53,415 nt of DNA from a virus. Both the position numbers and the translations under genes were made by a program. The stretch is taken from positions 1 through 53,415 of IMG/VR virus record IMGVR_UViG_3300032087_000658, one strand, 5' to 3'. Positions 1 through 53,415 of the stretch are shown in pieces. The notes beneath the pieces were generated by a model, which worked only from the letters and a program-made list of their open reading frames with translations, was not told where the DNA came from and did not search any database. Each line of letters begins with the position of its first letter. Positions within the stretch are counted from its first letter, which is position 1.

Positions 1-45
1 TACAACTTCTATTTTATCTTCTATTATTTCTTTTGTTATTGCCAT
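1..45 (-). CDS. Partial phage protein, N-terminal 15 codons only
   Basis: Only the first 15 codons (MAITKEIIEDKIEVV) lie in the window; the gene runs off the left edge. An AGGAGA ribosome-binding site sits 6 to 7 bases before the ATG at 45, so the start is well supported. From memory, proteins beginning like this occur beside tail-fibre genes in marine phages, but the fragment is too short to assign a role. It follows the giant fibre gene on the same strand. Confidence 0.6.
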   Translation of the reverse strand, partial: MAITKEIIEDKIEVV

Positions 46-63
46 TTTTTTCTCCTATGTCCG

Positions 64-83
64 TACCTAGAATCCACTAGGTA
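64..83 (-). terminator. Hairpin between giant fibre gene and next gene
   Basis: TACCTAG (64-70) and CTAGGTA (77-83) form a perfect 7-bp stem with a 6-base loop. It lies just past the end of the giant fibre gene and before the next minus-strand gene. There is no T-run, so it may be a processing or stability element and not a true intrinsic terminator. Confidence 0.4.
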
Positions 84-92
84 TATTAGTTG

Positions 93-3000
93 TTATGATG
101 CTTTATAAATTAAACACCCCAATAAATTACCACCACCTATATCATTATGCGTTGGTATTTGTATGCCTGTTTGTCCATTACTCTTATAAAGGGCAGCAAC
201 ATTAGCACTTGGACTAATTAAAGCATTGTCAGGTTTTGTAGACGAAGACCATTGATTACAATGTAGACCACTTATACTTCCATAATTTTCTGATGTACTA
301 GCTGCTGCAAAAGGTATTCCAGCTATAATTAAACTTTGTGTACCTGTAGCTCCATTTACATTAATATCAATATGAAACCATGCTGTCACTAAATCACCAA
401 CTTTAGTATATGTTCCAACTTGAACTGTATAGGTAGTAGAGCCATCACTTTGAAATGATGGAGTCCAAGTACCTTCTTCATAATCGTCAAGGTCAGAATC
501 CATTTTTATAGCACCTGAAAGGTACAAGTCTTTAAATTTAGCATTAGACCTACCTAAATCAACTACACCATTTGAAGCTGAATTAGTACTTACATTAAAA
601 GGTCTTATTTTATTTTCTGATTCTAAAAATTGTAAAGCAGCACCACCACTTCCTATAGTTAAATCTGTTCCTTCAGTACCAATACTTCCAACTTTTGTAG
701 TGTCTTTATAAAAAATAGCTATTTCACCATCATTAGAAAGTCTGTTAAATTCTGCTGGTGCTGAAGCTGATTTTGTTGCTCTAAATGTGTTATTAGAAGC
801 TAACTCAAAACCTGCTGTAGCTAAAGAACCACTTGAAGTCTTATTCACCAACAAGTTGCCTGAAGAATCAATACGCATGGCTTCTGATGCGTTAGTTGCA
901 AACCTCATATAATTTGCTGTATGTTCGTATTGAATAAATCCTCTATACGCATCATCTCCTGAAGTTCCATCTGCAAAATGAATATTACCTAAATGTGATG
1001 TTCCTGATGCTATCGTGATGCCTGTATGACCAGCAGTGGCTACAACTAAATCGTCTGCGTTTGCTTGATAACTTGAAGGACTATCAGTTCCAATTCCAAC
1101 AGCATTTCCTATGTAAGCATTATTTGAAAGCCAAAGATTAGTAAATTCTAAACTTGAATCTCCTAACTCAACATTATTGTTATAAGCACCAGCAGCATCA
1201 CAAGGTATGATTCTATTGTTATCTTTATCAAACTGTAATCCAAGACCATCAGCAGTAGCAAAAACCATTCTATCGCTATTTACCACACTTATAATACCGA
1301 CATCTGTACCACCATCTTTTATTTTTATATCCCCACCATCTGCATCAAGAATAATATCTCCACCAACATCTAGTGTTAAATCACCACTATCAGAAATAGT
1401 AGAACCATTAATAGTTATATCGTCTACTGTAAGTGTTGATAGAGTTCCAAGACTTGTAATATTAGGTTGAGCTGCTGTAGCTAGTGTGCCTGTAATGTCT
1501 CCTGATACTGATAATGTGCTATCTAATGTGGTTGCACCTGTCACATCAAACGTACCTGCAATATCAATGTTTGTATCTAGTTTTGCACTAGTAACAGCAT
1601 CATCTGCGATTTTTGCAGTAGTTATATTTGCATCAAGTATCTTAGATGTTGTTACGTTGCCATCTACAATCGTACTGGTTGTTACGCTATTTGAAGTCGG
1701 TGCGTTTACAGCAGTTTGTGACATGATAATCACTTCTATTGCTGTAGTACTTACTGGTGCTGTATCAAAAGCTAATGTTGTGCCACTTACTGTATAAGTA
1801 GATTTATTTTGATACACACCATCTACATAAACCTGTGTATTTAATTCACTGGTTGGATTGATGCTTAGTGTAAAGTCGGTTGTTGAACCATCACCTGTGA
1901 AGCTATCTTGTACTATGCTTGAACCTGCAACTGCTGATCTCACATGATAAATAACAATCTTTCTATTATTAACTGGTGCTGTGTCAAATGTAACTGTAGT
2001 ACCACTTGCAACAAAGGTATCTTTGTTTTGATAAACACCATCTATAAAACAGACTAGGTTATCTTCATTGACAATATTGGTGCTGACACTAAATGCTCTA
2101 GTAGAACCATCACCAGTATGATTACTGGTTTCCATAGCTGCTGCACCACCACCTGCAATCGCACCCCATGCACCATTTTGATAACCCTCAAATTCTGCAT
2201 TTGATGAGTTGTATCTAAACATTCCATTAACTGGTGAGCCATTTCTTTGTGCAGTTGTACCTGCTGGAACTTTTATAGAATCTGTACCACTTAATGTTAA
2301 GTTAGCAAATTCAGGACTGTTTGTTGTACCTACAGCTTGACCTATAGAAACTGCTGTACCTGAAACAGAAACTCCTGTACCTGCTGTTAGTGTTGTTATG
2401 TTTGCACTACCATCAAAACTTACACCATTAATTGTTCTAGCTGTTTCAAGGGCAGTCGCAGTAGCAGCGTTTCCTGAAGTGTCTTGTGTTCCTGCTATAT
2501 TAACCCCTGCAAGGTTGATATTAGCTGTACCATCAAAGGAAACCCCACCAATTGTACGAGCAGTAGCAAGAGCAGTAGCTGTATCGGCTAGTGCAATACT
2601 TATATTAGATGAGCCATCAAAACTTGTACCACCGATTGTTCTAGCAGTCTCTAAAGTAGTCGCTGTTGTCGCATTACCTGACAAAGCACCACTAAATGTT
2701 GTTGATGTTAAAACACCTGTTGATGGGTTGTAGTTTAGTCCTGTGTCTGTTTCTAAACCTTGTACACCAGTTGCACCATCTACAAAGGTTAGATAAACAG
2801 TTTCATTGGTTGTGTTGTTAGCAACTACATTTATTTCAGCAATATCAATATTTGCTGTTCCATCAAAAGATGTGCCACCGATATTTCTTGCTGTAGCTAA
2901 AGCTGTAGCTGTATCTGCTACAACACCTGATAAATTATTTATAAAGGTATTTGTTACTCTTGCATCAATAGCAGAGTTTGCTCTTGCATCTGTGTAATAC

Positions 3001-6000
3001 AGATTTGTGTTTTCAGGTACAACAGAAGTATCAAGTGTTGTTGATACAGCTTGATTAGAACCATTACCTAAGAATATTTTTCCGTTATTAAGATTTGGCG
3101 TAGCATTACTTCTTCCAGCACCACCTACTTTTATAGAACCAGCACTTGCGTGTGACCTTTGAACAATACCTATGTTTTGTATTAATGCTGATTCACCTGT
3201 TGGTGCTGTAGCTGTTAAACCACCAGCTGTTGTATTTATAAATAAAGTATCACCAGCACTAAAACTTGATGTATCTAATCCTGATAACGTACCAAAGGTT
3301 ACAACAATTACAGATGCATTAAGGTTAGCATCTGCTTTAGCCAATCCAAAGCTAGGCATTTTATTAGAATCATCTGCATCTGCTTTTGATACGATAGGTG
3401 TATTACCTGATATGCCTGATATGTAAACCGCATCACCTTTTGTTATTGCTTCACCAGCTTGTGCAGAAAATTCTGTAGCACCATTTATATTTCCAATAAT
3501 ATCTGCTGTTACTGTGTTAAAAGTTACATCACTTGTTGTAGATACAGCTTGTCCTATGGCAATAGATGGTGTTGCACCTTCTCCACTATTATTGGCTAAT
3601 GTTACGCCTGTTCCAGCTACAAGACTTTCTACATAGTCACCTGTAGTGTCTGTACCCAAAGCAACACTGTTAGCTTGAATAGTACTGGATATAGAAATAT
3701 TACCAGTACCATCAAATGATGCTGAACCTACTACATCTCCTGCAATCGCTATATCCCTTGCAGTTTCTAATGCTGTAGCAGTAGCAGCATTACCTGTTGT
3801 ATCTTGATTACCAGTTGTATTAACACCTGCTAAATTAATATTTGCTGAACCATCAAAAGAAACACCGCCTATGGTTCTTGCTGTTTCTAAGGTTGTAGCA
3901 GTAGATGCATTGCCTGTTAATGCACCAACAAAAGCTGTAGAGGTTATTGATGTAGCACCTGTTACCACACCTGCATCAATGATAATAGTTCCATCTAAAA
4001 CAATCTGCTGACCTGTGAGAGGATTAATATTTAGGTCTGTTCCAGCAGTACTAGATATTGTATTACCATTGATGTTGATGTTATCAACTTGTAAAGCAGT
4101 CAAAGTACCAAGACTTGTTATATTACCTTGTGCTGCTGTTTGGATTGTACCTGTTAAATCACCTGTGATATTTCCTTCAAAATTAGCTACTAAAGTTGCT
4201 GTTTGATATCCAGTTCCACTTATATTAACTGTGTTAGTTGGTTCAACTTCTAATAATTCAAAGAGTTTGTATTTGGCATCATTAGTATCTCTAAATAAAC
4301 CAGTAAACTGATTGGTAGAGCCTGATGCTCTGTATTGACCATAAAAACCAATATCTAAAGAATTAGCTGTATTATCTTTTGCTAATTTAATTAATGGGTC
4401 TGTAACTGCTAACGTCTGTGTATCAACTGTGGTGGTTGTTCCGTTTACAGTTAAATCACCTGAGATCGTTACATCATTTGGTAAACCTATAGTTATAGTT
4501 GCAGATTCACTTCCTGAACCTGACACTTCTATTTCATTAGCTGTGCCTGTTACTGTAGCAATATAATTACCAGTAGTGTCTGTTCCAAGAGCCACGCTGT
4601 TTGGTTGAATTGTTGTACTTAGGCTTATGTTACCTGTTCCGTCAAAACTAACGCCTGAAGCCACGACATCACCTGCTAGGGCAATTGTACGACCTGTTTC
4701 TAAAGCTGTAGCTGTTGAAGCATTTCCAGTAAGAGCAGCAGTTACTGTTCCAAACGTAACATCATCTGTAGTGCCTACTGCTTGACCGATTGATATAGTT
4801 GGAGTTGCTGTTTCACCACTATTGTTTGCTAATGCGATACCTGTTCCTGCAACTAAACTAGAAACATAATTACCAGTGGTATCTGTACCTAATGCAACTG
4901 AATTAGCTTGTATGGTTGTAGATATTGATATTCCTGCTGTGCCATCAAAATTAGCAGTACCAACAACATCACCTGATAGTGCTATGGCTCTTGCTGTCTC
5001 TAATGCTGTTGCTGTGCTTGAATTACCAACTAAAGCACCTGTTACCTGATTAAAGACAACGTCATCACCTGTACCTACACTTTGACCAATCGCAAAGGTT
5101 ACACCATTACCTGAAGCTGTACTTGTTACACCAGTACCACCGAGCAGTGATAATGTTTCAGAATCAAGGTCAATGGCTATAGTTGATGTACCATCTGTAA
5201 TATCTAGGTCTTGTGCAGTAACTTGACTATCTACGTAGGTTTTAATTGCTTTTGCTGATGCAATTGTTGTATCCGTAGCAGCAACACTTGTGAGATCAGT
5301 ATCCAATACACCTGATTTAAGATTATCTACCTCTATGTTAGAAACTGTGTTGTTATCTACATCAATTGTTTTGTTTGTTAAGGTTTGTGTACCAGTTAAA
5401 GTAGCTACTGTAGAATCAATAGCAAAAGTAACACCATTTCCTGATGCTGTGGAATCTATACCTGTTCCACCTAATAAAGATAAAGTCTCACTATCTAAGT
5501 CTATTGATATGTCTGTAGAGCCATCTGATACATCTAAATCCTGTGCTGTGACCTGTGAATCAACATAAGCCTTAATTGATTGTTGTGAAGCAACCTTTGT
5601 AGCTGAATTAGATGACATATCATCTTCATCTAAAAATGCACTACCTGATAAAGCTGTATTCAGTACTGGACTGTTTAAAACTGGACTTGTAAGAGTTTTG
5701 TTTGTAAGTGTAGCTGTTGTACCTGATATATAAGTATCAAGCCTTGTTACAGCAATTTGTTTCATAGTTCCGTTGTCATTTACTATGAATTGGTCTGCAT
5801 CAACAATTACTACAGAACTTGCACTGGTATCACCATCTAAAACATTTATTTCTGTGCCTGTTGTTGTGATTACAGTTGAACCATTAATTTTTGGTGATGT
5901 TAGAGTTTTATTAGTTAAAGTATCAGTGGTTGCACGACCAACAAGGGTGTCTGTTGATGTTGGTAGTGTTAATGTACCTGTATTACTTATCTGTGCAATT

Positions 6001-6908
6001 ACTGGTGTAGTAAGTGTCTTATTTGTTAGTGTCTGTGAGCCTGTAAGCGTTACTACGCTATTATCTATAGCAAGTGTTATGTTATTACCACTTAGACTAC
6101 TAGTTAAACCTGTGCCACCTAAGATGCCTAATACTTCTGAATCTAAATCTATAGAACCATTATTAGAACCATCTGTAATGTCTAAATCTTCAGCAGTTAT
6201 AGCAGATTCTACAAATGCTTTGATAGATTGTTGTGATGCTACTGCTGTTGCACTATTTGATGAGAAATCGTCTTCATCTAAGAAAGCTGTACCTGATAAT
6301 GTGCCATTGAGTACTGGTGAAGTTAAGGTAGGTGATGTTAGTGTCTTACTGGTAAGGGTTTGGGTGTCTGTGAGGGTTACAACAGTTGCATCAATAGCAA
6401 AAGTTACATTGTTACCACTTGCAGTAGAACTGATACCAACACCACCTAATAAACCTAGTGTTTCGCTATCTAAATCAATAGCAATAGTGGTTGTTCCGTC
6501 TGTAATATCTAAATCTTGTAAAGTTACCTGTGCATCTACGTAACTTTTTATACTTTGTTGAGTAGCTAATGCAGTATTACTGTCACTAGCCATATTATCT
6601 TCATCTAATATGGTAGTTACAGTTGTACCACCACCATTTAGTTGTAAGTTATAAATCTTTTGTGTTAATGCTTGTGCTTCTGTTGTATCTGAAGCAGTCC
6701 ATGTTGTGTTTGCATTATCATATATAAGAACAGCACCATTGTTAGTTGCACCTGCTGTATTTTGGTCAATACCTCTACCCATAATAGCACTAGGACCAGC
6801 AAGTCCTTGTGTACCTACAGTGGTTACTGTTATACCACTTGTGCTAGTTATTTCTATTTGATTTACAGTACTAACACTTGTGATTGTTATAGAGTCTACA
6901 GTACTCAT
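93..6908 (-). CDS. Giant repetitive tail fibre protein (2271 aa)
   Basis: Very long, Ser/Thr/Ala/Gly-rich protein built from degenerate repeats, probably a trimeric tail fibre or side-tail adhesin. Roughly the first 650 residues carry repeated blocks with SQQSIKAYVDSQVTAQDLD, SIDLDSETL.LLGG and TLTNKTLTSP. The middle alternates TALETARTI and NSVALGTDTTGNY units. Near residues 1600-1750 are VDGVYQNK-type modules, then a TSAKLDTNIDIAGTFDVTG segment shared with other fibre genes here. The end begins DYEEGTWTP and looks like a globular beta-rich tip; unlike two other fibres in this window it has no S74 chaperone. The ATG at 6908 overlaps the upstream stop by 4 bases (ATGA). Role as adhesin is inferred from composition and position. 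Confidence 0.75.
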   Translation of the reverse strand: MSTVDSITITSVSTVNQIEITSTSGITVTTVGTQGLAGPSAIMGRGIDQNTAGATNNGAVLIYDNANTTWTASDTTEAQALTQKIYNLQLNGGGTTVTTILDEDNMASDSNTALATQQSIKSYVDAQVTLQDLDITDGTTTIAIDLDSETLGLLGGVGISSTASGNNVTFAIDATVVTLTDTQTLTSKTLTSPTLTSPVLNGTLSGTAFLDEDDFSSNSATAVASQQSIKAFVESAITAEDLDITDGSNNGSIDLDSEVLGILGGTGLTSSLSGNNITLAIDNSVVTLTGSQTLTNKTLTTPVIAQISNTGTLTLPTSTDTLVGRATTDTLTNKTLTSPKINGSTVITTTGTEINVLDGDTSASSVVIVDADQFIVNDNGTMKQIAVTRLDTYISGTTATLTNKTLTSPVLNSPVLNTALSGSAFLDEDDMSSNSATKVASQQSIKAYVDSQVTAQDLDVSDGSTDISIDLDSETLSLLGGTGIDSTASGNGVTFAIDSTVATLTGTQTLTNKTIDVDNNTVSNIEVDNLKSGVLDTDLTSVAATDTTIASAKAIKTYVDSQVTAQDLDITDGTSTIAIDLDSETLSLLGGTGVTSTASGNGVTFAIGQSVGTGDDVVFNQVTGALVGNSSTATALETARAIALSGDVVGTANFDGTAGISISTTIQANSVALGTDTTGNYVSSLVAGTGIALANNSGETATPTISIGQAVGTTDDVTFGTVTAALTGNASTATALETGRTIALAGDVVASGVSFDGTGNISLSTTIQPNSVALGTDTTGNYIATVTGTANEIEVSGSGSESATITIGLPNDVTISGDLTVNGTTTTVDTQTLAVTDPLIKLAKDNTANSLDIGFYGQYRASGSTNQFTGLFRDTNDAKYKLFELLEVEPTNTVNISGTGYQTATLVANFEGNITGDLTGTIQTAAQGNITSLGTLTALQVDNININGNTISSTAGTDLNINPLTGQQIVLDGTIIIDAGVVTGATSITSTAFVGALTGNASTATTLETARTIGGVSFDGSANINLAGVNTTGNQDTTGNAATATALETARDIAIAGDVVGSASFDGTGNISISSTIQANSVALGTDTTGDYVESLVAGTGVTLANNSGEGATPSIAIGQAVSTTSDVTFNTVTADIIGNINGATEFSAQAGEAITKGDAVYISGISGNTPIVSKADADDSNKMPSFGLAKADANLNASVIVVTFGTLSGLDTSSFSAGDTLFINTTAGGLTATAPTGESALIQNIGIVQRSHASAGSIKVGGAGRSNATPNLNNGKIFLGNGSNQAVSTTLDTSVVPENTNLYYTDARANSAIDARVTNTFINNLSGVVADTATALATARNIGGTSFDGTANIDIAEINVVANNTTNETVYLTFVDGATGVQGLETDTGLNYNPSTGVLTSTTFSGALSGNATTATTLETARTIGGTSFDGSSNISIALADTATALATARTIGGVSFDGTANINLAGVNIAGTQDTSGNAATATALETARTINGVSFDGSANITTLTAGTGVSVSGTAVSIGQAVGTTNSPEFANLTLSGTDSIKVPAGTTAQRNGSPVNGMFRYNSSNAEFEGYQNGAWGAIAGGGAAAMETSNHTGDGSTRAFSVSTNIVNEDNLVCFIDGVYQNKDTFVASGTTVTFDTAPVNNRKIVIYHVRSAVAGSSIVQDSFTGDGSTTDFTLSINPTSELNTQVYVDGVYQNKSTYTVSGTTLAFDTAPVSTTAIEVIIMSQTAVNAPTSNSVTTSTIVDGNVTTSKILDANITTAKIADDAVTSAKLDTNIDIAGTFDVTGATTLDSTLSVSGDITGTLATAAQPNITSLGTLSTLTVDDITINGSTISDSGDLTLDVGGDIILDADGGDIKIKDGGTDVGIISVVNSDRMVFATADGLGLQFDKDNNRIIPCDAAGAYNNNVELGDSSLEFTNLWLSNNAYIGNAVGIGTDSPSSYQANADDLVVATAGHTGITIASGTSHLGNIHFADGTSGDDAYRGFIQYEHTANYMRFATNASEAMRIDSSGNLLVNKTSSGSLATAGFELASNNTFRATKSASAPAEFNRLSNDGEIAIFYKDTTKVGSIGTEGTDLTIGSGGAALQFLESENKIRPFNVSTNSASNGVVDLGRSNAKFKDLYLSGAIKMDSDLDDYEEGTWTPSFQSDGSTTYTVQVGTYTKVGDLVTAWFHIDINVNGATGTQSLIIAGIPFAAASTSENYGSISGLHCNQWSSSTKPDNALISPSANVAALYKSNGQTGIQIPTHNDIGGGNLLGCLIYKAS
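93..6908 (-). repeat. In-frame degenerate repeats of the giant fibre gene
   Basis: At least five copies of a block of about 80 codons (SQQSIKA.V to TLTNKT) and several copies of a second block (TALETAR to GTDTTGNY) fill much of the gene. Copies differ at the DNA level, so they are old or selected to diverge. The repeats are coding and are not an insertion element or CRISPR array. Confidence 0.7.
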
Positions 6909-7255
6909 GTTGTAATGTTCCTTCTTATACTATAAGTACCTTCTATTAACCTTGTAACAACAGCAGCACCACTTTCTATTTCTAAATCAAACACACCATC
7001 ATCAGGTTCTAAACCTGCTGTATCTGTTGCACTTATATTTAATGTGACTGTTCCTGCATCTCCATCTATTGTCATACGACCATTAGATGTTGTTAAGGAA
7101 AGGACTGTATCGGTTGCTGTTGGGCTTTCTCTAAGTGTCATACGACCAGTAAAGCCTATTAAACTGACTGTTGAACCTGCTGAATCTTTAAGCGTTAGTG
7201 TCTGACCAAATGTTGCACCCTGCTCTATTATAAAATGATGATATCCTGCACTCAT
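6905..7255 (-). CDS. Small tail or baseplate-associated protein
   Basis: 116-aa protein between the capsid-side genes and the giant fibre. It begins MSAGYHHFIIEQGATFGQ and contains a GRMTLRES segment followed by alternating beta-strand-like sequence and a VFDLEIESG motif. This pattern resembles small beta-sandwich proteins encoded next to phage fibres, similar to the N-terminal domain of baseplate upper proteins. The ATG at 7255 has AGGAAG upstream and the stop overlaps the fibre start, so the two are probably translationally coupled. Exact role unknown; an adaptor for the fibre is inference. Confidence 0.55.
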   Translation of the reverse strand: MSAGYHHFIIEQGATFGQTLTLKDSAGSTVSLIGFTGRMTLRESPTATDTVLSLTTSNGRMTIDGDAGTVTLNISATDTAGLEPDDGVFDLEIESGAAVVTRLIEGTYSIRRNITT

Positions 7256-7325
7256 AAAAACTTCCTATAAATTGCATGGTATCTACCATTTAGCTTCTGC
7301 TTCGTTAATCATAACAAAGAATTTA

Positions 7326-7694
7326 TTAAGTTGCTTTCTTTGTTGTTTTCTTTTTAGTAGTTTTCTTTTTTGCAGTAGTTTTTTTCTTTGGTGCTTCTCC
7401 ACCTTCCCATGCTTCGTTTACATCAGGAGTAGTAGGGTCATCACCAACTAATTGACCTTTATCATTTCTTGCTCTTTTGATTTCTTTAACTTCTGCTTGA
7501 ACATCTAATGTTTCTTGTACAGAATCTACTTTGATCTCTATTGCCCAACCATTTTCAACAAAAGTATCCATGATTTCTTCTTGCCACTTACCTGCTGATT
7601 CAACGATATCATCTGCTTTGTGCAAAATCATTTCAGTAGCTTGTTCATCTGCTATTGCTGGTTTAGGAACTAATATTTTAAATTTTCTTGCCAT
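7326..7694 (-). CDS. Small virion-region protein with Lys/Thr-rich tail
   Basis: 122 aa from the ATG at 7694, chosen because AGGTGA precedes it; an in-frame start three codons upstream lies closer to the hairpin and is less likely. The N-terminal part is acidic and mixed. The last 20 or so residues are almost only Lys, Thr and Ala in KKKTT repeats, similar in composition to the basic tails of histone-like proteins. Such a tail could bind nucleic acid or an acidic surface. No family recognised. It lies between the capsid genes and the fibre genes, after a GC hairpin. Confidence 0.55.
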   Translation of the reverse strand: MARKFKILVPKPAIADEQATEMILHKADDIVESAGKWQEEIMDTFVENGWAIEIKVDSVQETLDVQAEVKEIKRARNDKGQLVGDDPTTPDVNEAWEGGEAPKKKTTAKKKTTKKKTTKKAT

Positions 7695-7711
7695 TTTTCT
7701 CACCTATTAAA

Positions 7712-7729
7712 GGGGGGTTTTCACCCCCC
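7712..7729 (-). terminator. GC hairpin with GAAA tetraloop after capsid genes
   Basis: On the minus strand this reads GGGGGGT-GAAA-ACCCCCC followed by TTTAAT: a perfect 7-bp stem closed by a GNRA tetraloop. It stands directly after the capsid gene pair and before the gene starting at 7694. The T-tract is short, so a partial terminator or mRNA 3-prime stabiliser that raises capsid expression is the likely role. Confidence 0.6.
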
Positions 7730-7743
7730 AAGAGTTTCCTCAA

Positions 7744-8205
7744 TTAAGCGTTATGCTTGACGTTAGATACTGGAGCATTTCTAGGTCTGCTCTTAATAAT
7801 CATTCCACTGATTGGTGTACCAGTTGAATGTGTTCCAGCTTTAGCTAGAACTAGTCTTACATATCTCTTACCACCAACATAACCAACTTGCCATGTATCA
7901 CCTGCGGTGTCAGGGTCACCACCTGTTGTACCATCAAGTTTTAACCAAATACCACCAGCAGCAATTGTGCCATTGACGATATCAGCTTGTACACAGTCTG
8001 TATAAGTTGAATCATCATCAGAATGCTCTAATGACACTTCAAAATATACTGAAGAAGAAAGTGTGTCACCTTCTGCTCCAACGCTGACTACAGCAGTTGC
8101 TTCTTCAAAACCTTGTAAATCAATACCAGTGCCATTGGCAGCAGCAGTCTTTACTCCGTTTATGATTGAGTTACCTATTGAAATATTATTTGATAAATCT
8201 TGCAT
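7744..8205 (-). CDS. Putative head decoration or auxiliary capsid protein
   Basis: 153 aa, encoded 14 bases after the major capsid gene and before a strong hairpin, so it is probably made in large amounts with the capsid protein. The sequence is beta-rich (VYFEVSLEHSDDDSTY, GKRYVRLVLAK) and resembles small phage proteins often found just after the capsid gene. AAGGAG precedes the ATG at 8205. The decoration role is inferred from position and fold-like pattern, not from a recognised family motif. Confidence 0.55.
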   Translation of the reverse strand: MQDLSNNISIGNSIINGVKTAAANGTGIDLQGFEEATAVVSVGAEGDTLSSSVYFEVSLEHSDDDSTYTDCVQADIVNGTIAAGGIWLKLDGTTGGDPDTAGDTWQVGYVGGKRYVRLVLAKAGTHSTGTPISGMIIKSRPRNAPVSNVKHNA

Positions 8206-8219
8206 TAGTTACTCCTTGC

Positions 8220-9434
8220 TTAAGCTGTTACTTTTAGTTTATTAATAGCTTCAGGAAGAACCACTTGACCACCAACTCTTCTTCTAGCGATGTATCTTAC
8301 ATTACCAGTTGTAGCTTGTGTGAATGGGTCTCTTAAAACTGCCAAAGATACTCTATCAACAATCATGTATGCTCTTCTAAAGTCACCATAAGCAACTGGG
8401 AAAGCATTTTGTGCGATAGAAGCCATGTCTGTAGCTTCCACATATGGTTGACCAAGAATAGTATTTACCATACCACCTTGTAATGTCATACCTGCTTGGA
8501 ATACATACTGACCAGCTGTATCTTTTAGTTTTCTGATTGCAGAAAGTGTGCTTCTGTTAAATACAAAAGTACCATTTCTACCATAATCACTCTTGATGTT
8601 ATGCACTAATGTGATTAGGTTATCAGCAGTAATTGCTGTGTTAGAACCTGAATCAATTGATGCAACACTTGAGTTTGTCATAAAGCCTTCAGGCTTACCA
8701 ACAGCATTACCACTTACAAAAGCAGCACCTTCAGCTTTTGCAAATTGCTCTGCAAATTCTGATTGCATTTCTGCTTCTAAGTCAAAAACTGAATCCTCTA
8801 AGTCTTGCTCAGAAATATCTACTAAAGCGTATTGCTCATGTGCAGGTAGTTCTTCAAGACCAACAGTGTATCCTTCAGTTTCACTTCTTGTTCCACTTTC
8901 AGCTACCCATTGTGCAGAGAATTGACCAGTTCTTTTTGGTATTTGTATGCTTCTAGCACCTGTGCTTCTGATTCTTGCAATACTTCTGATTGGAGATATT
9001 TCAGTAACATCTTTAATCAGCTCTCTTACATATTCAGGTGGTGCTAAATAACCACCAGTTGAATCATTGCTTACAGTTAATGCTTTTCTTTCTTCAGGAG
9101 CAAGACCTTCAAGTCCTTTCCTGCAGTAAGTATCAAACGCATTCATATACTCATCTACTTGCTTCGTATCAAAACCTGAGTTTGGTCTTCTTATGACTGT
9201 CTCTAGTTTTTCAATTTGGCTTTTGATATTTTCAGCGTTAGCTTCAGCAGTCGTTAATTTTTGATTAATGTCTTCATAAGAATCCATCTTAGCTTCTAAA
9301 TTAGCTAATTTCTCATCTACATATGCTGTACCTTCGCCTTTTTCTATGCTTTCAATTCTTTGGTCATTTACTTTTTTAAATTCTTCAAAAGTTCTGCCCA
9401 TTTCTTGAATAGCATTTTTTATATCTTCCGACAT
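8220..9434 (-). CDS. Major capsid protein, HK97 fold
   Basis: 404 aa with the layout of HK97-type phage capsid proteins (Phage_capsid family). Residues 1 to about 100 are charged and coiled-coil-like (the delta/scaffold region), with KALTVSNDSTGGYL marking the usual cleavage zone. The shell domain follows, with APPEYVRELIK, the long E-loop-type stretch around IPKRTGQFSAQWVAE, FAKAEGAAFVSGN and a C-terminal P-domain containing ILGQPYVEA and AYGDFRRAY. An AGGAGAC site precedes the ATG. The protease gene lies immediately upstream, so the N-terminal region is probably removed in head maturation. Confidence 0.93.
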   Translation of the reverse strand: MSEDIKNAIQEMGRTFEEFKKVNDQRIESIEKGEGTAYVDEKLANLEAKMDSYEDINQKLTTAEANAENIKSQIEKLETVIRRPNSGFDTKQVDEYMNAFDTYCRKGLEGLAPEERKALTVSNDSTGGYLAPPEYVRELIKDVTEISPIRSIARIRSTGARSIQIPKRTGQFSAQWVAESGTRSETEGYTVGLEELPAHEQYALVDISEQDLEDSVFDLEAEMQSEFAEQFAKAEGAAFVSGNAVGKPEGFMTNSSVASIDSGSNTAITADNLITLVHNIKSDYGRNGTFVFNRSTLSAIRKLKDTAGQYVFQAGMTLQGGMVNTILGQPYVEATDMASIAQNAFPVAYGDFRRAYMIVDRVSLAVLRDPFTQATTGNVRYIARRRVGGQVVLPEAINKLKVTA

Positions 9435-9446
9435 AATTGTCTCCTA

Positions 9447-10379
9447 TTAAGATTTTAAGGTTAAAGTTAAGTTTTTTATGGCATCTACCAATTCAGCATT
9501 TGTATCAACATCACGTTGACCGAATGCATCAGTGACTGCTTTTGCAGCCATCTTTGCTTCTGAACGAGAAAGACTGAAGGCATCACGCATTCCATTTTCC
9601 CACTCTCTAATAGATATATCTTCACCTTTCACTGAACGAACAGTTGCCTGAGGGTTCATGGGAAAAGTTACTAACGATACTTCCATTAAATCTACTTCTT
9701 TGATAATACGTTTGTTACCACGTTTATCATATGAAACTTCTTTTGGGTTTACTCTAAAGCCTATGGATAGACCATCTAATGCACCCATTTTTAATAATTC
9801 GTATGCTTCTGCACCTGCTTGTGTTTTAAGTGCTAATCTACCCTTAACAACAAGACCATGTTCATCTTCTTTTATCTCATCAAAGACACCAATAGGCATA
9901 TCAGACTTGTGCTGATATAAAAGTTTTACGTTTTGTGGTTTTCTTCGTTTTAGGGATTTTAAAAAAGCACCTCTTTCAATAACATCATTACCTAAATCTT
10001 TGTTACCAAATACAGAACCATACCCTTCAAAAGTACCATAGTTCTTATCTTCATCTTCATCATGATAGGCTTTGATGCTTGACTTGATCTCTATGGATTC
10101 TTTTTCTTCTTCTTTAGAAGCTGTTTCATCAACAGTCTCTTCAGAATCAAGTTTGCTTTTGCCAAATTCTATAATGTAAGAGTCATCTGTTTCTTCTACT
10201 GCTCTTATATGTTTTTCATCATTCTCAATAGAATCTTCTTTGTTTGAATCGTACTGGCTAGTACAGACAGCTAATCGTTGGTTGGAATCAGTATATTCAC
10301 TCGCCATAGTCTTGTCTCCCATACATCTTTTTAAAAAACTTTGCCTAGACTCATTATTTTTAGGTTTAGGTATAGGCAT
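9447..10379 (-). CDS. Prohead maturation protease with N-terminal extra domain
   Basis: 310 aa. The protease domain (about residues 95-260) shows the HK97 protease/U35 signatures: GYGSVFGNKDLGNDVIERGAF, the catalytic His in LLYQHKSDMPIG, and the Ser in GALDGLSIGFRV, then EVDLMEVSLVTFPMNP. It would cleave the capsid N-terminus. Residues 1-45 form a separate short module (MPIPKPKNNESRQSFLKRCM) often seen on phage proteases, followed by a very acidic linker rich in Glu and Asp. No good ribosome-binding site is visible before the ATG at 10379. Located directly upstream of the capsid gene. Confidence 0.9.
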   Translation of the reverse strand: MPIPKPKNNESRQSFLKRCMGDKTMASEYTDSNQRLAVCTSQYDSNKEDSIENDEKHIRAVEETDDSYIIEFGKSKLDSEETVDETASKEEEKESIEIKSSIKAYHDEDEDKNYGTFEGYGSVFGNKDLGNDVIERGAFLKSLKRRKPQNVKLLYQHKSDMPIGVFDEIKEDEHGLVVKGRLALKTQAGAEAYELLKMGALDGLSIGFRVNPKEVSYDKRGNKRIIKEVDLMEVSLVTFPMNPQATVRSVKGEDISIREWENGMRDAFSLSRSEAKMAAKAVTDAFGQRDVDTNAELVDAIKNLTLTLKS

Positions 10380-10405
10380 ATTATCTATATATAGTACATC
10401 ATGGA

Positions 10406-11221
10406 CTAGTCTAGCACAACATCTTGTTCATCTGCATAAATTATTACGCATCTGCAATTAACAACGTTTCTTGCACCGCCTTTGGAATCACCTGCATATT
10501 CCATTGCTGCACCACCAATTATAAAGTTTTCGTCCATATCTACTGTTTGTCCATTTGCACTTGCATGAGCTGGTCTTGTTCTAGCATCACTTGTAGCAAC
10601 CCATTTTTTAACCATTTTTATTCCTAAATCTTGTTGTGTTTTTTTAAAATATGAGTGATTGCTAAAACTAGCTGCATTATGTGTTTCTGTTCTTGCAATT
10701 AAAGCAGCACGAGATTTGCTAATAGGTAAAAATTTTGTGCTTAATAATTTAGCTATTTGTGGCAATGTTAAATTATCTGCACGAGCTTCTTTTATAACTT
10801 TATCAATTCTATTTGCTAAACGCACACTTATTCCAGAAAGTATAAGTTGTCTGCTGTTAAAATAGTTGTTTACTACTTCTTCAAAATCAATGCTTCTACC
10901 AAATACAAAAGCTTCTTGTTTTTCCGTATTATATTTACTTTCATTATATTTATAGATTGTTAAAAATACTCTTTTGTAATGATTTAACATTAGTGGCATT
11001 AAATCTTCATTTAGTGATTGTGCTGCTATGTCTGCATTGTAAATACCAAATTCTTTATAAAGAAAAAGTTGCGTATTCAAAAACTTTCTAAATAACGTGC
11101 TTAGTCTTTTATAAAATCTTTTTTCTAAATTATTTCTAAGTATAAGTTGTTGTCTTGCTTCACGTCTTGCATTGATACGCCCAACTCTTAATGTATTAAA
11201 TCTTTTCTGATTTAGTTTCAT
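10406..11221 (-). CDS. Head morphogenesis protein, SPP1 gp7 / Mu F-like
   Basis: 271 aa. The first 150 residues are helical and basic. The C-terminal half has the Phage_Mu_F pattern: ALIARTETHNAASFSNHSYF, KWVATSDARTRPAHASANGQ and GGARNVVNCRCVI, including the conserved His and Cys-x-Cys. Proteins of this family are minor head proteins packaged with DNA or bound to the portal. The start overlaps the portal stop by 4 bases. Position between portal and protease fits. Confidence 0.88.
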   Translation of the reverse strand: MKLNQKRFNTLRVGRINARREARQQLILRNNLEKRFYKRLSTLFRKFLNTQLFLYKEFGIYNADIAAQSLNEDLMPLMLNHYKRVFLTIYKYNESKYNTEKQEAFVFGRSIDFEEVVNNYFNSRQLILSGISVRLANRIDKVIKEARADNLTLPQIAKLLSTKFLPISKSRAALIARTETHNAASFSNHSYFKKTQQDLGIKMVKKWVATSDARTRPAHASANGQTVDMDENFIIGGAAMEYAGDSKGGARNVVNCRCVIIYADEQDVVLD

Positions 11222-13248
11222 TTGCTAGATAATGGGTGTCCCTCAGGAAATAAATCTGTATCGTGTTTACCACCTCTAAACTTACCTGATGATAATGCAC
11301 GTAAGAAACTGTTAACACGTGCATATGCCCATTGGTCAGGACCAGTAACATTAGGTCTTACTGATTGTGGGTTTGTTCTGTATGCACCAACACCTCTACG
11401 GAATACAGCTTCTAACATTCTTAATGTTGCTCTTTTAGTTTTGCTGTTTCCATGTTTTTCATTATGGTCTTCAACTTTTTTCTTTAATGCTTCTTTAACT
11501 TTGCCTGATAAAGCCTTAACATCTAAATCAAGGTCATCTATTTCTATATGTGTTTGTAGTGCAAACTCTTTATCTTCTTCAGTGATAATTTGTTGTCTTT
11601 TCTTTTTAGACCAACTAAATCCTGCATCACCACCCCACAAAGCCCATGCAATTCTTCCTGCACTTGGATAACCTTTTTCACCTTGACTAAATCCTTCTGC
11701 TCTTTTGTCTACCTCATGTCTGCTAAAAAAACTATACATTCTTTTAATAGTAGATATAGATAAGTTTTCTTTTGCTATGATTGAGTTTGCTCTAGCTACA
11801 CCAACAGCAGTACCACCCCTGTTGTGTTCTTTACGCCATGCTAAACCACGTTTTGCTTCTGTAACCATTCCGTCTGTAGGTACAGTGTTAATATCAGATA
11901 GTGCTTTTTCTTCTTGTAATAAAAACTCTATTTCCTTATCAACTTCTTCTTCATCATAATCTTCTAAATCTTCTTCATTGACTGGGTTTTCAGGTTTAGC
12001 TACACCATCATCACCAAGTGGGAATAATGTACCTGATATATATAAATCATCTGCACCTTGCACTGGTTCTAAACCAATTATTGCTCTAGCTTCATTACGA
12101 GTCATTATCCCTTCACGTACAGCACTTGTAACGTTTTCATATATCTTTCTACGTCTTTCTGATAATGCTGGTATTGAATCTACGTCAAATTCTAGTGATA
12201 ACCTTTCATCAAACATAGGTATAAGCCATTCATTGAGATCACTGGCTATTTTTCTTAAATGTGGAATGATTGTTTCTTCATATAGAGCAAGTCTTGCTTC
12301 TGCTACATTTGAATAGGTTTGTGAATCAGGTACACCAACTAATTGACTTGGTACACCAAAACATAAAGCTATATCTGTAGCACTCATATTTTTTAAATTT
12401 AGAAAATCCATATCTTTTGGCGATAAACCCATCTCTTTCCAATCAAAGTCACCTTCTAACAACATAGGTCTACCAGCATTACCAGCACCACTAAATCTAT
12501 TGTTTAAATCTGTGAGTAACTGTTGTCTTTGTGATTCTGACAGGTTAACAGCAAATCCTGCATCATCTTGTGGTTTAAATATTACAGCACCACTAGGTCT
12601 TGCACCATTTTGTAATAAGTTAACATTGTGTTTACTTGACATATTAAACTGGTCTATTTCAACAGCAGCAGCACTCATGGGACTTAATCCATAATAATCA
12701 TCTAACGGATTCCATAACTTCACATGTTTTAATTCACTAAAACCATTATCTTGGTCTACTAAAAATGTTTGATGTACCTTACCATTAATTATGTATTCGT
12801 ACTTTTCAGGTATTGGATTGCCACCACCTTTAATATTAATTCTGTCAGGTCTTAATTGATGTAATTCTTTTGGTTGTCCTAACTCACTTCCTACTTTAAG
12901 AATGTATGCATTACCACTAAGAAGCACATAACCAAATAGGGAATTAAAAAACTCTGAGTAGGATTGTAAAGGATTGGGTCTGTTAAGTAGGTCAATAAGT
13001 GGGTGTTGTTCAATTATTTGGTCTCCTGCTTTTATAATGAATGGTACAGCACTTGCACCTTTTGATATTTCATTAACACATCTGTATACAATTGCATTTT
13101 TTAAATAACCCTCTTTTGCTAAGTCCTGATATTTATAAGTTTTTGCTTCTTCAGTACCAACGCCAAAGTAACCCATCATATTTGAGTTTTTTTGTTCTTG
13201 TACAGGTTGTATATTAAACAGTCTTTGTAAAAATGTTTGTTGTGCCAT
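11218..13248 (-). CDS. Portal protein with C-terminal accessory domains
   Basis: 676 aa, much longer than the usual 400-450 aa of HK97-type portals. Residues 1 to about 420 match Phage_portal: AIVYRCVNEISKGASAVPF, PNPLQSYSEFFNSLFGY, LSGNAYIL, SATDIALCFGVPSQLVGV and MTRNEARAIIGLEPV. An acidic linker follows (NEEDLEDYDEEEVDKEI). Then comes a domain at about 460-545 (AKRGLAWRKE, RGGTAVGVARA, RHEVDKRAEGF, PSAGRIAWALWGGD) and a last segment at about 585-676 ending EGHPLSSK. Those two are known to me as separate or fused domains of unknown role in phage head genes. ATG overlaps the terminase stop by 1 base. Confidence 0.88.
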   Translation of the reverse strand: MAQQTFLQRLFNIQPVQEQKNSNMMGYFGVGTEEAKTYKYQDLAKEGYLKNAIVYRCVNEISKGASAVPFIIKAGDQIIEQHPLIDLLNRPNPLQSYSEFFNSLFGYVLLSGNAYILKVGSELGQPKELHQLRPDRINIKGGGNPIPEKYEYIINGKVHQTFLVDQDNGFSELKHVKLWNPLDDYYGLSPMSAAAVEIDQFNMSSKHNVNLLQNGARPSGAVIFKPQDDAGFAVNLSESQRQQLLTDLNNRFSGAGNAGRPMLLEGDFDWKEMGLSPKDMDFLNLKNMSATDIALCFGVPSQLVGVPDSQTYSNVAEARLALYEETIIPHLRKIASDLNEWLIPMFDERLSLEFDVDSIPALSERRRKIYENVTSAVREGIMTRNEARAIIGLEPVQGADDLYISGTLFPLGDDGVAKPENPVNEEDLEDYDEEEVDKEIEFLLQEEKALSDINTVPTDGMVTEAKRGLAWRKEHNRGGTAVGVARANSIIAKENLSISTIKRMYSFFSRHEVDKRAEGFSQGEKGYPSAGRIAWALWGGDAGFSWSKKKRQQIITEEDKEFALQTHIEIDDLDLDVKALSGKVKEALKKKVEDHNEKHGNSKTKRATLRMLEAVFRRGVGAYRTNPQSVRPNVTGPDQWAYARVNSFLRALSSGKFRGGKHDTDLFPEGHPLSSK

Positions 13249-14552
13249 TAGCTTATTCTCCAGTTAACTTGTCCTCTAGACTTGCTTAGTTCAGTAAGAC
13301 CCCAAACTAAAGCATCAAGTCTATCTGGACTTGGCTTTGGTCGTTCCCCAGTGTAAGTAGTCATTTGTGACTCTAACTCTGCAAAATAACCAACATGATG
13401 AACTCGCCTTTGCTCATATAATGCTGCTATAGGTTCTGCTCTAACCAGTTTACCTCTAGTAGCTGTAACTGACTTATAAGGAACGTTTGCATCAATAGTT
13501 CTTAAAAGTCTTTCCACCAAATCACCGCCATTGTTAGTTTCAGCAATTATTCTGTCAGCATCCCATTCATAAAATGCTTTTACAGCTATCTTACACCATT
13601 TATCAGCAGAATACTTGCCTGATATATCTTCTAATACATAATACTCGTTATTTGCATCTTTACCAACTACAACTATACCTGTTTCATCAGAGTCATCATT
13701 ATGTGTTACAGCTGGGTCAAGTGCGACTATTATTTGTGTAAGTTCTTTATTTGTATCTTTTGGAAGTCGTGATTCTTCAATCATTGCATTAGTCCATAAT
13801 GCACCCTCTAACATATCTATAACTTCTGCGTATAGTTCTTGTCTACCTAATGTAGTGCCTTCATATTTTTCTTTTAACATTTGTAGAGCAGATGCAGCTA
13901 GATTTGCTTCATTTTCAAAAGTGCTACCTGTTGTCACATGACAATCATTTCTTTCTATTAATTGTTTTATTATGGGTGTTGGCTTGGGTGTTGTTGTAAT
14001 AATGCATTGTGGGTTGTCTCCAAGCCTTAAACCAAACATTAATTGGTCAAATGTTTCAGGGTATCTCCATGCAGCTAACTCATCACACCATGCTCTATGA
14101 AACTGCGGACCCCTCAATCTATCAGGTTCTATAGCAGCAAATCCCATTATCTTACTGCCATTGGCTAATCTTATTTCTGCAGAGTTTTCACTGTAATGTT
14201 TTCTACCTCTACTTACTTGATAACATTCTTCAGGAATTATTGAAATTAATCCACTGGGACCACCAAAACAAACTCTACGGAGATCACCAAAAGTTGGTGC
14301 AACTACAGCACATATTGTGTCGCGATTTGTTAATGCATAATGTGCAATGTCCTGAGCACCAGTTCTAGTTTTACCCCAACCACGACCAGCAAGTATTAAC
14401 CATATATGAAATGGAACTTTAGGTGTTCTTTGTTTTTTTCTAGCTGTGCCTAACCACTCAGTGTATAGCTGAAGAGTCTTCTTCTCCGATATCTTCGGCG
14501 AGTCTATCCAATCGTTCCAAAGCTCGTCTGAAACTTTCGCTGTCTTTGACAT
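13248..14552 (-). CDS. terL: Terminase large subunit
   Basis: 434 aa ATPase-nuclease that packages DNA into proheads. Walker A is AGRGWGKT (55-62), Walker B ends WCDE (155-158), and a coupling-type IITTTPKPTP follows near 184. The RNase H-like nuclease has Asp279 (IIVALDPAVTHND), Glu338 (IIAETNNGGDLV) and Asp413 (PDRLDALVWGLTEL). The chosen ATG at 14552 gives a 95-base overlap with the small subunit and has no clear ribosome-binding site. There is no later ATG before the ATPase core, so the overlap is probably real. Confidence 0.95.
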   Translation of the reverse strand: MSKTAKVSDELWNDWIDSPKISEKKTLQLYTEWLGTARKKQRTPKVPFHIWLILAGRGWGKTRTGAQDIAHYALTNRDTICAVVAPTFGDLRRVCFGGPSGLISIIPEECYQVSRGRKHYSENSAEIRLANGSKIMGFAAIEPDRLRGPQFHRAWCDELAAWRYPETFDQLMFGLRLGDNPQCIITTTPKPTPIIKQLIERNDCHVTTGSTFENEANLAASALQMLKEKYEGTTLGRQELYAEVIDMLEGALWTNAMIEESRLPKDTNKELTQIIVALDPAVTHNDDSDETGIVVVGKDANNEYYVLEDISGKYSADKWCKIAVKAFYEWDADRIIAETNNGGDLVERLLRTIDANVPYKSVTATRGKLVRAEPIAALYEQRRVHHVGYFAELESQMTTYTGERPKPSPDRLDALVWGLTELSKSRGQVNWRIS

Positions 14553-15015
14553 TAGTATTTATATCCATATTATCAGTGGCTTCACCAAGTGCTAACTTAG
14601 CAATTCTTTGTGCGTTAGTAGCAGCACTAGATAAAGCAACTAGGTTCTGAGGTTTAACATCTGCATCAGGTGCAGCGTTTTTACTTATCACTTTTCCAAC
14701 TTGTCCCATTATACCTTTAGCTATAGCAAGACATGATTTATCAAAACTAATACTTTCTTGTACAAGTTCTTTTTTTCTTCTAGCATCTAATTCAATTAAA
14801 TAACTATCTTGAAACCTTTTTTGCTGCATAACCCAATCATCTTTTTTTGCATGTTTATACAATGTTGGTTTTGCTACGTTATAGTCATCAGCTAATTGGT
14901 CTATAGTAAATAACTTACGACCCCCTGTATTTGCTTCTATTCCTTGCACAAACTTATTTCTTATCTCTTCTAATAAAGTTGGGGTTAGCTTTGTAAAGTT
15001 TGATTTTTTAACCAT
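14458..15015 (-). CDS. terS: Terminase small subunit
   Basis: 185 aa with an N-terminal helix-turn-helix (FTIDQLADDYNVAKPTLYKHAKKDDW, described here in part: IDQLADDYNVAKPTLYKH at about 39-56) that would recognise the packaging site. A helical middle for oligomer formation follows, and the acidic C-terminus (EDIGEEDSS) overlaps terL. Length and position directly upstream of terL fit. No clear ribosome-binding site precedes the ATG at 15015, and only weak promoter candidates are seen upstream. Confidence 0.85.
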   Translation of the reverse strand: MVKKSNFTKLTPTLLEEIRNKFVQGIEANTGGRKLFTIDQLADDYNVAKPTLYKHAKKDDWVMQQKRFQDSYLIELDARRKKELVQESISFDKSCLAIAKGIMGQVGKVISKNAAPDADVKPQNLVALSSAATNAQRIAKLALGEATDNMDINTNVKDSESFRRALERLDRLAEDIGEEDSSAIH

Positions 15016-15102
15016 TTTTTATATCTAATTATCGTTATTCTGTCTTTTTTAGCCCTAAAAGTAAAGAAAACAGCACAAAAAGGGCATTATTTTGTATATT
15101 AA

Positions 15103-15120
15103 TGTTTACAAATGTAAACA
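15103..15120. promoter_or_regulatory. 18-bp inverted-repeat operator O1
   Basis: TGTTTAC-AAAT-GTAAACA is a perfect 7-bp inverted repeat with a 4-base centre. It covers the -35 element and part of the spacer of the plus-strand promoter at 15105-15133 and lies in the gap shared with the minus-strand terminase genes. The same 18-bp pattern occurs at 24524-24541, so it is probably a repressor or activator site. Confidence 0.65.
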
Positions 15121-15133
15121 AATTAGCGATAAT
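15105..15133 (+). promoter_or_regulatory. Sigma70-like promoter P1
   Basis: TTTACA (15105-15110), 17-base spacer, GATAAT (15128-15133). Each box has one mismatch to consensus. The predicted start near 15140 gives a short leader carrying AAGGAG before the TTG start at 15169. Drives the amidoligase pair. The rest of the gap 15016-15168 holds no gene. Confidence 0.65.
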
Positions 15134-15168
15134 AGTTGTGTTAAGTAAATAATTATAAGGAGAAAAAA

Positions 15169-16206
15169 TTGAATAACTTAAACAACAACTACCCAACACT
15201 AACAAATAGAACATTTGGTCTTGAGTTAGAATTCGTTGGAGTATCACCTAGAACTGTAGCAGAGACTATCAACAACCTTGATGGTATTGAGTGTTACTTT
15301 GAAGGGTATCATCATACTACTAGACCATATTGGAAGATTGTTACAGATGCTTCTTTAGATGGAACTGGTGGTGAAATCGTTAGTCCAATACTAAAAGGTG
15401 TTGAGGGTGCTAAGCAATTAGAAACTATACTTAATGCCTTAGATAACTTAGAAGGTATTAGGGTTAATGTTCAATGCGGTTTGCATGTTCACCTTGATGT
15501 TAATGATCTCACAGTTGCAGAGATACAATCTGTTTATGAGAGATACGCTGACTATGAAAGCCAAATTGATATGGTTATGCCTAGAAGTCGTAGAGGTAAT
15601 AATTCTAGATGGTGTGCAAGTGTTACTAACACAGCTGGTAGAATCAAAAATGTAAGAGGTAGAACTAAATCTGCTCTTGCAAATGCAGCTGGTAGATATT
15701 ACAAAGTAAATTTACAAAGTCTAACTAGATACGGAACAATGGAGTTCAGACAACACAGTGGTACTCTTAACTTTGACAAGATTATTAACTGGGTTAGCTT
15801 CTTAATGGCTTTTGTTGAAAAAAGTGCAAAGCTTTCAAATCAAGTTAAAACTCCTAAAACAAACAGAGTTTACTCAACAGTAAGAAATGCAGTTGAAAAT
15901 GCTGGTTATACAATGGAGTGGAACAGAGGACATAACATTTGGACTGTAGAGAAAAATAACGAACATTTTGCTGCTTTTTCAAATCATACTTTAAACAGAC
16001 TATACAGCGGTAGCAGAGAGTCTAGCATTGACTTAAACATGTTGGTTGACCTTTTGATTGATAGAGGAATTTTAGATTGTGCATCACAAGCTAACTTCCA
16101 AAAACCAGTTGTTGTAGAAAGCAATGAGGTTGATAACGGATGGTTAGATGGTTGTGATAACAAAGTGCAGACATTTTACCAAGAAAGAGAATTAGAATTA
16201 AATTAA
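15169..16206 (+). CDS. Amidoligase family protein (TTG start)
   Basis: 345 aa, member of the Amidoligase_2 family (glutamine-synthetase-like COOH-NH2 ligases that form amide or isopeptide bonds using ATP). Seen: FGLELEFVG (16-24), the metal/ATP-binding stretch TDASLDGTGGEIVSP (59-73), CGLHVHLD (103-110) and a later MEFRQHSGTLN. The start is TTG: AAGGAG at 15157-15162 is 6 bases upstream and no ATG fits. It is paired with a gamma-glutamylcyclotransferase-like gene 14 bases downstream, a pairing described for amidoligases thought to modify proteins or make peptides. Substrate unknown; a cell-wall peptide, glutamate-containing metabolite or capsid/host protein are all possible. Confidence 0.85.
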   Translation: MNNLNNNYPTLTNRTFGLELEFVGVSPRTVAETINNLDGIECYFEGYHHTTRPYWKIVTDASLDGTGGEIVSPILKGVEGAKQLETILNALDNLEGIRVNVQCGLHVHLDVNDLTVAEIQSVYERYADYESQIDMVMPRSRRGNNSRWCASVTNTAGRIKNVRGRTKSALANAAGRYYKVNLQSLTRYGTMEFRQHSGTLNFDKIINWVSFLMAFVEKSAKLSNQVKTPKTNRVYSTVRNAVENAGYTMEWNRGHNIWTVEKNNEHFAAFSNHTLNRLYSGSRESSIDLNMLVDLLIDRGILDCASQANFQKPVVVESNEVDNGWLDGCDNKVQTFYQERELELN

Positions 16207-16220
16207 TATAAGGAGATAAT

Positions 16221-16703
16221 ATGAAAAAGAATATTCTAAAAATGAAACAGAAGCCTACAAAAAACATGCAGTATTTGTATGGTGCTTATGGTAGCAACAT
16301 GAACCTCATGCAAATGTCTACTAGATGCCCACATGCAAAACCAGTTGGCAGTGTTTTTGTAGAAGGCTTTGCATTGAAGTTTAGAGGTGTTGCTGATATT
16401 GAACACACTAAAGAATCAAGAGTGCCACTTGCTTTATGGCAGATTACAGATGCTTGTGAAGCTAGGCTAGATATATATGAGGGGTTTCCTAGTTTATATC
16501 GTAAACAAATTCTACAGATACCAGCTTTAAAAAATAAGTTTGGTACTGACAGGGTAATGGTTTACATTATGAACAGCAAAGATGTTTATCCACCATCTAG
16601 CCGATACTTAGAAGGTATTGCACAAGGTTACAATGACTTTGGTATTGATACTGATACTTTAATGTACGCAGTCAAAGATTCGTATAGTCAAACTAACATA
16701 TAA
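16221..16703 (+). CDS. Gamma-glutamylcyclotransferase-like protein
   Basis: 160 aa of the GGCT/AIG2-like fold. The ligand loop YGAYGSNM (20-27) and the likely catalytic Glu87 in ARLDIYEGFP are present. Such enzymes cleave gamma-glutamyl amide bonds with release of 5-oxoproline. Encoded 14 bases after the amidoligase, with AAGGAG before the ATG, so the two probably act on the same gamma-glutamyl-type linkage, one making it and the other removing it. The first 15 residues are basic and may start instead at a later Met. Confidence 0.8.
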   Translation: MKKNILKMKQKPTKNMQYLYGAYGSNMNLMQMSTRCPHAKPVGSVFVEGFALKFRGVADIEHTKESRVPLALWQITDACEARLDIYEGFPSLYRKQILQIPALKNKFGTDRVMVYIMNSKDVYPPSSRYLEGIAQGYNDFGIDTDTLMYAVKDSYSQTNI

Positions 16704-16710
16704 AAGATAT

Positions 16711-16743
16711 AGCCTTTCATGATCTCCAGTTGTGAAAGGCTTT
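16711..16743 (+). terminator. Hairpin terminator after the amidoligase pair
   Basis: AGCCTTTCA (16711-16719) pairs perfectly with TGAAAGGCT (16733-16741), giving a 9-bp stem with a 13-base loop TGATCTCCAGTTG, followed by only a short T-tract. It lies 8 bases past the gene end. The rest of the gap (16744-16912) holds a small AAAGGT/ACCTTT repeat at 16778-16796 and two T-runs near 16829-16844, but no gene that I can see. Confidence 0.6.
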
Positions 16744-16912
16744 ATGCGTTGTAAGGAATCGTAATTTACCCTATAGCAAAGGTATTAACCACCTTTAGAT
16801 AATGCCTTCAGCGGCTTGTCAGTGCGTTGTTTTTTTGTTTTTTTACCCTTTTTTGCTTGTTTTGTGACTATTGGCGTCCATTTAGCTGCTATAACAAAAC
16901 CACTAAACACTA

Positions 16913-17728
16913 CTAATCAGATGTTATTTGATTACACATAAACAAAAGTTTTTCAGCTGGATTTTCTCCTAAAGCAGTTTTAACAGTATCAGCTTCTTCT
17001 CCACTAAAAACTAAATTTAATCTATAGAAGTTAGCTTCTTTGACTGCCATTTTTCTTTCTTCTTCTGTTTTAGCTGCTGCAACTATTGCTTCTACTTGTC
17101 TTTGTTTGTTAAGTGCTTCAACTGTCAAAGACTTAACCATGATACCATCATTTGTTTTATGTTCTACACCAGCAACACCATCTTCTGAACTATCATTATC
17201 AGAAGGTATCCAAGCACCACTCCATTCTTCAGCTGCCATAGCTTCAGGTGCAGGTATATCTTCTAACATTCTTTGCAGTTCTAAATCGTCCATCATTAAA
17301 GAATCTTGAGCCCAGTCTAATGCACCTAATGATTCAAGATCTCGTAATACATTTGCAGTTAGCTCAATATCTTCTGAACCTCTTGCTCTGTTATGTCGTA
17401 GTGTTGCGATTCTTGCCTGTTCCATAGTCATAGGAGTTACTACAATAGGTATTTCTTTATATCCAAGTTCCTTAGAACAACGCCATCTATGCTCACCATC
17501 TACAATTCTAAACATGCCTTTTTGTTCTTCATGCTCTACACATACAATAGGTTGTGTGAATCCATCTTCAGTCATAGACCTTTTTAACAATTCAAACTCA
17601 TCTTCTGATTGTCTGTTTGGGTTGTATGTATTTGGAACTATTTTATCGTGTGTGATGTATTGAACATCTAGTGCTTTTAGAACTGCGTTCTTTTTTTCAA
17701 CTTGTGCCTTACCTTTAAATTTTGCCAT
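16913..17728 (-). CDS. ParB-like nuclease-fold protein (IbrB/YbdM type)
   Basis: 271 aa. Residues 20-120 form a ParB N-terminal domain: PNTYNPNRQSEDEFELL, GFTQPIVCVE, the nucleotide-binding GEHRW (78-82) and RHNRARGSED. In phages and enterobacteria this type is paired with a PAPS-reductase-like protein (IbrA), exactly as here, two genes upstream on the same strand. The C-terminal half has an acidic, Ala-rich section then a helical KQRQVEAIVAAAKTEEERK segment. Function in phages is unknown; DNA modification or regulation has been suggested by domain logic only. Confidence 0.8.
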   Translation of the reverse strand: MAKFKGKAQVEKKNAVLKALDVQYITHDKIVPNTYNPNRQSEDEFELLKRSMTEDGFTQPIVCVEHEEQKGMFRIVDGEHRWRCSKELGYKEIPIVVTPMTMEQARIATLRHNRARGSEDIELTANVLRDLESLGALDWAQDSLMMDDLELQRMLEDIPAPEAMAAEEWSGAWIPSDNDSSEDGVAGVEHKTNDGIMVKSLTVEALNKQRQVEAIVAAAKTEEERKMAVKEANFYRLNLVFSGEEADTVKTALGENPAEKLLFMCNQITSD

Positions 17729-18005
17729 CTGACTCTATCCTCGCTTTGTTTATAACTGGTTCCATATACCAGTATTTATATTTACCTAAATACAAATAAA
17801 CACAAGGATAGGTTCTACCATTATGATTAGTGTATTCTTCCTCTACGCCATGTAATTCTATCATGCGTTTTAAAATTTCGTAAAGATATGGTTGTTCTTT
17901 ATATCTGATATACCAATGTGGTGCAAACTTTGCATAGCTTTTTGCCCAAATCCATTTCACTGAATTACAATGTTCTTCAAGACTTTTCCAGTCTACTTTT
18001 GACAT
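17715..18005 (-). CDS. Small aromatic-rich protein between ParB-like and PAPS-reductase-like genes
   Basis: 96 aa, rich in Trp and Tyr (KWIWAKSYAKFAPHWYIRY, YLYLGKYKYWYMEP). No family recognised. It overlaps the ParB-like gene by 14 bases and the PAPS-reductase-like gene by 1 base, so all three are surely co-translated and probably work together. Its size and residues suggest a small globular partner or adaptor; that is inference. Confidence 0.6.
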   Translation of the reverse strand: MSKVDWKSLEEHCNSVKWIWAKSYAKFAPHWYIRYKEQPYLYEILKRMIELHGVEEEYTNHNGRTYPCVYLYLGKYKYWYMEPVINKARIESDGKI

Positions 18006-19138
18006 TAGAAAGTTGGTTTACCACCCCAGTAACCAGCACCTTTTCTAAACTCTTCAGGTTCCATATATTTGAGAATATTACATTTAAGTGCAAAAGGGTC
18101 ACCGTTCCAAAGTGCCATAGCTAGTTTTTTATAAGAACCAATTGGGTTGGCTCGTAAAGAATTTATTTGTGGAAAGGGTATACCTCCGTTTGCTCTTATG
18201 TGTGCTTCTAGTTGTTTCTTGTAAACAAACTCTGCTCTTTCTGCAATCCAATCAGGTGCTTCATCTATACATTCTCTTTTAAAACATTGTTCCCATGTTT
18301 CACCACTTCTTCTACTTGGTTGACATGATATTTTTCCAAATTGTGTAACTGTCCTGATGCCATCAAGTCTATGACATACTTTGTCAAACCATTGAGGCCA
18401 TGCCTTTTGTGCTAGTTGTAGGTCAGGAATACCAGCTGTTGTCATTGTTAGTGGTGCAATCCTTAATTTATTTTTTGATCTCCCATGCTTTACCATCACA
18501 TCATATGCGTGATTATAATCCCATTGAAAATCTTGGATAGCTTTCCATATATCACCATCAGTCCAATCATAGATAGGTCTCACATATTTTGTACCTCTAT
18601 CATTTGGTTTTGTAATATGTCCTTTACTAGAAAATAAACCCATTCTTCTATTAGGACTTTCTTGCACTCTTAGACCGATACATGCAAACAAGTCTTTTCC
18701 TTCAGCTACTGGAAACCTTTCTTTTGTAACTAAAGCGTTTATGTTTTTTTCTTCTATCTGATAAGCATATTCAGGTGGTTGTCTGACCCATTCTTCTCTT
18801 GGTACTTGCTCATCAAAAATCCACCAGTAGGGATTTTTTCTATTAAAGACGTTTACCACTGGTTGTCCTGCCCAAACATGATGCATATTAACTTCAGGTC
18901 TATTGGCTACTCTATCTAAATATTCATATGTGTTTGGAAATAATATTTCTTCGTCACGATGTATGACATTTATAGGTAATTTACCAGCAGCATCAGCTGC
19001 CATGATTGCTAATTCCATACATACAGTAGAGTCTTTACCTCCACTTTGCGAGATCACAATTGTATGGTCTTGTTCATATAATTCTTGCAGTCTATTTAAA
19101 GCTGCATCAAATACGTTCATGTTAAGATTTAATTTCAT
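18005..19138 (-). CDS. PAPS-reductase-like PP-loop protein (IbrA/YbdN type)
   Basis: 377 aa. The N-type ATP pyrophosphatase PP-loop SGGKDS is at 32-37, followed by INVIHRDEEILFPNTYEYL, as in phosphoadenosine phosphosulfate reductases, and YVRPIYDWTDGDIW. The C-terminal half (CQPSRRSGETWEQCFKREC, YMEPEEFRKGAGYWGGKP) is typical of the IbrA/YbdN group, which carries DUF3440-like sequence. These proteins are not true sulfate reductases; they probably adenylate a substrate or handle sulfur. Paired downstream with the ParB-like gene. DNA phosphorothioation-like chemistry is possible, but no other Dnd or Ssp genes are present. Confidence 0.82.
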   Translation of the reverse strand: MKLNLNMNVFDAALNRLQELYEQDHTIVISQSGGKDSTVCMELAIMAADAAGKLPINVIHRDEEILFPNTYEYLDRVANRPEVNMHHVWAGQPVVNVFNRKNPYWWIFDEQVPREEWVRQPPEYAYQIEEKNINALVTKERFPVAEGKDLFACIGLRVQESPNRRMGLFSSKGHITKPNDRGTKYVRPIYDWTDGDIWKAIQDFQWDYNHAYDVMVKHGRSKNKLRIAPLTMTTAGIPDLQLAQKAWPQWFDKVCHRLDGIRTVTQFGKISCQPSRRSGETWEQCFKRECIDEAPDWIAERAEFVYKKQLEAHIRANGGIPFPQINSLRANPIGSYKKLAMALWNGDPFALKCNILKYMEPEEFRKGAGYWGGKPTF

Positions 19139-19797
19139 TTTTGAGCCATCACAAAATAATATTTAGCATCTGCTAAAAGATGTCGTTTATTTAAGAGTTC
19201 TTTTGTCATTGTTTGTACATCTGCACTATCTTCAATATTTGCTATTCCTAGAATATAATACCAGTCAAATCCATTTTTCTCCAGTTCATTACAAATTTCT
19301 GAATATTTGTAAGTCATTGGCTCAAAATCTATTCCATTTTTTTCAAAACAATGCAGTTTTTTATAAGGACCATCTGAGTTTATAAAAGTAGAAACAAACA
19401 TACCTTTGTCATTTAAAAGGTCTACTGATTTTTTAATCATAGATGTGCCAAAAACATCTGTAACTGCAAACAATGCAACACAAAAATCATACTTGGCTTT
19501 ATGATTAAATATGTCACCATGTATAAACGTGTATTTATTATTTTTATTTTTAGCAATTTTCATCATGCCTTTTGATATATCTACACCTACATAATTTTCT
19601 ACATCTATATTAATTAGGTCTAAAAGCAACCCAGTACCGCAACCACAATCAATAAGACTTCCCAATCCTTGATAGGGCATCATTTCTTTTATAAAAGCAT
19701 TTTCTGCTTCTACTTGTTTGCCTACTCTTTCATCTGCATAATCATTTTCATAATCATTAGCAATTGAGTCATATATTTTTTCTACATCTATTGTCAT
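19135..19797 (-). CDS. Class I SAM-dependent methyltransferase
   Basis: 220 aa. Motif I is DCGCGTG (50-56), followed by YVGVDISKGMM and FIHGDIFNHKAKYDFCVALF, the usual Rossmann-fold methyltransferase order. No DNA-methyltransferase (D/N)PP(Y/F) motif was seen, so the target is more likely a small molecule, a protein or a modified base precursor. It overlaps the PAPS-reductase-like gene by 4 bases and the primase-helicase gene by 4 bases, placing it in the replication-side operon. Confidence 0.8.
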   Translation of the reverse strand: MTIDVEKIYDSIANDYENDYADERVGKQVEAENAFIKEMMPYQGLGSLIDCGCGTGLLLDLINIDVENYVGVDISKGMMKIAKNKNNKYTFIHGDIFNHKAKYDFCVALFAVTDVFGTSMIKKSVDLLNDKGMFVSTFINSDGPYKKLHCFEKNGIDFEPMTYKYSEICNELEKNGFDWYYILGIANIEDSADVQTMTKELLNKRHLLADAKYYFVMAQK

Positions 19798-21491
19798 AAA
19801 TCATTCCAATTAATCTCATCATCAAAACTTGGTTCTTTAAATATTCTTTTCTTTACATCATATACAAATTTTGCTTCACCAATACTTCCATATAAACCTT
19901 GTTCTCTTATTTTTCTTGTTATTATAGAAACACTATCATCATCAAAATCTCTATGCACTGTTACTACAGCATCACTTTGATTATGCCAATGACTAGCACC
20001 TGCAATATCGTAAGCTGTTGGCGGTGAATAACCACCACTATTATCTTTTTGCATTTTTGTAGGGTGTGCTACAACCCATACTGTTGCATCATGATTTCTA
20101 GCAAACTTTTTACAATGTGAAATAAAATCTCTTATATGCTCATCTTCTCTTTGATTGCCACGTCTTATTGCTGATACTTCATTAAATGGGTCAATGACTA
20201 TGCCGTTGATACCAAACTTTGCACATGATTGTGATGCAATATCTAAAATCTTTTCTATGTTAGGTATATGTTCTCTAGTTTCTATAAAATAAAAATGCTC
20301 ATGAATCCAATCTAGTGAAGCATGTAATTCTCCTGTATCCATTCTTGTTGAGAAACCTTTATCAAATGGTTTTTCTGCAACTATTTGCAGCAATCTTCTA
20401 ATATGCATTTTGGTTGAATGTTCAGGTGAAAATAGTGCAAATTTCCAATCATGTTGTTTTGCAATTCGTACAAGTATTTGGTCTAAAAATGTACTCTTGC
20501 CATGATTTGGTATACCAGTCCAAACATGAAAAGTACCTTTTTGCACTTTATATAATTTGTCTAAATTTGTATATCCTATTTCTAATGGCTTGTCATAGTT
20601 GCCATTATAGAGATCAATAACATCTTTTGTATAATTATTAACTGAGTACAAACCATCTACAGGCAGCGGTCTTGCTCTATCAACAAGTGTCTTCAAAGTT
20701 TTTGCACCATGTTTTACTAAAACATCATTTGCATCTTTGCAATCTTTTGGAGTTTGTACTACCCAACATAATTTTTTGCCATAACGATGTACTAGCTCTT
20801 TATTAAGATTTTCACCAGCACCATCACTATCAACAAACAATATTATTTTTTTTGCTTTTAATGGGTGTGTTTGTAAGCAGCTAAATCTTTTATCACTTTC
20901 TTTATACGCAACTGTAGGTGGAGCACCATCAGGCAGTGTTGTTACATTTTTAAATCCTACTTCCCACAAACTTAATACGTCTATTTCACCTTCTACAAAA
21001 ATCACAGTGTGTGCATCTTTTACGTGGTGATAGTTATATAAACTTTTTTTTGCGTTTGGTGTCTGTTTAAATTGTTTATCAACAGTTCTATACTTTATGT
21101 TGTCACATCTGTTATTAAAACCATTGTATGGAAAACCAATCCACTTATTATCTTTGCAAAAAATATTGAAAGCTTGATATGTTTCTCTACTTATTGATCT
21201 CTGACGAAAATAATTGTCTAAATAGTTATTTGCACTTGCATCATAATTTACTACTTTTTGAACTACTTTTTTCACAGGCTTTGATTGTAACCCATTTTGT
21301 CTCACAGAGCCACTAAAATTACAGTGATGACATAACCACAGTGCAGTATTGTTTTCAATTGTAAGTGATAATGGTCTATCTTTTGGATTATGTGGTGGCT
21401 GACATTGTGGACATTTTATTTTATGTGAGCCTTCATGCAAATTTTGTGCATCTATATTATGTTCATCTTTCAATTTAACCTGCAAGTTCAT
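19794..21491 (-). CDS. Primase-helicase fusion (T7 gp4-like)
   Basis: 565 aa replicative protein joining primase and helicase. A Cys4 zinc finger uses C27, C30, C54 and C57. The TOPRIM domain has VEGEID (167-171 region) and FVDSDGAG (219-226). The DnaB/RecA-like helicase has Walker A GIPNHGKST (326-334), Walker B IVIDPFN (431-437), WVVAHPTKM (472-480) and GASHWHNQSDAVVTVHR (498-514). It would unwind the fork and make primers. No phage DNA polymerase is seen in the window, so it probably feeds a host polymerase or one encoded outside. Confidence 0.92.
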   Translation of the reverse strand: MNLQVKLKDEHNIDAQNLHEGSHKIKCPQCQPPHNPKDRPLSLTIENNTALWLCHHCNFSGSVRQNGLQSKPVKKVVQKVVNYDASANNYLDNYFRQRSISRETYQAFNIFCKDNKWIGFPYNGFNNRCDNIKYRTVDKQFKQTPNAKKSLYNYHHVKDAHTVIFVEGEIDVLSLWEVGFKNVTTLPDGAPPTVAYKESDKRFSCLQTHPLKAKKIILFVDSDGAGENLNKELVHRYGKKLCWVVQTPKDCKDANDVLVKHGAKTLKTLVDRARPLPVDGLYSVNNYTKDVIDLYNGNYDKPLEIGYTNLDKLYKVQKGTFHVWTGIPNHGKSTFLDQILVRIAKQHDWKFALFSPEHSTKMHIRRLLQIVAEKPFDKGFSTRMDTGELHASLDWIHEHFYFIETREHIPNIEKILDIASQSCAKFGINGIVIDPFNEVSAIRRGNQREDEHIRDFISHCKKFARNHDATVWVVAHPTKMQKDNSGGYSPPTAYDIAGASHWHNQSDAVVTVHRDFDDDSVSIITRKIREQGLYGSIGEAKFVYDVKKRIFKEPSFDDEINWNDL

Positions 21492-21822
21492 TTTTACTCC
21501 TTTTTGTTTTCTTCTTTTGTATGTCTTTAGTATAGGTGGTAGCTGGTGTCCTAAGTGTTAGGACGTTGGTGTCCACACTTAAAAAATACCTGTTACTTGT
21601 ACCTTTTCTATGTTGTATACGCAGCTTATTATTTTCTTCTAACCATGTTAAACATCTGCGAACTTGTCTATCAGATATGCCACAAATTTTTGCTAAATGT
21701 TTTTCACTTGGAAAACAACTGTGTTGTTCGTCTGCGTAATTAGAAAGTATAAAAAGAACCAGTTTTGTACTTGGCGTATTACAATCTTGTTTTTTACACC
21801 ATCCAAGGGCTTCTATACTCAT
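21475..21822 (-). CDS. Winged-helix replication-region protein
   Basis: 115 aa. It holds a helix-turn-helix of the kind seen at the N-terminus of phage replication initiators: YADEQHSCFPSEKHLAKICG then SDRQVRRCLTWLEENNKLRI. The C-terminus is basic (KKKTKRSK). It overlaps the primase-helicase by 17 bases, so it could load or direct that enzyme at an origin. Alternatively a transcription regulator. The origin itself was not located. Confidence 0.65.
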   Translation of the reverse strand: MSIEALGWCKKQDCNTPSTKLVLFILSNYADEQHSCFPSEKHLAKICGISDRQVRRCLTWLEENNKLRIQHRKGTSNRYFLSVDTNVLTLRTPATTYTKDIQKKKTKRSKNELAG

Positions 21823-21846
21823 AGCCCATAATGTACTTGCTATTAA

Positions 21847-22056
21847 TTAGGATTGCAAGTTATAAAAATCATTTGGTGTTACTTTGCCTTTAGAGATCTT
21901 ATAAATTTGTTCCATCTCATCTTTTCTGGGTATACGAACACCCCTACACCATTTTGCTAATGCATGTATTGTAAAAGTACTACCATTTTTATTTGCTAGT
22001 TTTATAAATGATTCATGAGTATGACCATTATCTTTTAACCATGTTCCTAACTTCAT
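21847..22056 (-). CDS. Cro/YdaS-like small DNA-binding regulator
   Basis: 69 aa, almost entirely one helix-turn-helix domain: GTWLKDNGHTHESFIKLANK, IHALAKWCRGVRIPRKDEM, and a C-terminal helix. The pattern matches small Cro or YdaS-type repressors in which a start like KLGTWLK is common. It is divergent from the early operon, with a palindrome in the gap, so it likely controls that switch. The ATG at 22056 has no clear ribosome-binding site, suggesting a short or leaderless mRNA. Confidence 0.7.
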   Translation of the reverse strand: MKLGTWLKDNGHTHESFIKLANKNGSTFTIHALAKWCRGVRIPRKDEMEQIYKISKGKVTPNDFYNLQS

Positions 22057-22079
22057 AAGATTATTCTATCAGATATTTC

Positions 22080-22108
22080 TTGCATATGCACCCATTTTGT
22101 CTTATCAT
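22080..22108 (+). promoter_or_regulatory. Candidate early promoter P4 with palindrome
   Basis: TTGCAT (22080-22085), 17-base spacer and TATCAT (22103-22108), upstream of the nuclease gene. A perfect 10-bp palindrome TGCATATGCA (22081-22090) overlaps the -35 box and is a natural operator for the divergent Cro-like protein. The boxes are imperfect, so this is a candidate only. Confidence 0.45.
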
Positions 22109-22141
22109 CACTATATTAATTTGAACATAATTTGGAATAAT

Positions 22142-22915
22142 ATGAATAATAATCCTTTTGAACAACATGGCATTACTTATCTTAGTGCTACTTCTATAAA
22201 TGAATTTATAACTAATCCAGCAAGATGGATTTTGCATGTAAGTGGATTTCGTGACGCTTTTGGTTCACCTGCTATGTGGCGTGGCTCAGCAGTTGATGAT
22301 GCTATTTGTAAAGGTATATATAATGACCAATCAATAAAAAAATTACAAAAGTTTGCTTTAGATGTTTTTGATAACAAGTTATTAGAAGCACAAGAAGAGA
22401 ACATTCCATTTGATATAAACAAAGTAAGCAAAGAAAGAGACTTAATAAACACTTATGTAGATATAGCTATTCCACACTTTAGAAGTTTGGGTGAGCCTAT
22501 AGCTACACAAAAAAGAATCAAGCTGGAGTTTGACTGGTTGCCTGTTCCTATAATAGGTTACCTTGATCTCCAGTATGAAGGGGTGGTTCGCGATATAAAA
22601 ACTGTCAATAGGTTGCCAAGCAAAATGCTAGATACAACCAGTAGACAACTTGCTATATATGCTGCTGCCGAAGAATGTGTGCCTATCATTGATTATGTAT
22701 ATGTTACTACTACTAAACAAGAAATTGTTACAACACCAGTAGCACATGTTGATAAGTACTTAAATGAAGTAAAAAGAGCAGCCAACAATATGATGAATGT
22801 TCTTTCTTACAGTAATGATATAAATGTTGTTGCTGATTTATTTTTTCCAAACTTAGATGATTGGAAATGGTCTAATGCAGAAAAAGAAGCAGCAAAAAAA
22901 CTATGGAGAATATAA
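22142..22915 (+). CDS. PD-(D/E)XK nuclease, RecB/Cas4-like
   Basis: 257 aa from the ATG at 22142; a TTG start 15 codons earlier lies within the predicted promoter and is rejected. The pattern is that of the RecB/Cas4-type PDDEXK_1 family: LSATSINEFITNPARWIL near the start, MWRGSAVDDAICKGI (motif near the first helix), PIIGYLDLQYEGVVRDIKT holding the catalytic D...D.K residues, and TSRQLAIYAAAEE, the conserved Q-x3-Y element. It would degrade or resect DNA ends, and the downstream neighbour is an annealing protein, so the pair forms a recombination module. Confidence 0.82.
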   Translation: MNNNPFEQHGITYLSATSINEFITNPARWILHVSGFRDAFGSPAMWRGSAVDDAICKGIYNDQSIKKLQKFALDVFDNKLLEAQEENIPFDINKVSKERDLINTYVDIAIPHFRSLGEPIATQKRIKLEFDWLPVPIIGYLDLQYEGVVRDIKTVNRLPSKMLDTTSRQLAIYAAAEECVPIIDYVYVTTTKQEIVTTPVAHVDKYLNEVKRAANNMMNVLSYSNDINVVADLFFPNLDDWKWSNAEKEAAKKLWRI

Positions 22916-23565
22916 TGAGTAAATTGAATGAAGCAATAAGTGAAATAGCAAATCTTCCTAATTCAGATAAAGTTAATATAAAGGGTAAGTTCTACACAAC
23001 TGTAGATACTAGGGTTCATGCTTTTAGAAAACATGTAGGAGAAGATGCACAAATAACAACAGAGGTCATACACCATGATGATACAAGAGTGGTCGTTAAA
23101 GCCACTGTAAGCGTGTGTGTTGATGGGGAATTAAGAGTATTAGGCAATGACTATGCTGAAGAATATAGAGCAGCTGGTATGGTTAATAAAACATCAGCAC
23201 TAGAAAATTGTTGTACAAGTGCTATTGGTCGTGCATTGGCATGTTGTGGATTGGGTGGCGGTGAGTATGCAAGTGCGTTTGAAGTTGATAATGCAATCAA
23301 TAATAAAGCAGAAGCACCAAAAGCTAAAGAAAAAACAAAGGGTAAATATAAAATAGAATCTGACAATAAAGCTGTTGTTATAAATACTGATGATGAAGAA
23401 AAGTATTTACATCATTTAAGAACTTTTTTAGCAGACCCAACAAGTGATGAATGTAAAAGAATTTTTAAACTTAATAAAGAAACAATAGTAAAAGCACAAA
23501 TAGCATCTACAAATAGTACAAAAGATGCGTATGACAAATTATTAGAGATTTACAATGAAGCCTAA
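22915..23565 (+). CDS. ssDNA-annealing recombinase, Erf/Sak-like
   Basis: 216 aa from the ATG at 22915, which overlaps the nuclease stop by 1 base (TAATG) and has GGAG upstream. KGKFYTTVDTRVHAFRKH, a beta-hairpin region, then EYRAAGMVNKTSALENCCTS and AIGRALACCGLGGGEYAS match the Erf/Rad52-like single-strand annealing proteins of phages. The Lys-rich linker (KAEAPKAKEKTKGK) leads to a small helical C-terminal part. It works with the upstream nuclease in recombination or replication restart. Confidence 0.82.
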   Translation: MSKLNEAISEIANLPNSDKVNIKGKFYTTVDTRVHAFRKHVGEDAQITTEVIHHDDTRVVVKATVSVCVDGELRVLGNDYAEEYRAAGMVNKTSALENCCTSAIGRALACCGLGGGEYASAFEVDNAINNKAEAPKAKEKTKGKYKIESDNKAVVINTDDEEKYLHHLRTFLADPTSDECKRIFKLNKETIVKAQIASTNSTKDAYDKLLEIYNEA

Positions 23566-23815
23566 TTGTTTAGATGATTATGTTTTCGTATGTATGCGAA
23601 ATGGTAAATGGTGGACTTTTTGGGAATTACAACAAGTCATAAAAGAAAAAACAGGTAGATTTTATGGTGAGCCAACTATCAGTGCAGCTATAAGAAATTT
23701 AAGAAAAGATTATGCTAGAGCAAAATACAATCTACCATCATGTGATGAAGTTGTAGAAAAGAAAAGGCTTTGGAATAGTAATGGTTGGAAATATAGATTA
23801 ATAATTAAGGAGTAA
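23555..23815 (+). CDS. Small winged-helix-like protein
   Basis: 86 aa. The sequence FWELQQVIKEKTGRFYGEPT followed by ISAAIRNLRKDYARAKYNLP looks like a winged helix that reads DNA or modifies recombination. It overlaps the annealing gene by 11 bases. No named family recognised; similar small wHTH proteins are common in phage recombination operons. Confidence 0.55.
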   Translation: MKPNCLDDYVFVCMRNGKWWTFWELQQVIKEKTGRFYGEPTISAAIRNLRKDYARAKYNLPSCDEVVEKKRLWNSNGWKYRLIIKE

Positions 23816-23817
23816 AA

Positions 23818-24171
23818 ATGGAATATGATAATAATTTAACTGGTGCTTTGTTCAATGAAACAAAATCAGAGGTAATTAAGCGTGGCAACTTTATGATAAA
23901 TGGTGTCAAAAGATATGGTGTTCTTATAAAAAGTGAGAATGATAAAGGGCAAGAAAAGTTTGAACTTATGATAAGTGCTGGTCTTGTATATCATCATGAT
24001 GAATCAGAAAAGAAATCACCAAAAAGTCCTGACGTAAGTGGTCGCGTTTATTTTGATGAAATGACATATAAATTTGGTGCATGGAATAAAATAGGGCATG
24101 ATAGTGGTAATGAATTTTTAAGTTGCTCATTTATGCCAGTACTAGATGAAGAAAACAAAGCACCCTTTTAG
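23818..24171 (+). CDS. Putative small ssDNA-binding protein with acidic -APF tip
   Basis: 117 aa. A beta-rich core (FMINGVKRYGVLIKS, FELMISAGLVYHHD, KSPDVSGRVYFDEMTYKFG) resembles small phage proteins with an OB-like or DUF736-like barrel. It ends DEENKAPF, an acidic tail finishing in Pro-Phe, as in bacterial SSB (which ends DDDIPF). It sits right after recombination genes. An SSB-like role is inferred from the tail, fold pattern and context. AAGGAG precedes the ATG. Confidence 0.5.
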   Translation: MEYDNNLTGALFNETKSEVIKRGNFMINGVKRYGVLIKSENDKGQEKFELMISAGLVYHHDESEKKSPKSPDVSGRVYFDEMTYKFGAWNKIGHDSGNEFLSCSFMPVLDEENKAPF

Positions 24172-24493
24172 AGATCAAAAACATCTTTCTTATGTCAGAA
24201 CCTTGCCTTGCACTATTTGTAAGGCAGGATTTATTTCCCATCACAAAACAGTACAAGCACATCATTTATTGAAACCTTGGGTCGGTACAAGAGGTATGTC
24301 ATTAAAAGCTGATGATAGAAATGTAATACCTTTATGTTTACATCACCATCATTTACTACATTCAAAATTTGGTTCAGAAAAAGCAATGTTTGAGAACTAT
24401 GGAATGAGTGCTGACTTTGGAAAACAATACGCACAACAATTGTGGGAACAAAAATCATCATATGAAGATATTGATGATGAACTACCCTTCTAA
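24146..24493 (+). CDS. HNH-type nuclease with SSB-like C-terminal tip
   Basis: 115 aa. Cys-x2-Cys (LPCTICKAG), then VQAHHLLKPW and VIPLCLHHHHLLHSKFG give a ββα-metal HNH nuclease pattern, similar to the small nucleases (DUF968 or Rap/NinG-like) that cut recombination junctions. It ends EDIDDELPF, very close to the SSB tip DDDIPF that binds many repair enzymes. It overlaps the previous gene by 26 bases. It probably acts in recombination with the nuclease and annealing protein upstream. Confidence 0.75.
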   Translation: MKKTKHPFRDQKHLSYVRTLPCTICKAGFISHHKTVQAHHLLKPWVGTRGMSLKADDRNVIPLCLHHHHLLHSKFGSEKAMFENYGMSADFGKQYAQQLWEQKSSYEDIDDELPF

Positions 24494-24522
24494 AAAAACT
24501 TAAATTAATTGTACAATATGGG

Positions 24523-24550
24523 TTGTTTATTTTTGTAAACAATGTATAAT
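24523..24550 (+). promoter_or_regulatory. Sigma70-like promoter P2
   Basis: TTGTTT (24523-24528), 16-base spacer, perfect TATAAT (24545-24550). Transcription would start near 24557, before an AAAGGAG that serves the ATG at 24596. It divides the early operon into two transcription units. Confidence 0.75.
24524..24541. promoter_or_regulatory. 18-bp inverted-repeat operator O2
   Basis: TGTTTATTTTTGTAAACA, the same pattern as the repeat at 15103-15120 (TGTTTACAAATGTAAACA): outer arms TGTTTA and TGTAAACA are identical. It covers the -35 box and spacer of P2 in the same relative place as at P1, which suggests one regulator acts on both. Confidence 0.65.
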
Positions 24551-24595
24551 TTTTATATGAACACAAAAAATGTTAATACTTTGAAAGGAGAAAAT

Positions 24596-24853
24596 ATGAA
24601 TATTACATTTAATACAGAAGCAACAACTGATGAAATGGTTGCACAAGTACTACCAGCATTATTAGATGCAATAAAAGAGAGTGCCTTTGTAAATGGTTAC
24701 AAAGCTACTGATGAAGAAGCACTTGGTCTTGTTGTTAGTAAGTTCACTAAATGGAATGCTGGTGCAATTCTTGCGGTAGCATCAGAAGCATTAGAAGATG
24801 CAAACTTTGATAGCCTTGCAAGTTCTGTTGATTCTTTACAAGGGGTAAAGTAA
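24596..24853 (+). CDS. Small acidic helical protein, early operon
   Basis: 85 aa from the ATG at 24596, chosen because AAAGGAG lies upstream and longer starts fall inside promoter P2. The protein is acidic and Ala-rich (VAQVLPALLDAIKESAF, GAILAVASEALEDANFDSL), probably all helical. First gene after P2, so it may be an early-expressed host-takeover factor. No family recognised. Confidence 0.55.
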   Translation: MNITFNTEATTDEMVAQVLPALLDAIKESAFVNGYKATDEEALGLVVSKFTKWNAGAILAVASEALEDANFDSLASSVDSLQGVK

Positions 24854-25101
24854 TGGAGATCAAAATAGATAAAAATATTCCTTTACCATCAGCTAACAGA
24901 GGTAGACAACGTAAAGTTCAAAAATATGATGAGCCTTTATTTTCATTAGAAATTGGTGATAGTTTTCAAGTAACTGGTAAACAAGAATGCATAAATTTAA
25001 GAAACTGTGTGCAATATCACAGAACACATTTTGATAAAGATTATGCAACAAGGTCTATACCAAATGCAGAATATACTATTAGAGTGTGGAGAACAAAATG
25101 A
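24853..25101 (+). CDS. Small conserved phage protein, paralogue A
   Basis: 82 aa. Basic, with SLEIGDSFQVTG and ending YTIRVWRTK. The same plan (EVGDSF, then IRN, ending RVWCTK) occurs in the longer protein at 25634-26194, so the two are paralogues. Such GDSF...RVWRTK proteins are frequent in marine phages, with no known function as far as I know. Start overlaps the previous stop by 1 base. Confidence 0.55.
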   Translation: MEIKIDKNIPLPSANRGRQRKVQKYDEPLFSLEIGDSFQVTGKQECINLRNCVQYHRTHFDKDYATRSIPNAEYTIRVWRTK

Positions 25102-25298
25102 GTAAATCTAGCATAGTAACCGCACTTACATTATCTAACATCAAACACAACATGATTGAATTTATAAAAGAGTATGGCTATCAAGAAGCTGATAATAAAT
25201 TAGCAAGTCTTTATGGCAAACAATATATAGAAAACAGAGAAGAGTTATATCAGTGGTATGACTTTGAAATTAGTGGAGAGTGTGACAATGTCAAATAA
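25098..25298 (+). CDS. Small unknown protein
   Basis: 66 aa from the ATG at 25098, which overlaps the previous stop (ATGA). A GTG four codons earlier is less likely. Helical, mixed charge (NMIEFIKEYGYQEADNKLASL), with acidic C-terminus. No family recognised; part of the compact early operon. Confidence 0.45.
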   Translation: MSKSSIVTALTLSNIKHNMIEFIKEYGYQEADNKLASLYGKQYIENREELYQWYDFEISGECDNVK

Positions 25299-25476
25299 TA
25301 AAGCAGAAACATTTGCAATGGCTGATTATCAATACAAAATAAATCTTTCAGATAAGGGTTTTTCATATAGCCACCCTGTTGAATCTGAAAGTTCTGAATA
25401 TAAAAACTTTTGGGTGTTACGTGATAACTTCGGTTTCATAGCAGCTGTAGATAAAAAAACAGGAGAAATTTTATGA
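25288..25476 (+). CDS. Small unknown protein
   Basis: 62 aa from the ATG at 25288; GGAG 11 bases upstream supports it over an ATG ten codons earlier. Contains KNFWVLRDNFGFIAAVDKK and ends KTGEIL, a small beta-rich pattern. It overlaps the previous gene by 11 bases. No family recognised. Confidence 0.45.
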   Translation: MSNNKAETFAMADYQYKINLSDKGFSYSHPVESESSEYKNFWVLRDNFGFIAAVDKKTGEIL

Positions 25477-25634
25477 AAAGACATGTATATGTTTTTAATG
25501 TTATAAATGAGTTATCTAAAAAATATGACCTTGATTTAAGGAATATGAGATTGCCTCATATAAAAAAACAAATTAGCAAACAAGACTGGAATAGATTACA
25601 TCATGCAGTCAAATTTGGAAAAGAGGTTCATTAA
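25473..25634 (+). CDS. 53-aa unknown protein
   Basis: Short gene beginning MKRHVYVFNVINELSKKYDL and ending KFGKEVH, basic and helical. Its ATG overlaps the previous stop by 4 bases (ATGA), AGGAG lies 7 bases upstream, and its own stop overlaps the next ATG by 1 base (TAATG). This tight coupling on both sides supports it as a real gene despite its size. Function unknown. Confidence 0.5.
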   Translation: MKRHVYVFNVINELSKKYDLDLRNMRLPHIKKQISKQDWNRLHHAVKFGKEVH

Positions 25635-26194
25635 TGAAATCTTTAAATATTAAATTAGAAAAAAACATCATGATGCCAAATAAATTTGGTGCAGATGTAC
25701 ATACATTTGACCAAGAGACCATTGACGCATTGAGAAATATGGAGGTTGGTGATTCTTTTGTAGTTAAAAAATATGGCGATGTTTCTAAAATTAGAAATAT
25801 TTGCAAATACAAATTAAAAAAAGTTGTTTCATCAAGAAAGCAATTCATTGGTAAAACTAAAAATGATGGGCATGTGTTTAGAGTTTGGTGTACAAAAATA
25901 CTATCAGATGATGAACATCAAAAAGCATTAGCTAAATATCAAGAACAATTTACAAGTAAAAAATTAAACACTGCTGGTATCTTGGCAAAACATCAGACAT
26001 CAGATAAAAAATCTACAATAAATCATAATGATTATAGAGCAAAAATAGATAATGTAATTCTTGCTTTAGCAGAATATAAAGAAGAAAACAGAATGATTGT
26101 AGAAGACATTGACTATATAAAAAAAATACTTACTCAAGAACTTGGCTATACACATGAAAAAGCATCTTTAAGCACAGGAGAAAACAATGATTGA
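25634..26194 (+). CDS. Unknown protein, paralogue B of the GDSF/RVW family
   Basis: 186 aa. Residues 1-95 match the 82-aa protein at 24853-25101 in plan: a basic start, NMEVGDSFVVKK, SKIRNICKYKLKK and HVFRVWCTKIL. A further 90 residues, predicted helical (YRAKIDNVILALAEYKEENR), are added at the C-terminus. The duplication within one operon suggests different partners. No known function. Confidence 0.5.
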   Translation: MKSLNIKLEKNIMMPNKFGADVHTFDQETIDALRNMEVGDSFVVKKYGDVSKIRNICKYKLKKVVSSRKQFIGKTKNDGHVFRVWCTKILSDDEHQKALAKYQEQFTSKKLNTAGILAKHQTSDKKSTINHNDYRAKIDNVILALAEYKEENRMIVEDIDYIKKILTQELGYTHEKASLSTGENND

Positions 26195-26579
26195 AGAAAT
26201 GAGAATGAAGAATGTATATAAGATAGAATTAAGGTCAGCAGATGGTATGTCATACGAAAGACTTTGTAAGTGGTTAAAAAGCAAACATGTTCCAATGAGT
26301 CCAGTAAGAGGAAAAATGGATACTTACTGGGTCAATAAATATGTGCAAATAGAAACTGGTCATGATTGTTTTTATGTTGGTGCTAATGGTGATTTAAGAG
26401 CATGGGAAGCAGCAAATCTCATATTTAAAGATGCGGTTGTTTCCGAATATCCTTTTTCAAATTTTAGACATGTAAAAATTGATATTAATAATCAATACAA
26501 TGATGATGGTTTAAGTGGTACAAGAATCACATATGCTAAAGATATTTTAAAAAGCAAAAGGAATAAAGCATCATGTTAG
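26187..26579 (+). CDS. Unknown early protein
   Basis: 130 aa, mixed alpha/beta with YERLCKWLKSKHVPMSP, DTYWVNKYVQIETGHDCFYV and FSNFRHVKIDINNQYNDD. AGGAG precedes the ATG at 26187, and it overlaps the previous gene by 8 bases. No family recognised. Confidence 0.45.
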   Translation: MIEEMRMKNVYKIELRSADGMSYERLCKWLKSKHVPMSPVRGKMDTYWVNKYVQIETGHDCFYVGANGDLRAWEAANLIFKDAVVSEYPFSNFRHVKIDINNQYNDDGLSGTRITYAKDILKSKRNKASC

Positions 26580-26773
26580 AAAAATATAAAGTCAAAACTT
26601 GCCTAGAAAGCAATCCTAAATTTTGGCATTCTTTTTTAGTTTGGTATAACCAATGGAACGGTGCAAAATTAAATCCTACAGAATGGACAGAAATAGAATG
26701 TAATGACTTTTTAAATGAATGGCATCACATTGTATTAGATAGATATAACATTGATTATAAGGAGAATTTATGA
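26573..26773 (+). CDS. Small unknown protein, Trp-rich
   Basis: 66 aa with six Trp (FWHSFLVWYNQWNG, TEWTEIECNDFLNEWHHI). Overlaps the upstream gene by 7 bases and the XRE regulator gene by 4 bases. Function unknown. Confidence 0.45.
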   Translation: MLEKYKVKTCLESNPKFWHSFLVWYNQWNGAKLNPTEWTEIECNDFLNEWHHIVLDRYNIDYKENL

Positions 26774-26976
26774 GTGGTCTAGAATTATATGAATTAAGAA
26801 AAGAACTTGGTATAACACAAAGTGATTTAGCAAAACATCTTGGATATTATAGCAATGGTATTCCAAACAGAAGCATGATTGCTAGGTTTGAAAATGGACA
26901 TGCATCTATAAATTCTAGAATTGCAATGTTAATTAATCAATATGCAAAAGAATGCAAGGAGATAGCAGATGCATAA
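26770..26976 (+). CDS. XRE/Cro-CI-type helix-turn-helix regulator
   Basis: 68 aa, one HTH_3-type domain: LYELRKELGITQSDLAKHLG, then NRSMIARFENGHASINSRIA, the classical recognition helix region. AAGGAG precedes the ATG. It is the second candidate, beside the Cro-like protein at 21847, for binding the shared 18-bp operators. Its place deep in the early operon suggests a timing switch that turns early promoters off. Confidence 0.75.
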   Translation: MSGLELYELRKELGITQSDLAKHLGYYSNGIPNRSMIARFENGHASINSRIAMLINQYAKECKEIADA

Positions 26977-27382
26977 TGGAATGAGTACAAAGTATTTAAT
27001 AGACGTAGTTGTTATTGACCCATACAAAAAAGAACTTTCATGGCAAACAATTGATAACAATTATGACCCAAAAAAATTTACAGACATAATGCAATGTAGA
27101 CATTTTGATGTTGTACGACTAGGTGATAATGTCATTATGTATGTTGATGATGAAGGATTATTAAAAAATCCAAATAGTTATTTTTCATTTGTTACTAATG
27201 ATGTTGAAAGTCAAGGATATGCTGGTATAGCTATTCTAGCTACAACTAATAGTGAAGGAGATACATTGTCTTTTGATAAAGATATTGGTGAAGTAAGAAG
27301 TATTTTACACTGGAAACCTGAAGGTTACAGTGAAGAACCATACATGGAGTTTATTCCATTAGATGATATTGTTAAACATTAA
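26969..27382 (+). CDS. Unknown early protein (DUF3846-like pattern)
   Basis: 137 aa. An alpha/beta pattern (YLIDVVVIDPYKKEL, IMQCRHFDVVRLGDNVIMYVDDEGLL, AGIAILATTNSEGD) resembles the small DUF3846-type phage proteins that carry a conserved D-EG element. AAGGAG lies 7 bases before the ATG at 26969. Overlaps the XRE gene by 8 bases. Role unknown; family name is a weak recollection. Confidence 0.5.
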   Translation: MHNGMSTKYLIDVVVIDPYKKELSWQTIDNNYDPKKFTDIMQCRHFDVVRLGDNVIMYVDDEGLLKNPNSYFSFVTNDVESQGYAGIAILATTNSEGDTLSFDKDIGEVRSILHWKPEGYSEEPYMEFIPLDDIVKH

Positions 27383-27391
27383 GGAAAGCTT

Positions 27392-27553
27392 ATGAACTTT
27401 TTAAAAAAAATTGACAAATTTATAGACAAACAATGGAGACAAACATGTTCTGCAATATTTTATTTATTTAATTGTAGAAAAAATGAAGTAGATATTGATT
27501 GGCTAAATATGCATAATAATATGATACAAAAAAAGGGGGATAAAAATGAATGA
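27392..27553 (+). CDS. 53-aa unknown protein
   Basis: Begins MNFLKKIDKFIDKQWRQTC and has a short hydrophobic stretch (SAIFYLFN), then a Lys-rich end. AAGGAAAG upstream serves the ATG; the stop overlaps the next gene by 8 bases. No family recognised. Confidence 0.4.
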   Translation: MNFLKKIDKFIDKQWRQTCSAIFYLFNCRKNEVDIDWLNMHNNMIQKKGDKNE

Positions 27554-27728
27554 ATTTTTATATGATGATGAAGCACCATATGATGTTAATTTTCAAAGAT
27601 GGTATGTTGCTAATTGCATAGAAAGAGAAATTTATAAAGAGCCAAAGCTAGACATAGATAATGCTGAAGTAACATTTAGTAAAATGTGGGGCTTTAAAAA
27701 AATAGAAGGTAAAGTTTTTATAAATTAA
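27546..27728 (+). CDS. 60-aa unknown protein, last gene of early operon
   Basis: Acidic first half (NEFLYDDEAPYDVNFQRWYV), a WG-FKKIEGK end. GGGGGA lies before the ATG. It is the final gene before the paired hairpins. Function unknown. Confidence 0.45.
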   Translation: MNEFLYDDEAPYDVNFQRWYVANCIEREIYKEPKLDIDNAEVTFSKMWGFKKIEGKVFIN

Positions 27729-27732
27729 GTTA

Positions 27733-27780
27733 ATTACAAGGCACTTTACTTTGCATGGTATCTCCTCAGTGTCTTGTAAT
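27733..27780 (+). ncRNA. Hairpin with ATCTCC loop, possible small RNA or first part of double terminator
   Basis: ATTACAAGGCAC (27733-27744) pairs with GTGTCTTGTAAT (27769-27780), 12 bp with one G-U. The 24-base loop contains ATCTCCTC, complementary to a Shine-Dalgarno motif. With the next hairpin and T-run it could be a roughly 95-base RNA. No separate promoter was found, so it may just be part of the operon 3-prime end. Confidence 0.35.
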
Positions 27781-27825
27781 GAGCAGCATGTGAATTTGGT
27801 TTAGTTTATGTGCTGCTCTTTTTTT
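27781..27825 (+). terminator. Intrinsic terminator of the early operon
   Basis: GAGCAGCA (27781-27788) pairs with TGCTGCTC (27811-27818), followed by a run of eight T (27818-27825). It ends the plus-strand early operon and overlaps the last codons of the opposing gene at 27806. Confidence 0.8.
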
Positions 27826-28033
27826 CAGAAGAATACATTATATTTAACCCAGCTAAAGTGCATAGACGATTTTTTTCATCTAGACCTTTTTCTGTGAGAT
27901 CATAATTTTGTCCATTAACTTTGATGTAACCATCTGTAATTAATGCAGTCAATAAATCACTAGGTATATCATCACCAAACATAACTGTTAATATGCCACC
28001 TAATCTTTTAGTTTGTGTTTTACTTAGTGCCAT
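27806..28033 (-). CDS. Small unknown protein after endolysin
   Basis: 75 aa with a winged-helix-like pattern (LLTALITDGYIKVNGQNYDLTEKGLDE). The start overlaps the endolysin stop by 1 base, making it the last gene of the lysis operon. Its end lies inside the opposing early-operon terminator. Function unknown; a late regulator is possible. Confidence 0.5.
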   Translation of the reverse strand: MALSKTQTKRLGGILTVMFGDDIPSDLLTALITDGYIKVNGQNYDLTEKGLDEKNRLCTLAGLNIMYSSEKKSST

Positions 28034-28476
28034 TAAACGTGTTCCCAGTCATTACCCTCAAATAATAATGATTCTGCTAATCTTCTTCTTGTTAATCCTT
28101 CAAGAACTTTGCCACCTGCTTTGTTCCATCGTTTCATCTGATAAGGCACATCTTCATACGCACCTTGATTTAAAACTTTTAACATAGTTGAAGCGTTTAA
28201 ATTTGCACCACCAAGATTAAATGTCCAAGATACTAATGCATCAAACTGGTGTTGATGTAATGGAAGCTTTACTGCTTTATTGACAGCATCTTCATAGACT
28301 ACTAAATCTTCTAGCAATAATTCTTCTGCACGTTCTTGTGATATGGTCATGCCCATTTGTATACCTTTAGTTGAACCATAACCAATGGTAGGTACATTAG
28401 CAGCACATAAATAACTTTCTAATTTGCACCCTTCAAACTTCTTGATAAGTGCGATTCCTTCTTGTGATATCTTCAT
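28033..28476 (-). CDS. Endolysin, glycoside hydrolase family 24 (T4-lysozyme type)
   Basis: 147 aa from the ATG at 28476, chosen because GGGGAGA is just upstream; the longer reading adds an unrelated N-terminus. It hydrolyses peptidoglycan at lysis. IALIKKFEGCKLESYLC and PTIGYGSTKGI give catalytic Glu15, with Cys24 and Thr30 at the positions of T4 lysozyme Asp20 and Thr26 (an E-C-T triad, found in many GH24 endolysins). SWTFNLGGANLNASTML and WNKAGGKVLEGLTRRR are typical later motifs. No signal-anchor sequence, so a holin should be needed. Confidence 0.92.
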   Translation of the reverse strand: MKISQEGIALIKKFEGCKLESYLCAANVPTIGYGSTKGIQMGMTISQERAEELLLEDLVVYEDAVNKAVKLPLHQHQFDALVSWTFNLGGANLNASTMLKVLNQGAYEDVPYQMKRWNKAGGKVLEGLTRRRLAESLLFEGNDWEHV

Positions 28477-28477
28477 A

Positions 28478-28873
28478 TTATTCTCCCCATGTTCCATCTT
28501 CTCGGACTTTGGCTTTCTTTGTGCCACCCCAGTATTCAACTGCGTGTCCTTCTTTAATAAGAATCTGACAAATGCTTTTATTATTTTCATCATAAGGTAT
28601 TCCCAGTATTCTTCCGTACTTGCCCTTTCCTAGTGATTGTACTTTGAAAGCACCAACACATAGTTCTATAAGTCTTTTTTTTGCTTTTAAACCTAGTGCT
28701 TTTTCTTCTAAATTTCTTGTGCGTGATTCAGGAGTATCTATCCCTGCTAATCGCACTCTTTGTTTATGGAGTTTGACATCAAAGCCTAAATCAAGAGTCA
28801 CATCTATGGTGTCTCCATCTATTACCCTTTCTAGTATAGCGTTGTATACGAATGGCGTGACCGATTCAGACAT
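28478..28873 (-). CDS. Thermonuclease-like (SNase) protein
   Basis: 131 aa of the staphylococcal nuclease fold: ILERVIDGDTIDVTLDLGFD, VRLAGIDTPESR (with catalytic Arg41 and Asp46), LGKGKYGRILGIPYDEN and EGHAVEYWGG. It may degrade host DNA or DNA released at lysis. No signal peptide, so it acts in the cytoplasm or as a virion-borne protein. It lies between the holin candidate and endolysin, with one base to the endolysin start, which is an unusual place for a nuclease. Confidence 0.85.
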   Translation of the reverse strand: MSESVTPFVYNAILERVIDGDTIDVTLDLGFDVKLHKQRVRLAGIDTPESRTRNLEEKALGLKAKKRLIELCVGAFKVQSLGKGKYGRILGIPYDENNKSICQILIKEGHAVEYWGGTKKAKVREDGTWGE

Positions 28874-28879
28874 AGCTAA

Positions 28880-29047
28880 CTACTTTTGTTTAGCTTTGCC
28901 AATGTTGAGTGCAAGTAATTCAATAAGTTTGTATAACTTAGCAATCATTGCATCATCTTTTGGTGTAGGAGTTAAAGCACAGATTATGGATGCACCGCAA
29001 ACAACACCTGTAATTATTCCCAACCATTCTCCTATCATTCCCATCAT
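28880..29047 (-). CDS. 55-aa membrane protein, holin candidate
   Basis: MMGMIGEWLGIITGVVCGAS then a hydrophobic IICAL, a TPTPKDD turn and a helical KLYKLIELLALNIGKAKQK tail. One transmembrane segment followed by an amphipathic, basic C-terminus, encoded in the lysis cassette beside endolysin and spanins, makes a holin or a holin partner the best guess. TAGGAGA precedes the ATG at 29047. Related small proteins with a LALNIGKAK ending are common in phages. No experimental basis for the role is known to me. Confidence 0.6.
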   Translation of the reverse strand: MMGMIGEWLGIITGVVCGASIICALTPTPKDDAMIAKLYKLIELLALNIGKAKQK

Positions 29048-29087
29048 ATTAATCTCCTAATAATGAATGAAATTAAAGTCTATCAAA

Positions 29088-29480
29088 TTATTTGTTCTCT
29101 GACACCTTTTCTTCTTCATTATCTTCTTTGTCATAATCTCTATAATATTTGATAATTGATAAAGTATCTCTTAAATATCTTTTAATTTCTGCCATATTCA
29201 TAGATAGGTTTTCGTACTCTTTACTGGTTAATGAATAATAAGCAATGGCAGGAGCAGAGCCATTCTCGTAATTTTCTAGGTACTCTTTCATTAAATCAGG
29301 AGTTAATATTTCCCAGTCAATATCAACCAATCCAACTTCTAGGGGTAAAGGTGGATGGTAAAGGGGGACTGGCTCTGCAATCGTTACGACCTCAACAGGT
29401 TTAGCAGTGGGCATCATAGAACAGTTTGCAATAACAAAAAGACATGATATTAATATTATGCTTTTAATTTTCATCATCAA
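29088..29480 (-). CDS. Outer-membrane spanin lipoprotein (o-spanin, Rz1-like)
   Basis: 130 aa. Signal peptide (KIKSIILISCLFVIANC) with the likely lipidated Cys20; the residue before it is Asn, not the usual Gly/Ala. A Pro-rich stretch follows (VPLYHPPLPLEVG), then VDIDWEILTPDLM and YYSLTSKEYENLSMNMAEIKRYL, seen in spanin-type proteins of many marine phages. It overlaps the i-spanin gene by 17 bases. The pair would fuse inner and outer membranes at the last step of lysis. Confidence 0.75.
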   Translation of the reverse strand: MMMKIKSIILISCLFVIANCSMMPTAKPVEVVTIAEPVPLYHPPLPLEVGLVDIDWEILTPDLMKEYLENYENGSAPAIAYYSLTSKEYENLSMNMAEIKRYLRDTLSIIKYYRDYDKEDNEEEKVSENK

Positions 29481-29859
29481 ACTGGTTTGGGTCTGTTAAA
29501 GCTATTATTTCTTCTTTGACTTTTTTAGTTCCCTTGTTCACAATATTTTCTATTAACTTAGGTTTGCTCAATGCTAAATTATCTAAATCATGTTTTGCAA
29601 AGGTTGTTCGTAGTTTGTTTACTTCTCTTACTGCTTCCTGTTTTTCTTTTTCTATTGCTTGTATCTGCTTTTGTGCCTTCTCTTGGTTGGCAAGATAAGT
29701 TTTAATTGATTCGTTTTGTTGTGCTATTGATTGTTCTAAGGCTATCTGATTGCCTTTTAAAGTAGAGATATTGTCTTGTAATCTATCAATATACCAAAAT
29801 GAACCACTAGCAGTAACTAGCAATAAACCACCTAGTATTATTGATAATTTGAATCCCAT
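29464..29859 (-). CDS. Inner-membrane spanin (i-spanin, Rz-like)
   Basis: 131 aa. One N-terminal transmembrane anchor (LSIILGGLLLVTASGSFWYI), then a long coiled coil of Gln/Lys/Glu repeats (EQSIAQQNESIKTYL, KAQKQIQAIEKEKQEAV), and a KHDLDNLALSKPKLIENIVN motif typical of phage Rz-like proteins. Located in the periplasm apart from the anchor. The ATG overlaps the cyclase stop by about 22 bases, which ties the cyclase to the lysis operon. Confidence 0.8.
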   Translation of the reverse strand: MGFKLSIILGGLLLVTASGSFWYIDRLQDNISTLKGNQIALEQSIAQQNESIKTYLANQEKAQKQIQAIEKEKQEAVREVNKLRTTFAKHDLDNLALSKPKLIENIVNKGTKKVKEEIIALTDPNQFDDEN

Positions 29860-31616
29860 GTATACACCTGTAATTTCTCGCTTTTACCTTTAGCTTCTAT
29901 TGGGTCTAAAGGTATCAAATCAAATTCTATCGCATTTTCTGTACTTTGACCAATTAGGAGATCAACACCAGCGTTTTTAGTTCCTGATTCTAATCTTGCT
30001 GCTACATTGACTGCATCACCGATAGCTGTGTAATCAAATCTATTTTCACTACCCATATTTCCTATAACCGCATATCCAGTGTTAATTCCTATGCCAATGG
30101 TTACTGGATTTATACCTTTGTCTGCTAAAACATAATTCAGTTCTATCATATTTTTTTGTATATCCATAGCACAAGCCAACGCCTTTGTTTCATGATTTTC
30201 TAAATCAAGGGGTGCATTAAAAATCGCCATCATGGCATCACCAATATATTTATCAACCATACCCCCATGCTTTTGTACTGCTTTTTGTTGAGCAGTAAGT
30301 GCTTGGTTCATAATGTAAGTCACCTGTTCAGGTTCTAGTGTTTCTGATAAAGCTGTAAACCCACGAACATCTGTAAATAAAAATGTTGCGTATCTTTTTT
30401 CTCCACCAAGTTTTAAAAGTTCAGGATTTTTTTGCAGTTGTTTTACTTGTCTTGGGTCTAAATAATGTTCAAATTGTTTCTTAATTTGTAATCTAAGTTT
30501 GTATTGTTCTCTAAATCTTAGATAAAAAGCTATAGAACCTGTAATAAACTGTGAGATCAATGTCCATGTTACATCTAACAAAATACCCCTGTGAATAAGT
30601 TCATATCCTGTATAAGCTGTTGATAACATTATTCCTAGACCTAATACTAAACCCCATGTTATGCCTAAAGTGTTCAATACAAGCCATATAAGGCTTACTG
30701 ATACAATAAATATAAGCATTTCTACAGCTAATGACCAATCAGGTATGTAAGGACTATCTTGTATTAAGATTGATTCTGCTAAAGCACTTTGTATTTTATG
30801 TGGTTCTAATAATCCAACTGGTGTTGCTATCTGTGGCATAACACCATTTGCTGTTACTCCTACAAATACAAACTTACCTGCTACATCCATTTCTTTTAAT
30901 GTAGTTTGTGGCGTATCTACCCAACTTATCCACTTACGACCAAGACTGTCTGTTTTTACTGGTGGTATTCCTCTAATTGATATTTCCTCTATACCATTAT
31001 CATTAGTTTTTATAATGTAAGTTCTAACATCAAATAATGCTTTGTATATTTGTGTACCGAATGATGGTATCCATTCTTTTTTAGGTGTGCTTACAAGTAG
31101 TGGGATTCTTCTAACAAGTTGGTCAACTTCGGTGGGAGCAATGGCTAATCCCTGTAATGTATTATCTGCTAGAGTGTTCAGGTTTTCCTTAACTCCCATA
31201 GATACTATACCATCAACATGGTTGCCTTTGACAACAGTACCAGTAGCTTTTGGGTATTTATTTTTGCCATCTTCAAACATTGCTATAACAGATGGTATGT
31301 ATCCCAAAGTCTTTGCAAAAACTTGATCTCCACCCATTCTATCTGCTTGTGGAAAAGATATTACCCAACCTACCCCTATAGCACCTGAATTAATAAGGTC
31401 TACTTGTATCTCTGCTAATCTTCTTCTTGGAAAAGGATAACCGCCTTCGTTTTCTACATCTTCTTCTGTGATGTTTAATATTACAAAGTTACCTGATGGC
31501 TCATATTTTTTTACAAAGGTATCAAAGGTTTTTAGTTTTAATATTTCAGTTGGTGTGCTTTGATATATAAAAGGTAAACATAAAATTAGTAGTATGGGTA
31601 TGAGCAATTTTTTCAT
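29838..31616 (-). CDS. CHASE2-sensor adenylate cyclase (class III)
   Basis: 592 aa. An N-terminal signal anchor (KKLLIPILLILCLPFIY) leads to a CHASE2 sensor (about 25-290), a periplasmic domain found only in signalling proteins. Three transmembrane segments follow (about 295-375) and then a cytoplasmic cyclase domain (412-590). Catalytic residues are all there: metal-binding Asp416 (FLFTDVRGFT) and Asp460 (DKYIGDAMM), adenine-specifying Lys456 and Thr530 (FDYTAIGD), and transition-state Asn537 and Arg541 (NVAARLE). The Lys/Thr pair fits class IIIb adenylate cyclases. It would make cAMP in response to a periplasmic signal. Full-length, not degraded. Between FecR and the spanin genes; no strong own promoter was seen. 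Confidence 0.93.
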   Translation of the reverse strand: MKKLLIPILLILCLPFIYQSTPTEILKLKTFDTFVKKYEPSGNFVILNITEEDVENEGGYPFPRRRLAEIQVDLINSGAIGVGWVISFPQADRMGGDQVFAKTLGYIPSVIAMFEDGKNKYPKATGTVVKGNHVDGIVSMGVKENLNTLADNTLQGLAIAPTEVDQLVRRIPLLVSTPKKEWIPSFGTQIYKALFDVRTYIIKTNDNGIEEISIRGIPPVKTDSLGRKWISWVDTPQTTLKEMDVAGKFVFVGVTANGVMPQIATPVGLLEPHKIQSALAESILIQDSPYIPDWSLAVEMLIFIVSVSLIWLVLNTLGITWGLVLGLGIMLSTAYTGYELIHRGILLDVTWTLISQFITGSIAFYLRFREQYKLRLQIKKQFEHYLDPRQVKQLQKNPELLKLGGEKRYATFLFTDVRGFTALSETLEPEQVTYIMNQALTAQQKAVQKHGGMVDKYIGDAMMAIFNAPLDLENHETKALACAMDIQKNMIELNYVLADKGINPVTIGIGINTGYAVIGNMGSENRFDYTAIGDAVNVAARLESGTKNAGVDLLIGQSTENAIEFDLIPLDPIEAKGKSEKLQVYTWDSNYQ

Positions 31617-31648
31617 AGATACATCATAACAGAAAAGTACAAAAAGGG

Positions 31649-31676
31649 TTGTTTATTACAAATAAATATCTATAAT
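31649..31676 (+). promoter_or_regulatory. Sigma70-like promoter P3 with operator half-site
   Basis: TTGTTT (31649-31654), 16-base spacer, perfect TATAAT (31671-31676): same boxes and spacing as P2. GGGTTGTTTATT is identical to P2 around the -35. The first half of the shared operator (TGTTTATT) is kept at 31650-31657, but the second arm is not. AAAGGAG at 31695-31701 serves the next gene. Confidence 0.75.
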
Positions 31677-31706
31677 TATATTTATATTAATTTGAAAGGA
31701 GATATT

Positions 31707-32195
31707 ATGAATATATTTGCAGTAGAACAATGCCCTGAACAAGCCGCTAGAGCTTTACCTGATAAACTGATAGTTAAAATGCCATTAGAAACAGCACAAA
31801 TGCTTTCTACGGCACACAGATATCTTAGTCCTACAGAGTATTGTGAAGAAAAAAACTTATACAAGAAAGCATATTACAACCATCCTTGCACTGTTTGGGC
31901 AAGAGAAACACATGAAAACTATAGATGGTTGCTAATACATTTTATAACTTTGTGCGAAGAATACTATTTGCGATATGGCAGAATACATGCTTCTTGGGAT
32001 AAATTATGGGATGGCTTAAAAATATTTCCAATGAATATTAAAGAAGGCAGCTTAACACCTTTTGCACAAGCTATGCCTGAACAATACAAAAACCCTGTTG
32101 ACCATATTGATGCATATCGTACATACATGATTGCAGAAAAGCATTATGCAAAATGGGAAAAAGGTAGAGACAAGCCTGTTTGGTGGTCTAATTAG
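31707..32195 (+). CDS. Conserved phage protein of unknown function, MNIF-type
   Basis: 162 aa from the ATG at 31707 with AAAGGAG upstream. Motifs: MNIFAVEQCPEQAARALPDK, LETAQMLSTAHRYL, NHPCTVWARETHENYRWLL, LTPFAQAMPEQYK, and an end with KWEKGRDKPVWW. I recognise this as a widespread phage protein in T4-like and T7-like marine phages with no agreed function; a resemblance to pyrimidine-dimer glycosylases has been suggested for layout only and I cannot confirm it. It is the only plus-strand gene in a 25-kb minus-strand block and has its own early-type promoter. Confidence 0.7.
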   Translation: MNIFAVEQCPEQAARALPDKLIVKMPLETAQMLSTAHRYLSPTEYCEEKNLYKKAYYNHPCTVWARETHENYRWLLIHFITLCEEYYLRYGRIHASWDKLWDGLKIFPMNIKEGSLTPFAQAMPEQYKNPVDHIDAYRTYMIAEKHYAKWEKGRDKPVWWSN

Positions 32196-33285
32196 ATTGT
32201 GTAATCTTTATTGTGCTACCCTCACCACCATTAATGGTAACAATGTTTGAAACACCATTTTGTATAAAGATAACAGTATAACTCGCACTTCCATCTATAT
32301 CTATTCTTGCTGAACTTTCTACACTTCGTAACAAAGTTAATTTTTCACCAGTATAGAAAGTTGTAATCTGTGTTTCTAAGTCTTGACCAAACTTTGTACC
32401 TTTAATGTTGGTTGTTATGGCATCTTGACCAAGCACATCTTCTTCTTTTGCAACTTCTAATGCATCTATAACATCTAGCAAATCTTCTAGGAAGTTGACA
32501 TCAAGATAGTTTATATCTAATTCTGTAAACTCTAATTCATCTTCTTTTAAAAAATCTTCTTCTAAGTAATCTATATCTAAATCATCAAAGTCTAAGATAT
32601 TTTTCTTCTGCACTACAGTTTCTTCACCTTCAATAATTTGTTCTTCAGGTGGTGTCACTATTAACATATTGTCTATGAGATCAAGCGTTAAATCTAAAAT
32701 TACTGGACGTGTTGGAGAATTTTCAAATACGGATACAGTTGTTGCTTCATAAGGTTTATTTAAAATAACACTACCTGTAGCTGTCATAACCTCTATTTCA
32801 CCACTAGATAAACCATATTTATCAGGTAAAAGAATTATAAGACTACGTCCAAGTTCATCTACAGTTGCTGTAAAGTCTGTTCCTCTAATGGCTATATTTG
32901 CTGTGGGTGTTTTAAGTTGTATGTTTTGTTTATCAATTTTGTTTAGATTGCCTGTAATAAACCTTGCTGTTCCTAATCCAAAGGTAAGAGCCATCTTTGA
33001 TTTAGATGGGTCAGGGTCATAGATATATTCGTCAATTAATAATTCAGAGTGTTCTGTTAATCTAACTGTTGAATCATCAAGAAAGGTAATAGCCATACGA
33101 CCATTAGTAGTTATGGCTTGATCATTACTTTGTATGCCGAGGTTTAATTCAGCTTGTAATGGTTCGTCTCTTAATATTCGTGCAACACCATTTAGTTCTG
33201 ATATATCACCTATATCAACAACCTGTTGCTGTTCCCCCATCGTTTTGAGTGATACAAATATTAGAGTTAGAAGTAGTAGTCTCAA
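32188..33285 (-). CDS. Secreted FecR-domain protein
   Basis: 365 aa. Short signal peptide (RLLLLTLIFVSLKTMG) and a FecR domain at about 40-170: GDISELNGVARILRDEP, NGRMAITFLDDSTVRLTEHS, LGTARFITGNL and the typical TPTANIAIRGTDFTATVDE. It is not the usual sigma-factor regulator with an inner-membrane segment; the whole protein is exported. The rest holds an acidic region of DLDIDYLEEDFL-like repeats and a beta-rich C-terminus. It overlaps the curlin-like gene by 71 bases. In bacteria, FecR proteins are often seen next to CHASE2 cyclases, so it may be the cyclase ligand; that link is inference. Confidence 0.82.
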   Translation of the reverse strand: MRLLLLTLIFVSLKTMGEQQQVVDIGDISELNGVARILRDEPLQAELNLGIQSNDQAITTNGRMAITFLDDSTVRLTEHSELLIDEYIYDPDPSKSKMALTFGLGTARFITGNLNKIDKQNIQLKTPTANIAIRGTDFTATVDELGRSLIILLPDKYGLSSGEIEVMTATGSVILNKPYEATTVSVFENSPTRPVILDLTLDLIDNMLIVTPPEEQIIEGEETVVQKKNILDFDDLDIDYLEEDFLKEDELEFTELDINYLDVNFLEDLLDVIDALEVAKEEDVLGQDAITTNIKGTKFGQDLETQITTFYTGEKLTLLRSVESSARIDIDGSASYTVIFIQNGVSNIVTINGGEGSTIKITQSN

Positions 33286-33949
33286 TTTTTAACCAATCCT
33301 TTGCAAGTGTTGATGATTGTATGATGTTAAATGTATTACTGCTACCATCTAAATCCATGTAAAAATATCCTGAATCAGATGATGTGTTTCCTGAATATCC
33401 ACTAGCTGTAAAGTTGATAGTGTTTGAACCACCATTAATATCTACAAAGTTAATAGCATTAGCATAATCAATATCAAAATTTAATTCATTAGAATCACCT
33501 AAGATTGTCCAGTCTAAATCAAGATAAGATGAATCAGCGTTTTCTGCTATTTCTAAATCAAATTCATTACTGCTTCCAGTAACATCTAAATATAGATTTA
33601 TGTAATCTGCACTTATAAGACCAGTGCTATTTAATAAGATATCCATAACATTACTATCACCATCAAACTCAAAGAACCCAGTAAAGTTATCACCATCAAT
33701 AGCATCTGACCTAAAGATATTGCTTGAACCAATCTGATTAATATCTAAAGTCATACTAATACCATCAAGGTCAAGAGCAGTCATAGTTCCTGATACAGCA
33801 GAACTACCACCAATGAGGTTAGAGCTACCAAGTTGTTCTAAATCTATGGAAGCAGTATTACCGCTTTGGTCTACATAAATTTCATTATCCGCGTATGTTT
33901 GCAATGCAGTCATCATCACAAACAGGCTCATTAATTTCATTTTCTTCAT
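33215..33949 (-). CDS. Curlin-repeat-like secreted protein
   Basis: 244 aa. Signal peptide with likely cleavage after TYA (residue 20). Then about seven imperfect units, each closing with G-[SDG]-S-N: residues 41-44, 74-77, 97-100, 125-128, 151-154, 173-176 and 202-205, spaced 22-33 residues. The first units (YVDQSGNTASIDLEQLGSSN and LDINQIGSSN) match the curlin repeat pattern with Gln and Asn at set positions; later ones lose the Gln and turn Asp-rich. It is probably a beta-solenoid protein secreted through the adjacent CsgG pore. No CsgA/CsgB gene otherwise. Two Cys near the end (232 and 244) may form a disulfide. Confidence 0.78.
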   Translation of the reverse strand: MKKMKLMSLFVMMTALQTYADNEIYVDQSGNTASIDLEQLGSSNLIGGSSAVSGTMTALDLDGISMTLDINQIGSSNIFRSDAIDGDNFTGFFEFDGDSNVMDILLNSTGLISADYINLYLDVTGSSNEFDLEIAENADSSYLDLDWTILGDSNELNFDIDYANAINFVDINGGSNTINFTASGYSGNTSSDSGYFYMDLDGSSNTFNIIQSSTLAKDWLKIETTTSNSNICITQNDGGTATGC

Positions 33950-34757
33950 ATTTCCAGTACCCTTTATCGTAACCGATAATAATAAGTTCTAATACAGCAC
34001 CTTCTATAGCTTTCATTAAGGCTATAGTAGTACTCTCGTTGCGTGAAACACCAAATTCCACTTCAACTAACTCAGTACCCATTTCTATGAATTTAAACAC
34101 ATCTTGTGACTGTCCATAGCTAAGTATTGTCTTACTAGACATTACTTCTACTAGTATTTCACCAGTAGCTACAGAAACCATTCTAAGGCTTACAGTGATT
34201 GTATCTTCACGATACTGCACACTAGAGCCTATTCCTAAATATCTTGCTCCTGCACCACCTGTGATTAGGTTACTATCATACGACACAACAGCACCTTCAA
34301 GCAATACACCTGCAAACAGCAAAGGCATTATAGTTTTTTTATCTTCTAATTCTTCTCTTGTACTTCTAATAATTTGTCTTTCTTTTGTTAAGTTATCTAA
34401 ACCAACTCTTTCAACAACTCTAAAAAATTCACCATTACTTGCGTGTTTTAATGCTCTTATTAATAGATTGCTTGGTGCTTGAGTTATAGCACTAGAAAAT
34501 AAAGCAAACTCACTGTTGCTCTTCCTTTGTCCTGTTTGGTCTGTAAAAGCAGTTGGATATACAGCAACTACTGGTTTTGTTTGTGGTGCTTGTACGTTTA
34601 ATAAATCCTGTGACTGTAAAGAAAAAATACTAGGCTTATCTTTGCTTTTATGTTGGAATCTTATCTGTTGCGTGTCCTCTATGACACTATTAATAGAACA
34701 ACTAGAAAGTAAAAGAACCAATAGGTAATGTGATCTCTGTAATATTGCCATCTGCAT
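33885..34757 (-). CDS. csgG-like: CsgG-like outer-membrane curli secretion lipoprotein
   Basis: 290 aa. Signal with lipobox LLSSC and lipidated Cys20. Matches E. coli CsgG along its length: VAVYPTAFTDQTGQRK, the constriction-loop region (NSEFALFSSAITQ, 81-93), RVVERVGLDNLTKERQIIR, LLFAGVLLEGAVVSYDSN, TGGAGARYLGIGSSVQYR, VNVSTGEIL-like VSVATGEIL, SSKTILSYGQ, and a last helix ending YDKGYWKY. CsgG forms a nonameric pore that exports unfolded curli subunits. By eye, the E. coli pore Tyr51/Asn55/Phe56 are Ser82/Leu86/Phe87 here, so the gate is changed. It overlaps csgF-like by 56 bases and the curlin-like gene by 65 bases. Confidence 0.93.
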   Translation of the reverse strand: MQMAILQRSHYLLVLLLSSCSINSVIEDTQQIRFQHKSKDKPSIFSLQSQDLLNVQAPQTKPVVAVYPTAFTDQTGQRKSNSEFALFSSAITQAPSNLLIRALKHASNGEFFRVVERVGLDNLTKERQIIRSTREELEDKKTIMPLLFAGVLLEGAVVSYDSNLITGGAGARYLGIGSSVQYREDTITVSLRMVSVATGEILVEVMSSKTILSYGQSQDVFKFIEMGTELVEVEFGVSRNESTTIALMKAIEGAVLELIIIGYDKGYWKYEENEINEPVCDDDCIANIRG

Positions 34758-35229
34758 CAGTTATTTTAAGTGTTATAAATTGTCCATCAGATGTGTATTC
34801 TATAGTATTACCTTCAAGTTCTATAGTACCTTCAGTTTGTGGGGTTTCACCGAAAAGATTATCTACAAGTTGTCTTGATAGTTGAGCATAGATACGTGAC
34901 TCTAAGTTACGCATAAATCTTGCAAGTGTGGTGTTCTCTTTATCTCTTTCTATTTGTTCTTGTAAGGCTTTAATCTCTTCTTTGATTGTCATCTTCCTAT
35001 TAAACTCTTGGTTTTCAATAGTCAAGTAATGTGAACTCGTGTTGATGCCACTAAAAGATGGTGATTTGAACTTATGAACTATTTGGTCTGCTTTTATGTT
35101 AATTACTAAAATACCAATCAATAAAATAAAACCAATAACTGTAACTGTGTAAGCAATTCTATTTTTACTTAATTCTTCTGCTTTACGTTGTTTTTTTGTC
35201 ATTTTTTTCTTAATCTTTTCTTTGGTCAT
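34702..35229 (-). CDS. csgF-like: CsgF-like curli accessory protein with N-terminal membrane segment
   Basis: 175 aa from the ATG at 35229; AAAGG lies upstream and a TTG six codons earlier is less likely. Residues 54-61 (FKSPSFSG) match the CsgF start FRNPNFGG, which plugs into the CsgG pore. Then RNLESRIYAQLSRQLVDNLFG and the beta end GQFITLKITDADGNITEITL follow the order of CsgF. Unlike E. coli CsgF, the protein has a basic cytoplasmic start and one membrane segment (about 25-44) with no clear cleavage site, so it may stay in the inner membrane and span the periplasm by the long helix at 78-112. Next gene is csgG-like. Confidence 0.82.
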   Translation of the reverse strand: MTKEKIKKKMTKKQRKAEELSKNRIAYTVTVIGFILLIGILVINIKADQIVHKFKSPSFSGINTSSHYLTIENQEFNRKMTIKEEIKALQEQIERDKENTTLARFMRNLESRIYAQLSRQLVDNLFGETPQTEGTIELEGNTIEYTSDGQFITLKITDADGNITEITLPIGSFTF

Positions 35230-35560
35230 CTCTATCCGCCTTTGCAATTTTACTGCTATCTATTAACTGTGGTACTCCTAAAATAGTTTTTATAAGGGTG
35301 TCTTGTCTTATGATTTCATTATCTAAGCTACGCACTCTATCAATTAATGCTACAAGTATTCCATGTTGTGAGTCAAGTTTTGTGCCTAATCGTTCTTCAA
35401 TAGCTGCTATCTGTGATTCTACTTTTTCATCAACATTATCAAGTTTGGTTTCCATGCCATCTACAATACGCATGATTAATTTATATATAAACCATCCTAA
35501 ACCAATTGCTGCTGCTATTGGAAAACCAACTTCTTGAATTACTTTTATTGCTGCATCCAT
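35210..35560 (-). CDS. Small membrane protein with coiled coil
   Basis: 116 aa. One N-terminal transmembrane segment (GFPIAAAIGLGWFIYKLI) then a long coiled coil (MRIVDGMETKLDNVDEKVE, AAIEERLGTKLDSQHGIL). Such proteins lie beside tail-fibre and lysis genes in many phages and are sometimes called holins or tail-associated membrane proteins. It overlaps the csgF-like gene by 20 bases. As it is encoded at the junction of tail and curli modules, either link is possible; the role is unknown. Confidence 0.55.
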   Translation of the reverse strand: MDAAIKVIQEVGFPIAAAIGLGWFIYKLIMRIVDGMETKLDNVDEKVESQIAAIEERLGTKLDSQHGILVALIDRVRSLDNEIIRQDTLIKTILGVPQLIDSSKIAKADRDDQRKD

Positions 35561-35562
35561 AA

Positions 35563-35907
35563 TTATTCAACTATAGGTGAAACTTCATCTGCTCCATAAA
35601 TTTGCCATGTAAAATACACGTCTAAATCATCTTCTGTAACTGTGTTTTTATACCATTCTATTACTTTAGCATTCGTTAAATTTTCTACTAATATAAAATC
35701 ACTTGGTAGACCATTATCTTGTATTGAATAAACTCCATCTAAAGATGAATACATTTTCTCAGTCATGGTTTGTGTATTGTCTGCTTGGTCAACAGCTGAT
35801 ACTTCTACACAAACATTTTTAACAATTTGCGTATCATCATTTTGACTTAGTGGCATAGTTGATATGCTGTCAAAAGTGTATGTGTAGTTAAAATTATGTA
35901 CTGCCAT
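35563..35907 (-). CDS. Unknown tail-region protein
   Basis: 114 aa, beta-rich with NYTYTFDSISTMPLSQND and a C-terminal acidic end. It resembles small phage proteins found after the tail tip gene, in which the start describes a beta hairpin and a W near residue 70-85 (VIEWYKNT). No function known. It is coupled to the tail tip gene (overlap of 1 base). Confidence 0.5.
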   Translation of the reverse strand: MAVHNFNYTYTFDSISTMPLSQNDDTQIVKNVCVEVSAVDQADNTQTMTEKMYSSLDGVYSIQDNGLPSDFILVENLTNAKVIEWYKNTVTEDDLDVYFTWQIYGADEVSPIVE

Positions 35908-38900
35908 TATATTTCTGAAAATTTGTAAAAACCTAGTTGTACATTGCTCAATTGTCTATTGTTACCATCGCCTTGTGCTAAAATATAAACACTTAAAGTT
36001 CTACTTGTACCACTTATTTTTCTAATCATAAAATCTTTTTGCACCATTTTATAAGTTGAGTCAAATCTATCTACACCTGACCATGTTTGTGCTTGACCTG
36101 AATTATACTGAGCATAACCCTGATTTGCTATTGGTAAATTTAATGCAAATAACTGGTCTACACCATATGCAAAATCATCTCTTAATTCAAAACTAAAACC
36201 TGTTCCATAAGTACCATCACCTGCAACAATAGATAGAGTTTTAACCTGTCCACTTCCTCCAAAAACTCTGCAAAAAATATGATATATACCTGTAGCTGTT
36301 CCAATATCTGCAACTTTTTTCAAACGCATTGTATTGCTCTGCCAAGAACCTATAGTAGAACCTGAAACTGTTTGTGCATCAAAATCAAGAGCTAAATCAG
36401 TAACATTAATTCTATCAGCAGTAATAGTGTTTGAAGCAATTTGTGTAGCTGTTATTGTGCCTGTGGCTATTTCTGTAGCTGTTACCTGTCCAGCAGCAAT
36501 TTTTGCTGTAGTTATTGCATCAGCATTGATTTTATCAGTAGTAATAGCATTAGATATAATTTTATCAGCAGTAATTGCGTTAGAAGCTATTTCTGTAGCA
36601 GTAATTGTTCCTGCTGTAATTTTAGCAGCAGTAACAGCATTGGCAGCAAGTTCATCAGTAGCAATTGCACCAGCAGCAATATTTGAAGCTGTGATTGTAT
36701 CTGTAGCTATTTGTGTTGAAGTGATAGTACCAGCAGCGATCTCACTAGCTGTTATTTGATTTGCTGCAATTTTTGCAGTGGTAATAGCATTAGCAGCAAT
36801 CTTATCTGTAGTAATAGCATCAGCAATAATCTTATTAGCTGTAACTGCATTTGTGGCTATGGTATCGGCAGTTATTGCACCTGCATTAATCTTTGCAGTC
36901 GTAATAGCGTTAGCAATAATTTTATCTGATGTGATTGCATTTGTTTGAATGTTATCAGCAACAATTGCGTTTGCAGCAACTTTATCAGCAGTCACAGCAT
37001 CAGCTGCTATTTTTACAGCAGTAATGGCGTTACTTGCAATAGTGTCAGCTGTAACAGCACCTGCGTTTATTTTTGCAGTCGTAATTGCATTTGCAGTTAT
37101 CTTTGCGGTTGTTATTGCATTATCACTTATTTTTGTACTAGTTATAGCATTAGCTGCAAGATTTGCAGTCTGAACAGCATTATCTGCAAGTTTTGCGTTT
37201 GTGACTGCATCTGTACCTAGTTTTGTATTTGTAATAGCACCTGTGGCAATTTTTGCTTCACTTATAGCATTTGCAACTATCTGTGCTGTATTTACTGCGT
37301 TATCAGCTATTTTGGCATTGGTAACAGCATCAACACCCAATTTTGCTTCTACGATAGCACCAGCAGCAATAACATCACCTTGTATAGCATCTACTGCTAT
37401 TTTTGCATTAGTAACTGCTTCAGATGCTAGTTTTACAGTTGTAATTGCACCATCTACTATTTCTCCTGCATCTACGTTTGTAAAACTACCTGTAGCTACA
37501 GAAGTAAATGCTGAATGTACGTCTGAATGATTTACAGACCTTGCCCAAAAATAATACGTTGTACCAGCAGTTAAACCATCTTGTGTTCCAAACAAAGTAC
37601 TAGTCTTTTTACCATTTTGCCCATAAATCGTTTCTACTAAATAAGTGTCATCTGTTGGTGTTGTATTTGATGTTCTTCTATAAATCTTAGTTGCCTTGAG
37701 ATCAGCACTAGTTGAATTTATCCAAGATACAACTATGTTAAATGCTTGTCCTGTTGATGCAGTTAAACTTGTTGGTACTGCTGGTGCATCTGTTGGTGCT
37801 GCTATTGTTATATTAACAACACTGGTATAAGCACTAGCTACACCATTTACGTCAATATGTCGTGCTTTTACGTTATAAGTTTTTCCAACTACAACATTAG
37901 GGAGAAGGGCTACAGCAACACCTTTTCCTACAGTAAAGTCAGATGTATATGCACCATCTGTACTTAGCTTATACGCCACCTCTGTAAGTGTGACCTTATC
38001 GCTAGAGTTGTTTGTCCACGTAGCTTTTATATCTACTTTGGTTGTAACACCATCTTTGTTTGTTTGTTGTGCTAGTGCTAAGTTTGATGGTGCTGTTACT
38101 GCATATGTACCAGTACCGACATCACTACCTTCTGATTGACCAGTTGTATAATCACTTGTAGCAAAATTAAATACACTAGATGCGACTTCTTTTAGTTCCA
38201 ACTGTGTAGCCATAACAGGAATATCACCATCTGTTATAACTTGCATATTAGTGGATATTACTTCAAAGACTTTTTGACTGTAACCCATTCTTTCGTTGGT
38301 TAAATATACCCAATCGTTAGGTTGTAGTCGCATATATTTTAAAGTTACTAAACAAGATATTGATGTGGTCTGTCTTTGACTTTTTAATGCTATTCTGCCT
38401 AATCTTTGTGCCATTGTATCTGTAACTGTAAATGGCAATTGTGATTCCATTTGTTTTACATAATTAGCAGTAGATTCGCCACTAGGTGTATCTGCATTAA
38501 GCATTGTAGTATCTTGGTGAACTTCAGCATCAGCTGCTACATATCCTTGTGTAGAGTCAACATATAAAGGTTTAACACTATTGAATAAATTACCTGAACT
38601 TGGGTTTGTTTGTATTTGTACATCATTTAATAAATCATCATCAGTAATAATTAATGATGGTGTTTGTGATGCACCTGCAAAAACATTAAATTTACCATTT
38701 ACATAAGAAACTTTACCTGCCATAGAACTAAGTATTGATTCTATAATTCCATTACCATTTGCACTAAAGTTAGTAAATCCGTTTGACGTGTATCTTTTTT
38801 CTGTTGTAGAACCATCTGCTAAAGTTACATTTTGTTCACAGATATTAGCAGCACTTGCAAAACCACCTGCATTTGTTGTGTCATTAATCTCATCATTAGT

Positions 38901-39677
38901 AGCTTTAATACCATATTGAGTGTTTGTTAAATAGTCTCTAATTTGTAAAGCTGGATTATCTGTCCAAACAGTTGTGTTAGTTCTTGGGTCATAACACTTT
39001 TTACCTTTTACTAAAAATGATATTGCTGGTATTCCACCACCAAATTTTTCAGCATCAAAAACCATTTGAATATATACGTATGCAACATCTTGAAACTTAT
39101 CTGATGTACCCATTGAACTTAATTGTGCATTCATAAAACCATCAACAGCAGTTTGACTACCATCTTTGTATGAATAACGCATTAATCTACCACTACCAAA
39201 ATTATTATCGTTTTCAGTATTTGTATATTCTGAATTTGTTACTGTGTAAACAGTAGAACCACTTATAGTGCTGGTGCTAGTACTCAAATCTATATCATTA
39301 ACACGAACAGATGTGAGTTCTTCTATTTCGTGTCCTGCAATTGCAACAACAAGATGCAATAAATAGTTGTCATTTCCAGTAGTTTCCATGTGGACTATTG
39401 TTCCACCTACACGACATTTACCATATATTATTTGTCGTGGTGCTACAGCTTCCCTTGTTGCAAACTTACTACCAAAATTACCAGCTGAAGCATCAATACC
39501 TTTTGATGTCATCTTGCCAATAACACCACCAATTAAGGTTGTTGCAAAAGTAAATGCTGCTGCTGCTGCTGCACCACTTAAACCAAAAGCAGTGTATGCT
39601 ATATCAATACGACCTGTAGTTACTACTATAAATACTACAAGTGCTGCAATGACTGCTTGTTTAATCTGTTTAGCCAT
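35907..39677 (-). CDS. Tail tip / receptor-binding protein (lambda J-like) with long repeat
   Basis: 1256 aa. The start has a hydrophobic stretch (AALVVFIVVTTGRIDIAYT) and GLSGAAAAAAFTFATTLIGG. The region ASAGNFGSKFATREAVAPRQ, IYGKCRVGGTIVHMETTGND and LLHLVVAIAGHEIEEL is the usual beginning of J/central tail proteins. Fibronectin-type parts follow (about 510-740: TAPSNLALAQQTNKDGVTT, VPTSLTASTGQAFNIVVSW). Then about 35 copies of a 10-residue AITTAKIAAN repeat (about 740-1110) and a C-terminal globular domain. It probably forms the trimeric tail tip with a long stalk. Overlaps the NlpC-like gene by 8 bases. Confidence 0.85.
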   Translation of the reverse strand: MAKQIKQAVIAALVVFIVVTTGRIDIAYTAFGLSGAAAAAAFTFATTLIGGVIGKMTSKGIDASAGNFGSKFATREAVAPRQIIYGKCRVGGTIVHMETTGNDNYLLHLVVAIAGHEIEELTSVRVNDIDLSTSTSTISGSTVYTVTNSEYTNTENDNNFGSGRLMRYSYKDGSQTAVDGFMNAQLSSMGTSDKFQDVAYVYIQMVFDAEKFGGGIPAISFLVKGKKCYDPRTNTTVWTDNPALQIRDYLTNTQYGIKATNDEINDTTNAGGFASAANICEQNVTLADGSTTEKRYTSNGFTNFSANGNGIIESILSSMAGKVSYVNGKFNVFAGASQTPSLIITDDDLLNDVQIQTNPSSGNLFNSVKPLYVDSTQGYVAADAEVHQDTTMLNADTPSGESTANYVKQMESQLPFTVTDTMAQRLGRIALKSQRQTTSISCLVTLKYMRLQPNDWVYLTNERMGYSQKVFEVISTNMQVITDGDIPVMATQLELKEVASSVFNFATSDYTTGQSEGSDVGTGTYAVTAPSNLALAQQTNKDGVTTKVDIKATWTNNSSDKVTLTEVAYKLSTDGAYTSDFTVGKGVAVALLPNVVVGKTYNVKARHIDVNGVASAYTSVVNITIAAPTDAPAVPTSLTASTGQAFNIVVSWINSTSADLKATKIYRRTSNTTPTDDTYLVETIYGQNGKKTSTLFGTQDGLTAGTTYYFWARSVNHSDVHSAFTSVATGSFTNVDAGEIVDGAITTVKLASEAVTNAKIAVDAIQGDVIAAGAIVEAKLGVDAVTNAKIADNAVNTAQIVANAISEAKIATGAITNTKLGTDAVTNAKLADNAVQTANLAANAITSTKISDNAITTAKITANAITTAKINAGAVTADTIASNAITAVKIAADAVTADKVAANAIVADNIQTNAITSDKIIANAITTAKINAGAITADTIATNAVTANKIIADAITTDKIAANAITTAKIAANQITASEIAAGTITSTQIATDTITASNIAAGAIATDELAANAVTAAKITAGTITATEIASNAITADKIISNAITTDKINADAITTAKIAAGQVTATEIATGTITATQIASNTITADRINVTDLALDFDAQTVSGSTIGSWQSNTMRLKKVADIGTATGIYHIFCRVFGGSGQVKTLSIVAGDGTYGTGFSFELRDDFAYGVDQLFALNLPIANQGYAQYNSGQAQTWSGVDRFDSTYKMVQKDFMIRKISGTSRTLSVYILAQGDGNNRQLSNVQLGFYKFSEI
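36380..37470 (-). repeat. 10-codon tandem repeat in the tail tip gene
   Basis: About 35 in-frame copies of a roughly 30-bp unit encoding [AT]-[VI]-T-[ATS]-[ADT]-K-I-x-A-[ND]. Copies vary in sequence, showing purifying selection on the protein. Similar shorter arrays (DGxVTSAKLDTNI) occur in the fibre genes at 93-6908, 47025-48989 and 48991-51765. It likely forms a rod-like stalk. Confidence 0.8.
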
Positions 39678-40086
39678 CTATACGCCACACCTTAAGAATA
39701 TTTACATTATTCTTAACACCAATACAATCATCTGTTGGTGTAAGAACACTTAAGCCATCTGATATACCTACTAATTCTGTTTCTTCTTTATATACAACTA
39801 AATCACCTTTGCTTACGAAGGCTTTTTCTATTTCTTTAACACCCTTTGCTTTACAAGCCTTTTCAATGCTTTTTAGTAAAGTTTTGTTATATGTTTTTAT
39901 AGCCTTCATAGCACTATCTTCATCATTCCATTTAAGTGTTTTAGGTATTAAATCTTCACCAGTAATTTCTTTAATAACAGCATTAGAAAATTTACAACAA
40001 TCCCATGAACCCCATTTAAAAGGTTTATTTTTATTTTTTTCAATAAATGCATTGAATTTAATTTCCCAATCAACAATCTTTTTCAT
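39670..40086 (-). CDS. NlpC/P60-like tail peptidase (DUF6950-like)
   Basis: 138 aa. FKWGSWDCCKFSNAVIKEITG carries the catalytic Cys of a permuted NlpC/P60-type fold, with GDLVVYKEE and DDCIGVKN later. In phages this small protein is encoded between the DUF2163-like gene and the tail tip gene, as here, and is thought to help tail tip assembly or open peptidoglycan. Active-site His was not securely placed, so activity is uncertain. Confidence 0.65.
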   Translation of the reverse strand: MKKIVDWEIKFNAFIEKNKNKPFKWGSWDCCKFSNAVIKEITGEDLIPKTLKWNDEDSAMKAIKTYNKTLLKSIEKACKAKGVKEIEKAFVSKGDLVVYKEETELVGISDGLSVLTPTDDCIGVKNNVNILKVWRIDG

Positions 40087-40721
40087 TTTTCTATATTATT
40101 CTTAGCCATTTGTCTTGCCTTAAAATTATTAGAACCACTGCCACTTGGTTTATCAGATTGTTTACCCCATACAATTTCTTTATCTTGCAAAGAAGCAACT
40201 CTGTTAAAACCAGTATCACCATTATGTAAAAAGTTTTGTGATTCTTTTGTGTATCTAAAGTTAGATGGTCTATCTAAATCAATTAATCTATTTTCTGCAC
40301 TTATAGTTATATTAGAACCTTGTGGACTGTCTGTAACAGATAATGATGTCATTCTACCTTTAAATAAAACAAGAGTTCCTGCAACTTCGTTTGTTTTACC
40401 CATAAGATAACCAAGAAATAAAGTTATAAATCTATTTTGATAGTTTTCTGTTAAAGCAAGATTTAAAACAGTTGTGTCCATTCCTGAAATACCAACTGTC
40501 AATCCTGATGATTTTAAGTCAGTGCTTTCTTCAACATTACTTATTGATAATAATTCACCAGCACCAGTGTAACTTTCGCTATTTATAGTTAAGTCATCAA
40601 TTCCTGTCCATAATCTAACTGTGTCTGTGTCAAATTCTGCCTTTATGGCTAAGAACATTGTTTGTTCGTCTGCACCTAGACGATTTACGATAGAACTATC
40701 TAATCCTTGTCTAGTTGCCAT
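40083..40721 (-). CDS. Tail assembly protein, DUF2163-like
   Basis: 212 aa, beta-rich with FLAIKAEFDTDTVRLWTGID, GLTVGISGMDTTVLNLAL, LFKGRMTSLSVTDSPQGSNI and RLIDLDRPSNFRYTKESQ. The order matches proteins of the gene-transfer-agent-like tail module that sit before the NlpC peptidase. It likely forms a ring or hub at the tail tip. Overlaps the peptidase gene by 4 bases. Confidence 0.7.
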   Translation of the reverse strand: MATRQGLDSSIVNRLGADEQTMFLAIKAEFDTDTVRLWTGIDDLTINSESYTGAGELLSISNVEESTDLKSSGLTVGISGMDTTVLNLALTENYQNRFITLFLGYLMGKTNEVAGTLVLFKGRMTSLSVTDSPQGSNITISAENRLIDLDRPSNFRYTKESQNFLHNGDTGFNRVASLQDKEIVWGKQSDKPSGSGSNNFKARQMAKNNIEK

Positions 40722-40722
40722 A

Positions 40723-41577
40723 TTAAATTACCTCAACACATGAAAAACTTATACCATAGTTAGAAATTCTATCTGCTGACCAACTTACTTCATTACTAAT
40801 TAATCTAAAGTTGCCTTTAGGATTTGTAAAAACTACATAATGCCCACTAGCTAAATCAGACCTAAGTTTTGGCTCTGTTTTAACAGAATAAAAATCATTA
40901 CCTGCATCACTAGTTGCAGTTGCATCTTCTACTACCATAACTAATTGTGTTGGTGTTCCTGAAGAACTAGCTGCTGATTGTATACTTAGATAGTCTCCTT
41001 TCTTTATAGTGCCACTCGCACCTGTTGTAGAAGCTCTAAGGCATAAACCTGTAGCACCCTTTACATTAGTTCTAACCTTACAACTTGCAGTATTACTTTC
41101 AGTAGTAAAATTACCATCTGTTACTATCACTGTATTACTTGTTACTGTAGTTACTTTAAAAGTTCCATTGTTTTCTTCATTTGTTGCACCAGTAATAACT
41201 ATAAAATCTCCTACCTTAGTATTTGCAAAAGTTGATGCACTTGCTGTTAATGTGCCATTAGATGCAAATGATAAAGTTACATTAGTGTTATTAGTTCTTA
41301 GTTCACTAGTAAGGTGTGCGGTTGAATAAGTACCTTGATTAGATAAAGCATCAGGGTCAGCAAATTTAAAAGTATTTACTGGTCCGTTGAGATCAAGTAA
41401 AAAAGACTGCCAGTTTGATGCCACATCTCTACGCATGGGTGGTAAAGAAACTTCAGCAGTCCAATAAACCCCATCAAATTCTTGTGTTTTTGTTTTACCT
41501 GTAAAAGGGGATACAGTTGTTCCTACAGTTCTAACTAGTGAAAAATTACTTCTAACAAAGTTAGGAGTTGTAGGCAT
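40723..41577 (-). CDS. Tail protein upstream of the tip module
   Basis: 284 aa from the ATG at 41577, chosen since family members start MPTTPNF; earlier codons are not conserved-looking. RDVASNWQSFLLDLNGPVNTF and GHYVVFTNPKGNFRLISNEV are common in distal tail proteins of marine siphoviruses. It probably forms a ring between tube and tip. No strong ribosome-binding site. Confidence 0.6.
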   Translation of the reverse strand: MPTTPNFVRSNFSLVRTVGTTVSPFTGKTKTQEFDGVYWTAEVSLPPMRRDVASNWQSFLLDLNGPVNTFKFADPDALSNQGTYSTAHLTSELRTNNTNVTLSFASNGTLTASASTFANTKVGDFIVITGATNEENNGTFKVTTVTSNTVIVTDGNFTTESNTASCKVRTNVKGATGLCLRASTTGASGTIKKGDYLSIQSAASSSGTPTQLVMVVEDATATSDAGNDFYSVKTEPKLRSDLASGHYVVFTNPKGNFRLISNEVSWSADRISNYGISFSCVEVI

Positions 41578-41587
41578 TGTTATTAAT

Positions 41588-43474
41588 TTAGCCACCTTGT
41601 AACATTCTCCTATAATTTCCACCACGCATTGCAGCTTCAGCAACAGCACCTTTTGTTACATCTGCAATCTGTGGCATCATTTTCATAACTTCTGCTCTAA
41701 CTGTTGGTACAACACCAGTAGCAAAATTAATTGATTGGTTTATAACAGTAGTACCACCACCGCCCAAAGCGTTTTTGCTATTCATGTTGTTCATTATGTT
41801 TCCATTACTATGTGGAACAAAAATTTCAGGACCACGTTCACCAACTAACATAGGTTCACCGCCATAAGCCGAACCACCACCAGCTGATTTTCTTAATGTA
41901 GGCAAAGCATCACTTGTACCTGTTAAACCAAATACTGAATTAAGAATTTCATTTACTACCGCCATCTGTAAAAATGTAGATATTATTTGACTAACAATAT
42001 TTTTTGCAAAGTTTTTAAAACTTTCTAAAGCATTTTCACCTGCCATTAATGAATTTACAAAATCTGTTGTAAAAGCATTTGATGCATTAATTATTGTTTG
42101 CTGCATTTCATCTGAAAAAGTAATAGTTTCTTCTAATTCACCTTTAAGTTTTTCTAAGTGTGTTACAACAGCTTGTAGTTCACTTTCATCTGTTATACCC
42201 AAGAAAGCCATAATACCTTTCTTGTCTTTTGCATCAGGTGTATTTATTAAACCATTTATATAATCTATTTGGTCTTGAAGTTTTTGTTGTTCAGGTATTG
42301 TGTCTTCTAATAATTTTTTAAATGTTGATTGAAAATCTATTAATCCTTCAATGTTACCTGCTTCAAATTTTGTAGTTTTAACTGTTTTCTTTTTCGTTTC
42401 TTCAATGCTTTGTAATATTTCTAATCTTAATGTTTCTTTATTTGTTATATCTTGTTGCAACTTTAATAAGTCGCTCATATGTGATAAAGCCAATTGTTCT
42501 TTAAATGGCGGATTTGCTGCCATGAATTTTGCACGTTCTTTATCTGCATCAATTTGGGCTTTTAACAAATCAGCCTGTTTCTGTGGGTCTGTTTCCGTAA
42601 TCCCAACATCTGCAACAGTAATATCACCTCTCAATCTTCTAACTGTTTTACCTATAGCGTTTGCCATATCAGTTAGTCTATCAGCCATATTTTTAAGAAA
42701 ATCACCTAAACCACTTTTAAATACCTCATCTCCTAACTGTTTAAAAGCAATAACCATGTTAGATGTTTTTGTACTAAGGTTATCCATTTTAGATTCCATA
42801 GCACCACCAAACTTTTCATTCAGACCTTCTGTTAAGGCTTTTACCATTTCAGCAGCACCTTCAGCAGTTTTACCAAATTTAGCTATATCATCTTTTGTAA
42901 GGTTTAATTTATCACCAAGAATACCAAGAACATCTATACCTCTATCGGAGATCATGTTTAATTCTTCTAGACCCATGCCACCTGAAGCTGACCTTTGTAC
43001 CATTCTTATAAGTGCTTCAAATGTTCCTAATTGGTCTACAGATACAGATGCAGTATCAGCAAAAGTCTGTAACATATCCATACTTGGTTCAATACCTGCT
43101 GATTTAAGTGCAATAAATGCTTTTGTTGCATCTTCTATTTGGAATGGCGTTGTTTGTGCAAAAGTAAATACTTTTTGCATAGCTGCATCACCAGCTTCCA
43201 TGCTACCAAATACTTGGTCTAAAGAATCTTTTAAATCTTCAAATTGTGCTCCAACACCTGCTATAGCTTTCATTGGTAAAACTATTGCTGCAATACCTGC
43301 TGCTGCTGCTAATGCTGGTCCTTTAATTTTTGTAAGACTAGCACCCATAGTACCAAAAGCTGCACCACCTGCTGCACCAGTTACTTTGATTTTTCCTTGT
43401 ATTTGTTTTAAATCTTTTTGTAACTGTTTTGTATCAGCTTTGATTTGAATTATTAAATCATCTATCTTAGCCAT
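41588..43474 (-). CDS. Tape measure protein
   Basis: 628 aa, helical with a hydrophobic stretch near 45-75 (GPALAAAAGIAAIVLPMKAI). Residues 75-250 hold the conserved tape measure part: FEDLKDSLDQVFGSM, TTPFQIEDATKAFIALKSAG, GMGLEELNMISDRGIDVLGIL and AEMVKALTEGLNEKFGGAM. The C-terminus has ALESFKNFAKNIVSQIISTFLQ and GERGPEIFVPHSNG, typical of phage tape measures. By the usual rule of about 0.15 nm per residue it would give a tail of roughly 95 nm. Overlaps the chaperone gene by 8 bases. Confidence 0.88.
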   Translation of the reverse strand: MAKIDDLIIQIKADTKQLQKDLKQIQGKIKVTGAAGGAAFGTMGASLTKIKGPALAAAAGIAAIVLPMKAIAGVGAQFEDLKDSLDQVFGSMEAGDAAMQKVFTFAQTTPFQIEDATKAFIALKSAGIEPSMDMLQTFADTASVSVDQLGTFEALIRMVQRSASGGMGLEELNMISDRGIDVLGILGDKLNLTKDDIAKFGKTAEGAAEMVKALTEGLNEKFGGAMESKMDNLSTKTSNMVIAFKQLGDEVFKSGLGDFLKNMADRLTDMANAIGKTVRRLRGDITVADVGITETDPQKQADLLKAQIDADKERAKFMAANPPFKEQLALSHMSDLLKLQQDITNKETLRLEILQSIEETKKKTVKTTKFEAGNIEGLIDFQSTFKKLLEDTIPEQQKLQDQIDYINGLINTPDAKDKKGIMAFLGITDESELQAVVTHLEKLKGELEETITFSDEMQQTIINASNAFTTDFVNSLMAGENALESFKNFAKNIVSQIISTFLQMAVVNEILNSVFGLTGTSDALPTLRKSAGGGSAYGGEPMLVGERGPEIFVPHSNGNIMNNMNSKNALGGGGTTVINQSINFATGVVPTVRAEVMKMMPQIADVTKGAVAEAAMRGGNYRRMLQGG

Positions 43475-43679
43475 CAGGATATAACTCCATCATTTCTTCT
43501 AGTCTATCACTAGTCATAGGTTCTTCTTTTTCTTCACCACTTGCATGGAAAGTTTTAAAACCTGATATTGCTAAATACATCTCTCTAGGAGAAAGATTCC
43601 AAAAATCACTAGGTCGCATATTCATCATACCAATACAAATTTTTACATAATCTGCCCAGTTGATGTTTACTGGATTCAT
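43467..43679 (-). CDS. Tail assembly chaperone, T-type (GTA gp11-like)
   Basis: 70 aa with MRPSDFWNLSPREMYLAIS, the pattern of the short tail chaperone (Phage_TAC_6-like, as in gene transfer agents). It lies in the -1 frame of the preceding chaperone gene. An A9 run at 43691-43699 just before the end of that gene lets ribosomes slip back and make a fusion protein, as in lambda G/GT. The ATG at 43679 overlaps the stop of the preceding gene. Confidence 0.78.
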   Translation of the reverse strand: MNPVNINWADYVKICIGMMNMRPSDFWNLSPREMYLAISGFKTFHASGEEKEEPMTSDRLEEMMELYPDG

Positions 43680-44023
43680 GCTACTTGTTCTTTTTTTTTA
43701 TCTTCCTCGTCTGAGTCGTTATCAGTTAATGTTGCAGCTAAGAGTTTAGCTACTTCGGTTGATGCTACCACAATTCCTACACTAGATATGATCTCACCTA
43801 TTTTTTTATCGTCAAAATCGTTGCCACCACCTCTAAGTGCATGACGTAATACAACGAGTAGTGTACGAATACGCACTTTAGCTTCAGCAATGGCAGTAGC
43901 TAACTCTAAAATGCCTTTATCTAATTCGTCTTCTATTCTTACTAATGCATCTATTGTTAATCTGCATTTATAAGTTTCTTTACCTAACGTAAGTGGTATT
44001 TCACCCTTCAGTGGATTCGCCAT
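43676..44023 (-). CDS. Tail assembly chaperone, G-type (GTA gp10-like)
   Basis: 115 aa from the ATG at 44023 (AAAGGAG upstream; the longer reading is rejected). EIPLTLGKETYKCRLTIDAL and RIEDELDKGILELA match the Phage_TAC_11/GTA gp10 pattern. The C-terminus is acidic then Lys-rich (DNDSDEEDKKKEQVA) and encodes the A9 slip site. Chaperone for tape measure folding before tail tube polymerisation. Confidence 0.8.
   Translation of the reverse strand: MANPLKGEIPLTLGKETYKCRLTIDALVRIEDELDKGILELATAIAEAKVRIRTLLVVLRHALRGGGNDFDDKKIGEIISSVGIVVASTEVAKLLAATLTDNDSDEEDKKKEQVA
43691..43699 (-). promoter_or_regulatory. Candidate -1 ribosomal frameshift site
   Basis: Minus-strand A9 run. In the zero frame it is read as AAA AAA AAA; a -1 slip on A-AAA-AAA joins the G-type frame to the T-type frame with no intervening stop, passing through ...AAA AGA ACA AGT AGC ATG.... 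The site is 12 bases before the zero-frame stop. Confidence 0.7.
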
Positions 44024-44237
44024 CTGACTTTTCTCCTTTTGGTTGACTTGCCTTTGCAAGTTTTACTTTTAAAATATTATCTCTTGTATCAATGACTGAT
44101 GACATAACTTGCATAATTTTGCCATTAACTTTAATAGTATCTTTGATATCGCATACTGGTATGTCTAATTGTTCTCCATCAAACATACCATGAATATCTT
44201 GGTTGTTAATTCTAAGTACTACTTTTTCCCAAGCCAT
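44001..44237 (-). CDS. Small tail-region protein
   Basis: 78 aa, beta-rich (KVVLRINNQDIHGMFDGEQL, DTIKVNGKIMQVMSSVIDTR). It lies between the tail tube gene and the tail chaperones, and overlaps the G-type gene by 23 bases. Function unknown; an assembly helper is likely from position only. Confidence 0.5.
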   Translation of the reverse strand: MAWEKVVLRINNQDIHGMFDGEQLDIPVCDIKDTIKVNGKIMQVMSSVIDTRDNILKVKLAKASQPKGEKSDGESTEG

Positions 44238-44247
44238 AAGTTACTCC

Positions 44248-44688
44248 TTATGCTGCTGCGAATGTTATATATCCTGCTGATTCAAAAGACATTGAATATG
44301 TTGCTTCACCATTATATTCACCAGCATACTCTAATGAAGTGATTTGAAAAGCACCAGTATAAGTACCTAAGTTTGGTATTATAAATTCAAATGATTCAAA
44401 TGCTGCTGTTTGTGCTGATGAGCCATCTGAAGTATTTTGCTGTGCTGCAAAAGCAGTTCTAACTGCAACTTCTGCTGCTGAATCTGTAAATACTCCTGAA
44501 CCACTAACAGATAAACTGTTTACACCTGCACCTGCTAATAAAGTTCTAGTACCAAGACTATCTTTATTAGTAATGTCTACTGATTCGTCATTAAGTGTGA
44601 TTGATGTAGACCTTAAACCACCAATAGTAGTTTTAGTTCCACTGATGTCAATTTTCATTAAGACATCTAACCCTTTTTGTGCTGCCAT
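44248..44688 (-). CDS. Major tail tube protein
   Basis: 146 aa, phage major tail protein (TP901-1/Phage_tail_2-like). Seen: GLDVLMKIDISGTKTTIGGL, STSITLNDESVDITNKDS, a loop with LSVSGSGVFTDS and GTYTGAFQITSLEYAG. Typical small tube subunit length. Between the DUF3168-like gene and the tail chaperones, the standard place. A TAGGAGA site precedes the ATG. Confidence 0.85.
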   Translation of the reverse strand: MAAQKGLDVLMKIDISGTKTTIGGLRSTSITLNDESVDITNKDSLGTRTLLAGAGVNSLSVSGSGVFTDSAAEVAVRTAFAAQQNTSDGSSAQTAAFESFEFIIPNLGTYTGAFQITSLEYAGEYNGEATYSMSFESAGYITFAAA

Positions 44689-44705
44689 TTTTTTCTCCTA
44701 TAAAA

Positions 44706-45110
44706 TTAGTTTGTTCCTAATATTATTGCACGAAATCGCATGACTCCATGTCTAGTGACACCATCTGGGTCTCTCATTATATCACTGTATTCAAATCTAA
44801 GATTAATTAGATTAAATCCAGTAACAGTTAAGTTTATATCATGCAATAAATCGTGTATCTTGTCCATTATTTGTTTGGTTTCTTTAGAACCTTTATATTG
44901 TGACCAAATGTGTATGTTGATTGTGTATTCCCCACCATCTAAGTCTTTTGTTCCATAATCAATAGCAGTTTCTTCTCCAAGTGTAATGAAAGGGTACGTA
45001 TTACCTTCTATAACTTCGTCATATACACCACAAGATAGTGTAGATGTGATAGCACTTACATTAAGAGCAGAATACACAGCACTTTGTAATTGAAATTGTC
45101 CTATGCTCAT
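44706..45110 (-). CDS. Tail terminator protein, DUF3168-like
   Basis: 134 aa. FQLQSAVYSALNVSAITSTL, YDEVIEGNTYPFITLGEETA and EYTINIHIWSQYKGSKETKQ are the conserved parts of the DUF3168/GTA gp8 family, which caps or joins the tail end. Overlaps the HK97 gp10-like gene by 4 bases. Confidence 0.8.
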   Translation of the reverse strand: MSIGQFQLQSAVYSALNVSAITSTLSCGVYDEVIEGNTYPFITLGEETAIDYGTKDLDGGEYTINIHIWSQYKGSKETKQIMDKIHDLLHDINLTVTGFNLINLRFEYSDIMRDPDGVTRHGVMRFRAIILGTN

Positions 45111-45538
45111 TTCAATACACCTTTTTTAAACATACGCTCTATTTTTCTTCTATTTTTTTCTAATGCTGGTTGCATGAATGGTCTTTCAGTCATTTGTGTT
45201 GTACCAAACTCTAGTGCCTTAGAATATGGTGCTGCTGATATTATTTGCCCAATAACAGTACCATTTGCTTTTACATCTACATTCATAGTTATTTGACTTA
45301 CTAAAAATCCTGTGTCACTTGCAGGTGGTTGATTAGGTGCTGATGCTCTATGACTTCTTCTTGGTTCATATTTTTGATATAACTTTCCAGTACCACCTTT
45401 CATAATGCTTTCTTTTGCAGTGTTTTGTACCATCATAGTTCCACGAGTTACATATTCTTTGACTTTGTTATCCTGCAATTTTTTATTTAATTTTTTATTA
45501 AATTCTTTTAAATTTGTTATCTTGAGATCAACACTCAT
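45107..45538 (-). CDS. HK97 gp10-like head-tail protein
   Basis: 143 aa from the ATG at 45538, which overlaps the upstream stop (ATGA); an earlier start is rejected. SVDLKITNLKEFNKKLNKKL and the long hydrophilic middle with RRSHRASAPNQPPASDTGFL, ALEFGTTQMTERPFMQPAL match the HK97-gp10_like family, a neck/tail completion protein. Confidence 0.82.
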   Translation of the reverse strand: MSVDLKITNLKEFNKKLNKKLQDNKVKEYVTRGTMMVQNTAKESIMKGGTGKLYQKYEPRRSHRASAPNQPPASDTGFLVSQITMNVDVKANGTVIGQIISAAPYSKALEFGTTQMTERPFMQPALEKNRRKIERMFKKGVLK

Positions 45539-45864
45539 ATTGCCACACCTTCTTCGCATAACAATTTAAGAAATCTATCTCTTTCATCTACATTAACAAT
45601 GCCTTTGATATTAAAATTACGACTGCCATAAGTTACCCTACTGTTAGTAGATATATTCTTCATATAACGAATTGTAACCTCGTGTGTGACCTTTTCTTGG
45701 ACTATCCCTTGCCTGTATATACTATTGGCATTCATAGGCTTTATATTGGCGTAGATAAATGTAACTGGTGAATAGGATTGTGATAGACCACCACCAGCAT
45801 CACGAGTATTAGTAGCATTTTCTACTTTAACTCTATATCGCATTTTGCCAATAGAGTTAGACAT
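45535..45864 (-). CDS. Head-tail adaptor (SPP1 gp16-like)
   Basis: 109 aa, head-closure protein (Phage_H_T_join). IGKMRYRVKVENATNTRDAG near the start, YANIKPMNANSIYRQGI, HEVTIRYMKNISTNSRVTYG and NFNIKGIVNVDERDRFLKLL are the family order. Plugs the portal after packaging. Confidence 0.85.
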   Translation of the reverse strand: MSNSIGKMRYRVKVENATNTRDAGGGLSQSYSPVTFIYANIKPMNANSIYRQGIVQEKVTHEVTIRYMKNISTNSRVTYGSRNFNIKGIVNVDERDRFLKLLCEEGVAI

Positions 45865-46521
45865 TTATCCCAGTGCCATTAAAGATGATGAACCTAATCC
45901 TCTGTGTACAACATAAGGTGCATACAAACTTCTTAACATAGGTGGATAAGGTAACTTAGCATCATACATATCTCCTCTGTGTTCATAAAGATATGCTATG
46001 TGTTGTAGTATTCCTAATCTTAGTGGTTCAGGTATGTTGTATTGTGATGTGTAACCTGCTACGTATTTAACTTCTATAGCGTTTGCTACTCTTAATGCAG
46101 TTGGAAAAGTAGCACCAGTTCTTAAAACTACTCTTGCTGGTTCTCTAGCGTTATCTACATAATAATCTGTACTAGCAAAGGTAGTTGCTGTATCTGAATC
46201 ATCATAAGTCTTTATATGTGTAACAGAAGCTACTGGTGATCTCGGTAAAACTACATAATTTTTATAGTAATTTAAGTATGGACCAGTACGTACACCTTCC
46301 CATAAAGGGTCACTTATATCTTCAAATGCATCAATAAATAATGTTAGAGTTTGTGTCATTAATGCTCTACCAGTATGTTCCTCACAAAACCTTCTAGCTG
46401 TTTCTATGAAAGGTCTTATGATTCTTTCATCAGTAGAATCATCAACTCGTAAATATTCTTTGACTTCTTGTAATGTGACTGGCTCTTGGGTTGGCTCTAC
46501 GCTTACTTTTAATCCTGCCAT
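45865..46521 (-). CDS. Head-tail connector (gp6-like)
   Basis: 218 aa from the ATG at 46521 (overlaps the previous stop by 1 base; an earlier start is rejected). PVTLQEVKEYLRVDDSTDE, IETARRFCEEHTGRALMTQT and a C-terminal LGILQHIAYLYEHRGDMYD are typical of the gp6/phiE125 gp8-like connector ring. Binds under the portal. Confidence 0.85.
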   Translation of the reverse strand: MAGLKVSVEPTQEPVTLQEVKEYLRVDDSTDERIIRPFIETARRFCEEHTGRALMTQTLTLFIDAFEDISDPLWEGVRTGPYLNYYKNYVVLPRSPVASVTHIKTYDDSDTATTFASTDYYVDNAREPARVVLRTGATFPTALRVANAIEVKYVAGYTSQYNIPEPLRLGILQHIAYLYEHRGDMYDAKLPYPPMLRSLYAPYVVHRGLGSSSLMALG

Positions 46522-46721
46522 TAGACAAATGCTCCTATGACTTGTGAAGCTATGATTAAAGCATATAAACCCCAAATCTGTTGTTCTATACGAATAAATC
46601 GTTTAGAACCTGCTTCCATACGTCTTTCTATGTTTTCGTATCGTAAAGCACAAATTTGTTCGTGCAATTCCAACTTTGTGAGATCAGTTGGATTTTTTAT
46701 CTCCACTTTCGGCATCTTCAT
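46521..46721 (-). CDS. Small protein with C-terminal membrane segment
   Basis: 66 aa with an N-terminal acid/base helix and one C-terminal transmembrane segment (QQIWGLYALIIASQVIGAFV). GGAAG lies before the ATG at 46721; a second ATG two codons later is possible. Similar tiny XhlA-like membrane proteins occur in phages. It could serve in lysis or DNA entry, but sits away from the lysis genes. Confidence 0.5.
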   Translation of the reverse strand: MKMPKVEIKNPTDLTKLELHEQICALRYENIERRMEAGSKRFIRIEQQIWGLYALIIASQVIGAFV

Positions 46722-46992
46722 TACTTGCTTCCATTTCTTCAGGCAAATTGTTTTTTAACTCTGCCATGTAATGATTTATAAGTGCATCTGCTTTTTCTAT
46801 TTCAAATTGTGCGTTTGCAACTAAATCATTTTTTTGTTTTTGTATAATGGCAAGTTTGTTGTAAATTACTTTACCTTCATCGGACATATCGTCTATTAGG
46901 TATTTCTTTTCAACGTCTTTGTCATCTACCTTTTCAGTAAGTGTTAAAACCTTTGGTTCTTCGTTTACTGTGTTGTTATTAGCTTCTGCCAT
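46684..46992 (-). CDS. Small acidic coiled-coil protein (DUF6447-like)
   Basis: 102 aa, acidic with KKYLIDDMSDEGKVIYNKLA and a long helix (KQKNDLVANAQFEIEKADAL). This looks like a family of small marine phage proteins (I recall DUF6447). It overlaps the next gene by 38 bases. Function unknown; position between fibres and connector proteins. Confidence 0.55.
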   Translation of the reverse strand: MAEANNNTVNEEPKVLTLTEKVDDKDVEKKYLIDDMSDEGKVIYNKLAIIQKQKNDLVANAQFEIEKADALINHYMAELKNNLPEEMEASNEDAESGDKKSN

Positions 46993-47024
46993 AATTAATT
47001 CTCCTAATTAAAAGTATTAGTCTA

Positions 47025-48989
47025 TCATTCATTTTCTAATGTTTCTATTCTTGATTTTAAATCTTCTATAATTACTTGTTGTTCTTGTATAGCTTTTATT
47101 AAGTAGGGTGTAAGTTTTCCGTAATCAACACCAAAAGGTTCTTCGGTTACATCATCTCCACCTTCTATAACAACATTAGGAATTACATCTTTTAATTCTT
47201 GTGCAATCATACCAATATCATGTTTACTACTACTTTTCCAATCAAATTCTCTTACTTTTACATTTTTAATTACATCTAATTGAGAAGAAGCATCAACAAT
47301 ATTTTCTTTAAGTCTTTCATCAGAAGTTGTATTAAAAAGTACTGAACTTGCACCATTTTGTGATACTGAACCAATATTTCCACCACCATCATAAAAAGCT
47401 ATAAATTTTCCTTGTGAATCAGTATCAACACTAAATGTACATCTTAATATGTGGTTACTTGTAGCAACCGAAACATCAGGGTCAATAAAATTGACTACAC
47501 CACCACTTATACTATTACCTGCAACTTGTAAAAAACTGCCATAGCTACTACCATCAAAACCATTAGTCATACGCCCACTACTATCAATACGCCATCTTTC
47601 TGTTGTGCCACCAGCATAAAATCTTAAATCAGCACTATTAAATGCTTGTCCTGTTGAAGCTATACCAGCACCTTCACTAGAAGTACCAGCAGTAAAACTA
47701 ATTTTTGCCCCATCATTTACTGATGTTCCTGCATGATTTAGGTTTAATGCTTTAAGAACTCCTGAACCACCACTACCTGCTCTTTTTATTGAAACTTCTC
47801 CCACACTATCAATACGCATTCTTTCTGTGCCGTTAGTATGAACCTGAAAGTCGTTTGTACCATTTCTTAATCTTGTAAGACTACTAGTATTAGCAGATTG
47901 CATCGTAATATCACAATTAGAATTACCAGTAACAAAGTTTGCTGATACAGGACTTGCTGAAGATGTGGTCTGTGTGATTGTTCCATTAGAATCAATACGC
48001 ATTCTTTCTGTTACTGTTGGGTCTCCAGTTGTTGCTGCTGAATTAGAAAATATTACATTACCTTCAACAAACTGCATTGCAACACCTGCTGTAGCATTAG
48101 AGCCATCTCTAACCCTAAAATTACCTGCTGAATTGTAAAAAAGATTATCTAATAGTGCTGTTTGCCCAGTGCTTGAACCAGTATCATTAGCTAAAAGTGT
48201 TCCTCTAGCACCAATTTGTAATACATCATGCCCTGCAAATCTATTAGTTTGTGGAACTACACCTATACCAAAGGCACCTGAAGAATCAACTGTAACCCTA
48301 GATTCAGGAGTGCTACCTGTCCATATTTGAACAGAGGTGTCACCACCTAAAATTAAATTACCACCAGCAACACCTTGTCCATCAGCTCTTATGTGATATA
48401 AACCATTAGCATCCATGTAATGTTGACCATACAAAGTAGTAGAATTATATCTAAGTGCTAGTGTATTATTTGAGCCATTCCCTGTTCCAATAGTTCCATG
48501 TTGAATTTCTAATGAGTTTGCTGGATTTGTTAATCCAATTCCAACTCTATTATTTGTAGCATCAACAACTAAAGTAGAAGTATCAACAGTCAAGCCATCA
48601 GCAACAACTGTACCTGTTACACTAACCCCTGCACTGCTTGTCGCTAGTTTTACAGCATTATCGTGATAAAGAGATACTGCACCATCAGCTGTACAAACTA
48701 TGCTTTCCTCGTTGAGTTTTGCTTGTATGTGTACTGAACCATTGGTATCAGCTAAATAGATATTACCTGTGGAATTGCTGATATAAGAATTAGAACCATC
48801 GTGGTAGATCTCAAGATCTCCACCAGTACCTATCTTTATCTTATCGTTGTCTCCCATAATCATATGGGTAGCTAGTGTTAGTTCACCTGTGACACCTAAA
48901 GTTCCTGAGATCGCTATATTAGTATCTAACTTAGCACTGGTTACTGCTCCGTCTACTATTAACTCTGTTGGTACTAATGTATATGCCAT
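47025..48989 (-). CDS. Tail fibre with S74 intramolecular chaperone
   Basis: 654 aa. The start (VDGAVTSAKLDTNIAISGTL, GVTGELTLATHM) is the shared fibre module. A beta-helical middle repeats RMRIDS-x-G elements. The C-terminal 100 residues are a Peptidase_S74 chaperone: TSDERLKENIVDASSQLDVI (with the catalytic Ser at the cut site), VREFDWKSSSKHDIGMIAQE and VDYGKLTPYLIKAIQEQQ. The chaperone trims itself after helping the trimer fold. AAAGGAATAAT precedes the ATG. Confidence 0.85.
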   Translation of the reverse strand: MAYTLVPTELIVDGAVTSAKLDTNIAISGTLGVTGELTLATHMIMGDNDKIKIGTGGDLEIYHDGSNSYISNSTGNIYLADTNGSVHIQAKLNEESIVCTADGAVSLYHDNAVKLATSSAGVSVTGTVVADGLTVDTSTLVVDATNNRVGIGLTNPANSLEIQHGTIGTGNGSNNTLALRYNSTTLYGQHYMDANGLYHIRADGQGVAGGNLILGGDTSVQIWTGSTPESRVTVDSSGAFGIGVVPQTNRFAGHDVLQIGARGTLLANDTGSSTGQTALLDNLFYNSAGNFRVRDGSNATAGVAMQFVEGNVIFSNSAATTGDPTVTERMRIDSNGTITQTTSSASPVSANFVTGNSNCDITMQSANTSSLTRLRNGTNDFQVHTNGTERMRIDSVGEVSIKRAGSGGSGVLKALNLNHAGTSVNDGAKISFTAGTSSEGAGIASTGQAFNSADLRFYAGGTTERWRIDSSGRMTNGFDGSSYGSFLQVAGNSISGGVVNFIDPDVSVATSNHILRCTFSVDTDSQGKFIAFYDGGGNIGSVSQNGASSVLFNTTSDERLKENIVDASSQLDVIKNVKVREFDWKSSSKHDIGMIAQELKDVIPNVVIEGGDDVTEEPFGVDYGKLTPYLIKAIQEQQVIIEDLKSRIETLENE

Positions 48990-48990
48990 A

Positions 48991-51765
48991 TTATTCCTTT
49001 AGTTCCTGTATTTCTTGCTTAAGTGTTTCAATCTGTGCTTGTTGTTCTTGTATAGCTTTTACAAGTAATGGAGTTATTCTTCCGTAGTCCATGCTTTGCA
49101 TTTGTTCGCCATCTTTTTCATGACTTACAGCATCAGGAAATATTTCTTGTACTTCATGTGCAATGAAACCTTCACTAGATGTGCCATCTTCTTTCCAATC
49201 AAATTGAACAGGATTTAATTCGTTTAATCTTTGTAATCCATTTTCAAGAGGTTGTATGTTTTCTTTTAATCTGTAGTCTGAAGATGTGGCATAAGTAGTT
49301 GAAGTTGAACTTACTTGTATTTGACCTTTACTTGCATTATTTTGTCTAAAATCTATAAGATATGTAGCACCACTAGAGTTGTTGTTATTGTATGTAAAAC
49401 ATTCATTTGTTGATGTGAGATTAAATGCTAAACCACCTGTACCACTACCTCCAAACTCACATCCAGTATTTGTACTACCTCCTGATGTTTTTCCAATAAG
49501 CAATCCTCCTGAAGAATCAATACGCATTTTTTCTGTTGAAGAATTACCTGTAGCAAACAAAATATTATCAAAAGACCTAATTCCAAAGTCATCAACATCA
49601 CCTAAACTAAAACCACCACCTGAACCAACAAAATGTTTAACACTTCCACTTGCTAAAAATCTTGCATGAGAACCATTAGCATTTCCTGAATCAATATATA
49701 AAACAGCATCAGTAGAAGCATCATAAATATGAGTTTTTACTGAAGGACTACTAGTTCCAATTCCAACGTTGCCTGAAGAATCAATACGTACCTTTTCTGA
49801 ATTACCTGTATATAAAGCAAAATCTAAAGGAGATATACTTCCTACATAAGGTATTCCACTACGAATACCAGCCGCCATCTGACCATAATCATTTTGAGCA
49901 AGTATTGTTTTATTTTCACCAGTACCTGAATAATTTGCTAAAGATACATTACCAGCAACATCTAATTTTGTAGAAGGACTAGTCGTTCCAATTCCAACGT
50001 TGCCGCCATCTGTAATGACCATTTGACCACCAGCATCAGATAAACTGTTGTAATTAAATCTTAGAGTATTAGAACTTCCTGATTGATAAATGTAAAAAGG
50101 ATTTGTATTACCAGCATTAATTTTTAAACCAGCATGAACATAAGCGTTAGAGTTGGTTTGAGCTATTGTTACTAAAGCATCGCCACCACCTACTGCTGGT
50201 TGGAATTTACCGCTTCCAACAACATCTAAAGGAGTAGAAGGACTGCTCGTGCCAATTCCAACGTTTCCTGAAGAATCAATGCGAAGCCTCTCACTCATAG
50301 TTCCATTGAGCCTTGTTGAGAAAGCTAAATCAGCAGTTCTATTAGCACTAACAGAAAAATCTTCTATAGCTATAGATGATATTTGCGAACCTGCAACATT
50401 ATTAGCTGGTGCAAGATATAAATTAGCAGTATTGCCTGTAGTTGCATTTGTGTTAGTTATATAAACATTAGAAGTTGTTGCATTAGAACTTCTTAAAAAT
50501 GCTATATCTGAAGCTGAGTCTGTTATGTCTAAACCATCACCAACAATTTCACCTGTTACGTCTATGCCTGTTGAAGTTGTTTCTAATTTTGTTGCACCAT
50601 CAAAATTAATTCTTACACTATCGTTTTTTTGTGCACGAATCATTTGTTCGCCTTCATTACTTTCTAATATAACGTATGCAGCACCTTGTATTTTTAAATT
50701 TCCAGTACCAGCATCTTTTATATAACTATGACTACCATCATGGTAAATCTGTAAATCTGAGCCTGTACCAAACTTAGCTATAGCGTTATCTGGCATATTG
50801 AGATGGCTAGATATTTTTACTTCACCAACAATATCTACGGGCACGGATGGCGTTGCTGTTCCTAGACCCACTCTTGAGTTAGCGTTGTCAACTACGAAGG
50901 TTGGTGAATCAAAAGCAACATCTCCTGTTACTGTAAGATCCGCAGGCATAGTAATGTTTCCAGATAGCTTTGCACTAGTTACAGTGCCATCGCTTGGTGT
51001 TCCTATGTTGACTGGATTAATAACATAAACGGTTACACCAAAGTCTGCTGTAACTCCGTCTGTTATTGTTAGTGTTTGATTTGATATAGTGTAAGCATCT
51101 TGATCTTGAAATACACCATCAATAAAAACTAATAAGTTATCTTCTGCTGCTGGAGCATCTGATAATGTGAAATCTGTTTGTGGATTACCACCAACATCTG
51201 CTGCGGTAAAAGTATCTACGGTAAGATTAGAAGACTGTAGGTTAATTAAGTTATCAACTATAACTTCTAACGCCATGCCGTTTGGCGGGGCTGCATCAAA
51301 TGTTAAGGTGCTACCACTAAAAGAGAAAGTATCATGATGTTGCATAACACCATTTAAAAAGACCATAGCGTTTGCTTCTACACTAGGGTCTATACCTATA
51401 TCGTAATCTGTAGCACTTGATGCTGTGGTGGTATTATAAACTGTTTGGTTTGCAGACTTAGCTGCAATGTTTTCTTGTATGTCTGTTAGTAACCCTGCGG
51501 TTGCTCTTAACTCAGCAGAATCTCCAGAGCTAAATGCTCTTGCAGAAGTATTATCCACACCCCTAACGATGGTAAGGGTATTACCACTTCTTGCAGTAAC
51601 CTTAACAATCTCATTGTTGCTTCCATCATCAAAAGTACAATAGAAATACTCACCTGCACCTAGAGTAGGAAAAACCGAACCATCAACAACTGATGCACTT
51701 GTAGCTACATTAGTTAGAGATGATGCAAGAGTTGTCTTGGCATTGTTAGTGAACTTAACAGCCAT
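48991..51765 (-). CDS. Long tail fibre with S74 intramolecular chaperone
   Basis: 924 aa. N-terminal part has repeat modules with VFLNGVMQHHDTFSFSGSTL and VFIDGVFQDQDAYTISNQTL, then the VTSAKLSGNITMPADLTVTG module. The middle repeats RLRIDSSGNVGIGTSSPSTP. The C-terminus is an S74 chaperone: SSDYRLKENIQPLENGLQRL with Ser at the cut, then FDWKEDGTSSEGFIAHEVQE and MDYGRITPLLVKAIQEQQAQ. The layout is close to the 654-aa fibre and parts are shared with the giant fibre, so these arose by duplication and shuffling. AGGAG upstream of the ATG. Confidence 0.85.
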   Translation of the reverse strand: MAVKFTNNAKTTLASSLTNVATSASVVDGSVFPTLGAGEYFYCTFDDGSNNEIVKVTARSGNTLTIVRGVDNTSARAFSSGDSAELRATAGLLTDIQENIAAKSANQTVYNTTTASSATDYDIGIDPSVEANAMVFLNGVMQHHDTFSFSGSTLTFDAAPPNGMALEVIVDNLINLQSSNLTVDTFTAADVGGNPQTDFTLSDAPAAEDNLLVFIDGVFQDQDAYTISNQTLTITDGVTADFGVTVYVINPVNIGTPSDGTVTSAKLSGNITMPADLTVTGDVAFDSPTFVVDNANSRVGLGTATPSVPVDIVGEVKISSHLNMPDNAIAKFGTGSDLQIYHDGSHSYIKDAGTGNLKIQGAAYVILESNEGEQMIRAQKNDSVRINFDGATKLETTSTGIDVTGEIVGDGLDITDSASDIAFLRSSNATTSNVYITNTNATTGNTANLYLAPANNVAGSQISSIAIEDFSVSANRTADLAFSTRLNGTMSERLRIDSSGNVGIGTSSPSTPLDVVGSGKFQPAVGGGDALVTIAQTNSNAYVHAGLKINAGNTNPFYIYQSGSSNTLRFNYNSLSDAGGQMVITDGGNVGIGTTSPSTKLDVAGNVSLANYSGTGENKTILAQNDYGQMAAGIRSGIPYVGSISPLDFALYTGNSEKVRIDSSGNVGIGTSSPSVKTHIYDASTDAVLYIDSGNANGSHARFLASGSVKHFVGSGGGFSLGDVDDFGIRSFDNILFATGNSSTEKMRIDSSGGLLIGKTSGGSTNTGCEFGGSGTGGLAFNLTSTNECFTYNNNNSSGATYLIDFRQNNASKGQIQVSSTSTTYATSSDYRLKENIQPLENGLQRLNELNPVQFDWKEDGTSSEGFIAHEVQEIFPDAVSHEKDGEQMQSMDYGRITPLLVKAIQEQQAQIETLKQEIQELKE

Positions 51766-51784
51766 TCAGTTAACTCCTGTAGAA

Positions 51785-52210
51785 TTAACTGACTGTTACA
51801 GTCCAAGTAATTGTCATTGAGTCAGCAGAACCCTTATTAACAACCGAGAAAACCGTTCTACAAAGTAATGTACCTGATGAAGAGGCATTTAAAATACCAG
51901 CTTCAGTAATTGCACCTGTACCAGTACCAGCACCAAAAGTTGCAACATATTCAACTTCGTTACTAGTAACAGTAGTAGATGTTAACGATACACGGCCAGC
52001 TTCAGACCCTAAAGCTGCATCAGATGCTGACGCTGCTGTTGAGTCAGTACCAATAGCCATGTGTGACATAGCAGTAGCTGTTGCATCTTTCATTCTGGAA
52101 GCAACGTATTCCTTCCCGTCTGTTACAACAACGTTTGGTATTTCTTGAACAGTATCTCCGTTAATGGCGATCTTTAACTTACCTGTAAGTTTTAATCCGT
52201 CTTTTAACAT
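51785..52210 (-). CDS. Small tail-associated protein
   Basis: 141 aa, beta-rich with KLKIAINGDTVQEIPNVVVT, VASRMKDATATAMSHMAIGT and FSVVNKGSADSMTITWTVTV. Such proteins are found beside fibre genes in many phages, with no fixed role. AGGAGA precedes the ATG at 52210. Confidence 0.55.
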   Translation of the reverse strand: MLKDGLKLTGKLKIAINGDTVQEIPNVVVTDGKEYVASRMKDATATAMSHMAIGTDSTAASASDAALGSEAGRVSLTSTTVTSNEVEYVATFGAGTGTGAITEAGILNASSSGTLLCRTVFSVVNKGSADSMTITWTVTVS

Positions 52211-52220
52211 TTATAGTCTC

Positions 52221-53415
52221 CTAATTTAATACACTAGTGTTTAATGCCGAAGTATTTAAAACTCCTGAACCTCCAGGAATAAATGAAATACTAATCGACT
52301 CAGTTATTGTAGCACTATCTGATAAAGATTTGCTAAAACTATGCACTAATATTTCAGACAATAAAGCAGTATCTGCTTTTGTCAAGCCTGTGCTTACAAG
52401 GGGTGCGTCAGATAGTGTCGCAGTGTCTGCAACTACTGAAGAAACTAGTAAAGCAGCTGCCTCAGAAAGTGTCATACTGTCAGAAGCACCAGTAGAAAAG
52501 CTAAAACTAGAAGTTTCAGATATAGCCACAGAGTCTGTTTTACCTAAACTTGGAGATAAAACTGCTGTTTCAGACATAGTTAAAGTGTCAGAAGAAGCTT
52601 TATCTACAGTTAAACTAGAGTCTTCTCCCATAGATACAGAAGCTGTAATTGCAGGTTTATCAATAGAGAATGAAGATACCTCTGTAAGAGTTGCTACATT
52701 CTCTTTATCTAAGTTAGTATCAGTCTGTAAAACGTCTGTAACACTTGCTAAATCATCTAAAGTAAAGGCATCGGTAAAGGTACGAATAAAGGTAACTACA
52801 CGACTAAAACTCTCAGATATAGCAACACTATCGGTTTTAGTTAAACTAGGTGTTAATATAGCTGATTCAGAAAGTGTCATACTTTCTGTTTTAACTAGAG
52901 CAGGACTTAAAACAGCAGCCTCTGATAGCGTCATACTGTCAGTTTTTATACTAGAAAAACTAAAACTATCGGTATCAGTAAAAGAAATACTATCTGTTTT
53001 TACTAAACTTGGTCCTAATACAGCAGTTTCAGATAATGTACTACTATCATCAAACGCTGTACTAAATGCTTTTGCAATGTCTTCTGTAATAGTAGCTGTA
53101 TCAGATTTACCTAAATTTGTATCTAAACTATCTATAGCATCACTAAAGGTGTAGTTGTCACTGAAAACTCTTATAAAAAGCACACTCTTTTCTAAATCTT
53201 CAGTAAGCGTTGTGGTGTCAGAAACAGTTTTACCCAAATCTTTTACTGCAGCTTCTGTTAGGGTTGTAGTATCTGTTTTAGCTAAATCAACAGCAAACGT
53301 TGCAACTTCAGATAGCGTTACAACTTGAACCTGATCAGAATCATATTGTGAAGTAAAATAAAGATTTTTAGTATCTGCATCTAGTATTACATTTACAGCC
53401 GACAAATCTACGTAC
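52221..53415 (-). CDS. Repetitive tail or surface protein, cut at window edge
   Basis: At least 394 codons, open at the right edge; a TTG at 53405 is in frame but the reading frame continues without a stop to 53415, so the true start probably lies outside. The protein is made of about 15 repeats of a 20-residue unit with the pattern [KS]-T/S-D-[ST]-x-[TS]-[LI]-[ST]-E-x-[AS], for example TDSMTLSEAAVLSPALVK. The end is GGSGVLNTSALNTSVLN. It is probably a fibrous virion or surface protein; no family recognised. Confidence 0.7.
   Translation of the reverse strand, partial: YVDLSAVNVILDADTKNLYFTSQYDSDQVQVVTLSEVATFAVDLAKTDTTTLTEAAVKDLGKTVSDTTTLTEDLEKSVLFIRVFSDNYTFSDAIDSLDTNLGKSDTATITEDIAKAFSTAFDDSSTLSETAVLGPSLVKTDSISFTDTDSFSFSSIKTDSMTLSEAAVLSPALVKTESMTLSESAILTPSLTKTDSVAISESFSRVVTFIRTFTDAFTLDDLASVTDVLQTDTNLDKENVATLTEVSSFSIDKPAITASVSMGEDSSLTVDKASSDTLTMSETAVLSPSLGKTDSVAISETSSFSFSTGASDSMTLSEAAALLVSSVVADTATLSDAPLVSTGLTKADTALLSEILVHSFSKSLSDSATITESISISFIPGGSGVLNTSALNTSVLN
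52300..53300 (-). repeat. About 20-codon repeat in the edge gene
   Basis: In-frame degenerate repeats of D-[ST]-x-[ST]-[LI]-[ST]-E/D followed by hydrophobic and Lys-Thr-Asp residues. Roughly 15 copies fill the gene. Coding repeats, not a mobile element. Confidence 0.65.

Follow-up and report, generated by a model that had tools for sequence, protein, structure and literature searches.

Curli-type export genes accompanied by a FecR gene and an adenylate cyclase gene have already been described as a module of SAR11 podo- and myophages (PMC9599517). In the accessible text of that account the module, apparently taken over from bacteria, comprises small gene(s), CsgF, CsgG, curlin, FecR, (second curlin) and cyclase, and the gene before CsgF, present in one or two copies, is called a histidine kinase. 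Close counterparts are found in HTVC008M (gp014-019) and Melnitz (_99-_104), T4-like myophages whose genes annotated as CsgF, CsgG, curlin and cyclase follow the order of the locus analyzed here, with a small gene pair upstream; their cyclases are full length and 33% and 31% identical to ours, respectively. Alphaproteobacterial adenylate cyclases with the same combination of CHASE2 and class III cyclase domains, often with FecR adjacent, are longer (about 750 aa versus 592 aa). In the Burkholderia BiofilmReg operon, a LysM-FecR protein gene adjoins the gene of a CHASE2 receptor, as FecR and CHASE2 genes are associated here, but according to the accessible text of its description (PMC5192318) the output is a histidine kinase and response regulator rather than cAMP, and no export genes are reported.

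The window (the whole stretch of DNA analyzed, a 53-kb linear virus record) carries the same module in a different genomic setting. As judged from genes alone, it belongs to a siphophage: tape measure, distal tail and J-like tail proteins and HK97-type head genes are present, and no contractile sheath was seen among its genes. The minus strand runs from the J-like tail gene through a small ORF to the module and on to the lysis genes (Table 1), with CsgF, CsgG, curlin repeat protein, FecR and cyclase in the order of the published viral module. The lysis and curli neighbourhood read by the earlier note from the sequence alone thus stands, with Rz-like spanins assigned through PHROG and lysozyme, CsgG, CsgF and FecR supported by Pfam or PHROG matches, as does the overlap of the cyclase with the i-spanin gene (29838-29859). 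In the window the module lies between tail genes and Rz, Rz1 and endolysin, whereas the HTVC008M and Melnitz modules include a second curlin gene and lack an adjacent spanin or endolysin. This siphophage placement appears to be new, since the accessible text of PMC9599517, which deals with podo- and myophages, makes no mention of a siphophage lysis region, of a type I variant or of a bacterial FecR/CHASE2 pairing.

Table 1. Genes of the module and of the adjoining lysis region, from the tail-gene side to the endolysin
Feature	Position	Strand	Size and start	Match or remark
Small one-TM coiled-coil protein	35210-35560	-	116 aa	PHROG 18771/9829
CsgF	34702-35247	-		Pfam CsgF, E 3.5e-18
CsgG outer-membrane pore lipoprotein	33885-34757	-		Pfam CsgG, E 1.4e-49
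Curlin-like secreted repeat protein	33215-33949	-	244 aa	Family HMM matches HTVC008M gene annotated CsgB
FecR-domain protein	32188-33285	-	365 aa, TTG start	Pfam FecR, E 5e-10
Pyrimidine-dimer glycosylase-like gene	31692-32195	+		Pfam Pyr_excise, E 9.6e-10
CHASE2-class III adenylate cyclase	29838-31616	-	592 aa, ATG start, frame open	Pfam CHASE2, E 1.4e-23 (residues 12-307); Pfam Guanylate_cyc, E 1.9e-20 (residues 410-583)
Rz-like i-spanin	29464-29859	-		PHROG 739; overlaps cyclase gene by 22 bases
Rz1-like o-spanin	29088-29480	-		PHROG 812
SNase-like nuclease, lysis region	28478-28873	-		Pfam SNase, E 7.8e-13
Phage lysozyme (endolysin)	28033-28593	-		Pfam Phage_lysozyme, E 5.9e-47

Two of these genes call for comment. 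The curlin-like protein has a signal-peptide-like start and SN-rich repeats and yields no Pfam match, and thus no Pfam support for the repeats; its designation is based on the family HMM and on position. The glycosylase-like gene, on the plus strand between FecR and cyclase, is shared with L003 and L004 and absent from most relatives, and is an insertion rather than a part of the module. Elsewhere in the window, phosphoadenosine phosphosulfate reductase-like (18005-19138) and amidoligase-like (15169-16206) genes are found. A 676-aa portal ORF (11218-13248) shows, over residues 457-676, a 59% match to a stretch that in four Roseobacter phages bears the annotation major capsid protein, apparently a fused or misannotated domain.

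The protein encoded between FecR and the spanins is, to all appearances, an active adenylate cyclase that would convert ATP to cAMP. In class III enzymes two aspartates bind metal, a lysine contacts the substrate, a threonine or aspartate lies at the adenine site, and an asparagine and an arginine act on the transition state. Alignment with the solved CyaC (1wc1) and CyaB (3r5g) places D416, K456, D460, T530, N537 and R541 on their counterparts, bearing out the claim that all class III catalytic residues are present. Among 89 aligned sequences, D416, K456, D460 and R541 are invariant and N537 is kept in 88. At position 530, 42 sequences have T, 46 have S and one has D, and this near-uniform T or S (88 of 89) fits an adenylate rather than a guanylate cyclase. 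The window protein therefore contains the residue set required of a class III (IIIb-like) adenylate cyclase by sequence comparison. The gene is under purifying selection, with NG86 dN/dS against near relatives of 0.07-0.15 for the entire gene and 0.03-0.12 for the cyclase domain alone. An AlphaFold2 model built from 42 sequences (mean pLDDT 86), used in place of a single-sequence model that was dropped at pLDDT 37, consists of one helix, the CHASE2 domain, three membrane helices and the cyclase fold, the last of which aligns with CyaC and CyaB at target-normalised TM values of 0.80-0.87. The CHASE2 sensor reported by the earlier note is borne out by Pfam, and the layout is that of CHASE2 receptors (N-terminal membrane helix, CHASE2, three membrane helices, output domain), with the sensor presumably on the periplasmic side. 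The membrane segments, given previously as three, number four: one N-terminal (2-17) and three after CHASE2 (295-316, 318-342 and the start of 350-382).

Comparison with viral sequence collections reveals that the gene is widespread in virome contigs. The view that such cyclases are very uncommon in phages holds for annotated isolates, where full-length relatives occur in 6 of 50,697 phage records (two of HTVC008M and four Melnitz phages), but not for virome contigs, where scanning with the window protein confirmed at least 595 related viral stretches. Assembly error and host contamination can both be discarded, since hundreds of independent contigs from many metagenomes carry the gene in the same order. 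The linkage counts that follow refer to testable contigs among the best 80 loci of each scan, and so lean towards near relatives. Upstream of the cyclase, FecR is found in 70 of 72 loci and CsgG in 41 of 41. A scan with the small membrane gene finds it followed by CsgF in every case (75/75) and by the combination of CsgG, FecR and cyclase likewise (43/43), and a scan with the CsgG of the myophage HTVC008M recovers the small pair (73/73), FecR (46/46) and the cyclase (18/18). Linkage of the module in testable contigs is thus essentially obligatory. Several relatives have different head and packaging genes in their flanks, which indicates that the module crosses phage types.

The small membrane protein is an integral part of this linkage. 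The product of the gene before CsgF, in the window as in HTVC008M and relatives, is about 83-116 residues long and combines a single hydrophobic segment with a coiled coil; the gene is often paired, and the 116-aa form of the window represents a fused or single version of the pair. No kinase domain was detected in the window protein or in the HTVC008M pair, so that the window locus does not show the one or two histidine kinases said to precede the module (accessible text of PMC9599517). Our small gene is probably the published histidine kinase, judging by position, the sequences themselves not having been directly compared; the label is then probably a misnaming, and its disagreement with the window does not bar the locus from module membership. 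Among the 50,697 phage records, the small gene has matches only in the two of HTVC008M and the four of Melnitz phages, the very set in which a full-length cyclase occurs. It also matches a PHROG holin marginally (E 0.006). The restriction of its phage-collection matches to genomes with the module, together with the 43 of 43 contigs above, disfavours a generic holin, and the protein is better seen as a part of the module.

A second scan shows that the cyclase is not tied to curli-type export. A cyclase from a virus-like MAG contig (L087/L088) retrieved 302 viral stretches, in which the cyclases adjoin HlyD, ABC and TolC-like genes and the gene of a giant FecR-domain protein. In testable loci among the best 80, HlyD is present in 25 of 32, OEP in 12 of 16 and FecR in 9 of 9, and the same kind of small pair lies either after the cyclase or facing it in 65 of 76. 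Since both export types carry them, FecR, the CHASE2 cyclase, the small pair and an outer-membrane export channel form the linked core. Our literature search returned nothing relevant on phage type I secretion together with a cyclase, or on CHASE2 together with type I secretion. A few contigs carry both sets side by side: L143 has two CHASE2 cyclases (8839-10533 and 1899-3848), one with type I secretion genes and the other, in opposite orientation, with curli-type genes, and L205 repeats this arrangement, with the contig ending inside its first cyclase. Five loci with closely similar viral cyclases (L161, L162, L163, L165 and L166) show no small membrane pair within the available flanks.

The bacterial relatives point to the same association. 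Alphaproteobacterial CHASE2 cyclases were found at 33-39% identity, and a FecR gene lies within about 8 kb of the cyclase in 10 of 20 of their loci, where about 0.26 would be expected from the 73 FecR domains in some 78 Mb of alphaproteobacterial genomes. Two of these loci (L126 and L127) present ABC, HlyD, the CHASE2 cyclase, TolC (OEP) and a giant FecR gene in one row. In a tree of 65 cyclases, a phylogeny that had been proposed as a check, viral and bacterial sequences fall on opposite sides of a branch with 99% support, and the viral side holds several deep groups; the tree was built by a quick method, with bacterial sequences of a single class, Alphaproteobacteria. A scan of genome contigs reached six loci, mostly virus-like contigs in MAGs. 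A Pelagibacteraceae genome (L303, G437:C11:2599-3144) contains a cyclase ORF of about 596 aa with no FecR in its short flanks; this ORF could be either of viral origin or a copy belonging to the genome. Beyond the siphophage placement, our analysis adds to the described module an obligatory small membrane protein, a type I secretion variant and a putative origin in FecR/CHASE2 operons.

We suggest that the cyclase is the active, cAMP-making sensor of a phage-borne export cassette, read through FecR and CHASE2, a proposal to which we give an even chance. The secreted FecR-domain protein, alone or as a domain within an exported protein, would be the periplasmic partner read by CHASE2. The FecR-domain protein of the window has a hydrophobic, signal-peptide-like N-terminus. 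The pairing is drawn from synteny across both export types and from FecR proximity in bacteria, which are evidence of association and not of contact, and it agrees with the FecR gene beside a CHASE2 histidine kinase gene in Burkholderia, as presented in the accessible text of PMC5192318. Under this proposal cAMP production would depend on the condition of the export process or the envelope; the position of the cassette between tail and endolysin genes in window-type phages suggests probable late expression; and the output would most likely stay within the infected cell, where it would adjust export or release and not work through a classic CRP regulon. The earlier note overlooked both FecR as the likely sensor partner and the membership of the cyclase in an export cassette.

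The genomic position of the cassette raises the alternative that it controls lysis, with the CsgGF pore, the small membrane protein and the cyclase acting as a gated pore or lysis timer, which would extend the pinholin-like function suggested for phage Melnitz (PMC9004378). The module does lie directly upstream of Rz, Rz1 and endolysin in the window, an endolysin follows the cyclase in 49 of 51 testable relatives among the best 80, and the weak holin resemblance of the small protein points the same way. Nonetheless, we consider this role unlikely: no endolysin was recognised downstream in L041 and L070, nor any adjacent lysis gene in the myophages HTVC008M and Melnitz or, with the models used, beside the type I secretion sets, and an outer-membrane pore is no substitute for an inner-membrane holin.

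The distribution of cAMP receivers bears on a different possibility, put forward in the earlier note, namely that the phage raises host cAMP and so reprograms metabolism or surface genes through CRP-type regulators. The cyclase is intact, many marine bacteria have CRP, and the host of the window phage could be among them; matches of its portal and terminase assigned it no host, the relatives being distant and their hosts mixed. However, in Pelagibacteraceae, the hosts of the cultured relative HTVC008M, the cNMP-binding domain PF00027 was found in only 4 of 99 genomes, some of them surely incomplete (95 gave no match), as against 10 of 14 in a control set, and class III cyclases are almost absent from the same 99 genomes. 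No PF00027 domain is encoded in the window or in six related viral records. The best-studied host group thus seems to lack the usual cAMP receptor, although the host of the window phage may differ; if it resembles the Pelagibacteraceae, a classic CRP response is unlikely. These data weaken the CRP proposal, which we regard as improbable. A cyclase that depletes ATP or overloads the cell with cAMP, so as to disturb nucleotide-based defence or host growth, with its sensor as a safety switch, would not depend on a host CRP receptor, but it leaves the strict linkage with FecR and export genes unexplained and strikes us as distinctly improbable. That the module is a passenger of little use to the phage, as its apparent acquisition from bacteria (accessible text of PMC9599517) might allow, is scarcely credible given the conservation of the gene, with its low dN/dS, invariant catalytic residues and presence in several phage types.

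Ever since their recognition in pelagiphages, viral curli genes have been a puzzle, and the cyclase, FecR and the small membrane protein can now be regarded as linked parts of the same module. The fact that the export machine is swappable points to export sensing as the shared function, and it singles out FecR and CHASE2 as a testable pair. More speculatively, and with rather long chances against it, marine phages might share a portable cAMP system for monitoring secretion, composed of a swappable export machine (curli-type or type I), a FecR substrate or partner, the CHASE2 cyclase and a small pair that includes or contacts a cAMP receiver, in hosts without CRP. The analysis also poses a clear question, namely what cAMP acts on in cells with relatives devoid of cAMP receptors.

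Follow-up and report, generated by a model that had tools for sequence, protein, structure and literature searches.

A phage curli-type secretion cassette that may be coupled to a FecR-CHASE2 cyclase sensor

The sequence under analysis (53,415 nt; hereafter the window) is the IMG/VR virus record IMGVR_UViG_3300032087_000658, from a marine phage with a siphovirus-like genome. It carries a minus-strand run of csgF, csgG, a curlin-like gene, a gene for a FecR protein with a signal peptide and a gene for a CHASE2 class III cyclase, and hundreds of viral contigs share this order, far more than chance would give. We tentatively read the run, with slightly less than even confidence, as a phage-borne hybrid in which a CsgF/CsgG exporter and its curlin are wired to a FecR-CHASE2 sensor, FecR reporting the state of curli and setting the cyclase. 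The best matches of capsid, terminase and primase among 50,697 phages all lie below 60% identity (TerL: Microcystis phage Mae-JY09, 49%, and Roseobacter phage CRP-6, 46%; capsid: Rhizobium phage RHph_X2_25, 49%), and the GC content is 34%.

The gene order given in the original prediction was recovered by Pfam searches, with all five genes on the minus strand. The features of the locus are:
35210..35560, minus strand: small predicted membrane protein of 116 aa, holin-like (phrog_18771 / phrog_9829, function unknown)
34702..35247, minus strand: csgF, with an alternative start near 35229 (PF10614, E 3.5e-18)
33885..34757, minus strand: csgG, outer-membrane curli pore (PF03783, E 1.4e-49)
33215..33949, minus strand: curlin-like repeat protein (alignment with the Melnitz and HTVC008M curlins; AF2 repeat of paired strands)
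32188..33285, minus strand: predicted exported FecR-domain protein (PF04773, E 5e-10)
32191..32223, minus strand: C-terminal strand of FecR, ...STIKITQSN, with the signature [IVL]x[IVL]xQx common to curlins
31692..32195, plus strand: Pyr_excise / phrog_624 ORF (PF03013, E 9.6e-10; phrog_624, E 1.9e-57)
29838..31616, minus strand: CHASE2 class III adenylate cyclase (PF05226, E 1.4e-23; Guanylate_cyc PF00211, E 1.9e-20)
29464..29859, minus strand: Rz-like i-spanin (phrog_739, E 6.6e-13), overlapping the cyclase by 22 bases
29088..29480, minus strand: Rz1-like o-spanin (phrog_812, E 4.7e-15)
28478..28873, minus strand: SNase-like nuclease (PF00565, E 7.8e-13; phrog_452)
28033..28593, minus strand: endolysin, a phage lysozyme (PF00959, E 5.9e-47)

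The earlier description had omitted the plus-strand ORF at 31692-32195 and the flanks, i.e. the spanins, SNase and endolysin downstream and the small membrane-protein ORF upstream. No Rfam family or tRNA was found in the window, and a scan for promoters and terminators gave counts no higher than in shuffled sequence.

Curli type VIII secretion is represented by CsgF (PF10614) and the CsgG pore (PF03783). The N-terminus of CsgG is lipobox-like (LLSSC), and a profile of the phage CsgG family matched the sequences of solved CsgG structures in the PDB at E 1.6e-64 to 4.7e-63. The curlin-like ORF gave no Pfam and no PHROG match; its homologues in Melnitz and HTVC008M reach the Pfam family Curlin_rpt, one of the two HTVC008M curlins only at E 1.1, below the cut-off. 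For this ORF, AF2 gives regularly repeated strand-turn-strand units (pLDDT 76, pTM 0.72), for which no PDB match at E<=0.001 was found. Pfam searches of 10 neighbouring proteins gave no match to CsgE, CsgD or CsgC. The cyclase comprises a CHASE2 domain (residues 12-307) and a catalytic domain (410-583), and its PDB sequence matches are class III cyclase structures. D416, K456, D460, N537 and R541, which we take to be both metal Asp, the substrate Lys and the transition-state Asn/Arg, are kept in all 35 cyclase representatives (35/35); judged from its sequence, the protein is a CHASE2 sensor joined to a class III catalytic domain with all key residues intact.

Gene neighbourhoods were counted at viral loci closely or distantly related to the window, keeping the best 80 matches in every viral scan but one, so that near relatives are over-represented in the close set. 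The third close set consisted of 69 loci (11 of the 80 listed being shared with the first two sets), loci L001-L003 were excluded, and some contigs were counted in more than one set. Among the matches listed, close loci with enough flank had CsgG upstream of FecR in 67/67 cases (13 others too short), the cyclase beside FecR in 79/79 (1 other too short) and CsgG with the cyclase in 48/48 (32 others too short). The corresponding counts for the listed distant loci were 21/21 (0 too short), 9/9 (12 others too short) and 33/34 (46 others too short). The FecR-cyclase junction exceeds 250 bp in 41 of the 216 pairs listed; in the window it is occupied by the opposite-strand Pyr_excise / phrog_624 ORF. 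Such junctions count against the hybrid. The repeated co-occurrence of FecR, CHASE2 cyclase and CsgG that the original prediction called for is found in phages nearly without exception. It speaks against a somewhat unlikely reading in which the genes are inherited together as a useful but unwired package. In that reading the curlin fibre would be an adhesive that captures siblings or blocks superinfection, and FecR-CHASE2 would make cAMP in response to some unrelated cue from the envelope or the environment. Among the matches listed, no close-set locus with enough flank carries one half without the other, and the distant set holds a single exception, L393. The fibre roles invoked by such a package have been proposed in the literature (PMC7029224 and PMC9599517, both in excerpt).

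For the bacterial comparison, 60 CHASE2 loci were chosen manually among the listed matches, starting with the best and keeping away from contig ends. FecR was found within 3 kb of 32 of these 60 genes, with no further case at greater distance along those stretches; the outputs of such FecR-CHASE2 pairs are of four kinds (cyclase, SpoIIE phosphatase, histidine kinase and EAL). From a second set, of 79 bacterial FecR loci, L232, L233, L234 and L280 were set aside: their full or partial cassette marks them as probable phage contigs binned into MAGs. The 75 loci counted include 22 with CHASE2 (14 with a cyclase, plus 8 SAR11 loci without one) and none with CsgG (0/75). Curli operons occur in 5 of 385 Alphaproteobacteria and contain neither FecR nor CHASE2. 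As the FecR-CHASE2 adjacency is widespread in bacteria and its outputs are interchangeable, FecR is very probably a partner of CHASE2; as bacteria keep these halves apart, it appears to be phages that combined the FecR-CHASE2 sensor with a curli exporter. The same separation is also compatible with the unwired package. The original prediction was to fall if co-occurrence was not repeated, or if FecR and CHASE2 were found independently of CsgG in all relatives; the former does not apply to phages, and the latter is what bacteria display (CsgG at 0/60 CHASE2 loci).

The FecR protein consists of a signal peptide (recognised by eye), a FecR domain (residues 59-144), an acidic linker and a C-terminal beta domain. 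Its AF2 model is poor (pLDDT 41.7), with an ordered beta domain at about residues 291-350, and because of this quality no FecR interface can be judged; comparison of the fold with VIA-align yielded no Z >= 5. The signature [IVL]x[IVL]xQx, a motif written after the FecR tails had been seen and counted in family members that are not independent, ends 109 of the 111 non-redundant FecR tails from close loci and 47 of the 48 from distant loci, among the matches listed. In the listed curlins it lies within the last 20 residues of 84/85 close-set proteins (at the very end of 2/85); of the distant-set curlins, 41/49 and 16/44 terminate with it. Background ORFs have it at the end in 1/501 and 2/492 and within the last 20 residues in 2/501 and 0/492, and CsgG, CsgF and the cyclase lack it (0). 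Two of 74 bacterial FecRs carry it, and none of the 31 linked to CHASE2 (0/31), which argues against the unwired package. In favour of that package and against the hybrid, alignment of the FecR tail with the curlin profile was not significant (hhalign scores 16.1 / 15.3; controls up to 16.2). A full curlin repeat in the FecR tail was considered and rejected, the hhalign results for the FecR C-terminus or tail falling inside the range of 40 control windows, and none of 46 FecRs matched Curlin_rpt in Pfam. The tail is retained only as a C-terminal sequence signature common to curlins.

Distance matrices were compared for 74 of 94 contigs that hold all seven genes, once duplicates had been removed. 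Partial correlations were 0.58 for curlin-FecR, 0.28 for FecR-cyclase and -0.12 for curlin-cyclase, which would make FecR the gene tied to both sides, curlin and cyclase; these values may reflect gene order alone, because neighbours recombine together.

The observations above cover which genes are present, how they are ordered and conserved, the intact residues of the cyclase, the bacterial FecR-CHASE2 pairing and the common tail signature; from these we infer all protein contacts, cAMP as the product, and the timing and purpose of the signalling. In the hybrid that we favour, CsgG/CsgF would carry the curlin-like subunit through the outer membrane, and FecR would be delivered to the periplasm, its FecR domain contacting CHASE2 in the inner-membrane cyclase. 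The curlin-type edge strand at the FecR C-terminus would probably make contact with curlin awaiting export, with the base of the fibre or with the CsgG/CsgF complex; FecR would thereby report the state of the curli line and set the cyclase output. A coupling of curli to cAMP via FecR is plausible. A more specific version is unlikely: the phage FecR would have gained a curlin-type edge strand that inserts into curlin or the CsgG/CsgF machinery and so gauges curli export, the host would gain an outside-in signal by cAMP or another cyclic nucleotide, perhaps otherwise missing, and, beside the lysis genes of the window lineage, fibre formation or contact could set the time of cell opening.

In the window lineage the signal would most likely come late in infection, since the block runs into the lysis genes. 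There, ORFs overlap from the holin-like gene through FecR and again from the cyclase through Rz1, and among the matches listed with enough flank, spanins lie 3' of the cyclase in 54/64 close loci and an endolysin in 64/66. This arrangement, together with a role of CsgG in lysis regulation proposed for Melnitz (PMC9004378, in excerpt), would suit a quite improbable lysis-timing device, in which the envelope is opened or depolarised by CsgG at a late stage, with FecR/CHASE2/cAMP adjusting the timing of the holin-like protein, spanins and endolysin. Position alone does not demonstrate function, such a device leaves curlin and FecR unexplained, and no endolysin was found near the cyclase in the listed distant set (0/38 with enough flank, 42 too short, with the window's endolysin as sole query), a result that also counts against the hybrid as drawn for the window lineage. 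The small 116-aa protein has one N-terminal hydrophobic stretch and a coiled coil, with no confident Pfam family (a weak YvrJ match), and its ORF overlaps csgF. Its homologues lie one or two deep just 5' of csgF, including in HTVC008M and Melnitz, and it is found upstream of csgF in 57/64 close loci with enough flank among the matches listed. From its position, the gene presumably corresponds to the 'histidine kinase' (HK) published before csgF; no kinase domain was found in the homologues in the window, HTVC008M and Melnitz.

FecR anti-sigma regulators of the FecIRA type are defined by a cytoplasmic anti-sigma N-terminal part. The periplasmic FecR domain of this type is present (PF04773), in keeping with the proposal that FecR is an iron-dependent regulator of the curli genes (PMC9599517, in excerpt). 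The N-terminal part is absent: the protein begins with a signal peptide followed by the FecR domain, leaving no room for it. Neither a FecI sigma factor nor a FecA/TonB receptor was found among the 10 neighbouring proteins scanned with Pfam, and bacterial FecR relatives adjoin CHASE2 proteins instead. Iron regulation is therefore very improbable, and was rejected as the main reading.

For SAR11 hosts, the cAMP end of the coupling is problematic. A cAMP effector is not evident there, because no class III cyclase was found in the 58 SAR11-order genomes (0/58), a cNMP-binding domain occurs in only 3/58 (fused to an acyltransferase in the one looked at) and a cNMP-binding protein in 0/5 phage records; a CRP-type receptor was likewise not found in SAR11. 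If the coupling is true, the nucleotide would need a new effector in SAR11.

Both FecR and CHASE2 are widespread as domains that sense the envelope; the ligand recognised by CHASE2 has been described as unknown (PMC5192318, in excerpt). The phage cassette is a minimal natural system, encoding a candidate input (curli secretion) and output (cyclic nucleotide) side by side, which makes the question of what CHASE2 senses directly testable. The co-travelling parts suggest how one sensor could be formed, and that marine phages may give their hosts a signalling pathway and not just a fibre.

The E. coli curli gene set is csgBAC/csgDEFG. Homologues of its CsgG and CsgF are also found in the phage cassette, which differs in adding FecR and the CHASE2 cyclase and in having curlin repeats that have diverged beyond the reach of the Pfam model. 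Bacterial FecR-CHASE2 pairs likewise place a predicted exported FecR-domain protein beside a CHASE2 sensor, as in Burkholderia (LysM-FecR with a CHASE2 histidine kinase, in an operon tied to biofilm; PMC5192318, in excerpt), Alphaproteobacteria (FecR with a CHASE2 cyclase) and SAR11 (FecR with CHASE2-SpoIIE); unlike the phage cassette, the pairs examined are without CsgG, CsgF or curlin and without the curlin-like FecR tail. In S. meliloti, which with the Burkholderia operon offers a precedent for the hybrid, the outer-membrane barrel NsrA signals to the CHASE2 cyclases CyaD1/CyaD2/CyaK (PMC13001267, in excerpt), a resemblance that extends to the protein signal and cAMP; NsrA is not CsgG, there is no curlin, and the link to FecR is indirect only, a FecR-domain gene being a Clr target (PMC5498481, in excerpt). 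Also among the closest known systems is the pelagiphage T8SS cassette (PMC9599517, in excerpt; HTVC008M, KC465899.1; Melnitz, MZ577097.1), with the same csgF-csgG-curlin-FecR-cyclase order and, as in the window, one or two small genes 5' of csgF. The outside-in signal had been put forward as new in the original prediction; the gene set is already known: it was published for pelagiphages in 2022, with FecR and adenylate cyclase included, and is annotated in HTVC008M and Melnitz. The window differs from the pelagiphage cassette in its siphovirus-like genome, the absence of a second curlin, the spanins and endolysin that follow, and the opposite-strand insert between FecR and the cyclase.

ORF calls with Pfam and PHROG annotation confirmed the predicted csgF-like, csgG-like, curlin-like, FecR and CHASE2 cyclase order (the cassette) within a minus-strand series of the window.

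35560 down to 28033, minus strand: small membrane protein, CsgF, CsgG, curlin-like protein, FecR, CHASE2 cyclase, Rz, Rz1, SNase and endolysin, in this order
35210-35560, minus strand: the small membrane protein, before csgF
31692-32195, plus strand: Pyr_excise ORF, between FecR and the CHASE2 cyclase

From the small membrane gene through FecR, successive ORFs share 38, 56, 65 and 71 bases, and the overlaps of cyclase/Rz and Rz/Rz1 are of 22 and 17 bases; gaps occur at the inserted Pyr_excise ORF (571 bases) and before SNase (214 bases). Because the record also encodes a tape measure protein, head-tail adaptor, tail fibre, portal and large terminase, and one of its proteins matches central tail fibre J, the phage is siphovirus-like as judged from gene content. 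Its terminase, capsid and primase had no match of at least 60% identity among 50,697 phage records. Elsewhere the window carries an Amidoligase_2 gene adjoining a gamma-glutamyl cyclotransferase-like gene (15169-16703, plus strand), a gene resembling phosphoadenosine phosphosulfate reductase (18005-19138, minus strand) and a tail-tip-like protein (35907-39677, minus strand) whose C-terminal half holds a long series of near-identical short AITTAKI-like repeats.

Viral scans with the window proteins gave 575 FecR, 517 cyclase and 567 CsgG relatives, the best 80 of each being taken as the close set; a distant set was obtained with the HTVC008M cyclase and Melnitz FecR as queries. Co-occurrence was counted only where flanks were long enough, other loci being scored as cut. 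Among the matches listed, the association proposed in the original prediction recurred throughout the close set: FecR was found with CsgG in 67/67 loci (13 cut), with curlin in 76/76 (4 cut) and with the cyclase in 79/79 (1 cut), the cyclase with FecR in 73/73 (7 cut) and with CsgG in 48/48 (32 cut), and CsgG with the cyclase in 59/59 (10 cut). The distant set gave 21/21 for FecR with CsgG, 9/9 for FecR with cyclase (12 cut) and, among the matches listed, 41/42 for cyclase with FecR (38 cut) and 33/34 for cyclase with CsgG (46 cut); the exceptional locus, L393, has an ORF of 1456 aa plus a short one resembling curlin where the 5' part of the cassette would be. Among listed close-set matches with enough flank, a membrane gene preceded csgF in 57/64, and downstream of the cyclase lay spanins in 54/64 and endolysin in 64/66. 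A 1499-base "phage" record with a CsgG match (OR851715.1, Salmonella phage S.Kent 1-2-1) is probably host DNA.

The same order is annotated in HTVC008M (Pelagibacter phage) and Melnitz (Methylophilales phage), and the available text of PMC9599517 records FecR and adenylate cyclase alongside type VIII genes in myoviruses as well as in nine podovirus genomes, calling FecR and cyclase putatively regulatory; curli genes had been reported earlier (PMC7029224, as far as available), and the accessible part of PMC9004378 proposes a lysis role. The gene set is therefore not a discovery of this window. The word CHASE2 is absent from the available text of PMC9599517, and a full-text literature search for CHASE2 together with FecR gave three papers, none of them about phages as judged by title or abstract.

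The small membrane proteins before csgF, one or two in series (also at 2845-3407 and 3210-3488 of fetched loci L002 and L003), contain no kinase domain and, by position, probably correspond to the "histidine kinase" of PMC9599517, as far as its text is available. Of 216 pairs, 41 had an additional stretch of over 250 bp between FecR and cyclase, and five of these 41, the window's included, had a Pyr_excise-like ORF there; HTVC008M and Melnitz differ in having a second curlin there, that of HTVC008M with a PA14 domain.

A FecR scan of bacterial genomes gave 79 loci, or 75 after removal of four probable phage contigs; CHASE2 lay on the same stretch in 22 of the 75 (14 with cyclase, 8 without, from Pelagibacteraceae), and CsgG in none. 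CHASE2 was present in 89/190 Alphaproteobacteria and in 10/58 genomes of the SAR11 order. SAR11 genomes have their own FecR and CHASE2-SpoIIE phosphatase (locus L261, 6428-10375), the phosphatase being the C-terminal part of the CHASE2 protein. At 60 hand-picked alphaproteobacterial CHASE2 loci, a FecR-domain ORF lay within 3 kb in 32 and only beyond 3 kb in none, and no CsgF, CsgG or curlin model matched. CsgF scored above cut-off in 5/385 Alphaproteobacteria, and FecR and CHASE2 were absent from all five surrounding 16-kb regions. Of the single system originally predicted, FecR-CHASE2 adjacency extends to bacteria (32/60) and the link with CsgG does not (0/60), a demonstration, at the level of gene neighbourhoods, that in the cassette phages have united two modules which lie apart in the bacteria examined. 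Six FecR-neighboured CHASE2 proteins lacking a cyclase match carried other Pfam outputs (SpoIIE in 3, histidine kinase in 2, EAL in 1), and a kinase version of the pair is tied to biofilm in Burkholderia (available text of PMC5192318). Since FecR is kept beside CHASE2 while the output varies, these swappable outputs are the strongest evidence for FecR as the putative CHASE2 partner.

At the C-terminus of phage FecRs, 109/111 unique tails of the close set and 47/48 of the distant set carry [IVL]x[IVL]xQ followed by one to three further residues, a motif that was defined after the FecR tails had been looked at; this is so although the window FecR shares only 35-37% identity with its HTVC008M and Melnitz counterparts. 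Close-set curlins carried it within the last 20 residues in 84/85 (at the very end in 2/85), and distant-set curlins at the very end in 41/49 (first curlin) and 16/44 (second curlin). Background ORFs ended in it in 1/501 and 2/492 cases, CsgG, CsgF and cyclase in none, bacterial FecRs in 2/74, and those beside CHASE2 in 0/31. Comparing the FecR C-terminus with curlins by profile gave no significant score, and no Pfam curlin repeat was found in 46 FecRs. Partial correlations of distance matrices (74 contigs) were 0.58 for curlin-FecR, 0.28 for FecR-cyclase (0/500 permutations as high), -0.12 for curlin-cyclase and -0.04 for CsgG-cyclase, and put FecR between curlin and cyclase, a pattern that gene order alone could yield. 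The curlin-type FecR tail is a candidate, testable coupling point.

Because the aspartates for metal binding, the lysine for the substrate and the Asn/Arg residues are kept in 35/35 close representatives, and in the 83 distant ORFs the metal and lysine motifs are kept in all and the Asn motif in 76 (Ser instead in 6), the cyclase should be active in most phages. At locus L233 (4825-6663) the CHASE2 cyclase is divided between two ORFs. No class III cyclase was found in 58 SAR11-order genomes; a cNMP-binding domain was found in 3/58, joined to an acyltransferase in the one examined (L483, 1-2346, minus strand), a possible non-CRP cyclic nucleotide effector, and in none of five phage records. With SAR11 as a host, cAMP would have to act through an effector not yet recognised in that group.

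The observation is thus confirmed, its interpretation partly supported and the cassette itself already known; what is added is the union of modules seen in the gene neighbourhoods, the FecR-CHASE2 partnership with its swappable outputs and the candidate tail coupling. In S. meliloti, CHASE2 cyclases receive a protein signal via an outer-membrane barrel (PMC13001267, available text), which is a precedent for a route from outer membrane through CHASE2 to cAMP.

Follow-up and report, generated by a model that had tools for sequence, protein, structure and literature searches.

A curli-type secretion unit in a marine siphovirus: its parts, its maintenance and a probable role at the surface of the infected cell

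Curli pores of the CsgG family, together with the collar protein CsgF, export amyloid subunits across the outer membrane, which raises the question of why a phage should carry genes for such a pore and what it would export. The question is posed by a viral DNA of 53,415 nucleotides (the window, to which all coordinates below refer unless a locus is named), in which a sequence-only reading had recognised CsgG, CsgF and a curlin-like substrate. That reading also raised the possibility that csgG-like genes had been noticed before in marine viruses, which is correct. Clusters of csgF and csgG were described in pelagimyophages (Zaragoza-Solas et al. 2020, PMC7029224), and podophages of the HTVC023P type, as well as myophages, were found to carry a set in the order 'HK'-CsgF-CsgG-CsgA/B-FecR-cyclase (Wittmers et al. 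2022, PMC9599517). The Methylophilales phage Melnitz carries a curli pore, for which its authors proposed a role in lysis, in a set that they called incomplete, and they observed no clumping in culture (Buchholz et al. 2022, PMC9004378). Furthermore, csgA/G/F-like genes occur in a putative marine Bacteroidetes virus (PMC7198788). The literature that we searched contained no experiment on any phage-encoded T8SS and no earlier report of a siphovirus as carrier of the module, the latter with the proviso that a report may have escaped the search. While the kind of module is already published, the siphovirus carrier, a corrected list of its parts and an alternative cassette in sister phages are new here; they add a third type of tail to those with which this trait of ocean phages is known, and provide a sharper parts list for reconstitution.

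Layout and maintenance of the unit

The genes of the region are the following:

28033..28593, minus strand: endolysin (phrog_7 endolysin, 3.1e-61)
29088..29480, minus strand: outer-membrane spanin, an Rz1-like lipoprotein (phrog_812 Rz-like spanin, 4.7e-15)
29464..29859, minus strand: inner-membrane spanin, Rz-like (phrog_739 Rz-like spanin, 6.6e-13)
29838..31616, minus strand: CHASE2 sensor with class III adenylate cyclase (PF05226, 1.4e-23; PF00211, 1.9e-20)
31692..32195, plus strand: pyrimidine-dimer glycosylase (PF03013, 9.6e-10), between the FecR and cyclase genes and opposite to them
32188..33285, minus strand: secreted FecR-domain protein, putative TTG start (PF04773, 5e-10; C-terminus ...IKITQSN)
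33215..33949, minus strand: curlin-like secreted repeat protein (CsgA/B-like), 244 aa, with signal peptide (repeats; homologue in Melnitz)
33885..34757, minus strand: CsgG, outer-membrane pore lipoprotein, 290 aa (PF03783, 1.4e-49; PDB chains; lipobox)
34702..35229, minus strand: CsgF, ATG at 35229 (PF10614, 3.5e-18; FxxPxFxG)
35210..35560, minus strand: TMcc, 116 aa, one N-terminal hydrophobic segment and then a coiled coil
35563-35907: small gene between TMcc and the J-like tail tip gene
35907..39677, minus strand: J-like tail tip protein (phrog_5616, 1.9e-73; phrog_31, central tail fiber J, 1.2e-56), upstream boundary of the slot

Six genes on the minus strand, TMcc-CsgF-CsgG-repeat protein-FecR protein-CHASE2 adenylate cyclase, constitute a curli-type unit at 29838-35560, which lies between a siphovirus tail-tip gene on one side and the spanins and endolysin on the other. 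The extent first assigned to the module, 33215-35229, covered its three central genes correctly and missed TMcc, the FecR protein, the cyclase and the adjoining spanins. As that reading had stated, CsgF, CsgG and the repeat protein overlap one another (CsgF/CsgG by 56 nt, CsgG/repeat protein by 65 nt), and the repeat protein gene overlaps that of the FecR protein by 71 nt; the additional claim of an overlap with the tail genes was wrong, since CsgF overlaps TMcc and a further small gene precedes the J-like tail tip gene. The pyrimidine-dimer glycosylase is outside the curli module; it occupies the position of the second curlin gene of HTVC008M and Melnitz, and was found near CsgG in only one other locus (L019) of the first set of loci examined. 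Rfam gave no match, and scans for promoters and terminators returned hits at chance level only.

The carrier encodes a terminase, portal, HK97-type capsid, head-tail adaptor, head closure and neck protein, followed among the tail genes by a tail terminator, tail tube, tape measure, distal tail (Dit), NlpC-type and J-like protein, and the block between adaptor and tape measure contains no large gene of the size of a sheath. Judged by gene content, this is the layout of a siphovirus, a marine long-tailed phage. By structural genes, its closest relatives in the phage collection are distant and scattered, and no integrase was recognised among the ORFs scanned. Elsewhere in the window (15169-16703, plus strand), an amidoligase gene stands next to a gamma-glutamyl cyclotransferase gene, possibly as a gamma-glutamyl pair.

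The order of the unit is strictly maintained. TMcc-CsgF-CsgG-repeat protein-FecR is kept in all 45 distinct CsgG loci whose flanks are long enough to judge, and the cyclase in 42 of them, being absent from the other three; as these loci were gathered mostly through the module genes themselves, the counts say how constant the module is, not how common it is in nature. Likewise, in IMG/VR loci long enough to judge, CsgF comes after TMcc in 111/111, and FecR lies upstream of the cyclase in 51/51. Relatives of TMcc, of the FecR protein and of the full-length cyclase occur in the same 6 of 50,697 phage records, every one of which carries CsgG. Pairwise dN/dS values of the module genes range from 0.04 to 0.37, about 0.05 for TMcc and 0.07-0.12 for the repeat protein, well below 1 for all six, and hence the genes are maintained, all of them under purifying selection. 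The description of these genes as resident phage genes agrees with the order held in 45/45 loci, and the search for the same gene order in marine phages, which had been suggested as a check, found it there as well as in the published sets. In the CsgG tree the myophage and small-phage clades are separate, with morphotype labels that are too loose for counting transfers.

The unit corresponds in genes and order to the pelagiphage T8SS module, i.e. a small 'HK' gene, CsgF-CsgG-CsgA/B, FecR and adenylate cyclase, but the pelagiphage carriers in those papers are podo- or myoviruses. HTVC008M shares 44% identity with the CsgG and 33% with the cyclase of the window; Melnitz has a 39% identical CsgG and the same six-gene order with TMcc in two copies; and the second curlin gene of both phages is absent here. 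Although the Melnitz set was called incomplete, a repeat-protein substrate is present here, and its Melnitz homologue itself scores 26.0 bits, above the Curlin_rpt cut-off.

With E. coli curli the phage unit has in common the CsgG family by sequence, the FxxPxFxG of CsgF and the Q/G/N repeat style of the substrate, whereas FecR, cyclase and TMcc are extras relative to csgBAC-csgDEFG, and none of the E. coli partners CsgE, CsgC and CsgD was recognised among the module genes. The phage CsgG scores 166.7 bits against an NCBIfam equivalog cut-off of 505 bits. In a pairwise alignment, which has a gap at this place, the residues Y51 and N55 of the E. coli CsgG constriction correspond to Asn and Leu, respectively, and F56 to Phe. 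The possibility that FecR and cyclase are parts of bacterial curli operons was rejected, as no relative of FecR, cyclase or TMcc was found near csgGF in three chromosomal loci. CsgF is rare in Alphaproteobacteria: 4/289 genomes exceed the cut-off, and for one of these the match is probably to phage DNA within a MAG. CsgG matches in six contigs from bacterial MAGs (L085, L086, L087, L088, L090 and L091) belong to a phage-type module, mostly with TMcc and in some cases with lysis genes; these are probably phage contigs that were binned into MAGs.

The proteins of the unit

CsgG and CsgF were both identified correctly from the sequence, and in profile searches both are far above the Pfam cut-offs. 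CsgG scores 168.7 bits against a cut-off of 20.8 for PF03783, covers profile positions 4-208 of 210, matches PDB CsgG chains over residues 49-272 (2.5e-43), and carries the lipobox LSSC with Cys20, which is nearly invariant in 15 homologues. CsgF scores 66.5 bits against 25.8 for PF10614, and its motif, F54-x-x-P57-x-F59-x-G61, is invariant in 14 aligned phage CsgFs. The N-terminus of CsgF consists of a Lys-rich n-region and a hydrophobic segment, after which the mature protein starts with DQIVHKFKSPSFSG; a sequence search of the PDB matched no CsgF chain.

The third protein had been described as a secreted protein with curlin-type repeats. Its signal peptide and repeats are borne out, but it stays below the family threshold: Pfam at its cut-offs lists no family, and a direct search against PF07012 gave 16 bits (E 9.3e-4) where 20.7 are required. 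On the other hand, it contains 7 [GT][SDG]SN pivots, where 20,000 shuffles averaged 0.21 and never exceeded 3, and its homologue in Melnitz passes the cut-off. So do both second curlins, that of HTVC008M and that of Melnitz. The AF2 model is all-beta (mean pLDDT 74.8) and matched no PDB fold at E<=0.001; a pair of C-terminal Cys is invariant in the close family. In the second curlin of the Pelagibacter phage HTVC008M (gp018, L082:10561-11886), the curlin repeats are preceded by a PA14 domain, as would suit an adhesive role.

The FecR protein begins with a signal-like hydrophobic segment, has the FecR domain as its sole Pfam match, and has no FecI/FecA-type partner, since the scanned ORFs include neither a sigma factor nor a receptor. 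It is therefore read as a Sec-exported protein and not an anti-sigma regulator, and the iron-regulator label is unsupported here. Its end follows a pattern, [ILVF]x[ILVF]xQx(0-3), that is present in 67/67 phage FecR homologues, which are related and hence do not amount to 67 independent events, in 2/464 other ORFs, one of these a curlin, and in 0/14 complete bacterial FecR-domain ORFs. Homology between the FecR C-terminus and the repeat protein is not supported by profile comparison (hhalign probability 1.5%), and a Pfam search of FecR C-termini detected no curlin repeat, so that the curlin-like ending is only a lead. The AF2 model of the protein, with a mean pLDDT of 33.5, is too poor for interpretation. 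Many alphaproteobacterial FecR-domain matches (L113-L141) lie in very large ORFs of 600 to 6,679 aa, which suggests that the domain often belongs to large surface proteins and not to iron regulators.

TMcc appears, from its matching place and copy number, to be the gene called 'histidine kinase (HK)' in the pelagiphage literature. No kinase domain (HisKA/HATPase) was found in it with Pfam or NCBIfam, and the one common His is present in 36/45 sequences and absent from the other rows, including those of HTVC008M and Melnitz; the kinase label thus appears to be unsupported for what is predicted to be a membrane coiled-coil protein. Uncorrected, this label and the iron-regulator label could have misdirected experiments. 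A match to phrog_1296 at 0.006 would suggest TMcc as a general holin; this reading was set aside because TMcc occurs only with the module.

The CHASE2 adenylate cyclase retains the catalytic residues of class III enzymes, that is, the two metal-binding Asp, the Lys/Asp adenine pair and the transition-state Asn/Arg (D, K, D, D, N, R), which are present in 63-65 of 65 homologues.

A different cassette between the same flanks

We compared 29 relatives that have the J-like gene and at least 2.5 kb downstream of it. CsgG is present in 25; one ends within the unit; and in the remaining three (L376, L381 and L410) all module genes are absent together and a different gene set stands between the same flanks:

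L381:13621-18386: alternative cassette
L376:8115-12967: alternative cassette
L410:2822-7674: alternative cassette

This cassette encodes an Asn/Thr-rich secreted protein of ~370 aa, a secreted protein of 744 aa, a membrane coiled-coil protein and a 67-aa lipoprotein, for which no known family was found and no pore family recognised, and the phages that have it keep the same lysis genes. The 744-aa protein had no match in the 50,697 phage records, and a search with it yielded about 70 loci. None of 71 alternative loci, some of which are overlapping stretches of one contig, contains a T8SS gene, and no T8SS locus contains the four alternative genes. Among long records, which may be incomplete, CsgG is absent from 10/10 with the alternative cassette, and the 744-aa protein from 16/16 with the T8SS. 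Both cassettes are found with a short membrane protein, ALT_TM, encoded next to the slot. The replacement of the whole unit by a cassette of predicted secreted proteins fits a slot for surface cargo, and phages that differ in this cassette lend themselves to comparison.

Surface display and its alternatives

We consider it likely, with a probability of about 0.7, that the siphovirus T8SS unit is a late cargo by which the infected cell comes to show the repeat protein on its surface, as a curli-like layer or fibre, ahead of lysis. In such a scheme the outer membrane would be crossed by a CsgG pore with CsgF as its collar; through this pore the repeat protein, after export by Sec, and possibly the FecR protein as well, would travel to build an adhesive layer or fibre; TMcc would serve as a dedicated inner-membrane partner; and the cyclase would be an accessory that makes cAMP on a periplasmic signal, perhaps the state of export. 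The phage might benefit through clumping near fresh hosts or through blocking of superinfection. The location of the unit between tail and lysis genes fits late expression, and the constant company of a substrate-like protein with CsgG, TMcc, CsgF and FecR in every one of the 45 loci supports display. Display is further favoured by the purifying selection on that protein, by the second curlins of HTVC008M and Melnitz that exceed the Curlin_rpt cut-off, and by the intact cyclase residues. It is disfavoured by the score of the window's own repeat protein below that cut-off and by its AF2 model, which matched no solved fold at E<=0.001, by the lack of recognised CsgE, CsgC and CsgD among the module genes, and by the absence of clumping in Melnitz cultures. 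The earlier proposal, display of a protein by the phage on the surface of the infected cell, is accordingly the best-supported one, except that its option of aiding release is weakened by the separate endolysin and spanin pair.

More tentatively, and with rather less than even expectation, marine tailed phages might possess a dedicated late cell-surface slot that takes at least two unrelated secreted-protein cassettes, with FecR as a fibre component or nucleator of the curli-type one; each cassette would remodel the dying cell's surface with a chemistry of its own. If both act on the cell surface, display gains over a pore for lysis.

Such a lysis pore, with CsgG/CsgF turned into a pinholin or release channel of the outer membrane that sets the timing of lysis or aids it, is the strongest of the alternatives and still an unlikely one. 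The proposal and its reasoning come from the Melnitz study (PMC9004378), and the direct contact of the unit with the spanins in 28/45 loci speaks for it. It is made less likely by the Rz/Rz1 spanin pair and endolysin that the phage already has, and by the repeat protein and FecR, which are never lost (45/45) and which use as a pore alone leaves unexplained; furthermore, sister phages exchange the unit for a cassette in which no pore family is recognised and retain their lysis genes. A pore for the uptake of large nutrients or cofactors during infection, as proposed in the literature (PMC7029224, PMC9599517), would agree with the lack of a recognised CsgE gate among the module genes, but we regard it as quite improbable, since it leaves the repeat protein without explanation, and since the idea of iron arose from an anti-sigma architecture that is missing from this 'FecR'. 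Slightly less credible still are the repeat protein and FecR as tail components of the virion: both genes lie downstream of the J-like tail-tip region, yet the signal-like N-terminal segments and the CsgG lipobox indicate the cell envelope, and in the myophages HTVC008M and Melnitz the set adjoins genes of the replication region and not the tail tip. That the unit is a relic or decorative host cargo without function is extremely improbable, for although the known hosts of related phages have no curli genes (PMC9599517, PMC9004378), all six genes show the low dN/dS given above, the gene order is intact throughout the 45 loci, and metatranscriptomes contain transcripts of the pelagiphage T8SS genes (PMC9599517).
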